NCBI GenBank assembly: GCA_030523345.1
Contig: JAUNIR010000017.1
Span: forward strand, 1-35,273
DNA: 35,273 nucleotides
Reading direction: 5' to 3'
Origin: Lachnospiraceae bacterium
GTDB taxonomy: Bacteria; Bacillota; Clostridia; Lachnospirales; Lachnospiraceae
Positions 1 to 35,273 of the stretch are shown here, in pieces. The notes below the pieces were generated by a model. That model saw only the letters and a program-made list of their open reading frames with translations. It ran no database searches and was not told where the DNA came from. Numbering within the stretch: the stretch's first letter is position 1; each line of letters begins with the position of its first letter. The position numbers and the translations under genes were made by a program.

Positions 1-38
1 CTTGTGCAAAATTTGCTAATTTTGAAGGGGTTATTTTC

Positions 39-67
39 TTGATTATGTAAACAATTTAAGGTACAAT
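39..67 (+). promoter_or_regulatory. Sigma-A-type promoter of the pilus operon
   Basis: TTGATT at 39-44 and TACAAT at 62-67 are separated by exactly 17 nt, a near-consensus vegetative promoter. Transcription would begin around 74, leaving a leader of about 40 nt before the first gene at 113. No comparable promoter was found in the short gaps before 20.3 kb, apart from an isolated -10-like element ahead of the pilin. It is therefore the best candidate driver of the whole pilus operon. Confidence 0.65.
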
Positions 68-112
68 AAGGGTGGGTTTTTATGCCCAAATGGTGAAAAG
101 GAAATAGGTTAC

Positions 113-880
113 ATGGATAACAAAGAAGAAACAATAAATTCGGTTTCTAAAGAGGAAAGTGTAAAGGACTTTATCCCTAAAAAAGAGAAACCGAAACTTA
201 AAATGAGCAGGTACACTGTAATGCTTGTGCCAGACTCAACAGATGATGCAAAAAGCTATGAGTTTTCAATAGATAAAATTGCAAGATATGTTGTTATTGC
301 TCTTGCGGTATTAGTAATAATTGCAAGCCTTATTATCTCTTTTGCAGTTAAAAATTACAGGTTGAGAAATGATTCTTCGCTTCAGTCAGTAATCGACAAT
401 ATGGAAGTTGATGCAGAAAGTCTTAAGAAAAAGAACGATGAGCTTACAGATATTGTAAGAATGAATGAGGAATCTATTTCGGAACTTAAAAACCAGGTTA
501 GCGAGTTAGAACTTGCAACAGCAGGACTTTATATTCCAAACATTATCCCATATAAGGGTAGCGCTTTATTAATATCAGACATCATTGTCGACAATGCGAT
601 TTCGTATAGCTGTCTTGAGGGCGCAGCAATTGTAGCTACAGCTAATGGAACAGTCGAAAGCGTTAAAGAGAACATGTTCGGCTATGAAATAGTTATTGAT
701 CACAAGAATGGATATAAGACAAGCTATACCATTGAGGAAAAGGGTAAGGTCGCAGAGGGCGATGACGTGGTAAGAGGAGAAGTACTCTTGTACGTTTCAG
801 AAGATGACGAGACATTTACATACGCAGTTGTATTAGATGGAAAGAATCAGAACCCAAAGGATTTCTTTGAGGCTAAATAG
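113..880 (+). CDS. Membrane-anchored LytM/M23-like protein, catalytic residues lost
   Basis: This 255-residue protein has a short cytoplasmic part, one transmembrane helix (about 59-79), a coiled coil (about 88-132) and a C-terminal domain (about 165-253). The last domain follows the beta-strand pattern of M23 (LytM) endopeptidases, including a D-H-x-N-G-Y stretch. The usual zinc ligands are missing: the first histidine/aspartate pair is not visible, the Y-A-H-L position reads Y-T-I-E, and the H-L-H-F position reads F-T-Y-A. It is therefore probably not an enzyme but a binding or activating factor, as known for degenerate LytM proteins such as EnvC. It is followed after 16 nt by a bactofilin gene, a pairing also seen in cell-shape systems. 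It heads the pilus operon, downstream of a good promoter, with an AGGAAATAGG-type ribosome site. M23-like fold: fairly sure. Role at the pilus: inference. Confidence 0.75.
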   Translation: MDNKEETINSVSKEESVKDFIPKKEKPKLKMSRYTVMLVPDSTDDAKSYEFSIDKIARYVVIALAVLVIIASLIISFAVKNYRLRNDSSLQSVIDNMEVDAESLKKKNDELTDIVRMNEESISELKNQVSELELATAGLYIPNIIPYKGSALLISDIIVDNAISYSCLEGAAIVATANGTVESVKENMFGYEIVIDHKNGYKTSYTIEEKGKVAEGDDVVRGEVLLYVSEDDETFTYAVVLDGKNQNPKDFFEAK

Positions 881-896
881 TACTTAGGAGGCTAAG

Positions 897-1766
897 ATGT
901 TTTTTAACAAAAAAAAGAACAATGCAAATAAAGATAATTCTCAGAATGATGACAGAATCAAAGTGGACACAAGCACTATTACTACAATGGTGGGGGTAGA
1001 CACAGTTGTAGAAGGCACATTAAGAACTAAGTCATCAATTAGAATTAACGGTACTGTTATTGGTGATGTAAGAGCGGACGGAGTTGTAGTTCTTACTAAG
1101 ACGGGTAAAATCGAAGGAACTGTTGAGGCTGAAAGCATAATTGTTGCCGGTGTAGTACAGGGTAACATGAGTATAAGAGATAAGGTTAATGTGGAAGCAA
1201 CAGGTGCTATATACGGTGAAGTTATTACAAAGAAATTTGTTATTGATGAAGAGTCAATATTCCAGGGTAACTGTGTAATGAATCGTGATGGTAAAGTAAT
1301 ACCGGTTCCGCCATACATTAAAGAGTCTGACAAGGCTAAGGAAGAAGACAAGGAAGAGACAAAGAAAGATTCAGAGAAGACTTCAGATAAGGCAGATAAG
1401 AAGGAAGACAGCGACGAGAAGAAGGAAGATAAGAAAGATATAAAGAGCGAAAAAGAAGATAGTAAAGAAGATGAAAAGCCTGACAAAGAGTCAGACAATG
1501 AAGTGGCTGAAGATAAAGAAGATGATAATGAAGAACCTGAGTCAGAAGAGAAGGAAGAAAAAAGCGATTCAGATGACGTAAAAGAGGATGCGGAATCAGA
1601 AGACAAAGCGACTGACGATACAATTATCATTGCAGATATTAACGAGGTGGAAGGTGCAGATGATATCCCAGCCAGCGATGGGAATCATGCCGAAAGCCAC
1701 AATAAAAAGAAAAATAAAAATTATATAAAAAAATCAAAATCGTTAAGTGTTGAGATTGAGGAATAA
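897..1766 (+). CDS. Bactofilin (polymer-forming cytoskeletal protein) with long charged tail
   Basis: Residues about 30-130 carry the repeating beta-helix pattern of bactofilins (DUF583), with short G-x-V/I-x-G-x-V turns. Bactofilins self-assemble without nucleotide into filaments that position cell-wall enzymes or motility machines. Unusually, residues about 140-289 form a highly charged Lys/Glu/Asp/Ser tail ending in a Lys-rich segment (NKKKNKNYIKKSKS). Typical bactofilins are 100-200 residues with short tails, so this one is roughly doubled by disordered sequence. There is no membrane helix, so it is cytosolic and may associate with the inner face of the membrane. A clear AGGAGG site lies just upstream. 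It sits between a dead LytM-like protein and a receiver-domain protein at the head of the pilus operon, which suggests a scaffold for the pilus machine or local wall remodelling. Confidence 0.87.
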   Translation: MFFNKKKNNANKDNSQNDDRIKVDTSTITTMVGVDTVVEGTLRTKSSIRINGTVIGDVRADGVVVLTKTGKIEGTVEAESIIVAGVVQGNMSIRDKVNVEATGAIYGEVITKKFVIDEESIFQGNCVMNRDGKVIPVPPYIKESDKAKEEDKEETKKDSEKTSDKADKKEDSDEKKEDKKDIKSEKEDSKEDEKPDKESDNEVAEDKEDDNEEPESEEKEEKSDSDDVKEDAESEDKATDDTIIIADINEVEGADDIPASDGNHAESHNKKKNKNYIKKSKSLSVEIEE

Positions 1767-1774
1767 TTAGTATA

Positions 1775-2851
1775 GTGAACGACGAAAAAATCTGTGCAAT
1801 CATAATAGATACCGATGTAAAACGTGTAAAAGAAATTAAAGATATTTTACCAGATTACATAGATCTTAAGCCCCTAAAATATTCAGAAGCTATGAATAGT
1901 TTTAGGAGTGGTATTGACGGGCATAAAGTCGAACTTGTAATTATGGATGCTGATGATGAAACTGGAAAGTCGTTAACACTTTTTAAATATATTTCAGAAG
2001 ATCCAGACAGATTAAATCTCAAGAATACAGCTGTTCTTCTTATTACACAGGACGAATTTTCAGACCATTCTTTCGAGTATTATGATTGTGGAGAACCTGT
2101 TTTTTACTCGGGTGAACTAGATGAATCGGACTTCTACTTAGCAGTAACAGAAGCGCTTGAAGAGGCGGATAATAGGAACTATGAGCTAGATGAACCGACA
2201 TATGTAGAACCTGTTCTATCGGAGGAATATATAGAAGCAGAAGCGGTAATAAAAGAGGAACAGGAGAAGAAGGAAGAAGCAGAAAGAGAATCAGCTAAGA
2301 GTATTTCGGATAAGCATGAATTAGAGATTCATATCGAGTATGGAGCGGGTCAGAAACTTGTAATAAGTAGAGCGCCTCAGATAAATCAGGCACATGTAAA
2401 TATATCAAATATCCATAAGATAAGCGATGCGAATAAGGTGGCGGATTTATTAAAAGAAGATGCTCCGGTCGAACCTTCAAAGCCAAAGATTTTAATTGTT
2501 GATTACGATGAAAACACATTAAAGGCAATGAAACTGTTTTTGACAAATTATGATGTTGAAATGGTTAACACTAATATTAAGGCTATTGATTACATCGTAA
2601 AGAACAGAGTTGCAGTTGTAGCTATTGAATATAACATGAATGGAGTACCTGGATTGTCAATTCTTAAGAGTATTAGAAATCAGCCAGGTGGTAAAGATAT
2701 TAAGGCATTCATGATAATGGGAGAAAAGAGAAGCCAGTTTGAGATGAACCATGTTCTTAGTGCAACTGGTGTAGCGGGAGTAATAACAAAGCCAATTGTT
2801 AAAAAGCAGCTTTACAAGGAGCTTGGCAAGATAGTTAATAAGGTGGATTAA
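1775..2851 (+). CDS. Tandem (pseudo-)receiver domain protein
   Basis: The 358-residue product starts at GTG and contains two CheY-like receiver domains joined by an acidic, probably coiled linker (about 135-230). The first domain (about 5-130) keeps acidic residues D12 and D14 and the acceptor aspartate D58, but I see no conserved lysine near its end. The second (about 234-358) aligns well with CheY (V-D-Y-D, then N-M-N-G, then T-K-P-I). Its acceptor aspartate is replaced by Glu285 and the switch Thr by Met, while the lysine is kept. A Glu at this site can mimic a permanently phosphorylated state. No DNA-binding or enzymatic output domain is present, so it probably works through protein contacts with the bactofilin or pilus motor. 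It abuts the next gene with no gap. Confidence 0.8.
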   Translation: MNDEKICAIIIDTDVKRVKEIKDILPDYIDLKPLKYSEAMNSFRSGIDGHKVELVIMDADDETGKSLTLFKYISEDPDRLNLKNTAVLLITQDEFSDHSFEYYDCGEPVFYSGELDESDFYLAVTEALEEADNRNYELDEPTYVEPVLSEEYIEAEAVIKEEQEKKEEAERESAKSISDKHELEIHIEYGAGQKLVISRAPQINQAHVNISNIHKISDANKVADLLKEDAPVEPSKPKILIVDYDENTLKAMKLFLTNYDVEMVNTNIKAIDYIVKNRVAVVAIEYNMNGVPGLSILKSIRNQPGGKDIKAFMIMGEKRSQFEMNHVLSATGVAGVITKPIVKKQLYKELGKIVNKVD

Positions 2852-3853
2852 TTGAGACGAAGACGTAACGGTGGGCTGTTAGCGATAGTTATGCTTTTTT
2901 GCCTAATGACAGGTTTCGTGCTAGGAATGATTGTCATTCATACAGTTGATGAAAAGAATTCCAGCGAGAAAATTGAGGCCCTGAAGGCAGAGTTAAAAGA
3001 AGCAAAAATCGAGCAGGAAAAGCCTATAAATGTGTATTTGCCAAAGAGAAAAATACAGACTGGCGAAATACAGAAGAATTCTTATATTAAGGATAATTTC
3101 AAGATAGAAGATGGCTTTATGGCATACTACAATGAAAACGGAGAGAAAATCTCTCATGTAGGTGTGGATTTAAGCTATCACAATGAAAAAGTTGACTGGG
3201 ATGCCCTTGCTGATTCACCTGTAGAATTTGTAATGCTAAGGTGTGGATACAGAGGTTATACAGAGGGCGGACTTGTTGTAGACGAGAGATTTAAAGAATA
3301 TGCAGAAGAGGCAACGGCTCACGGTCTTAAGCTAGGGGTGTACTTTTTCACTCAGGCAATATCGGAGCCGGAAGCAGTTGCAGAAGCTGACTTTGTAATC
3401 GATTTGATAGAAGATTATGAAATTTCATATCCGGTTGCTTTTGACACAGAGCTTGTAAGTGACGACGAAGCAAGGACTACTAAGGCTGAACTTAGTAGGG
3501 AAGAGCTTTCAAACATCTGTATTGCGTTTTGCGAGAGGATAAAGAAAGCAGGCTATTACCCTATGGTATATGCATCGGAGAACTGGTTCAGAAGAAAGCT
3601 TGATGTTGGTTCGCTTTGTGAATACGACTTCTGGGCACCACAGTATTTAGATGAAAACGATTTTCTTTATGATTTCACGATGTGGCAGTACACAGAACAG
3701 GGGTCGGCACCTGGCGTAGAGGGCGATTGTGACCTTAATATTTCCCTTGTGGATTATGCGTCTTTTGTGCCAACACTTAGAGAGGCAGTGTTCACAGGTG
3801 GTGAAATAGGTGAGTATAGCGATGATATACCGAATATAACGATAGAGGACTAA
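2852..3853 (+). CDS. Membrane-anchored GH25 lysozyme (muramidase)
   Basis: The TTG start lies directly after the previous stop and is preceded by an AAGGTGG site. Residues about 8-31 form a signal anchor, followed by a short coiled stretch. Residues about 103-305 are a glycoside hydrolase family 25 domain that cuts the MurNAc-GlcNAc bond of peptidoglycan outside the membrane. Visible hallmarks are Asp106 in V-D-L-S-Y, the catalytic D-x-E pair Asp198/Glu200 in F-D-T-E, and W-A-P-Q-Y and M-W-Q-Y-T late in the barrel. All key residues appear intact, so an active enzyme is expected, in contrast to the dead LytM-like protein three genes earlier. Its place inside a pilus operon suggests it opens the thick wall for the fibre. 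Confidence 0.9.
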   Translation: MRRRRNGGLLAIVMLFCLMTGFVLGMIVIHTVDEKNSSEKIEALKAELKEAKIEQEKPINVYLPKRKIQTGEIQKNSYIKDNFKIEDGFMAYYNENGEKISHVGVDLSYHNEKVDWDALADSPVEFVMLRCGYRGYTEGGLVVDERFKEYAEEATAHGLKLGVYFFTQAISEPEAVAEADFVIDLIEDYEISYPVAFDTELVSDDEARTTKAELSREELSNICIAFCERIKKAGYYPMVYASENWFRRKLDVGSLCEYDFWAPQYLDENDFLYDFTMWQYTEQGSAPGVEGDCDLNISLVDYASFVPTLREAVFTGGEIGEYSDDIPNITIED

Positions 3854-3856
3854 ACA

Positions 3857-5563
3857 ATGATTCACAAAAAAGTACGAATAGGTGATTTACTTATAAGCCA
3901 AGGACTTATCAATGAAGGCCAGCTTAATGTAGCCCTAAGAGAACAGAAAATTAGAAATACTAAGCTTGGTGAAACGCTTATCGCCATGGGATTTATTTCT
4001 CAGGAAGATTTCGCAGATGTGCTTAGTACACAGATGGGTATCGGAACTGTTAATTTACGACAGGTAGGTATCGATGAGAATGCGGTTAAGCTCGTATCTG
4101 AAGAACTTATGAAGAAAAACGTTCTCATTCCATTTGGATTCGACGAGAAAAACCCTAACATACTTAAGGTAGCTATGGCAGACCCAATGAACTTCATGGC
4201 TATCGATGATGTATCTATCGTTACAAATATGGAAGTAATTCCATTCTTCTGTCCATCGGTTCAGATTTCTTTACAGCTTGACAGACTTTATGGTAAGAAG
4301 CAGGCTATGCGTGCAGCTGAACAGTATCAGCAGGAACATGCCAGAGAAATGGAACAGCTTGCGGCGATGGATAAGTCGGAGGAACAGAGTTCAGACGTAG
4401 ATGATGCTCCGATTGTAAAGCTTGTAAACACTATGATTGAGCAGGCTGTTCGTCAGGGCTCATCAGATATTCATATTGAGGCACTTGAAAGAGAAGTACG
4501 TGTAAGATTTAGAGTAGATGGTGTTTTAGTAGAGCATATGGACTATGATAAAACCCTTCTCCCAGCGCTTGTTGCACGTATTAAGATTATTTCAAACCTT
4601 GATATTTCGGAAAGACGTAAACCACAGGATGGTCGTCTCACAATTCATGTAGATAATAAAGAATACGATGTCAGAGTATCGGTCCTTCCTACAGTATTTG
4701 GCGAGAAAGTCGTAATGCGACTTACAAATAAGGACGGACTTACAAGAGATAAAAAGTACTTAGGTCTTTCAGACAGAGAAATGCCTAGATTTGATGCTAT
4801 AATGGGAAATCCTCATGGAATTATTCTCGTTACAGGACCAACTGGATCTGGTAAATCAACAACATGTTATACAGTTTTATCTGAACTCAACAAGGAAGAA
4901 GTAAATATTGTAACTGTTGAGGACCCTGTAGAAGCAAATATTAATGGTGTAAATCAGGTGCAGGTTAATACGAAGGCACAGCTTACATTTGCCTCGGCGT
5001 TAAGATCAATTCTTCGTCAGGACCCAGATATTATTATGATCGGAGAAATTCGTGACGAGGAGACCGCAAATATTGCAGTACAGGCTTCTATTACTGGTCA
5101 CCTTGTTATCTCTACATTACATACAAATTCAACAGCAAGTTCTATTACAAGACTTCTTGATATGGGTATAGAACATTACCTTATTGGAGATTCAGTAGTA
5201 GGCATCATTGCACAGCGACTTGTTAGAAGACTTTGTCCAAAGTGTAAGACTTTAAGACCAGCTTCTTTTGAAGAAAAGAGAGCACTTCATATCCCAGATG
5301 AGCAGGAGTTCAATTTGTATGAGCCTGTTGGATGTAAGGAATGCTCTAACATTGGATATAAAGGACGAATAGGTGTATATGAGATTATGCCTATATCACA
5401 TAAAATTGGGGTTATGATTTCAGAGAAAGCTACTGCTGATGAAATTGAAAGACAGGCAGTAAAGGAAGGAATGACGAAGCTACGAGACGCCGCTGCAGAG
5501 TATGTTATTCAGGGACTTACGACTGTAAGTGAAATGCAGCGAGTAGCATATGAAGACATTTAA
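3857..5563 (+). CDS. pilB: Type IV pilus extension ATPase PilB (GspE family)
   Basis: This 568-residue hexameric ATPase powers pilus assembly at the cytoplasmic face. Residues 7-59 hold two 24-residue MshEN motifs (7-30 and 36-59) separated by 5 residues, the arrangement known to bind c-di-GMP. The core has a Walker A GPTGSGKS at 327-334, an Asp box and Walker B with D-P-D-I-I-M-I-G-E-I-R-D, and a His box (H-L-V-I-S-T-L-H-T). It also has the tetracysteine zinc site C460/C463/C493/C496 typical of PilB and absent from PilT. Length is normal for the family. It begins 3 nt after the lysozyme stop and is followed by pilT and pilC, the standard motor order. Confidence 0.96.
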   Translation: MIHKKVRIGDLLISQGLINEGQLNVALREQKIRNTKLGETLIAMGFISQEDFADVLSTQMGIGTVNLRQVGIDENAVKLVSEELMKKNVLIPFGFDEKNPNILKVAMADPMNFMAIDDVSIVTNMEVIPFFCPSVQISLQLDRLYGKKQAMRAAEQYQQEHAREMEQLAAMDKSEEQSSDVDDAPIVKLVNTMIEQAVRQGSSDIHIEALEREVRVRFRVDGVLVEHMDYDKTLLPALVARIKIISNLDISERRKPQDGRLTIHVDNKEYDVRVSVLPTVFGEKVVMRLTNKDGLTRDKKYLGLSDREMPRFDAIMGNPHGIILVTGPTGSGKSTTCYTVLSELNKEEVNIVTVEDPVEANINGVNQVQVNTKAQLTFASALRSILRQDPDIIMIGEIRDEETANIAVQASITGHLVISTLHTNSTASSITRLLDMGIEHYLIGDSVVGIIAQRLVRRLCPKCKTLRPASFEEKRALHIPDEQEFNLYEPVGCKECSNIGYKGRIGVYEIMPISHKIGVMISEKATADEIERQAVKEGMTKLRDAAAEYVIQGLTTVSEMQRVAYEDI

Positions 5564-5623
5564 TATATGCCAGCAGGTAATAAGTGATTTTTCATAGGCC
5601 GTGCATTTAAATCAGGTTTACAT

Positions 5624-5627
5624 GGAG
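5624..5627 (+). promoter_or_regulatory. Ribosome binding site that decides the pilT start
   Basis: GGAG at 5624-5627 lies 6 nt before ATG 5634. The longer reading frame could begin at GTG 5601, but no purine-rich site precedes that codon, and the extra residues would lie upstream of the conserved PilT N-terminus. Confidence 0.6.
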
Positions 5628-5633
5628 AAAGGT

Positions 5634-6698
5634 ATGGAAGCGAGCGAAGTAACGATTGAACAGATAATGGGGTGTGCTAAGGATGCGGGGGCATCGGATG
5701 TACATATTACAGTAGGTATATCTCCTAAGATGAGAGTAAATGGCAAGCTTATGGTTATGCCATTTCCAATGCTATTGCCACCAGACACAAAGAGAATCTG
5801 TGATTCAATGATGACTGATAAGCAGAAAGAGCGCTTTGAAGAAAGAGGGGAATGGGATTTTTCATATTCAATTCCTTCAATGGGAAGATATAGAGTTAAT
5901 GCCTTCAGACAGCGTGGATCTGTTGCGATGGTTTTAAGACTTGTCGGAACAGTAGTACCTACGCCAGAATCACTTAACCTTCCGCCTTCTGTTATTGATT
6001 TATATTCACAAAAGAGAGGCCTTGTTCTTGTTACAGGACCTACAGGATCTGGTAAATCAACAACTCTGGCCTCACTTGTAGGCAAAATTAATATGGAACT
6101 GGATGCTCATATTATTACTCTTGAGGACCCAATAGAATACCTTCACAGACATACACGTTCGATTGTAAATCAGCGAGAAATTGGTATAGATGCAGAGTCT
6201 TATGACTTAGCATTAAGATCTGCGCTTCGAGAAGATCCGGATGTAATTCTTGTAGGAGAAATGCGTGACCTTGAAACAATTTCTACAGCAATTACGGCTG
6301 CTGAAACAGGACACTTAGTTCTTTCGACACTACATACAATTGGTGCAGCAGCAACAATCGATAGAATAATTGATGTATTCCCACCTCATCAGCAGGAACA
6401 GATAAGAACACAGCTTGCTAATGTACTTGTATCAGTAGTATCACAGCAGCTTATTCCTACAGTGGACAGGAGAGGTAGAGTGGCGGCTTTCGAAGTAATG
6501 CATGCTACACCGGCTATTAGAAATCTTATTAGAGAAAACAAAACTCATCAGATTGCAACTACAATTCAGACATCAAGACGAATGGGAATGATTACTATGG
6601 ATGATGCGATTCATGAGTTATATATGCAGGGTAAGATTGATAGAGATGAAGCAATTAACTTTGCTCAGGAAAAGAATATAATGCAGACTAAGGTTTAA
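5634..6698 (+). CDS. pilT: Type IV pilus retraction ATPase PilT
   Basis: From the chosen ATG the product is 354 residues, the usual PilT length. PilT disassembles the pilus and drives retraction and twitching. Visible features are an N-terminal PAS-like region (S-D-V-H-I-T-V-G), Walker A GPTGSGKS at 135-142, an Asp box (L-E-D-P-I-E-Y), Walker B with P-D-V-I-L-V-G-E-M-R, a His box (H-L-V-L-S-T-L-H-T) and the C-terminal A-I-R-N-L-I-R-E motif needed for retraction. It lacks the zinc tetracysteine of PilB, which separates the two paralogues. All motifs are intact, so an active, retractable pilus is expected. A 70-nt gap separates it from pilB. Confidence 0.95.
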   Translation: MEASEVTIEQIMGCAKDAGASDVHITVGISPKMRVNGKLMVMPFPMLLPPDTKRICDSMMTDKQKERFEERGEWDFSYSIPSMGRYRVNAFRQRGSVAMVLRLVGTVVPTPESLNLPPSVIDLYSQKRGLVLVTGPTGSGKSTTLASLVGKINMELDAHIITLEDPIEYLHRHTRSIVNQREIGIDAESYDLALRSALREDPDVILVGEMRDLETISTAITAAETGHLVLSTLHTIGAAATIDRIIDVFPPHQQEQIRTQLANVLVSVVSQQLIPTVDRRGRVAAFEVMHATPAIRNLIRENKTHQIATTIQTSRRMGMITMDDAIHELYMQGKIDRDEAINFAQEKNIMQTKV

Positions 6699-6800
6699 TA
6701 TTTAGTGTGTCGATATAGATAGTGATAAAAAATACTAAAAATTAAGACAAATGTGAACTTAATCGTTTTCGTAAACAGTCTTTATTATTAAGAGGATAAA

Positions 6801-8018
6801 ATGCCAGGATTTATTTATAAGGCCATTGGGCCTGATGGAAAAGAGAAAAAAGGTAACATTCAAGCTGCTTCAAGTGAGCAGGCTATTATGAGACTTAAAA
6901 GTGATGGTCTTATTCCTGTTGAAGTGACAGCTGAGAATGTTCTTAATAAGGAAATAAACATAAGCTTCGGTACTAAGATTACAGCTAGAGATTACTGTGT
7001 ATTCTGTAGACAGATGCTTTCAATATTAGGGGCAGGAGTAAGTATTATCAATGCTCTTCAGATGTTATCAGAACAGACTGAAAATGCCGCACTTAAGAAA
7101 GGTATTGCAACAATTGCAGACGAAGTTGGAAAAGGTGAAACACTTTCGAATGCTATGAGAAAGCAGCCAAAGGTTTTTCCATCAATATTTGTTAACCTTG
7201 TAGAAGCAGGTGAGGCAACAGGTACACTTGAAATATCATTCGAAAGAATGGCTCTTCAGTTCGAAAAAGAAAACCAGTTACAACAGGTAATTAAAAAAGC
7301 TCTTACATATCCTATAATTGTAGGTGTTGTAGCAGTTGGTGTAATTTTTGCAATGATGACATTTGTTATTCCTACATTCATGAATATGTTTGCAGATATG
7401 GATGTAGAAATGCCGGCGATTACTCAATTTGTAATTAATATGTCTGACTTCTTTGTAGCATATTGGTGGTTACTAATAATTATAATTGTTGCTTTGATAT
7501 TTGGAATTAAAGCATATGCTAAGACACTTTCTGGAAGAGTATTATTTGGCACATTAGCAATTAAGATGCCAGTAGTTAGTAACGTTACTATAAAGAGTGC
7601 GTCAGCTAAATTTTCAAGAACCCTCTCTACTCTTTTGAGAGCAGGTGTTCCAATGATTCAAGCTCTTGAAATTACAGCTAATTCAGTTGAAGATAACATT
7701 CACTTCCAGAGAGCAGTATTCTCGGCAAGAGATCAGGTGGCAAATGGTTCATCACTCTCAAAGCCAATTAAAATGTCTGGCCTTTTCCCACCAATGGTAG
7801 AGCACATGATATCTATTGGTGAAGAGACGGGTAACTTAGAGGACATGCTTGAGAACGTAGCAGAGTATTATGAAGAAGAAGTAACAACAGCTACAGAGCA
7901 GATGATGACAGTATTAGAGCCAATGATGATATTGGTATTAGCTTTAATCGTCGGTGTAATCATTTTGGCAATTCTTCAGCCAATGACAACTCTTTATGAT
8001 GCGGTTGGAAATATGTAA
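6801..8018 (+). CDS. pilC: Type IV pilus inner-membrane platform protein PilC (GspF family)
   Basis: The 405-residue protein begins M-P-G-F-I-Y-K-A, typical of GspF/PilC. It has two repeated cytoplasmic GspF domains (about 66-190 and 265-390) and three membrane helices (about 167-193, 220-240 and 375-398). PilC is the platform that passes ATPase motion to pilin subunits. G-E-x-T-G signatures occur in both halves (E-A-G-E-A-T-G-T-L and S-I-G-E-E-T-G-N-L). It is preceded by AGAGGAT and a 102-nt gap after pilT in which I see nothing but a short inverted repeat, and it is followed by the major pilin. Confidence 0.95.
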   Translation: MPGFIYKAIGPDGKEKKGNIQAASSEQAIMRLKSDGLIPVEVTAENVLNKEINISFGTKITARDYCVFCRQMLSILGAGVSIINALQMLSEQTENAALKKGIATIADEVGKGETLSNAMRKQPKVFPSIFVNLVEAGEATGTLEISFERMALQFEKENQLQQVIKKALTYPIIVGVVAVGVIFAMMTFVIPTFMNMFADMDVEMPAITQFVINMSDFFVAYWWLLIIIIVALIFGIKAYAKTLSGRVLFGTLAIKMPVVSNVTIKSASAKFSRTLSTLLRAGVPMIQALEITANSVEDNIHFQRAVFSARDQVANGSSLSKPIKMSGLFPPMVEHMISIGEETGNLEDMLENVAEYYEEEVTTATEQMMTVLEPMMILVLALIVGVIILAILQPMTTLYDAVGNM

Positions 8019-8020
8019 GA

Positions 8021-8026
8021 TATAAT
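8021..8026 (+). promoter_or_regulatory. Possible pilin-proximal -10 element
   Basis: A perfect TATAAT lies just after the pilC stop, about 85 nt upstream of the pilin start. I could not find a convincing -35 element at 16-18 nt, so it may be chance in AT-rich DNA. A dedicated promoter would fit the high pilin dose that pili need. Confidence 0.25.
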
Positions 8027-8058
8027 CTCTTCGGAGTTTATATATAAAATGAATTTAG

Positions 8059-8079
8059 CCTGCGTGGAGCAGACGCAGG
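8059..8079 (+). promoter_or_regulatory. GC-rich stem-loop in the pilin leader
   Basis: CCTGCGT at 8059-8065 pairs perfectly with ACGCAGG at 8073-8079 around a 7-nt loop. It is followed by AAAATAATT rather than a U-run, so it is not an intrinsic terminator. It lies 30 nt upstream of the pilin ATG and ahead of a strong AAGGAAGG ribosome site. It is likely an mRNA-stabilising or processing hairpin at the 5' end of the pilin message. Confidence 0.55.
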
Positions 8080-8108
8080 AAAATAATTAAAAAGGAAGGT
8101 ATAAAAAA

Positions 8109-8525
8109 ATGAAAAATGATAACAAAGGTTTCTCACTTATCGAGCTTATCGTAGTTATTGCGATTATGGCTATCTTAGTAGGTGTACTTGCTCCACAGTT
8201 CATTAAGTATGTTGAGAGCTCAAGACAGTCTACAGATATTCAGAACGCTGCGGCTATTAGATCAGCTATTGAGGTTGGTGTTGCAGATTCAACAATTACA
8301 GGTGATGTAACAGTAGCGATTTCATCAAATGCAATCACTGTATCAGGTACTGGAACAGCAAGCGCTCTTACAGCTGTTGGTCTTTCTAGCTCAACACCAT
8401 GTAAGTCATCTGGCTGGAGTGATGGTACTATCGGAGAATATGATATTGAATCATACACATGGTCTGCTACAGATAAAGAAAATGGTAGCGAACCAAAGAA
8501 GAATATAGCAGAAGCATTTAAATAA
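8109..8525 (+). CDS. pilA: Major type IV pilin (PilA-like)
   Basis: This 138-residue prepilin has a short basic leader ending in Gly7, cleavage before Phe8, Glu12 at mature position +5 and the hydrophobic helix of classical pilins (G-F-S-L-I-E-L). The mature protein is about 131 residues, and the soluble part is rich in Ser/Thr/Ala. It has one cysteine, so the disulfide-bonded D-region of Gram-negative pilins is absent, as in clostridial pilins. Small size, position between pilC and pilD, a strong ribosome site (AAGGAAGG) and its own leader hairpin mark it as the major subunit. The minor pilins downstream are larger and lack these expression features. Confidence 0.92.
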   Translation: MKNDNKGFSLIELIVVIAIMAILVGVLAPQFIKYVESSRQSTDIQNAAAIRSAIEVGVADSTITGDVTVAISSNAITVSGTGTASALTAVGLSSSTPCKSSGWSDGTIGEYDIESYTWSATDKENGSEPKKNIAEAFK

Positions 8526-8530
8526 GAACT

Positions 8531-8546
8531 TATAGGTGAACCTATA
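8531..8546 (+). promoter_or_regulatory. Inverted repeat overlapping the pilD ribosome site
   Basis: TATAGGT (8531-8537) and ACCTATA (8540-8546) form a perfect inverted repeat with a 2-nt spacer. As RNA this gives a 6-bp stem closed by a UGAA tetraloop. The best ribosome site for pilD (AGGTGA, 8534-8539) lies inside it and ATG 8548 follows 1 nt later. The hairpin could dampen peptidase translation or protect the pilin mRNA 3' end. Confidence 0.5.
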
Positions 8547-8547
8547 T

Positions 8548-9303
8548 ATGTATAGAAATTTAATTCGTATAATAATTGCATGTTTTGGAGTACTAATAGG
8601 TAGTTTTCTCAATGTGTGTATATACAGGTTGCCTAAACATGAAGATATAGTTTTAACCCCTTCCCACTGCATGAATTGTGGGAAGAGGTTAAAATGGTTC
8701 GAACTAATTCCTGTGCTTAGTTTCCTCGTACAAGGGGGAAAGTGCAGAGGATGTAAGACAAAGTTATCCGTTCAATATCCTATTATTGAACTGCTCAACG
8801 GATTACTTTATTTACTGGTAGTTAGTATTTATGGTATGACGGTGCAATCGCTGATTTATTGCTTGCTTGCATCGGTGCTTATAGTGATATCAGTAATTGA
8901 TTTTAGAACGTATGAGATACCGGTAGGATGTAATATTTTTATTCTTATTCTCGGTATAGTACAGGTTGGTTTTGACCTACCACATATTTCAAAGTATGTG
9001 ATAGGATTTTTTGCTGTAAGTCTTGTATTATTTATGATCTGGCTTATAAGCAAGGGGAGAGCTATCGGTGGAGGAGATGTAAAGCTTCTTGCAGCATCAG
9101 GACTTCTCCTGGGATGGCAAAATGTTATTTTAGCTTTTGTTCTTGGATGTATTCTTGGAGCTATTATTCATTTGCTAAGAATGAAGATTCAGGGAGAAGG
9201 AAGAACACTAGCTTTTGGCCCCTATTTATCAATGGGTGTATTTATAGCAGCACTCTTTGGAGATAAATTAGTGAGCTTATATTTGGGGTATTTAGGTTTT
9301 TAA
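8548..9303 (+). CDS. pilD: Prepilin peptidase / N-methyltransferase PilD (A24 family)
   Basis: This polytopic membrane protease cleaves prepilin leaders after Gly and methylates the new N-terminus. The N-terminal methylase part starts with G-S-F-L-N-V-C-I-Y-R-L-P and holds two C-x-x-C pairs, the tetracysteine zinc site of bifunctional PilD. The aspartyl protease residues are Asp118 (V-I-D-F-R-T) and Asp177 in G-G-G-D-V-K. I chose ATG 8548 (251 residues) because AGGTGA lies 8 nt upstream. GTG 8536 is in frame but has no ribosome site. It should process the major pilin and the four minor pilins downstream. Length and motifs are normal. Confidence 0.94.
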   Translation: MYRNLIRIIIACFGVLIGSFLNVCIYRLPKHEDIVLTPSHCMNCGKRLKWFELIPVLSFLVQGGKCRGCKTKLSVQYPIIELLNGLLYLLVVSIYGMTVQSLIYCLLASVLIVISVIDFRTYEIPVGCNIFILILGIVQVGFDLPHISKYVIGFFAVSLVLFMIWLISKGRAIGGGDVKLLAASGLLLGWQNVILAFVLGCILGAIIHLLRMKIQGEGRTLAFGPYLSMGVFIAALFGDKLVSLYLGYLGF

Positions 9304-9318
9304 AAAGGGGAGTGCATT

Positions 9319-10962
9319 ATGGCACAAAGATTACTGTCAATTACACTTGGAACGACATCTGCAAAACTGGCAGAAATAATGCAGGCTGGCAAAAAAATAC
9401 AAGTTTTTTCAGCTTACGATATTCCTATATCAGAGGGACTTTTAGATGACGGTTTTATTCTTGATGTCGATTCTTTAGCCGAGGAATTAAAAGGCTTCAT
9501 TTCAAAGTATAAAATCAAGACTAAAAAAATAGCATTTTCAATTGCTTCCAAACGTATAGCAAGTAAGGAAGTTATTATTCCGTTTGTAAAAGAAAAGCAG
9601 ATACAAGGCCTTCTCAATATGAATGCTGCAGATTATTTCCCTGTTGGAAATATCGAAGATTATGCAATTAATTATTCAATTATTGAGACTGTTAAAAATG
9701 CAGAAAATACGCAATACAGACTAAATGTTATCGCGACACCAGGGGAACTTCTTGACGGATATACAGCATTAGCTAAAGCGATGAAGTGCTCTGTAGAAAT
9801 AGTTGATTTTGCCGGTAATGCAATTCTTCAAATTCTTAAGACACAGGCCCACTCTGGAGAAATTAATGCAATTCTTCAGCTTGGATACGAAAATACAGTA
9901 ATTAACATTATGAATGGTAATGTTCAAATAATGCAAAGAACTGTAGCAACGGGATACAACGCCCTTATTTCAACAGTAGCAGAGGCTGTTGGCTTAGATG
10001 AAGAAGATGCAACTGCATTCCTTGAAGATAACGATATTACAAGAATCTGTTCAGCGTATCCTGATGTTAAGTATGTATGTGATTCCCTTGTATCAAGTAT
10101 TGGAAGAATATTTGAATTTTATAATGGAAGATCAGCAGACCACCCTATTACGGGAGTAATGTTCATAGGTGATGCTACAGATATAAATGGTATTGGTGAA
10201 TCCCTTTCAGAAGGTCTTGGAATTGAAGCACAGGAGATATATACCCTTAGTAATGTCCAAGTAAAAACTAAACAGATTACTCCAGAATTTGCCACAAACT
10301 TTATGGCAAACATTGGTGTAGTGCTTGCACCAATGAATCTAAAATATGAACGTAAAGGCGAAGAAGAAAAGGCAAAGGAAGAGGGTAAGCTTCCTTGGGG
10401 GCTTGTAGTTATATCAGTTATAGCGGCTGTAGCTCTTGGAGTTACTAGCACAGTGCTATATCACATGGCAAAGACAGAAAGGGATGAGCTTAAAATAAAA
10501 CTAGACGCTTTGTCAGAGATACAATCGCTTGAAGACCAGCTTAGTGAAGCGCAAGCAAAAAATCAAGTTATTCAGAACTTTCTCGCATCTACTAAAGGAC
10601 CAAATGACTCGTTAATGAGACTTATTACGGATTTAGAAAAAATTATGCCATCAGGGATGTCAATTGATACGTTTTCGTTAGCAGATGGTAGTGTTACCTT
10701 GAGCGCAGGAGGCCACGGAAAGGCAAGCGTAGCTAGATTCATTGAAGAAATCAAAGCGTTAAAATATGTCGAAAGTGTCACGGTAGATTATGTATCAGAA
10801 GTAAATGAAGGCATGGATAAGTATGATGTATTTAATATGACCTTCTCCTTGCTAGATGTAAATGAAATAGAAGCGGCTGAGTCTAATGAAAATTCCGCAG
10901 AAGAGAATAGTGGAGAAGAGGCAAACACTGATGCTGATAATAATGTAGGAGGTGATGAGTAA
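9319..10962 (+). CDS. Fused PilM-PilN pilus alignment protein
   Basis: The 547-residue protein joins two normally separate assembly proteins. Residues about 1-350 are an actin-like PilM domain (L-S-I-T-L-G-T-T-S-A-K at the N-terminus; V-M-F-I-G-D-A-T late). A transmembrane helix follows (about 359-383), then a coiled coil and a PilN-like ferredoxin-type domain to about residue 515, and an acidic tail to 547. In Gram-negative systems PilM is cytosolic and docks on the first residues of membrane-bound PilN. Here that contact is covalent, and a segment just before the helix (A-P-M-N-L-K-Y-E) recalls the PilN I-N-L-L-P peptide. The stop overlaps the pilO start by 1 nt (TAATG), implying coupled translation. 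PilM assignment: strong. PilN half: from layout and context. Confidence 0.88.
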   Translation: MAQRLLSITLGTTSAKLAEIMQAGKKIQVFSAYDIPISEGLLDDGFILDVDSLAEELKGFISKYKIKTKKIAFSIASKRIASKEVIIPFVKEKQIQGLLNMNAADYFPVGNIEDYAINYSIIETVKNAENTQYRLNVIATPGELLDGYTALAKAMKCSVEIVDFAGNAILQILKTQAHSGEINAILQLGYENTVINIMNGNVQIMQRTVATGYNALISTVAEAVGLDEEDATAFLEDNDITRICSAYPDVKYVCDSLVSSIGRIFEFYNGRSADHPITGVMFIGDATDINGIGESLSEGLGIEAQEIYTLSNVQVKTKQITPEFATNFMANIGVVLAPMNLKYERKGEEEKAKEEGKLPWGLVVISVIAAVALGVTSTVLYHMAKTERDELKIKLDALSEIQSLEDQLSEAQAKNQVIQNFLASTKGPNDSLMRLITDLEKIMPSGMSIDTFSLADGSVTLSAGGHGKASVARFIEEIKALKYVESVTVDYVSEVNEGMDKYDVFNMTFSLLDVNEIEAAESNENSAEENSGEEANTDADNNVGGDE

Positions 10963-11870
10963 TGACATTGACTAATAAAGATAAAAAACTCCTCATATAT
11001 TTATTATCAATTGGTATAGTTGCCTTGGTATATTTCTTCGTAGCTAGGCCAAACCTCGACAAACAGCAAGAACTTCTTGATGAGAATACAAAGCTCGAGA
11101 TGCAGATAAATCACTATAACACTATATATGCGCACCAAGAAGAATATATAAAACAGATAGCAGAAGCACAGGTTGCGTATTCAGAAACAATCGATAAGTT
11201 TTTCGGTGGGCTTAATCAAGAGAATACACTTATAAACATTAAAGGAATTGAAGATGCAACAAGCACTTGGGTTTCAAGAATTTCATTTCAGGAAACACAG
11301 ATAATGCTTGGTAACGGTGCAGAAGGCGAAGCACCAGCAGGTGAGAATGAGGAAGCAACGGAAGATTTAACTGTTTCATCAAGTCAATTAACAGGTATGA
11401 AACAAGAACTAAACTTAGATTACTCATGTAATTATTCTGATTTTAAGAGATTCGTTGAACTTGTTCAGAATTACGACCAGCGTTTATATATATCATCTTT
11501 GAATGCGGCATATTCTATGGAATCAAATAAAGTAGAGGGAACGTTAGTATTGTCGCAATTTGCATTATTAGGAACTGATAAAGAATATTCAGCTCCTGAC
11601 TTATCAAATATTGGTGTCGGAGTAGATAATATTTTTTCAACACTAAGGGGCGAACCACAGGAAGCAGGCGCCACAGGTACTGTTGAAACTATAGAAAACC
11701 CTGAAGGAGAAGAGGGTGAAGCTACTGAAGGTGAGGAATCTAGTAGTGAAGACTCGTCAGGTGAAGAATCATCTGGTGAAGAAAATGTTGAAAATGATAA
11801 TGCTGGTCAGAATGAAGAAGCTCAGCCTGAACCAGACAGACGTAGACCACAGGGTGGTGGAATAATATAA
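10962..11870 (+). CDS. pilO: PilO-like pilus assembly protein with acidic tail
   Basis: The 302-residue protein has a short cytoplasmic N-terminus, one membrane helix (about 10-30), a coiled coil (about 32-75), then a PilO-like alpha/beta domain to about residue 220. PilO pairs with PilN to form the periplasmic or extracellular alignment ring that links the motor to the fibre. The last 75 residues are an acidic Glu/Ser/Gly-rich segment with repeated S-G-E-E, ending in a basic-Gly tip (R-R-R-P-Q-G-G-G-I-I). A very strong GTAGGAGGTGA site and a 1-nt overlap with the preceding gene indicate coupled, near-equimolar synthesis. Sequence similarity to PilO is weak; the call rests on position, topology and size. 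Confidence 0.75.
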   Translation: MTLTNKDKKLLIYLLSIGIVALVYFFVARPNLDKQQELLDENTKLEMQINHYNTIYAHQEEYIKQIAEAQVAYSETIDKFFGGLNQENTLINIKGIEDATSTWVSRISFQETQIMLGNGAEGEAPAGENEEATEDLTVSSSQLTGMKQELNLDYSCNYSDFKRFVELVQNYDQRLYISSLNAAYSMESNKVEGTLVLSQFALLGTDKEYSAPDLSNIGVGVDNIFSTLRGEPQEAGATGTVETIENPEGEEGEATEGEESSSEDSSGEESSGEENVENDNAGQNEEAQPEPDRRRPQGGGII

Positions 11871-11911
11871 CATAAATAGTATTTTGCGTTAAAAATAGAG
11901 TTTTACACGGT

Positions 11912-13159
11912 ATGAGGAAAGAGAAATTTATATTTTCTAAATTTAATAAAGACAATAGAGGTTTCTCGATTGTAGAACTTATAGTTGCTGTATCTATATT
12001 AGCAGTTGTATTTATACCTGTGCTTAAGAACTTTACAATGGGTGCGCTTACAAATGCAAAGGCACAAAAAATGCAAAATGTTACATCTGTTGCCGAGAAA
12101 ATGATGGAAGAAGTTAAAGGCGACAGCATTGAAAAATTGTACGACGATGCTGTTGCATCAGAAGATATCATGTTTTTATCAGGTGCCGATGCGACAGATT
12201 ATTTAAGTGGTGGAGAACATTCTTCGGATAGCGCAGATTATGATGAACCTCCATATGTAATCGTATATGACAAAGCTATAGCAACGCAGGGAACTACGTA
12301 TAAGGTGTGTGTGAAAATTGACCACGCATCATATGCTATAGGTTCTGCACCAGATGCGAGCAGAATAAATACCGTTAAATTACCACAGTTATATGATGTT
12401 AAGGATTCTAAGGACCATGCGGTATTGTCATGGGAAATGTCGGAATATGATTTTAATGCATTTAATAATCTTGCAGACGAAAATACAAGGGAAGAAAGTA
12501 CAAATTCCAGCATAAAAAATATTATCAAAGATAATGGTATAAAGACTACGACAATTACACTAGATGATGCATCAGGTGGTACGGTGGATATTTCGTGTAA
12601 TGTTACATATACGACGGGAAACTCATCATACTCGAAAGCTCTGGAATATGACGTATATTCTGGAAATCTTAAAAATCTTGATGTTGATGAAGAAAACAAT
12701 GGCGGACCACATATATATCTTTTTTACAAGATGGCTGCCATTGACAATTCCGAATATATGCCTCATGAGGTTATCAGTGTAGTAGATAATACAACAGCTG
12801 GAGTGCATAATGTGTACTTGATGCTCCAAAATAATGGATATATCAATGATTTACGATATACTAATGAGACTAAGTCTGCGGATCTTGAATTGACATACAA
12901 CGGCAATACATTGGCTAAAGGTGATGGTTCTGGATTATCTGCGACTCATTGGAACAGCCCTGAAGGAGCTGCCCATAAATGGGATTATTATACGAATCTA
13001 ACAAGTAATTATGGCATCGAAAGTGGTAATTTATACGATGTCAAAAGAAAAAACAGAGTCTATGAGGTAACAGTCACTGTTTATGATGGAGATGAGTATA
13101 TGACCGAGGTGGTTTCGTCTATGGGTTCAGGAGAAGAAGCTAAATCTTATATAAATTAG
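11912..13159 (+). CDS. Minor type IV pilin, PilV/GspI-like, large
   Basis: The 415-residue prepilin has a 17-residue basic leader ending in N-R-G, cleavage before Phe18, Glu22 at +5 and a standard hydrophobic helix. Residues after the helix (A-K-A-Q-K-M-Q-N, E-K-M-M-E-E-V-K) resemble PilV/GspI pseudopilins, whose helix ends in a similar stretch. The soluble domain is about 370 residues, versus 100-150 in the classical family, and I do not recognise it. It is Asp/Asn/Tyr-rich with many predicted strands. I see no clear ribosome site before the ATG, which suggests modest expression fitting a minor subunit. It begins the block of four minor pilins. Confidence 0.85.
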   Translation: MRKEKFIFSKFNKDNRGFSIVELIVAVSILAVVFIPVLKNFTMGALTNAKAQKMQNVTSVAEKMMEEVKGDSIEKLYDDAVASEDIMFLSGADATDYLSGGEHSSDSADYDEPPYVIVYDKAIATQGTTYKVCVKIDHASYAIGSAPDASRINTVKLPQLYDVKDSKDHAVLSWEMSEYDFNAFNNLADENTREESTNSSIKNIIKDNGIKTTTITLDDASGGTVDISCNVTYTTGNSSYSKALEYDVYSGNLKNLDVDEENNGGPHIYLFYKMAAIDNSEYMPHEVISVVDNTTAGVHNVYLMLQNNGYINDLRYTNETKSADLELTYNGNTLAKGDGSGLSATHWNSPEGAAHKWDYYTNLTSNYGIESGNLYDVKRKNRVYEVTVTVYDGDEYMTEVVSSMGSGEEAKSYIN

Positions 13160-13172
13160 GTAGACAGTATTG

Positions 13173-15902
13173 ATGCAGGGTAAGTACAAGAAAAGAATAT
13201 TGGATTTAATGAAAGACAACAGGGGTTCCACGATTGTTATGGTCCTTGTTGCTTTTTTATTTGTATCTGTACTAGTTTCTATCATAATGGCAAGCGTTGT
13301 TGTTAACTTTAGAATGAGAGCAATTGATAGAAAGACGAAGGACGAGTTCTATTATGCAGAGAAAGCTTTAAATGATGTATATGCCGGATTAGGAGAAAAC
13401 TGTGCAAGTGCATTGGGTAGTGCGTATAACGTTACTATGTCTAAATATTCGGCGAGTAGCACAGGTTCATACCAGGATCAGGTGCTTGCTTATGACGAAT
13501 TTTGTGGAGAATTTCTAAGATATATTTATACTTCTATTGGTGATTCATATGGTCTTTCAATTGGTCCAGGTTATACTGCTGATGATAAGAAAGCTCTTAT
13601 TAATAAGATGAATGAATACATCGTAGGTAACCGCGCAAAGGTTATAAGCATAGGTGACATTAAATACTTGGAATCTGATAGAAAAGAATTATTGGACACA
13701 TCGGAGGATAAATATCCAAGTATAAAATACACAGTTATAAAAAATGTAAAAATTGTTTCAGACATGTCTTCTAGTGACAATACTGGATATATGTCAGGTG
13801 TAACTGCAGATATTGTCATAGAGACACCACAGATAGACTTTTTTACAGTTAATGAGAAAGATTTAGATTACGCCATAGCTGCTAGTAATGGAATTGAATT
13901 TAATGGCGATGCAACAATTAAGGGAAGTGTGTATGGCGGATCAAGACCTACTGCCAAAATAAATGATGCAGGACTCATCGATGAATACAAGGGAGCGCTC
14001 GGCGGCGAAAAATATATGACAGACGCAAGTGACTATGGCGGAATTCTTGTAGATGGAAAAAAGGTATCAATAGATGGTGAATATGTTGTCTCTGGCGGAG
14101 ATATTTATATAAAGAATGATGGAGAACTGACAATTACCCATAATACTAAAAATGAGGTATGGTTTGACAATATTACTGTAGAAGGCAATGGAGCTAAACT
14201 TAAAATAGACGGAGATTTATATGCGCAGGGAGACATTCAAGTAGAAGGTGACAATGCGGAAGTTATAATTGGTGGAAACTATTATGGCTACAACAATGGC
14301 GCATATGAATCAAAAGCAGATGAGTTAACAGATGATGTTGGAAGAAATAAGGCTAACGCTTCAAGCAAGTACTCATCTGTCATAGTTAACGCAGATGAAG
14401 CTAAGGTTGATATGACCGGCTTGGATACATTGGTACTACTTGGAAAGGCCTTTATTAATCATGAATCAAAGAGAACAAAGGATTCAAATTCACTGAGCGT
14501 CATAGGCGATGACAATAATGTGCATGACGATTACAAAACAAAATCGGAAAAAGATGATATAGGAGAAAGCGTTGCGCTAAGATCAGGGCAGCAAATATTC
14601 CTGTGTCCAACTGAGTTTTTGAAGGGAGAGTTGAATCCAAAAGAATTTTCAGATGCAACTTTTGATTTTAGTGTAGATAAAAAAAGTATGAGAAAATGGT
14701 TCGGCTGGCAGTATTTAGATGAAGATAGTCCGGTAAGAACTGTAAAGCTTTCAAAAAATGGCGTACATAGAGCGTACTGCTATTTAAATTTTGCTGGTAC
14801 AGGCGATACGAAGAATAAAAATCAGCGTAAATATGTTGAAGATATAGTAAACGGTATTTCTAGTGTAGACAGCTGTGAACCAAAGCCTGAGACAATGAGA
14901 ACTAGACTTGCACAGGCAAACAGATTACAAAAAAGTGAAATTCGTATTGGAAATGACAATACGAGAATATATGCTAATGGCTCTATAGTTCAATATGAGC
15001 CTGGAGAAGATGATGGTGATGTCGACACCTCATCGCTTGGAACAATAAGTGTTAAGGGAAATACCGAAGATTTCAAGAGATATAATAACTATGGTGGCGA
15101 TATGCACTATAAATATCAAAGCTTATGCACATATCTTGACCCAGTAACAAATAGGAAAAACACAGTTGAGAGTGTATCTATCGATGACTATGAGAATGAG
15201 GATCTTCCGTTTGGAAGATTGTTTTGGCTGAACGGTGTAGAAGAGCTTGCAGAGGGAGAAGTACTAACAAGTAGAGTTATTAATGATCAAGGAAAATATG
15301 TGGATTATATTAAAGGCTGTGATAGCACTGTAATTGTATGCAGGGGTGCAGAAGGGGACGCCTTCTATGAAGGAAAGATGGCTCCTAAGTATGGATCTGC
15401 TGTAGATGTTGCGAGTGTCCTTTCAAGGGCAGACATCAATACTAACAATGCAACTCCTACAAATGTTTTCATGATTGTAGATGGAGATGCTTATGTTAAA
15501 GATAATGTAACAATTAATGGATTCCTGTATGTTAATGGAGAACTGATTGTAGAAAATGGAGCTACTCTTAACGTTACATATAATTCAACATTGCTAGATA
15601 AAAGAATAGAAGCAGAATTGAAGAGGTTAAAGCAGGAATATCTAAACGAGAAAAAAAATAACGGAGACTCTGCAAAAGTGGAAAATTGCTATGACAAAGC
15701 AACACTCATTTACTATTTGTTGGATTACACTATTTCGAAAAATGGTAGTAGTATTGATCCTGAAATTGGAAATATAGTAAGCAGTAATGTCAATTCTCAT
15801 AGAAAGTATTCTATTGATGAGAAGACCGGAGAAATAGCGAATGATGTAACATCTGATTACAGTCAGTTTATGTATTTTGAAAATTGGAGGAAAGGGCAGT
15901 AA
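13173..15902 (+). CDS. Giant PilX/GspK-like minor pilin with beta-helix body
   Basis: The 909-residue protein starts with a basic leader ending in N-R-G (Gly18), followed by S-T-I-V-M-V and a long hydrophobic helix. Position +5 is Met instead of Glu, a known trait of GspK-type tip pseudopilins. The helix is followed by an alpha segment (F-Y-Y-A-E-K-A-L), like PilX/GspK proteins. Much of the rest is rich in short repeating strands (G-D-A-T-I-K-G-S-V-Y-G-G; V-T-I-N-G-F-L-Y-V-N-G), the pattern of bactofilin-type beta-helices. The region around residues 228-255 resembles the protein at 20509. GspK is usually about 300 residues, so this is threefold longer. TTG 13170 is an alternative start one codon upstream. 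The stop overlaps the next start (TAATG). Confidence 0.82.
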   Translation: MQGKYKKRILDLMKDNRGSTIVMVLVAFLFVSVLVSIIMASVVVNFRMRAIDRKTKDEFYYAEKALNDVYAGLGENCASALGSAYNVTMSKYSASSTGSYQDQVLAYDEFCGEFLRYIYTSIGDSYGLSIGPGYTADDKKALINKMNEYIVGNRAKVISIGDIKYLESDRKELLDTSEDKYPSIKYTVIKNVKIVSDMSSSDNTGYMSGVTADIVIETPQIDFFTVNEKDLDYAIAASNGIEFNGDATIKGSVYGGSRPTAKINDAGLIDEYKGALGGEKYMTDASDYGGILVDGKKVSIDGEYVVSGGDIYIKNDGELTITHNTKNEVWFDNITVEGNGAKLKIDGDLYAQGDIQVEGDNAEVIIGGNYYGYNNGAYESKADELTDDVGRNKANASSKYSSVIVNADEAKVDMTGLDTLVLLGKAFINHESKRTKDSNSLSVIGDDNNVHDDYKTKSEKDDIGESVALRSGQQIFLCPTEFLKGELNPKEFSDATFDFSVDKKSMRKWFGWQYLDEDSPVRTVKLSKNGVHRAYCYLNFAGTGDTKNKNQRKYVEDIVNGISSVDSCEPKPETMRTRLAQANRLQKSEIRIGNDNTRIYANGSIVQYEPGEDDGDVDTSSLGTISVKGNTEDFKRYNNYGGDMHYKYQSLCTYLDPVTNRKNTVESVSIDDYENEDLPFGRLFWLNGVEELAEGEVLTSRVINDQGKYVDYIKGCDSTVIVCRGAEGDAFYEGKMAPKYGSAVDVASVLSRADINTNNATPTNVFMIVDGDAYVKDNVTINGFLYVNGELIVENGATLNVTYNSTLLDKRIEAELKRLKQEYLNEKKNNGDSAKVENCYDKATLIYYLLDYTISKNGSSIDPEIGNIVSSNVNSHRKYSIDEKTGEIANDVTSDYSQFMYFENWRKGQ

Positions 15903-16492
15903 TGGACAATATGAAATTAAAAAATGCTGGCTTTTCTCTTGTTGAACTTATAGTAACAATGGCCATTGCGTCAATACTTGTAGGAGGCGTGTCTTTTAGC
16001 GTTTCTTTGGCATTCAGCAAAGATGCGGCAAGATGTGCGACTATATTAAACGACACTTTATCGTCAGTCAGGATGGACTCAATGTCAAGGCCTGGAGATT
16101 ATACAGTGGAAATTAAGGATGAAAATGATGGCGGTTCCCCTTCTAAGTATGTGGCTGTAGTGACATGCAAAGAGGACAGACCAGGAGAAGAACCTCTAGA
16201 CATAATACCACCGGAAACTATTTATCTTGAAGGCGATGCTGGAGAGAATAGGATAAAAACGATTACGGCAACGCTTGAGAGTAGTGGAAGTAGTATCCCG
16301 TTAATGGATGCATCTTCGCACTCAGTTAAGATTTCTTTTGATAAATCAAAAGGCTATGTTAAAACAGGTGCTGGAACTGATATTCCGGATGAGGGTATTA
16401 TTGTATTCCATATTGAACCTGTAAGAGGAAGCCGTGAAGAGGATGTATCACTTATCACATCTACTGGAAAACATACAATAGGTACTTATTAG
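15902..16492 (+). CDS. Minor type IV pilin, FimT/GspH-like
   Basis: This 196-residue prepilin has a 10-residue leader ending in Gly10, then F-S-L-V-E-L with Glu15 at +5, and the usual helix (M-A-I-A-S-I-L-V-G-G). Short length and the following beta-rich domain fit the FimT/GspH class, which has a beta-sandwich head. I chose ATG 15902, which overlaps the preceding stop and is preceded by GGAGGAAAGG. An upstream in-frame TTG at 15884 would cut through that ribosome site. It is the only minor pilin here of ordinary size, lying between two very large ones. Confidence 0.87.
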   Translation: MDNMKLKNAGFSLVELIVTMAIASILVGGVSFSVSLAFSKDAARCATILNDTLSSVRMDSMSRPGDYTVEIKDENDGGSPSKYVAVVTCKEDRPGEEPLDIIPPETIYLEGDAGENRIKTITATLESSGSSIPLMDASSHSVKISFDKSKGYVKTGAGTDIPDEGIIVFHIEPVRGSREEDVSLITSTGKHTIGTY

Positions 16493-16494
16493 TT

Positions 16495-19400
16495 ATGAAA
16501 ATGAAAAACAAAGGATTTTCGCTAGTTGAATTATTGGTTGCAATTACTATTGCCGCATTAGTTGCAGGAAGTGTTGGATATCTTCTTACAACTTCTCTTC
16601 GTATGTTCGGAAATGAAGCTACAGATATAGCACAGCAGCAGGAACTTCAGACTTCTTTAAACACAATTATAGATTATGCAATGGAAACTCAGACCGTTGT
16701 TGTTAATAATTCTGGTACTAAGACAAATTATTTGGCACTCGGTACAGTGAAGAGTTCTGATTCATCAAAACTCGATGCTGAAATCTTCTTTACTGATGAC
16801 CAAAACAGGCTTTATATGTGCAAAAAGGTTATTGATGACTATGAAAAAACTCAGGATACAGAACCAAAAAATCTCGACGATAAGGTAAGAGCGATTAAAG
16901 CTGACGCATTAGGGGACGCCGAAAGCTTACCTCAGTATCTTCTTGCTGAAAACGTTACGTCATTTTATGCGGAACTAAACGGTACAAAGACAGAAGATTC
17001 AGGCAAGAGAATATATAATAATCCTTTAAATCTAGAAATTACATTAGAATTTTCTAAGAAAAGTGCTACAAAGGAAATAAATAAAAAGGTTTCAGACAAG
17101 GCTGTATTTAGAAATACGTTACATACGAAGATATTTAAGAACGGTCTTGATTATGATGACCCAAGTAAGAATTCGCTTGTGTTATCAACTGAGACGGTGA
17201 ATTTAGAAAAGAATGCTGCGAAGATACAAACTCCAGGCACGGAAGTAATTCCTAGAAGAAATTTACATATTTTGGAGATAGTACCAGACTACAGTTATGA
17301 TTACGCTCAGTATGCTATTGGAGGGTACAAAGGCGATATAAATAACTATAGGAATGTATCATATGGAAGAAGCAGCACTTATGGCCCTGTTACAGCAGGG
17401 GAACTGGAAGGATTTCTTATTCAGACTGGTGGCGAAAAGGGTGATGAAATCGGTAATCTGACCAATAAGAGTGAAGATATGATAAATAGTTTTTATCCTA
17501 ATTCTTCGGAAAGATCAGATTTACCAAGTCTTATATTGACACCAAAGGTTGAAAGAAATGGTTATTATGAGTATGTAGGCGAAGAAAATGGTGGTGTATA
17601 TGCCATAGATAGCTATCTAGAAGCGGGAAATGTTACAAGGGCCGGAAGAGGTAACTCAAAGCCAAAAGTAAAAGGATTTACAAAAAAATATGAGTCATGG
17701 GGTGGCAAAGATGATAAAAACTGGACGGAAAAAGTATTCAATCCAGTATTCGAATACTGTGCAAGTGAAGACCCGAGTAAAGACTACTATAAAGCGGTTC
17801 CTACAACATCTGGTAAAGAAGAATACGTACTAAAGAAAGCATTGATAGATGGAAACGAAGTCGAATACTATGAGTATGTTGGTAATGAGGAAATAGAGGG
17901 CAAAGTGGCTCTAAATTTTGAAAAAAGCTACTATAGGAACAAGCAAGGCTACGATAAATGGAATGGATATTGTTACGCAGTAAGTGAATCACACGATATG
18001 GTAGACCCGAATGGTGGCGAGTATTATGCAGTAATAGATGGATGGGAGAGCCGTAATTTAGACGATCCTGATGATGCTCCATACGAGTGGGGATATGATT
18101 TTGATATGTCAGTTGCAAGTGCAACAATGTATTCAAAGTACTATCCACACCCAGACAAAGGCAGAGAGGAAAAAGATAAAAAGGCAAAGAGTGCGGACTT
18201 CGGATGGGTATGGCACGAGGCTGAGGCTGGATCTGAGTTAAATTATAGAATTAATAAAGGAGAATATTATACACCGATTGGAAAGATCGATCTTGGCGAA
18301 AAAGGTTCGGGAAAGACTTATGCGCTAGGAACAAAACTGTATTTAAAAAATCATACCAGGAATGGTCTTATCAATAATGATTTATTTAAATTATATGTTA
18401 TGCAGGATACATTAGAGCAATTTGTTGATGGAGACAAAAAGATGCTTGATGTATTAAATGGCCGTTATGATATAACGAATAATAGATATAGTGAAGTCAA
18501 TGATAAAGCTATAAAAAATTGGGAAGACTCAGGAAACTATATACAGTTAGATGTGCGAATCCCTGCGGATTTATCTGATGAGGATATTGCTAACTGCGAT
18601 ATGGTCATTATAGGAACTGCAGGTGATGGTGGATTTGATTTTGCGAATGGATGGGCAAAATTAATTAAAAACGCAACTGCTGAAACTACCTATTCTGCAA
18701 CAAATGATATTACATTCCATCAGGCAACAGAAATATATAAGAGAGTTTGCGAAGAAGAAATTGGAATTGCAGCGCCATATCTTCTGAAAACAGTAGGTGG
18801 ATCAGCGGGAACTTTGAACATGTCGAAAATGTATTATATGTGCTACTGTGTATCTAACTATGACCTTGTGGATTCTGCAACACAGAGACCTCAGATTGCA
18901 ATAGAACAGACTGTAAGAGCTGCAAAGGAGAAAAAGATTGAGGAACAAGGTGATGACAACTATTGGACAAGAAATCCTGATTATATGAGTAATATTGAAA
19001 ATCAGGTAATGATAAAAGGATGTGGTAGAGACTTTTTCAAGGATTATCTCATAACAATAATAAATGAAAATAAAGCGCTTTCGCAACCTTTGTATGATAA
19101 TGGAACGCTTAGGAATAAGACGTCAGATTTTATATATATTGATGCGAATGGAAATATTGTGATTCCTGGAAAAAATACAACAATTACCGAAGGGGGAAAA
19201 AGTTATACCATCAGGTATGAAGATGATGTTAAGCCAAGCTTTGGTCAAGGTGGTGGATCAACTATTTCTGACTTTGAATATAATTTCTTATTGTATGGCA
19301 AAAACAATTTTTTGTATGATCGATATAGAGCACATTTAACTGGATATGATCAGAAGAGAAACGTAACAGATTTTGTATATAATCCAAAATATCATCTAAA

Positions 19401-20295
19401 AGATTCTGGTGTTGAAGATAGAAAAAATCCAAAGGAAGACGATTACTGCGGGCACATGTATAAATTTTATTACGATGATGGACGCGCTAGTCATGATGGT
19501 ATATATCGAAATATGCTCTTATATAATCAGACATCTGATTTATTTTCGTTTAGTATGGCAGGAAACCATGGAATCTTGCAGTTAAAAACGATTAACCAGA
19601 ATTCAACACCTGCACAAAAGATTAAGATTCCAAAGGATGTAGGTGAAATTCAGCTCGTAGGATTTTCAGTAGGCGAGTATGTTGAAAATTCAGGCGGACC
19701 TAGAGACAACGGAAGATATAATTTACCTAGTGACCATGAATCTATGACCTATAGTCAATGTAAAACCGAGAAAAACATGTTCTATCAGCATGAATTCGAA
19801 AACCTATGGATTGATCCTATTGAGGGTAAAGAGGATGAAAGGAAGAAAGTAGCGTACATATCTGAAGAAGAATTGAAACTTGCACAAAAATATGATAATG
19901 GAATGTTCGTATACATATTAGTTAAATCTGATGAAAACCTATATGATGAAATGACTAAAGAAAATGAATATAATCCGTATTTGTATTACAATAACCTCCA
20001 GGGTGAAAAAGGAATTAGTGAGATTTTTCCAGAATGGCCTGGTGAAGCTGTGAAATATGCAAAAGAAGATGGCAAGTATGTTACAGAATTTAGAGCACAT
20101 ATTCCTGCTAGTTATTTTAAAGCTGGACCAGAGGATTCTGCTCCCGAATTTATAGCGCCAACAAACGAAGGAAAAAATATAATTACGGCGCAAGTTGGAA
20201 AAGTAGATGTTTGGACTCAGTTTGAAAAAACAGAAGAGATGCATGGAACCATAACATTTTACATATGTGTGAGAGATACTCTCGATTTAGATTAA
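16495..20295 (+). CDS. Giant PilW/GspJ-like minor pilin, 1266 residues
   Basis: The N-terminus is a canonical prepilin: leader ending in Gly7, F-S-L-V-E-L with Glu12 at +5, a hydrophobic helix, then A-Q-Q-Q-E-L-Q-T-S-L-N-T-I-I-D-Y, typical of PilW/GspJ. Residues up to about 230 look like an enlarged GspJ head. About 1000 further residues follow that I do not recognise. They contain an alpha/beta-looking block starting L-H-I-L-E-I-V-P (257-264) and continuing to C-D-M-V-I-I-G-T-A-G (701-710), a Tyr-rich section with two Y-Y-E-Y-V-G copies (357-362, 458-463), and a beta-rich end. GspJ is about 200 residues, so this is a sixfold expansion. Being last in the minor-pilin block, it may sit at the fibre tip as an adhesin or enzyme; that is inference. 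The gene starts 2 nt after its neighbour with no evident ribosome site. Confidence 0.85.
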   Translation: MKMKNKGFSLVELLVAITIAALVAGSVGYLLTTSLRMFGNEATDIAQQQELQTSLNTIIDYAMETQTVVVNNSGTKTNYLALGTVKSSDSSKLDAEIFFTDDQNRLYMCKKVIDDYEKTQDTEPKNLDDKVRAIKADALGDAESLPQYLLAENVTSFYAELNGTKTEDSGKRIYNNPLNLEITLEFSKKSATKEINKKVSDKAVFRNTLHTKIFKNGLDYDDPSKNSLVLSTETVNLEKNAAKIQTPGTEVIPRRNLHILEIVPDYSYDYAQYAIGGYKGDINNYRNVSYGRSSTYGPVTAGELEGFLIQTGGEKGDEIGNLTNKSEDMINSFYPNSSERSDLPSLILTPKVERNGYYEYVGEENGGVYAIDSYLEAGNVTRAGRGNSKPKVKGFTKKYESWGGKDDKNWTEKVFNPVFEYCASEDPSKDYYKAVPTTSGKEEYVLKKALIDGNEVEYYEYVGNEEIEGKVALNFEKSYYRNKQGYDKWNGYCYAVSESHDMVDPNGGEYYAVIDGWESRNLDDPDDAPYEWGYDFDMSVASATMYSKYYPHPDKGREEKDKKAKSADFGWVWHEAEAGSELNYRINKGEYYTPIGKIDLGEKGSGKTYALGTKLYLKNHTRNGLINNDLFKLYVMQDTLEQFVDGDKKMLDVLNGRYDITNNRYSEVNDKAIKNWEDSGNYIQLDVRIPADLSDEDIANCDMVIIGTAGDGGFDFANGWAKLIKNATAETTYSATNDITFHQATEIYKRVCEEEIGIAAPYLLKTVGGSAGTLNMSKMYYMCYCVSNYDLVDSATQRPQIAIEQTVRAAKEKKIEEQGDDNYWTRNPDYMSNIENQVMIKGCGRDFFKDYLITIINENKALSQPLYDNGTLRNKTSDFIYIDANGNIVIPGKNTTITEGGKSYTIRYEDDVKPSFGQGGGSTISDFEYNFLLYGKNNFLYDRYRAHLTGYDQKRNVTDFVYNPKYHLKDSGVEDRKNPKEDDYCGHMYKFYYDDGRASHDGIYRNMLLYNQTSDLFSFSMAGNHGILQLKTINQNSTPAQKIKIPKDVGEIQLVGFSVGEYVENSGGPRDNGRYNLPSDHESMTYSQCKTEKNMFYQHEFENLWIDPIEGKEDERKKVAYISEEELKLAQKYDNGMFVYILVKSDENLYDEMTKENEYNPYLYYNNLQGEKGISEIFPEWPGEAVKYAKEDGKYVTEFRAHIPASYFKAGPEDSAPEFIAPTNEGKNIITAQVGKVDVWTQFEKTEEMHGTITFYICVRDTLDLD

Positions 20296-20320
20296 TTAAA
20301 TAGCTATTAAAGGATTAGAA

Positions 20321-20366
20321 CCCTCGAGAAAATTCTATAACGGGATTTCTTCGAGGGCTTTTATAT
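20321..20366 (+). terminator. Intrinsic terminator of the pilus operon
   Basis: CCCTCGA at 20321-20327 pairs with TCGAGGG at 20351-20357, and GAAA pairs with TTTC inside, leaving a one-base bulge and a loop of about 14 nt. The stem is followed by CTTTTATATT, a modest U-rich tract. It lies 25 nt after the last minor pilin and before a new promoter, so it probably ends the operon, perhaps with some read-through. Confidence 0.7.
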
Positions 20367-20381
20367 TATATGTAGAAAAAA

Positions 20382-20410
20382 TAGATTTATGTATTCATTT
20401 ATGCTAAAAT
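20382..20410 (+). promoter_or_regulatory. Candidate extended -10 promoter
   Basis: TAAAAT at 20405-20410 is preceded by TG one base upstream, an extended -10. A weak TAGATT lies 17 nt further upstream as a possible -35. It sits between the pilus operon terminator and the next gene, where a promoter is expected, and gives a leader of about 90 nt. Confidence 0.45.
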
Positions 20411-20435
20411 ATACTATGTATGTTTATGTCTATAA

Positions 20436-20452
20436 GTGCGCCCAAATCGCAC
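20436..20452 (+). promoter_or_regulatory. Small stem-loop in 5' leader
   Basis: GTGCG (20436-20440) pairs with CGCAC (20448-20452) around the loop CCCAAAT. It lies in the predicted leader of the gene at 20509, upstream of a second inverted repeat. No known riboswitch consensus was recognised here. Confidence 0.35.
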
Positions 20453-20468
20453 ATGGATATAAATGCTA

Positions 20469-20507
20469 GGGGATAAGAAATAAAAGGGGAAAAGGAGACT
20501 TATCCCT
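20469..20507 (+). promoter_or_regulatory. Stem-loop presenting the ribosome site in its loop
   Basis: GGGATAAG (20470-20477) is the exact reverse complement of CTTATCCC (20499-20506). The 21-nt loop carries the ribosome site AAAGGAGA (20491-20498), and the start codon at 20509 follows the stem by 2 nt. This geometry may control translation initiation, for example through mRNA stability or a binding protein. Confidence 0.45.
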
Positions 20508-20508
20508 G

Positions 20509-21855
20509 ATGAAACAGTACGTTACAAGTATTTGTATATTTACAAGTTCATTAATTTTATTGTTAGCCATATGTGTGTTGTCCTGTTCGGCTAAGATGAC
20601 AGGTTATCTATTGGAAAAGCGGGATAGCACTGTTGTAGCCAGAGGTGTAGAGGGTCTTGATCTTGCTAAAAGAGCTATTGAGACTGACATGAAGGAAAAG
20701 GTGGAAGAGGCTTCAGTAGAAGCATTTAATAGCTTAACTTCTACAATCTATGAGGCAGGGGTTAATATTACAGAAGAAGAGGCTAACAGCTTATATAAAG
20801 GGACAGTTCTTCAAATCCTAAAGGCCAAATATGGAATGTTAGGTGGGACTGAAGATGATGCAAATTATAATCTTATAAAAAGTCTCGAAGATAAATTGCC
20901 AGGACTTAGCACAGGTGAGTTAAAGCTAGTGGAAAATTCAGTTCCAACTTTGGAAAGAGATGGCAACAGAATTAACCTTGGCAACGTAGATGTAGCATTT
21001 TGCTATGGAAATAGTTACAACAATAGTATAAAATTTGATGTTTTTGCATATTTGAGCGATATTTCCTTATATGATGAAAATCCTGAGTTGTTCAAATACG
21101 CTATAGTGGCGGATAAGGGAGTATACATCACAGGTAAGACATCAACGATTATAGGTAATATTTTTGCAGGAACTCATAGCCCAACAGAGCTTAGAAAAGC
21201 TGAGGCGCTTTATGGCGAGAGTGGTACATACGGTGGAGTTAACATCATGTCAACTCAAGTTGCGATAGATGCAGATAGAATCGTTACAGATGGTGCGATT
21301 AATATGAAAGGTGCATTTGTCGTATTCGGTAGTGAAAACAGACCTGTAGAAATAATTGCAGCCGATGTGATGGAAACAGATAATATCGCCAACAAAAATA
21401 TGTATGCGCTTTTTGGAAAGGTTAAAAACCAGGATATAAGTCTTGATAGAGACATGGTTAATGAGGCAATGCAGTATTTTGGAAGTATTGAATATTACTA
21501 TGACTCGAATAATGACAAAACGTATATTGGTAGATATAGAAAAATTATTTCGTCGACAGATATAACAATAGACAGCGATGTTACTGGAGTTGTTATGACG
21601 CCGGGTAATGTAATTATCAATGAAGGTGTTAATGTTGAAGGTCTGATACTATCCGGAGACAGAGTGTATGTTCAGGGGAATAATAATATCGTTGCCTCGG
21701 TAGAAGTGCTAAGAGAAATTTTAGCAGAAGAGTTATATGCCAACATGCATATAGAAGATGAGTCAGATACTTTGGAAGAACAGGCACGTAATAAGCTTCA
21801 TGTTGATATGAAAGATTACCTTGGAGGAATTGTTTACAGAGGAATCAATAAATAG
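20509..21855 (+). CDS. Membrane-anchored beta-helix protein, paralogue of the giant PilX-like pilin
   Basis: The 448-residue protein has an N-terminal signal anchor (about 8-30) but no prepilin cleavage motif. A helical region (about 45-140) is followed by a beta-rich body of short strands separated by Gly/Asn turns, as in bactofilin-like polymer-forming domains. The segment Y-A-I-V-A-D-K-G-V-Y-I-T-G, continuing to I-G-N-I-F-A-G, closely parallels Y-A-I-A-A-S-N-G-I-E-F-N-G and its continuation in the 909-residue minor pilin. It has its own candidate promoter and a leader hairpin, and lies directly after the pilus operon. It is probably a surface or membrane-associated pilus accessory. No specific function is recognised. 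Confidence 0.7.
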   Translation: MKQYVTSICIFTSSLILLLAICVLSCSAKMTGYLLEKRDSTVVARGVEGLDLAKRAIETDMKEKVEEASVEAFNSLTSTIYEAGVNITEEEANSLYKGTVLQILKAKYGMLGGTEDDANYNLIKSLEDKLPGLSTGELKLVENSVPTLERDGNRINLGNVDVAFCYGNSYNNSIKFDVFAYLSDISLYDENPELFKYAIVADKGVYITGKTSTIIGNIFAGTHSPTELRKAEALYGESGTYGGVNIMSTQVAIDADRIVTDGAINMKGAFVVFGSENRPVEIIAADVMETDNIANKNMYALFGKVKNQDISLDRDMVNEAMQYFGSIEYYYDSNNDKTYIGRYRKIISSTDITIDSDVTGVVMTPGNVIINEGVNVEGLILSGDRVYVQGNNNIVASVEVLREILAEELYANMHIEDESDTLEEQARNKLHVDMKDYLGGIVYRGINK

Positions 21856-21858
21856 ATT

Positions 21859-22413
21859 ATGAGAATTGGAATGGGATATGATGTCCACAAACTTGTAGAG
21901 GGAAGAGACCTTATAGTCGGTGGAGTGAAAATTGAACATGAAAAGGGACTTTTAGGGCACTCTGACGCAGATGTTTTACTTCATGCAATAATGGATGCTC
22001 TTCTTGGGGCTGCTGCTCTTGGGGATATAGGTAAGCATTTTCCAGATACTGATCCTCAGTACAAGGGCATTTCAAGTATTAAGCTCCTTGAGCATGTAGG
22101 AAAGTTACTTGCAGATAATAATTATTTTATTGGAAATATAGATGCAACGATAATCGCGCAAGCACCTAAATTCAGACCATATATCGATCAGATGAATGAG
22201 AATATTGCAAAGGCATTGGATATAGACATTAATCAGGTGAATGTTAAGGCAACTACTGAAGAAGGCCTTGGATTCACTGGCAGAAAAGAAGGAATATCAT
22301 CCCAGGCGATATGTATTCTCAATCAGCCAGCAGACTTGATAGAGGGAATGAATTACCTGATGGGTAGTGATACAGCAGGATGTGCGGGATGTAGCGGATG
22401 TAAAAAATCATAA
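21859..22413 (+). CDS. ispF: 2-C-methyl-D-erythritol 2,4-cyclodiphosphate synthase IspF
   Basis: IspF is a trimeric zinc enzyme of the MEP isoprenoid pathway. It converts CDP-methylerythritol 2-phosphate to the cyclic diphosphate with release of CMP. The metal site is visible as D-V-H near the N-terminus (G-Y-D-V-H) and [19 protein letters not shown] and the C-terminal [13 protein letters not shown] are also intact. At 184 residues it is about 25 longer than usual. The extra tail ends in [10 protein letters not shown], a C-x-x-C-x-x-C cluster. It begins 3 nt after the preceding gene and precedes cysS. Another pathway gene, ispD, lies about 8 kb downstream. Confidence 0.96.
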
Positions 22414-22471
22414 CGAATTTGCAGATTGATGAGAAAACAAAGATTAAAATAAACGATAAAATATAAAGAAA

Positions 22472-22494
22472 GATAAATAACGCCGTTATTTATC
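22472..22494 (+). promoter_or_regulatory. Perfect hairpin abutting the cysS ribosome site
   Basis: GATAAATAAC (22472-22481) and GTTATTTATC (22485-22494) pair perfectly over 10 bp around a 3-nt loop. AGGAGG (22495-22500) follows immediately and the cysS ATG is 5 nt further on. No U-run follows, so it is not a terminator. The 92-nt gap is too short for a T-box, and I see no such element. Confidence 0.55.
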
Positions 22495-22505
22495 AGGAGG
22501 AAGAG

Positions 22506-23831
22506 ATGAGAATATTTAATACATTAAGCGGAAAGGTTGAAGAGTTTAAACCAAATGTTGAAGGCAAGGTTGCAATGTATACATGCGGTCCTACAGTATA
22601 TCACTTTGCACATATAGGTAACCTAAGAAGTTATCTTATGGAAGATGTACTTGAAAAGACTTTAAGATATTCAGGATATGATGTTAAGAGAGTAATGAAC
22701 ATTACAGACGTTGGACATCTTTCATCAGATGCTGATGAAGGCGAAGATAAGATGGTTAAGGGTGCTAAGAGAGAGCATAAGACTGTAATGGAAATAGCAA
22801 AGTTTTATACAGATGCCTTCTTTAGTGATTGTGCAAAGCTTAATATCAAAACTCCAGACGTTGTAGAACCAGCTACAAATTGTATAGATGAGTTCATTAA
22901 CATGATTACAGTCCTTCTTGAAAAAGGCTATGCATATCAGGCAGGTGAGAATGTTTACTTCGATACATCAAAGCTTGATAGTTATTATGTATTCGGTAAC
23001 CAGTCAGAGGATGAGCTTATGGTTGGTGTTCGTGACGATGTTACAGAAGATACAAATAAGAAAAATAAAAATGATTTCGTTCTTTGGTTCACAAAGTCAA
23101 AATTTGAGGATCAGGCTCTTAAATGGGATAGCCCATGGGGAGTTGGATATCCGGGATGGCATATCGAGTGTTCATGCATTAGTATGAAGCATCTTGGAGA
23201 ATATATGGACATTCATTGTGGCGGAATTGATAACATGTTTCCACATCATACTAATGAGATAGCGCAGAGTGAATCATACTTAGGACATAAATGGTGTAAT
23301 TACTGGTTCCATGTTCATCACCTGAATGATGAGACAGGTAAGATGAGCAAATCAAAGGGTGAGTTCTTAACAGTGTCACTCCTTGAGGAGAAGGGGTATG
23401 ATCCGCTTGTATACAGAATGTTTGCCCTTCAGTCTCATTATCGTAAGCCACTTACATTCTCATATGAGCAGCTTGACCAGGTGGCTTCAGCTTACAAAAA
23501 GCTTAAAAATAAGATTGCAAATATAGAAAATAGTGGAGATGTTGATACAGATGCTGTAAAGGCACATCATGACAAATTTGCCGAGATGGTAGGAAATGAT
23601 GTGAATACGGCTATGGGTCTTACACTCCTTTACGACGTTTTAAAAGAAGAATTAAACGGCGCAACTAAGAGAGCTATTATCGAAGATTATGATTACGTAT
23701 TAGGACTCGATCTTCTTAAGGAAAAGGGAACTGACAATGGTTCAGATGAAGATCCAGAATTAGTTGCATACGTTGAAGCTAAAATCGAAGAGAGAAAAGG
23801 ATTTTGCCAAAGCAGATGCGATAAGAGATGA
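22506..23831 (+). CDS. cysS: Cysteinyl-tRNA synthetase, C-terminus frameshifted
   Basis: This class I synthetase charges tRNA-Cys. The signatures H-I-G-N (36-39) and K-M-S-K-S (279-283) and zinc ligands (Cys27 in T-C-G-P-T; C-S-C-I; H-C-G-G-I-D) are intact. The frame as read gives 441 residues and ends in an atypical G-F-C-Q-S-R-C-D-K-R. Switching to the +1 frame near 23791-23799 restores the family ending, from K-D-F-A-K-A-D-A-I-R-D-E-L-L to G-V-V-W-S-K-A, and a total of about 462 residues, the normal length. The repaired frame stops at 23893-23895, overlapping the next start. Either the strain makes a protein lacking the anticodon-proximal C-terminal helix, or the sequence has an indel in the A-run. 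The catalytic core is complete. Confidence 0.93.
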   Translation: MRIFNTLSGKVEEFKPNVEGKVAMYTCGPTVYHFAHIGNLRSYLMEDVLEKTLRYSGYDVKRVMNITDVGHLSSDADEGEDKMVKGAKREHKTVMEIAKFYTDAFFSDCAKLNIKTPDVVEPATNCIDEFINMITVLLEKGYAYQAGENVYFDTSKLDSYYVFGNQSEDELMVGVRDDVTEDTNKKNKNDFVLWFTKSKFEDQALKWDSPWGVGYPGWHIECSCISMKHLGEYMDIHCGGIDNMFPHHTNEIAQSESYLGHKWCNYWFHVHHLNDETGKMSKSKGEFLTVSLLEEKGYDPLVYRMFALQSHYRKPLTFSYEQLDQVASAYKKLKNKIANIENSGDVDTDAVKAHHDKFAEMVGNDVNTAMGLTLLYDVLKEELNGATKRAIIEDYDYVLGLDLLKEKGTDNGSDEDPELVAYVEAKIEERKGFCQSRCDKR

Positions 23832-23895
23832 GCTTCTTAGCAAGGGTATTGTGATTAAAGATACTCGTGAAGGTGTTGTTTGGAGCAAAGCATGA
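23791..23895 (+). other. Displaced 3' end of cysS in the +1 frame
   Basis: Read in the +1 frame, this stretch encodes the conserved CysRS C-terminus (D-F-A-K-A-D-A-I-R-D-E-L, G-I-V-I-K-D-T, V-V-W-S-K-A) and ends at TGA 23893-23895. The apparent break is at AGAGAAAAGG (23791-23800). One extra base or two missing bases in the A-run would explain it. The ATGA overlap with the next gene supports this as the ancestral 3' end. Confidence 0.8.
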
Positions 23896-24329
23896 ATGAA
23901 AGCCCAATTCTTGGAACTATAAATGATATATTTGGTTCAAAAGAAGTAAATCCAAATGAATATTCACCATTGGCGCTTGCGTTTATTGGAGACAGTGTTT
24001 TTGATGTTGTAATTAAGTCTGTAATAGTTGAAGAGGCAAACTGTCAGGTTAATAAGCTTCAGACAAAGACTAGCAAAATCGTAAGAGCAACTTCGCAGGC
24101 ACTTATAGTAGATGCACTTAAAGACGAGCTTACAGAAGAGGAAGCTAATATATTAAGAAGAGGTCGCAATGCAAAGCCATATACAAAGGCTAAAAATGCA
24201 AGCTACTCAGAGTACTGTAAGGCGACGGGACTTGAGGCTCTTGTTGGATATTTATATTTAAAAGGTGAGACAGAAAGGCTAGTAAGTCTTATTAGGACTG
24301 GCCTAGAAAAAGCTGAACTAACAATATAA
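23892..24329 (+). CDS. mrnC: Mini-ribonuclease III (23S rRNA maturation)
   Basis: Mini-III is a dimeric RNase III domain lacking the dsRNA-binding domain; in Bacillus it trims the ends of 23S rRNA precursor. Visible are L-A-L-A-F-I-G-D-S-V-F-D with Asp34 in the catalytic box, L-R-R-G-R-N-A-K and A-T-G-L-E-A-L-V-G-Y-L-Y. I chose ATG 23892 (145 residues), which overlaps the ancestral cysS stop as ATGA. TTG 23880 is in frame but lies inside the displaced cysS end. The cysS-mrnC-rlmB order is conserved in Firmicutes. The usual G-D-A-x-x-E reads G-D-S-V-F-D, a conservative change. Confidence 0.93.
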   Translation: MNESPILGTINDIFGSKEVNPNEYSPLALAFIGDSVFDVVIKSVIVEEANCQVNKLQTKTSKIVRATSQALIVDALKDELTEEEANILRRGRNAKPYTKAKNASYSEYCKATGLEALVGYLYLKGETERLVSLIRTGLEKAELTI

Positions 24330-24369
24330 AAATAACACAAAAATGCAAAATAATATATAGGTAGTAAAG

Positions 24370-25122
24370 ATGGAAGGATACGAAGAGTATTTTATAGAAG
24401 GCAGAAATGCTGTAATAGAAGCAATCAGAGCTGGAAAAGACATTGATAAGCTTTACGTGCTTGATGGATGTCAGGATGGCCCTATCGTAACAATTAAAAG
24501 AGAAGCAAAAAAGACAGATGCTTTGATTAAGTATGTTACTAAGGAACGTCTCGATCAGCTTAGTTCTACAGGGCATCATCAGGGAGTAATTGCGCAGGCA
24601 GCAGCATACAATTACGCAGAGGTTGATGATATTTTGCAGGTTGCGAAGGAAAGGGATGAAGATCCATTCATATTCTTACTTGATGGAATAGAAGATCCTC
24701 ATAATCTTGGGGCAATCATAAGAACAGCCAATATAGCTGGGGCACATGGAGTTATTATTCCAAAGAACAGAGCGGTAGGACTTACAGCAACAGTTAACAG
24801 AGCTTCTGCCGGAGCTCTTAGTTATACTAAGGTAGCAAAAGTTACTAATATTGGTAAGACAATTGATGAGCTTAAGAATAAGGGAATATGGTTTGTATGT
24901 GCCGATATGGATGGCGAGGTAATGTACAGACAAAACCTTACAGGCCCAATTGGTCTTGTTATTGGTAATGAAGGCGATGGAGTATCTCGACTCGTTAGGG
25001 AAAAATGTGATTATGTTACATCAATACCTATGAAAGGTGAGATTGAGTCACTTAATGCTTCTGTGGCTACAGGAATTCTTGCCTATGAAATAGTAAGACA
25101 GAGGATAAATAGTTCGAAATAG
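24370..25122 (+). CDS. rlmB: 23S rRNA 2'-O-methyltransferase RlmB (TrmH/SPOUT family)
   Basis: This 250-residue SAM-dependent enzyme has an N-terminal substrate-binding domain (Y-F-I-E-G-R-N-A-V-I-E-A-I). A SPOUT knot follows, with D-P-H-N-L-G-A-I-I-R-T-A, I-G-L-V-I-G-N-E-G-D-G-V and S-L-N-A-S-V-A. RlmB methylates the ribose of G2251 (E. coli numbering) in 23S rRNA. Distinguishing RlmB from other TrmH paralogues by eye is not certain, but placement directly after mini-III matches the standard Firmicute layout. Length is normal. Confidence 0.9.
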   Translation: MEGYEEYFIEGRNAVIEAIRAGKDIDKLYVLDGCQDGPIVTIKREAKKTDALIKYVTKERLDQLSSTGHHQGVIAQAAAYNYAEVDDILQVAKERDEDPFIFLLDGIEDPHNLGAIIRTANIAGAHGVIIPKNRAVGLTATVNRASAGALSYTKVAKVTNIGKTIDELKNKGIWFVCADMDGEVMYRQNLTGPIGLVIGNEGDGVSRLVREKCDYVTSIPMKGEIESLNASVATGILAYEIVRQRINSSK

Positions 25123-25126
25123 ATAT

Positions 25127-25693
25127 ATGAAAACAAAGCTAGCAATATTTGATCTTGATGGTACTCTTTTTGACACAAGAAAAGTTAATTATCAGGCCTA
25201 TAAATTAGCTCTTGATAAGTACAACGTGCCATTAGATTATGATGAGTTTGCATCTATGTTTAACGGAAGGCTTTATAAAACTTATATGCCTAAGCTTATG
25301 GGCGATATAGGAACCGATGAAAACATAGAGGATGCTCATAATTTGAAAATAAAAGAATATCCACGTTTTCTGAAGGATGCAGTTAAAAATGAATCGCTTT
25401 TTTCAATGATTGACTGTATGAAAAATGATTTTCATATTGCACTCGTGACAACAGGGGCAACAGAAAATGTGTATCAGATACTTGATTACTTTAATGTGCG
25501 CGACAAATTTGAATTAATACTTACACAAAATGATGTTGTAAACAAAAAGCCTGATCCCGAAGGTTTTTTGAAGGCAATGGATTACTTTAAAGTAGATGCA
25601 GATAACACAATTGTGTTTGAAGATTCGGATGTGGGTCTTGCAGCTGCTAAGGCTGCGGGCTGTGTTGCATACATTGTTAAGGGATATGCATAA
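25127..25693 (+). CDS. HAD-superfamily phosphatase
   Basis: The 188-residue protein has the complete set of HAD motifs: D-L-D-G-T with nucleophile Asp9 and acid Asp11, V-T-T-G (motif II), K-K-P-D-P (motif III lysine) and E-D-S-D-V-G (motif IV). A small helical cap follows motif I. It resembles phosphoglycolate phosphatase and beta-phosphoglucomutase relatives, but the substrate cannot be read from sequence. It begins 4 nt after rlmB without a strong ribosome site, so it may be translated by re-initiation. Confidence 0.88.
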   Translation: MKTKLAIFDLDGTLFDTRKVNYQAYKLALDKYNVPLDYDEFASMFNGRLYKTYMPKLMGDIGTDENIEDAHNLKIKEYPRFLKDAVKNESLFSMIDCMKNDFHIALVTTGATENVYQILDYFNVRDKFELILTQNDVVNKKPDPEGFLKAMDYFKVDADNTIVFEDSDVGLAAAKAAGCVAYIVKGYA

Positions 25694-25746
25694 ATTTAGC
25701 GAAAAGATTATGCCTAAATAATTAATGAGTTTATAAGGGGAAAATC

Positions 25747-26232
25747 ATGAAAATAGAATTCGATGTACAGATGACAACTTCAAAAATGTATGATTACATG
25801 CTTTACCATACATTCCGTTCATTCTCTGGAATTATGGGGGAAGTAGTGGGAATAATGCTTATTGCCTGCTTTTTTGCAGCTCACAAACCACTTTACCTCA
25901 TTGCCGGAATTGTTGTTGTTTTGTATTTGCCGGTAGCACTTTATATTAACGCTAAGAAGCAGGTTACGTTAAACCCTGTGTTTAAGACACCGCTTCATTA
26001 CGTACTAGACGATACTGGAATTACTGTAAGTTCAGGGGAAAATACAGATTCTCAGAAGTGGGAAGATATGCATAAAGCTGTTTCATCAGGGAAAAGCCTT
26101 ATTATTTATACTAATAAGATTAATGCATGTATTTTTCCTAAGGCTGACCTAGGAAATAAGCTCCCAGATGCAATCAAAATAATCAGTACACATATGGATC
26201 CAAAGCGTGTTGTAATAAGGACTATGTCATGA
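25747..26232 (+). CDS. YcxB-like membrane protein
   Basis: This 161-residue protein has two adjacent membrane helices (about 33-72) between a short N-terminal strand region and a C-terminal soluble domain. The C-terminal part (Y-V-L-D-D-T-G-I-T-V-S-S-G, then W-E-D-M-H-K-A-V, then I-F-P-K-A-D-L) has the pattern of the YcxB-like C-terminal domain, a PH-like fold of unknown function. Its stop overlaps the tsaE start (ATGA), suggesting coupled translation. Function unknown. Confidence 0.75.
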   Translation: MKIEFDVQMTTSKMYDYMLYHTFRSFSGIMGEVVGIMLIACFFAAHKPLYLIAGIVVVLYLPVALYINAKKQVTLNPVFKTPLHYVLDDTGITVSSGENTDSQKWEDMHKAVSSGKSLIIYTNKINACIFPKADLGNKLPDAIKIISTHMDPKRVVIRTMS

Positions 26233-26657
26233 TAGAAGTTTTTGAATCATTTTCAATGGAAGATACATTTGAATATGCAAAAAACCTCTCGAAAGACGTG
26301 GAACCTGGAACGGTGATTACCCTCACTGGTGATTTGGGAGTTGGAAAAACTGTTTTTACACAAGGATTCGCACAGGGCTTAGATATTGATGAGCCAGTCG
26401 ATAGCCCTACATTTACGATTATAAAAGTGTATGACGAGGGACGGATGCCATTTTATCATTTCGATGTATATAGAATTGGCGATGTGTCTGAGATGGATGA
26501 AATCGGATACGAAGATTACTTCTTCGGAGATGGAGTTTCTATTGTTGAGTGGGCAAATCTAATAGAAGAGATTATACCTGAAGATGCGATAAAAATCGCA
26601 ATAGAGAAAGACCTTGAAAAAGGACTTGATTATAGAAGGATTACTATAGAAAGATAA
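26229..26657 (+). CDS. tsaE: tRNA t6A37 biosynthesis ATPase TsaE
   Basis: TsaE is the small P-loop ATPase that resets the TsaB-TsaD complex during formation of threonylcarbamoyl-adenosine at position 37 of ANN-decoding tRNAs. The 142-residue product has Walker A G-D-L-G-V-G-K-T (34-41), switch-like S-P-T-F-T-I, H-F-D-V-Y-R-I and V-E-W-A-N, all diagnostic. It overlaps the preceding stop and lies upstream of tsaB. tsaD is also in this window, while TsaC, which makes the activated substrate, is not. Confidence 0.96.
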   Translation: MIEVFESFSMEDTFEYAKNLSKDVEPGTVITLTGDLGVGKTVFTQGFAQGLDIDEPVDSPTFTIIKVYDEGRMPFYHFDVYRIGDVSEMDEIGYEDYFFGDGVSIVEWANLIEEIIPEDAIKIAIEKDLEKGLDYRRITIER

Positions 26658-26677
26658 CAGTGTTATTTATAGCACTG
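26658..26677 (+). promoter_or_regulatory. Stem-loop between tsaE and tsaB
   Basis: CAGTG (26658-26662) pairs with CACTG (26673-26677), extended by a possible U-G pair, around an AT-rich loop. It starts directly after the tsaE stop codon. No U-run follows, so it is more likely an mRNA 3'-end stabiliser or processing site than a terminator. Confidence 0.35.
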
Positions 26678-26709
26678 ATGATTAAAAATAATAGATTTAA
26701 AACGCGAAA

Positions 26710-27417
26710 ATGAAGATATTGTCAATAGATTCTTCAGGACTTGTGGCAACAGTTGCAGTTCTTGAGGACGATGAATTAATAGCAGAATATACAGTTAACT
26801 ATAAAAAGACCCATTCAGAGACTTTGCTCCCGATGCTTGATGAAATAAAGTCTATGATTGACTTAGATATGAGTACGGTAGAAGCTATTGCAGTAGCTAA
26901 GGGACCGGGGTCATTTACGGGCTTAAGAATCGGTTCGGCGACCGTGAAGGGACTTGCGTATGCACTTAATATACCGGTTGTAGCAGTTCCTACAGTTGAT
27001 GCTATGAGCATGAATTTGTGGGGAAGCGATAAGCTTATATGCCCAATTATGGATGCAAGAAGGAATCAGGTATATACGGGGCTTTATGAGTTCGAAGATG
27101 GAAATTATAAAGTCGTGATGGAACAGGACGCTCTAGCTGTAGAAGATTTATGTGAAAAGCTTAATGAAATTGGCCGTGAAGTAATACTTCTAGGGGATGG
27201 AGTTCCTGTATACAGAGGTCAGATTGATTCATTATTAAAGGTTAAGCATTCGTATGCACCAGCTAATTTGAACAGGCAAAAGGCTTCATCGCTTGGAGTG
27301 CTTGCCTACAAATATATAAAAGAAGGAAAACTCGAAACGGCAGAAGAACATAAACCTGAATATTTAAGACTTTCTCAGGCGGAAAGAGAAAAGCTTGAAA
27401 AGGACGGAAAGGCCTGA
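26710..27417 (+). CDS. tsaB: tRNA t6A37 biosynthesis protein TsaB
   Basis: TsaB is an ASKHA-fold protein that dimerises with TsaD as a scaffold for t6A synthesis. The 235-residue product has the N-terminal L-S-I-D-S-S, H-S-E-T-L-L-P-M and the hallmark G-P-G-S-F-T-G-L-R-I-G. The metal-binding histidines of TsaD (H-x-x-x-H) are absent, as expected of TsaB. It is followed after 19 nt by rimI, the common tsaB-rimI pair. Confidence 0.95.
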   Translation: MKILSIDSSGLVATVAVLEDDELIAEYTVNYKKTHSETLLPMLDEIKSMIDLDMSTVEAIAVAKGPGSFTGLRIGSATVKGLAYALNIPVVAVPTVDAMSMNLWGSDKLICPIMDARRNQVYTGLYEFEDGNYKVVMEQDALAVEDLCEKLNEIGREVILLGDGVPVYRGQIDSLLKVKHSYAPANLNRQKASSLGVLAYKYIKEGKLETAEEHKPEYLRLSQAEREKLEKDGKA

Positions 27418-27436
27418 TTTAAGCGGGGTGTAGGTT

Positions 27437-27889
27437 ATGAGCGAACTGATAATCCGTGAGATGACAGAAAGTGACATCGAAAAGGTATCGTTAATTGAGG
27501 AAGAATGCTTTTCAATGCCATGGAAACCAGATGATTTCAGGGAAATGATTAAAAGAGATAACATGACATATGTTGTTGCTTTGGTAGATGGTGAAATCAT
27601 TGGAGGGGCAGGGCTTAGATGCATTGTCGGTGACGGAGAGATAACCAATGTTGCTATCAGTAAGGCATACAGGGGCAACGGATATTCGAAGCCAATGCTT
27701 TCAGAACTTCTTTTACTTGGGAAAAAATTAGGATGCAGCGCTTATACATTAGAAGTTAGAGTTTCTAATGAGCCTGCAATAAGACTTTATAAATCACTTG
27801 GGTTTAACGAGGCGGGAATAAGACCAAATTTCTACGAGAAACCTAAGGAAGATGCGTTGATTATGTGGAATACATCGTACTCTGATTAG
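27437..27889 (+). CDS. rimI: RimI-type N-terminal acetyltransferase (GNAT)
   Basis: This 150-residue GNAT enzyme transfers acetyl from acetyl-CoA, in E. coli to the N-terminal Ala of ribosomal protein bS18. The acetyl-CoA loop appears as Y-R-G-N-G-Y (usual R/Q-x-x-G-x-G/A), and the terminal half has E-V-R-V-S-N-E-P-A-I-R-L-Y and G-F-N-E-A-G-I-R, typical of RimI. Position between tsaB and tsaD, with rnz and one small gene intervening, supports the assignment. The actual substrate in this organism is inferred. Confidence 0.9.
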   Translation: MSELIIREMTESDIEKVSLIEEECFSMPWKPDDFREMIKRDNMTYVVALVDGEIIGGAGLRCIVGDGEITNVAISKAYRGNGYSKPMLSELLLLGKKLGCSAYTLEVRVSNEPAIRLYKSLGFNEAGIRPNFYEKPKEDALIMWNTSYSD

Positions 27890-27901
27890 GTACAGTGAAC
27901 G

Positions 27902-27925
27902 CAATTCAACCGAAACGTTGATTTG
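27902..27925 (+). promoter_or_regulatory. Imperfect stem-loop between rimI and rnz
   Basis: CAATTCAAC (27902-27910) pairs with GTTGATTTG (27917-27925) with one mismatch around the loop CGAAAC. No U-run follows, so termination is unlikely. It lies 14 nt upstream of the rnz start and could affect its translation. Confidence 0.3.
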
Positions 27926-27939
27926 ATTGGATAATTTAC

Positions 27940-28851
27940 ATGTTAGATGTTTGTTTATTAGGAACAGGTGGTATGATGCCACTTTCATATAGATGGCTTA
28001 CGTCGCTTATGATGAGATACAATGGCAGCAGTATTTTGATTGACTGTGGTGAAGGTACTCAGATAGCGATGGCGAAGAAGGGATGGAGCCCAAAGCCTAT
28101 AGATATTATTTGCTTTACTCATTATCATGCAGATCATATTAGTGGTATTGTTGGAATGCTTCTTTGCATGGGTAATGCAGATAGAACCGAACCAGTTACG
28201 ATGATTGGTCCAAGAGGGCTTGAGAGAGTTATTAATTCGCTTAGAATAATAGCTCCGGAGTTACCTTTTGAACTTAATTTTATAGAAATTACAGAGCCTG
28301 AGCAGGTGTTTGATTTTGGTGAGTTCAGAATTAAAGCCTTCAGGGCAAACCATAACATCGTTTGTTATGGATATAGCATGGAAATTGACAGGGCAGGCAA
28401 ATTTGATGTGGAAAGAGCAAAGGCTCTTAATATTCCTGTTAATTATTGGGGGCGACTCCAAAACGGTGAGGAAATAGAATACGAGGGAAAGCTTCTAACA
28501 CCTGATATGGTTTTAGGACCAGATAGAAAGGGCATAAAGCTTACTTATTGTACGGACTCACGACCAACAGATATGATAGTAAAAAATGCAGAAGGATCTG
28601 ACCTCTTTGTGTGTGAGGGCATGTACGGGGAACCGGGCATGGAGAAGAAGGCTAGAGAACACAAACACATGACGTTCTATGAAGCCGCAGATATGGCTAA
28701 AAGAGCAAATGTAAAGGAACTCTGGTTAACTCATTATAGCCCAAGCCTTAATTATCCTAAGGATTATGAAAAGGCAGCTCAGGAAATTTTCCCATGTACA
28801 TACACATGTAAGGATGGAAAATCAAAGGACTTGAATTTTGAAGAGGAATAG
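27940..28851 (+). CDS. rnz: Ribonuclease Z (tRNA 3' endonuclease)
   Basis: RNase Z is a metallo-beta-lactamase-fold enzyme that removes 3' trailers from tRNA precursors, chiefly those lacking an encoded CCA. The 303-residue product shows G-E-G-T-Q, the zinc motif T-H-Y-H-A-D-H (His61, His63, Asp65, His66), Y-C-T-D-S-R-P, H-M-T-F-Y-E-A and L-T-H-Y-S, all in family order. Length is normal for the bacterial form. It lies inside the tsaB/rimI/tsaD group, which extends the tRNA-maturation theme. Its end overlaps the next gene by 14 nt. Confidence 0.92.
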   Translation: MLDVCLLGTGGMMPLSYRWLTSLMMRYNGSSILIDCGEGTQIAMAKKGWSPKPIDIICFTHYHADHISGIVGMLLCMGNADRTEPVTMIGPRGLERVINSLRIIAPELPFELNFIEITEPEQVFDFGEFRIKAFRANHNIVCYGYSMEIDRAGKFDVERAKALNIPVNYWGRLQNGEEIEYEGKLLTPDMVLGPDRKGIKLTYCTDSRPTDMIVKNAEGSDLFVCEGMYGEPGMEKKAREHKHMTFYEAADMAKRANVKELWLTHYSPSLNYPKDYEKAAQEIFPCTYTCKDGKSKDLNFEEE

Positions 28852-29440
28852 TTCTAAGGGGAACAATTCAATAAAGGGTGCAATTGTCATAATAGTTCTA
28901 GCGCTTTCAGTGCTGGCTTATTTCTACGTGATAAATAACCGCATGAAGCGTGTGGAAAAAGACGTGGAATCAATAAGTGCGGTTCAAGAACTTCTCATTA
29001 GAAATCTTGATACAAATTATCCGGCCACCCCTAAAGAGGTAGTGAAGCTCTACAGTGAAATTACAAGATGCTTCTACGCAGAGGAATATACAGAAGAAGA
29101 TCTTATAAGGATGGCGGAGATGTCGAGAAAGCTTTTTGACGATGAGCTTGTGGCAAATCAGGATGATGAGTCGTATATTAGAGCGCTAAAGGGTGAAATT
29201 GCAACGTACAGGCAGCAGAATAGGGTGATTACAAGCTATTCTGTATCTTCGAGTGCGGATGTTGAATATTATAATTTCAGAGGTGGCGAGTGGGCCCAGC
29301 TTATCGCCATGTATTCTATAAAAACAGCGGGAAAAGTCGAGCCTTCCAAGGAACGATATCTTCTTAGAAAAGATGATGCAGGTCACTGGAAAATATTTGG
29401 TTTTAGAATGGAGCAACTTGGAGCAGGTACGACGGAGTAG
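28838..29440 (+). CDS. Small single-pass membrane protein, probably DUF6715-like
   Basis: The 200-residue product starts at TTG inside the end of rnz, with AAGGA about 8 nt upstream. It has one N-terminal membrane helix (about 13-32), a short coiled region, then a soluble domain outside the membrane, starting N-Y-P-A-T-P-K-E-V-V-K-L-Y-S and ending W-K-I-F-G-F-R-M. This resembles an uncharacterised family I associate with Lachnospiraceae (DUF6715). The alpha/beta layout with a closing beta-strand could be NTF2-like, but that is a guess. It ends 6 nt before tsaD, so it is probably co-transcribed with it. Function unknown. Confidence 0.7.
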   Translation: MKRNSSKGNNSIKGAIVIIVLALSVLAYFYVINNRMKRVEKDVESISAVQELLIRNLDTNYPATPKEVVKLYSEITRCFYAEEYTEEDLIRMAEMSRKLFDDELVANQDDESYIRALKGEIATYRQQNRVITSYSVSSSADVEYYNFRGGEWAQLIAMYSIKTAGKVEPSKERYLLRKDDAGHWKIFGFRMEQLGAGTTE

Positions 29441-29446
29441 TATTTT

Positions 29447-30466
29447 ATGGATGATATATGTATTTTAGCAATTGAAAGTTCCTGCGATGAAACAGCAGCT
29501 GCGATTGTGAAAAATGGTCGTGAGGTGCTTTCAAATGTAATTTATTCACAAATTGATCTCCATACAGTTTATGGTGGAGTTGTACCTGAAATTGCTTCTC
29601 GTAAGCATATAGAAAAAATAAATCAGGTAGTTGATAAAGCCCTCAAAGATGCAGGGCTTACTTTTAATGATATAGATGGAATTGCGGTAACATATGGTCC
29701 AGGACTTGTGGGAGCTCTTTTGGTTGGCGTTTCTTTTGCAAAATCATTAAGCTTTGCAACAGATATTCCTTTGATAGGGGTCCACCACATTGAGGGACAC
29801 ATCTGTGCTAATTATATAGAGAACAAAGATTTAAAGCCTCCATTTATGGCACTCGTAGTCTCTGGAGGGCATACTCATCTTGTAAAAGTTAAGGATTATG
29901 GCGAGTATGAAATACTTGGCCGTACAAGAGATGATGCGGCAGGAGAAGCCTTTGATAAAGTTGCAAGAGCAATTGGTCTTGGGTATCCTGGAGGACCTAA
30001 AGTAGATAAAGTATCGAAAGAAGGTAATCCTGAAGCAATTGTTTTTCCAAAAGCTAAAGTTAACGACAGTATATATGATTTCAGCTTTTCAGGGCTTAAG
30101 TCAGCAGTGCTAAATTACCTGAATCAGGCTGAGATGAAAGGTGAAACAATAGTAGTCGCAGATGTGGCAGCTTCATTCCAGAAAGCAGTTGTGGATGTGC
30201 TAGTAGATCATACAGTGGCAGCAGCTAAGGAGTATGGATTTAAGGAAGTGGCGCTAGCAGGTGGAGTTGCATCTAACTCTGGACTCAGGGAGGCTATGGA
30301 AGAGGCTTGTTCTAAGAATGGAGTTACGTTATATAGACCTTCACCGATTTTTTGTACAGATAATGCAGCTATGATAGGTGTAGCTGGTTACTATGAATAT
30401 ATAAAGGGAAATAGAAGCGATTATCATCTTAATGCAGTTCCAAACTTGAAGCTTGGAGATAGATAG
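29447..30466 (+). CDS. tsaD: tRNA t6A37 threonylcarbamoyltransferase TsaD
   Basis: TsaD is the catalytic subunit that transfers threonylcarbamoyl to A37 of tRNA. The 339-residue product has the N-terminal [21 protein letters not shown], metal-binding H-I-E-G-H (His114, His118), V-S-G-G-H-T-H and a late G-G-V-A-S-N, plus D-N-A-A-M-I near the end. All diagnostic residues are intact and the length is standard. It is separated from tsaB-rimI by rnz and the DUF6715-like gene. Confidence 0.97.
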
Positions 30467-30482
30467 AGGGATACCAGGTGTA

Positions 30483-31211
30483 ATGGGAAAAAGAACAGCA
30501 ATTGTACTTTCCGCGGGAAGTGGAAAGCGAATGAATTCAGATACTAAGAAACAGTACCTGTTAATAAAGGACAAACCAATAATATACTACTCACTGAACA
30601 CATTTCAGCAGAGTAGTATTATTGATGAAATAATTCTTGTGGCATCGGCAGATGATATGGATTATGTCCGTAGTGAAATAGTTGCAAAATATGGATTTAC
30701 TAAGGTGTCGAATATAGTTGTCGGGGGCAAGGAAAGATACAATTCTGTCTACAACGGTCTTAAGTGCTGTAATGATTCTGAATATGTATTTATACATGAT
30801 GGGGCAAGGCCTTTTATTACAGAGGAAATACTTGTTCGCGCTATGAAGGTGTTAAGCGAATGCGGAAGTGCCGTTGTGGGAATGCCGGTAAAGGATACAA
30901 TCAAGATTGTTAATGATGACCTAGAAGTAACGGATACTCCAAATAGAAAAACGGTATGGCAGGTACAGACCCCACAGTGTTTTAAGGCGAACATTGCCAT
31001 AAGTGCATATGAAAAACTGATTTTGGAAGAAAACAGTGGGGAACTAAAAAATAGAGGAATTCAGGTTACTGATGATGCAATGGTAGTGGAGACTTTTTAT
31101 GAGTCAGATGGTGGAAAGTTCAAAGGCGTAAGACTTGTAGAAGGCTCATATGAAAATATAAAAATAACAACACCGGAAGATTTGAAGATTGCAGAGGTGT
31201 TTTTTCAGTAG
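30483..31211 (+). CDS. ispD: 2-C-methyl-D-erythritol 4-phosphate cytidylyltransferase IspD
   Basis: IspD couples CTP to methylerythritol phosphate in the MEP pathway, two steps before IspF. From ATG 30483 the protein is 242 residues. It shows L-S-A-G-S-G-K-R-M at the nucleotide site, H-D-G-A-R-P-F, V-K-D-T-I-K and Q-T-P-Q-C-F. A TTG at 30453 is in frame but would add 10 unconserved residues overlapping tsaD. GAGGG at 30466-30470 and AGGTG at 30476-30480 flank ideal spacing, so initiation may be moderate. ispF lies about 8 kb upstream rather than adjacent. Confidence 0.94.
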   Translation: MGKRTAIVLSAGSGKRMNSDTKKQYLLIKDKPIIYYSLNTFQQSSIIDEIILVASADDMDYVRSEIVAKYGFTKVSNIVVGGKERYNSVYNGLKCCNDSEYVFIHDGARPFITEEILVRAMKVLSECGSAVVGMPVKDTIKIVNDDLEVTDTPNRKTVWQVQTPQCFKANIAISAYEKLILEENSGELKNRGIQVTDDAMVVETFYESDGGKFKGVRLVEGSYENIKITTPEDLKIAEVFFQ

Positions 31212-31229
31212 AAGCAAGGGGAGGTATAA

Positions 31230-33470
31230 ATGAAAAGAAGAGTTATTGCAGTTGTTTTGTGTTTATCTATGGTATTGGGACTTATTTCTGGATGCGGAAA
31301 GAAAAATACTAAAGATGAGACAGTAACTAAAGAAAAACAGGAGACAAAAACAGAAACCGAAACATCAGATATGGAGGAGTCTGCATTTGTGGAACCTTCT
31401 ATAGAGAATGTTGAATCCCTTGAAAGACCATCTATTGGATCAAATATTGAAAATAGCTTGTACGAGGAAAATATCGTTCCTTCTGTGCCAGAATATTCTG
31501 TTGACATCTCATTTTCTAACGTAATAAATGCTGAAGATTGCGTATTAGGTGAGTATGTCGCAGATGCGTATAGGGAGAAACTTGCGAAAAATCTGTTTGT
31601 TGTAGGTGAAAGTAGTGGATTTGAATTCTGGGAGCAATATGAATTTAATGCATACTCACAGACTCCAAATTTTGTTACTGTTGATTCTCTTATGCATACA
31701 TATCATTTGTATTTTGCACATCTATTAAAAACCATCGAAAAGGCATCGTTATCGGATGCTGTAAAAACAATTAGTAGTACTATGTTCAACAAGAGTATGG
31801 AACAGTATGATGAGTTCAAGGGAACAGAGTGGGAAGAGGCAGCAGTTAGAAATGTTGCTTACTTTGCCGTGGCATGTGAACTCAGTGGCGTGGATATTTC
31901 GGTTCCAGACTTTGCTATAGACACTGTAAATAGTGAGCTAGATCATATAATGAGTGCAAATGGAATTGAGCTTTCTAACATAATTCCGGACACAATGGAG
32001 GACTACAGTCAATACAAGCCTAGAGGATATTATGAAGGCGATGAGCAGCTCGAGAAGTATTTCCGTACTATGATGTGGTATGGTCGTATTACATTTATTG
32101 CCGGCAATGATAGCGCTACACGTTCAGCAGTGCTTATGAGTATTGCGCTTAAAGAGAGTGCGATTTCTGAGTGGGAATCAGTCTACGCAGTTACATCGTT
32201 TTTTGCAGGGGCATCTGATGATTTGGGATATTGTGAATATATGCCTGTAATAGAAGCTGCGTATGGTGGAAAGCTTGATAAAGATTCACTTGTAGGTAAC
32301 GAATCAGCGTGGGGAATTTTAGAAGAAAAAATAAGTGAAATGGATCCACCTAGGATTCAGTCAATTCCTGTATACGAAGACGAGGAAAATGTTATACCTG
32401 GTTTCAGATTGATGGGACAGCGTTTTACCATTGACGGTAATATCATGCAAAACCTTATATATCGCGCAGTTGATGAGAATGCAGAAGGTAATAAAAGAAT
32501 GTTACCAATGGTTCTTGATGTTCCTGCAGCTCTTGGGTCAGATGTTGCCAAAGAGATTGCACTTGAAAATGGTGCAAAAGAATACCCGGATTATGAGACA
32601 AATCTTAATAGATTACGGGAAGATATAAATTCTTCATCAGACAGCTTGTGGAACGCTAGTCTGTATTCTGGATGGATAAACACTTTAAGACCACTTTTAG
32701 TAGAAAAGGGCGATGGATACCCTTCATTTATGAAGAATAGTGAGTGGACTAAGAAAACACTTGAAACATTTGCCGGAAGCTTTGCTGAGCTTAAGCACGA
32801 TACGGTTCTTTATTCGAAGCAGCCTATGGCAGAAATGGGTGGTGGAGATTTGGACCCAGTTGATGATAGAGGGTATGTTGAGCCAGAACCTCTTGTATAC
32901 GCCAGATTTTCAAATCTTGCAAAAACTACTTCTGAGGGACTTAAAAAATTCGGAATGCTTAGTTCTGATGATGAGAAGAATTTAGGACTTCTTGTGGAAT
33001 TATCTGACAAGCTTTTAGTTATTGCTCAGAAGGAACTTAAAAATGAACTTCCAAGTGATGAAGAATTTGAATTAATCAGAAACTACGGAGGTAACATTGA
33101 GCATTTCTGGTATGATGCAATGAAAGACGATGCGGGTAAAGATTCATTTACAAGTGAAGAATTCCCTGCAGCTATTATTGTTGATGTTGCAACAGATCCC
33201 AATGGTTTAGTTCTTGAGGCAGGAACAGGAAGTCCAAGAACAATAGCTGTAGTTGTACCTGTTGATGGAATATTACGAATTGCCATGGGAAGCGTATATG
33301 ATTATTACGAATTTGAGTGGCCTTTATCAAATAGACTCACAGACAATGAATGGCGAAGAATGGTTGGTGCAGAAAGCGGATTAGGGTTCTTGTATGAGAA
33401 GGATGACTCTATCGTAAACCCTGATTGGACTACTAGCTATAGGGAAGAGAAATGGCATTGGGAGTGGTAA
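31230..33470 (+). CDS. DUF3160 surface lipoprotein
   Basis: The 746-residue product begins with a lipoprotein signal peptide (lipobox L-I-S-G-C, Cys22), then a Thr/Glu/Lys-rich spacer (about 25-90), then a large, mostly helical domain. The segment V-D-S-L-M-H-T-Y-H-L-Y-F-A-H-L-L is typical of DUF3160, a family of secreted proteins of unknown function. It should be anchored to the outer face of the cytoplasmic membrane. A strong AAGGGGAGGT ribosome site precedes the ATG. It overlaps the CapA-like gene by 19 nt, so the two are translationally linked. Confidence 0.82.
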   Translation: MKRRVIAVVLCLSMVLGLISGCGKKNTKDETVTKEKQETKTETETSDMEESAFVEPSIENVESLERPSIGSNIENSLYEENIVPSVPEYSVDISFSNVINAEDCVLGEYVADAYREKLAKNLFVVGESSGFEFWEQYEFNAYSQTPNFVTVDSLMHTYHLYFAHLLKTIEKASLSDAVKTISSTMFNKSMEQYDEFKGTEWEEAAVRNVAYFAVACELSGVDISVPDFAIDTVNSELDHIMSANGIELSNIIPDTMEDYSQYKPRGYYEGDEQLEKYFRTMMWYGRITFIAGNDSATRSAVLMSIALKESAISEWESVYAVTSFFAGASDDLGYCEYMPVIEAAYGGKLDKDSLVGNESAWGILEEKISEMDPPRIQSIPVYEDEENVIPGFRLMGQRFTIDGNIMQNLIYRAVDENAEGNKRMLPMVLDVPAALGSDVAKEIALENGAKEYPDYETNLNRLREDINSSSDSLWNASLYSGWINTLRPLLVEKGDGYPSFMKNSEWTKKTLETFAGSFAELKHDTVLYSKQPMAEMGGGDLDPVDDRGYVEPEPLVYARFSNLAKTTSEGLKKFGMLSSDDEKNLGLLVELSDKLLVIAQKELKNELPSDEEFELIRNYGGNIEHFWYDAMKDDAGKDSFTSEEFPAAIIVDVATDPNGLVLEAGTGSPRTIAVVVPVDGILRIAMGSVYDYYEFEWPLSNRLTDNEWRRMVGAESGLGFLYEKDDSIVNPDWTTSYREEKWHWEW

Positions 33471-35227
33471 GTAAGAAAAGAAGAAATATATTAATGGCTA
33501 TTTCGACGGCGGCGATATTAATCGTTGCCGTTGTTTTAGTAATGTGGCTTAATGGCGCATTTCTTCCAAAATGGATCGAATGGAAGGACGTGGGGAACAC
33601 TTCTTTTTTGAAAAAAGGCGTAAAAGCTCAGGATATGTTATCACTAGATATTAACCATGATGGAAAAGATGAAGTTCTTGTTTTGTGCTGGAGAATCGGA
33701 AGATATGGAGACAGAAGGCCATTTTGGGTAAAACACGACGAGCTTAAATGGTCACAGCATATTTATATATATGAAAAAACAGATACAGGTGAGTACAACG
33801 CCATTTGGATGGCTTCAGATATTCACACGGATGTTAAGGGCTGGGAGGCGCTTGATAATAGTTTCTTAGTTACATATTCGCCTGATAATGAGAAAAGTAT
33901 TTGGATGTGGAACTCATGGGGCCTTGAGAAAATGTCTGAAGAGACTTTACAAGAATACTATGAGTTAAAGAAGCAAAGGGAAGCCTTAGCTACTGAATTG
34001 TATGATGGCGAGCCAGATAGTGATGAAGCGTACGATGGTGAAACAAGTATTTCCAGAGATGAACTGGTAGATGAGGGGAAAGCAGAAAAACTTAGAAACA
34101 AAGATGAACAAGATAAAACTGGAGAAAGTGAAGTAAATGGAGAACAGACTGATCTAGTTAGTATTGTAATGGTAGGAGACATTCTCCTTCATGACGGAGT
34201 AACAGCATCGTGTAAAACTGAAGAGGGTTATGACTTTTCTCCTTTATTTGAGAACACTAAAAGTGTCATAGAAAATGCGGATGTGGCGATTGTAAATCAG
34301 GAAGTAATTATTGGAGGAGAGGAATTAAGGATATCGGGATATCCTGCGTTCAATGCACCATACGAAATCGGAGATGCGCTTGTGGACGCAGGTTTTGATG
34401 TAGTGTGCCACGGAACAAACCATGTTCTTGATAGGAATAGGAAAGGTATAATGAATTGCCTTAATTATTGGCATGAAAATCATCCTGAAGTGGAAATATT
34501 AGGGATTCATGAAAGCGAAGAAGATAGTAAAGAAATATCTATAAATGATGTGAATGGACTTAAGATAGCAATATTAAACTATACATACGGGACAAATGGA
34601 ATTCCACTTCCGGAAGGAATGCCATACGCTGTTGATATTATTAATAAAGAAAAAATAAAAAGCGACCTTGAGTATGCCGAAGAAAATGCAGATTTTACAA
34701 TAGTATGTCCACACTGGGGAGTGGAGTATATGCTGAAAGAAAGTTCTAATCAGACTTCTCTTGCGAAGTTTATGACAGAGAATGGTGCAGATCTTATAAT
34801 AGGAACACATCCTCATGTAATTGAGCCAATTGAGTGGATTGAGTCTGAGAATGGCAATAAGGCGTTATGCTATTACTCGATAGGAAACTTCATAAACTGG
34901 ACATCAGGACGTGGGGCAAATGTCGCAAACCGTATGTTAGGTGGAATGGCGTTTGTTGAGCTTGACACAAAGTTGCAAAAAAATGATAAAACATTGGATG
35001 CTCTTGTTCATGATTCTGAAATGATAAAAGAATATGGGGTATATCCTGTGATTTCGCATGTTGAACACACGAAAGGAAGAGTATCCGCTTATTTTTTAAA
35101 GGATTACACAGAAGAACTAGCTTCGCTTAATGCTATTGTGGAACAGGATCGTTCATTCAGTCTGGATTACTGTAAAGATTTGGCTAATGATATTTTTGGA
35201 GATAATATAATTCAGAACACTTATTGA
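33452..35227 (+). CDS. Membrane-anchored CapA-family protein (PGA_cap)
   Basis: The 591-residue protein has a membrane anchor (about 12-34) and an N-terminal beta region (about 35-180) with D-I-N-H-D-G-K-D-E, an FG-GAP/VCBS-like calcium-binding motif. A charged linker (about 175-230) leads to a CapA metallophosphatase-like domain (about 235-510). Motifs of that domain are V-M-V-G-D-I-L-L-H, N-Q-E-V, G-T-N-H-V-L-D-R, P-H-W-G-V-E-Y and G-T-H-P-H-V-I-E-P. CapA proteins act in poly-gamma-glutamate or related wall polymer metabolism, but many clostridial members have no known substrate. The capB/capC ligase genes are not in this window. The start overlaps the DUF3160 gene and has AGGGA upstream. 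No terminator is visible in the 46 bases after the stop. Confidence 0.88.
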   Translation: MALGVVSKKRRNILMAISTAAILIVAVVLVMWLNGAFLPKWIEWKDVGNTSFLKKGVKAQDMLSLDINHDGKDEVLVLCWRIGRYGDRRPFWVKHDELKWSQHIYIYEKTDTGEYNAIWMASDIHTDVKGWEALDNSFLVTYSPDNEKSIWMWNSWGLEKMSEETLQEYYELKKQREALATELYDGEPDSDEAYDGETSISRDELVDEGKAEKLRNKDEQDKTGESEVNGEQTDLVSIVMVGDILLHDGVTASCKTEEGYDFSPLFENTKSVIENADVAIVNQEVIIGGEELRISGYPAFNAPYEIGDALVDAGFDVVCHGTNHVLDRNRKGIMNCLNYWHENHPEVEILGIHESEEDSKEISINDVNGLKIAILNYTYGTNGIPLPEGMPYAVDIINKEKIKSDLEYAEENADFTIVCPHWGVEYMLKESSNQTSLAKFMTENGADLIIGTHPHVIEPIEWIESENGNKALCYYSIGNFINWTSGRGANVANRMLGGMAFVELDTKLQKNDKTLDALVHDSEMIKEYGVYPVISHVEHTKGRVSAYFLKDYTEELASLNAIVEQDRSFSLDYCKDLANDIFGDNIIQNTY

Positions 35228-35273
35228 AGGTTATATATTTATCAAATGATGAAAATTTGTACTTAAATGATGA

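What the first reader, a model, noticed from the sequence alone, without database searches (positions are those of the whole stretch)
16495..20295. A 1266-residue PilW/GspJ-like pilin with about 1000 residues of unrecognised sequence
It has a fully canonical prepilin start but is roughly six times the length of classical GspJ/PilW. The extra part contains an alpha/beta-looking block (residues 257-710, L-H-I-L-E-I-V-P ... C-D-M-V-I-I-G) and a Tyr-rich region. As the last minor pilin of the operon it may cap the fibre and act as an adhesin, sensor or enzyme. I know of no described pilus tip protein of this architecture.
Basis: partly seen in the sequence, partly recalled or inferred. Interest (0 to 1): 0.75.

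Follow-up and report, generated by a model that had tools for sequence, protein, structure and literature searches.

The report
Minor pilin fused to operon partner
This bacterium carries a very long pilus protein in which a normal minor pilin has been joined to part of a large secreted protein that its relatives make from the next gene, which suggests that this little-known partner protein works at the tip of the pilus.

Summary
The 1266-aa ORF is real and has a canonical prepilin start. It is not a frame artefact: a second species of the genus has a 1218-aa orthologue aligned over residues 4-1266 at 43% identity. The 'unrecognised' 1000 residues are not orphan sequence. In nine congeners the same slot holds a 239-276-aa pilin followed, 0-59 nt on, by a separate 767-942-aa ORF with a hydrophobic N-terminus. 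Profile comparison ties such ORFs to the extension (99.7%, E 1.7e-25; reversed controls 0.2% or less). They are in turn a short form of a large secreted-type protein ('giant') found behind the minor pilins in 52 of 60 sampled type IV pilus loci of the family. Giants carry Pfam DUF5057; of 397 family genomes 79 have DUF5057 and 77 of these also have PilM/N. P0001 is thus a derived fusion of the last minor pilin with a reduced giant: signal peptide and DUF5057 part lost, first domain and C-terminal tail kept. Best reading: a pilus-tip modular pilin, the giants being a stand-in for PilC/PilY1. Tip location and ligand are inferred; the alpha/beta fold stays unconfirmed (AF2 pLDDT 38).

The parts
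16495..20295 (+). 1266-aa fused prepilin (P0001)
   Evidence: orthologue G014 (L028 4714-8370, 1218 aa)
16495..17160 (+). pilin module, residues 1-222, equals the separate pilin of nine congeners
   Evidence: profile of nine short pilins hits residues 1-222, i-E 3.8e-41; N_methyl
17161..17262 (+). junction, residues 223-256: no second signal peptide, whereas the nine separate ORFs start with a hydrophobic segment
   Evidence: best 15-residue hydropathy after residue 40 is 1.0, against 1.7-2.5 at the N-termini of the nine split ORFs
17263..18864 (+). module homologous to the split ORF and to domain 1 of the giants (residues 257-790), with an apparent large insertion at about 395-606
   Evidence: profile of nine split ORFs hits 17257-17676 (E 5.0e-5) and 18313-18864 (E 8.0e-10), colinear with profile 88-212 and 236-393; hhalign 99.7% vs ten split ORFs, 97.7-98.0% vs giants
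17269..17286 (+). ILEIVP motif
   Evidence: ILEI.P-type motif in 48 of 49 full-length giants vs 4 of 235 other ORFs over 450 aa (pattern written after seeing giants)
18865..20292 (+). divergent C-terminal part, residues 791-1266; FIYIDANGN (879-887) resembles DYIYIDNDG of split ORFs
   Evidence: no significant profile match of this part to the giants' end (0.4%)
20278..20292 (+). C-terminal tail TLDLD, cf. LFDLD of giants and FFMLD of split ORFs
   Evidence: tail pattern in 46 of 49 full-length giants vs 1 of 235 other ORFs (pattern written after seeing giants)
9319..10962 (+). PilM-PilN fusion gene
   Evidence: Pfam PilM_2 and PilN
3857..9303 (+). extension ATPase (3857-5563), retraction-type ATPase (5601-6698), platform protein (6801-8018), major pilin (8109-8525), prepilin peptidase (8536-9303)
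   Evidence: Pfam T2SSE, T2SSE, T2SSF, N_methyl, Peptidase_A24; the names PilB, PilT, PilC, PilD and 'major' are recalled or by position
10962..11870 (+). PilO-like protein
   Evidence: by position only; no PilO model hit
11912..16492 (+). minor pilins: I-like 415 aa (11912-13159), K-like 910 aa lacking Glu5 (13170-15902), H-like 202 aa (15884-16492)
   Evidence: subtype letters inferred, all NCBIfam subtype hits are below cut-off
20509..21855 (+). 448-aa protein without prepilin motif; homologues near several split-type loci

Best explanation
P0001 is a natural gene fusion. Residues 1-222 are the operon's last minor pilin (J-like). Residues 257-1266 are a reduced form of the large secreted-type protein that relatives encode as the next gene. 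Shown by sequence: the split state in relatives, homology of the module, one origin of the fused state on the tree made, absence of a second signal peptide, and retention of the C-terminal tail. Inferred: the prepilin peptidase cuts after Gly7, the pilin helix carries the module across the membrane, and the H/I/J/K minor-pilin complex that starts a pilus holds J so that the module is displayed at the tip, where it binds a surface or ligand. In relatives the separate giant would be held at the tip by the same minor pilins non-covalently, as PilC/PilY1 is in diderm T4aP; the fusion makes that contact covalent.
For: Orthologue of the same fused form in G014. Nine congeners with pilin plus separate ORF 0-59 nt apart. 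Homology: profile of the nine ORFs finds the window genome at E 8.0e-10 and 5.0e-5, colinear; hhalign 99.7% with ten split ORFs and 97.7% with 20 giants, reversed and unrelated controls at most 0.5%. PilM/N tree of 25 rows: the two fused genomes form one clade (100/100), sister to nine split ones (100/99) (9 of 22 inner branches open, midpoint root). Giant present in 52 of 60 sampled T4P loci, next ORF after the J-like pilin in 50. Of 397 family genomes 79 have DUF5057, 110 PilM/N, 77 both. Two genomes of other families of the class carry a DUF5057 giant in a T4P cluster behind minor-pilin genes (L205, L206). Tail kept after fusion. Giants' N-termini look hydrophobic (by eye), and 39 of 49 have a DxNxDGxF-type loop against 9 of 236 other ORFs. 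[quoted passage not shown]
Against: No experiment places P0001 or any giant on a pilus. Homology is strong only over about 150 columns (ext. 391-569), weaker around ILEIVP, and not significant over the C-terminal 475 residues. P0001 has no DUF5057 hit and no DxNxDGxF loop, so it may have lost the giant's main function. In 33 of 110 PilM/N genomes no DUF5057 was found, and 13 loci examined have no giant at all (3 of the 60, ten of the 20), so it is not essential for this pilus type. In L205 another ORF of 1234 aa lies between pilin and giant, and the L206 giant lacks the tail. The extension could not be modelled.
Confidence: 0.68

Rival explanations
1. The module (and the giants) are not tip effectors but envelope parts of the pilus machine of a thick-walled cell, for example a wall-anchored guide or gate that contacts the minor pilins only during assembly.
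For: Giants have N-terminal hydrophobic segments that could be uncleaved anchors (by eye). Genes just upstream of the pilus genes encode an M23 peptidase, a bactofilin, a response regulator and a GH25 protein, suggesting that wall passage is handled here. Giants accompany 52 of 60 sampled loci.
Against: A fixed envelope part fused to a pilin that is polymerised and moves with the filament would be dragged away or would block extension; two species keep the fusion. Copies vary greatly in length (726-2847 aa), more like effectors than machine parts.
Confidence: 0.17
2. P0001 is an enzyme-bearing pilin: the alpha/beta block is an active glycosidase, esterase or amidotransferase-like domain acting on wall or host glycans.
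For: Alternating helices and strands in both models. Giant consensus has SVLFTHD and YDMxIxGF motifs, which I recall from amidotransferase-like folds. Weak Foldseek hits of the giant model to GH123 glycosidases, a carbohydrate esterase and PAD enzymes (best E 2.4e-4).
Against: These hits have TM-scores of 0.09 or less on the query, the output does not say which part matched, and many further hits are Ig-like sandwiches. No credible profile match to a solved enzyme. P0001 resembles domain 1 only, not the SVLFTHD-bearing domain 3.
Confidence: 0.08
3. The fusion is a degenerating or read-through remnant with no function of its own.
For: C-terminal half is divergent; DUF5057 part and the Ca-type loop are gone.
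Against: Reading frame open over 1218-1266 codons in two species at 43% identity; conserved C-terminal tail.
Confidence: 0.04
4. Chance or assembly artefact joining two genes.
For: Split state in nine congeners.
Against: A second genome, G014, has the same join, also without the split ORF's start.
Confidence: 0.01

Closest known systems
Modular type IV pilins (PilB and PilC of Streptococcus sanguinis; PMC8179133, PMC9934059, passages read)
   Same: N-terminal pilin module with class III signal peptide plus a bulky C-terminal module; minor pilin; likely tip location
   Different: Their modules are general domains (vWA, lectin). Here the module is a copy of a T4P-operon partner that relatives make separately; about 1040 residues, no Pfam domain.
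PilC/PilY1 of diderm T4aP (PMC7541494 abstract; PMC8179133 passages)
   Same: Giants: very large secreted-type non-pilin encoded beside the minor-pilin genes; by analogy held by the minor-pilin complex
   Different: No T4P_PilY1 (PF05567) match in P0001 (E<=1) or in 23 giants (E<=0.01). P0001 is itself a pilin. PMC9934059 states that PilC/PilY1 is absent in monoderms.
Pfam DUF5057 (PF16480)
   Same: Marks the giants: 23 of 23 aligned giants match; with PilM/N in 77 of 79 genomes
   Different: Domain of unknown function; absent from P0001, which resembles only the giant's first domain
CofB-CofJ of ETEC T4bP (passages in PMC8179133 and PMC10191384)
   Same: Large minor pilin plus secreted partner, proposed at the tip: two separate proteins
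   Different: Not compared by sequence here; CofB has beta-rich domains

Membership tests
Modular type IV pilin | Class III signal peptide and hydrophobic helix at the N-terminus | tested here: met
   N_methyl and TIGR02532 over cut-offs
Modular type IV pilin | Extra C-terminal module beyond a complete pilin module | tested here: met
   pilin profile of nine short pilins covers residues 1-222, profile positions 7-246; module homologous to a separate ORF
Modular type IV pilin | Module displayed on the pilus with a direct role in a pilus function | not testable with these tools
   needs wet work
GspJ/PilW minor pilin | Match to a J-subtype model (TIGR01711) | tested here: inconclusive
   no gspJ hit at E<=1; only sub-cut-off hits such as GspH, ComGE, ComGF. 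J assigned by position next to I-, K- (no Glu5) and H-like genes
PilC/PilY1 | T4P_PilY1 beta-propeller (PF05567) | tested here: not met
   absent from P0001 and from 23 giants; 0 of 37 genus genomes, but the control rang nowhere, so that search alone shows nothing
PilC/PilY1 | Large secreted non-pilin bound to the tip minor pilins | not testable with these tools
   gene order and fusion fit this for the giants; no binding data
DUF5057 (PF16480) | Match over the gathering cut-off | tested here: not met
   P0001 and G000: no match; giants: 23 of 23 match
T4P giant family (defined here) | ILEIVP domain 1 homologous to giants | tested here: met
   hhalign 98.0% to domain 1, 97.7% to whole giants with reversed control 0.2%
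T4P giant family (defined here) | C-terminal tail of LFDLD type | tested here: met
   TLDLD here, TFDLD in G014; pattern in 46 of 49 giants
T4P giant family (defined here) | DUF5057-bearing domains 2-3 | tested here: not met
   2.8% and 1.4% to domains 2 and 3; the split ORFs lack them too (1.3%, 0.2%)
Class-I-amidotransferase-like fold | Fold match to a solved member | tested here: inconclusive
   model of the extension unusable; giant model gave no such match among the 50 rows listed of 1786

The most novel reading that the evidence does not exclude
DUF5057-type giants are an undescribed family of pilus-tip effectors, the monoderm counterpart of PilC/PilY1, carried by most T4P operons of this family; the window catches one lineage turning the non-covalent 'minor pilin plus tip effector' design into a single modular pilin, which shows that the two known ways of arming a pilus tip are interconvertible and that J is the giant's docking partner.
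Probability: 0.55. Interest if true: 0.8.

Novelty: new variant of a known kind. Interest (0 to 1): 0.62.

Why it matters
Monoderm T4P have been described as lacking a PilC/PilY1-type protein (PMC9934059, passage read). Here a very large secreted-type protein of unknown function lies behind the minor pilins in 52 of 60 sampled T4P loci of one family, and a natural fusion names its likely contact: the last minor pilin. That gives a Pfam family of unknown function (DUF5057) a concrete place and a direct test, in bacteria whose pili have unknown targets. It also gives a clear case of module exchange between a tip-effector candidate and a pilin.

Tried and rejected
AF2 of the extension (12 rows): pLDDT 37.7, pTM 0.33; Foldseek without hits at E<=1e-3; used for no claim beyond the order of helices and strands. 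AF2 of a giant (23 rows): pLDDT 64.9; fold hits weak, and the output does not say which part matched; the amidotransferase idea stays unconfirmed. PDB sequence and profile searches: nothing credible. Genome-contig scan with P0001: two loci matching only residues 1-25, not pursued. Plasmids: no match. The fused two-row profile and the nine-ORF profile against two giants of the same genus gave nothing (0.9% and 4.0%); the link to giants appeared with a profile of 20 giants. I recalled DUF5057 from memory and asked whether P0001 is one: it is not. The 939-991-aa pilins of five congeners were first taken as the same thing; their extension is unrelated to P0001's. Papers: 'DUF5057' no paper; PilY1+Clostridia+monoderm two; Roseburia+type IV pili+minor pilins none; type IV pilus+Lachnospiraceae+minor pilin two (listing only); further listings. 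Read: passages of PMC8179133, PMC10191384, PMC9934059, PMC6916266 and the abstract of PMC7541494. 'Not in print' means not found by these searches of an open-licence library.

Rows dropped and biases: the 60-locus sample follows the rank of PilM/N hits, so it is not random; own genus (G000, G025) and three contig-end places (G375:C211, G406:C66, G166:C390) were skipped beforehand; L171, L174 and L178 end before the slot, L179 inside it. Tail and motif patterns were written after seeing giants. No reversed control was run for the domain 1-2-3 comparison. In the comparison of pilin length with and without giant, L169, L179, L211, L217, L218, L222, L225 and L228 were left out as ambiguous or truncated, L171, L174 and L178 as truncated, and the four second-set loci with a giant-like ORF (L210, L212, L214, L221; pilins 173-279 aa) were not counted on the giant side. 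The listing was cut in the middle; L032-L034 were shown again.
Full report
Observation. The ORF 16495-20295 (+) encodes 1266 residues without a stop. Residues 3-27 match the prepilin methylation motif (Pfam E 3.2e-7; TIGR02532). Nothing else in Pfam, NCBIfam or PDB sequences matches credibly. The gene starts 2 nt after the stop of a 202-aa pilin gene; it is the fourth of four minor-pilin genes (415, 910, 202, 1266 aa) behind two T2SSE-type ATPases, a platform protein, a pilin, a prepilin peptidase and a PilM-PilN fusion. The 910-aa protein lacks Glu at position 5 of the mature helix, the others have it, which fits the capping (K) subunit as described in PMC10191384 (passages read). Subtype letters are otherwise inferred: all subtype models score below cut-off.

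It is a real gene. Of 99 genomes searched, the window's own and one other (G014, same genus) have a full-length relative: G014's is 1218 aa, aligned 4-1266, 43% identity, E 3.6e-203, in the same operon order. The window's genome has one full-length copy; the only other match there is the neighbouring pilin. That genome is 91.6% complete.

What the extra 1000 residues are. Of 37 genomes of the genus, 16 match the fused profile: two fused (window, G014), nine with only the pilin part (239-276 aa), and five with a 939-991-aa pilin of another kind; 21 show no match. In the nine, the pilin gene is followed after 0-59 nt by a separate ORF of 767-942 aa that begins with a hydrophobic segment. A profile of these nine ORFs, run against the 37 genomes, finds the window at 17257-17676 (E 5.0e-5) and 18313-18864 (E 8.0e-10), and G014 likewise (E 7.9e-6, 2.2e-16), in colinear order. 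With ten split ORFs (the nine plus one from another genus), hhalign gives 99.7% (E 1.7e-25); reversed profiles, the K-protein profile and the other long pilins give 0.1-0.5%. So the fused gene equals the pilin of the relatives (residues 1-222, i-E 3.8e-41) plus the neighbour's product minus its signal peptide. Homology is clear over about 150 columns, fair around the ILEIVP motif, and only local (FIYIDANGN, tail) in the C-terminal 475 residues.

The split ORF is a short form of something bigger. The same profile hits 34 of 397 genomes of the window's family, mostly in open frames of 1200-2340 aa. Twenty such loci (19 chosen by that hit, one, L138, from a congener; hence biased) were fetched; in 18 the ORF is the next one behind the last pilin of a T4P operon, while L132 and L138 show no such neighbour and lie near a contig end. 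To avoid that bias I searched for the PilM/N protein: 110 of 397 genomes have it at E<=1e-20. Sixty loci taken in rank order from that list were fetched. Fifty-two of 60 carry the giant (E<=1e-3 to a profile of 20 giants), in 50 as the next ORF after a J-like pilin; L156 and L195 have a small ORF between. Of the other eight, three end before the slot, L179 ends in it, L169 has a 935-aa ORF with motif and tail but no profile hit, and L186, L193, L194 have none. The 23 giants that I put in one alignment all match DUF5057. Over 397 genomes DUF5057 occurs in 79, of which 77 also have PilM/N; 33 have PilM/N without DUF5057 (Fisher p 1e-52, not corrected for relatedness). I fetched 20 of those 33: four have a giant-like ORF without DUF5057 hit (726-2847 aa), ten show none, six are ambiguous or truncated. 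In 291 genomes drawn from the class, DUF5057 rings in five; two of these are of the window's family, two (L205, L206) are of other families and carry the giant in a T4P cluster behind minor-pilin genes, and one sub-cut-off hit (G510) shows no pilus genes among the ORFs compared. In L205 a 1234-aa ORF lies between pilin and giant and a prepilin peptidase gene follows; the L206 giant lacks the tail.

Anatomy of the giants. They show a hydrophobic N-terminus (by eye), an ILEIVP-type motif (48 of 49 full-length giants; 4 of 235 other ORFs over 450 aa) and a C-terminal tail of the type LFDLD (46 of 49; 1 of 235). Three successive segments start with such a motif; segment 2 resembles 1 (92.7%) and 3 (95.0%), while 1 against 3 gives only 14% (no reversed control). 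The extension resembles segment 1 only (98.0%), as do the split ORFs (99.6%), and lacks segments 2-3 with DUF5057, but keeps the tail. A DxNxDGxF-type loop, as in calcium-binding proteins (recalled), is in 39 of 49 giants against 9 of 236 other ORFs and is missing from P0001 and the split ORFs looked at. AF2 of one giant (L166) reached pLDDT 64.9 and pTM 0.62: helices and strands alternate, then strands predominate. PDB fold hits were weak (nine at E<=1e-3, best 2.4e-4, TM-score on the query 0.09 or less): GH123 glycosidases, a carbohydrate esterase, PAD3 and, further down, Ig-like and adhesin sandwiches such as FnBPA and Cnm. AF2 of the window's extension failed (pLDDT 37.7).

Direction of change. 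In a PilM/N tree of 25 rows the two fused genomes form one clade (100/100), sister to the nine split ones (100/99). With the split state in 52 of 60 sampled loci, the fusion is best read as derived, once.

Mechanism. Shown: fusion, one origin on that tree, no second signal peptide, kept tail. Inferred: the pilin part is processed and joins the H-I-J-K complex that starts the pilus; the module is displayed at the tip. Minor pilins and PilY1 form a priming and tip complex in Myxococcus (PMC7541494, abstract), and modular pilins of S. sanguinis are modelled as displaying adhesive modules at the tip (PMC8179133, PMC9934059, passages). A gene fusion of J with the giant suggests that the two normally touch. 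Which ligand is bound, or whether the module acts as an enzyme or a sensor, is open.

Comparison with the known. P0001 meets the sequence definition of a modular pilin. By model it is neither a PilY1 family member nor a DUF5057 protein; it may work like the first. PMC8179133 names as its most extreme multi-domain case an 860-residue protein; P0001 is longer, and a 1396-aa pilin in L227 is longer still. PMC9934059 says PilC/PilY1 is absent in monoderms; the giants are candidates for that role. A search for 'DUF5057' found no paper.

A pattern that fits: where no giant was found the J-like pilin has 400 aa or more in 10 of 13 loci, against 15 of 52 with a giant (p 0.003, not corrected for relatedness; ten of the 13 were fetched because they lack DUF5057; four further giant-bearing loci with short pilins were not counted). 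It is as if effector mass sits either in the partner or in J.

Verdict.

Noticed in passing
L038 11113-13932, L039 6425-9307, L040 1616-4477, L041 10449-13271, L042 3950-6925: Five congeners have a J-like pilin of 939-991 aa whose extension is unrelated to the window's; in L039 and L043 (L043 is of the same genome as L040) a separate DUF5057 giant follows a long pilin. The consensus looks Ig-like in places, by eye.
   Followed up: partly
L227 (G269): J-like pilin of 1396 aa, no giant-profile hit behind it; longer than the window's.
   Followed up: no
window 13170-15902 and K-like proteins of L028-L199: Many K-like proteins end in a YENWxK-type C-terminus, a second tail motif in the same operon (by eye).
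   Followed up: no
window 113-3853: Upstream of the pilus genes: M23 peptidase, bactofilin, response regulator and GH25 proteins, perhaps for wall passage.
   Followed up: partly
L134 9171-14072 and 14316-19001: Two giants in tandem behind one T4P operon, the second cut by the end of the stretch.
   Followed up: no
L211 (G161), third ORF: A 2475-aa ORF behind PilO whose best window BLAST match is the major pilin.
   Followed up: no
window 20509-21855: 448-aa protein with a weak, sub-cut-off bactofilin-like stretch and local similarity to the 910-aa protein; homologues near several split-type loci.
   Followed up: no
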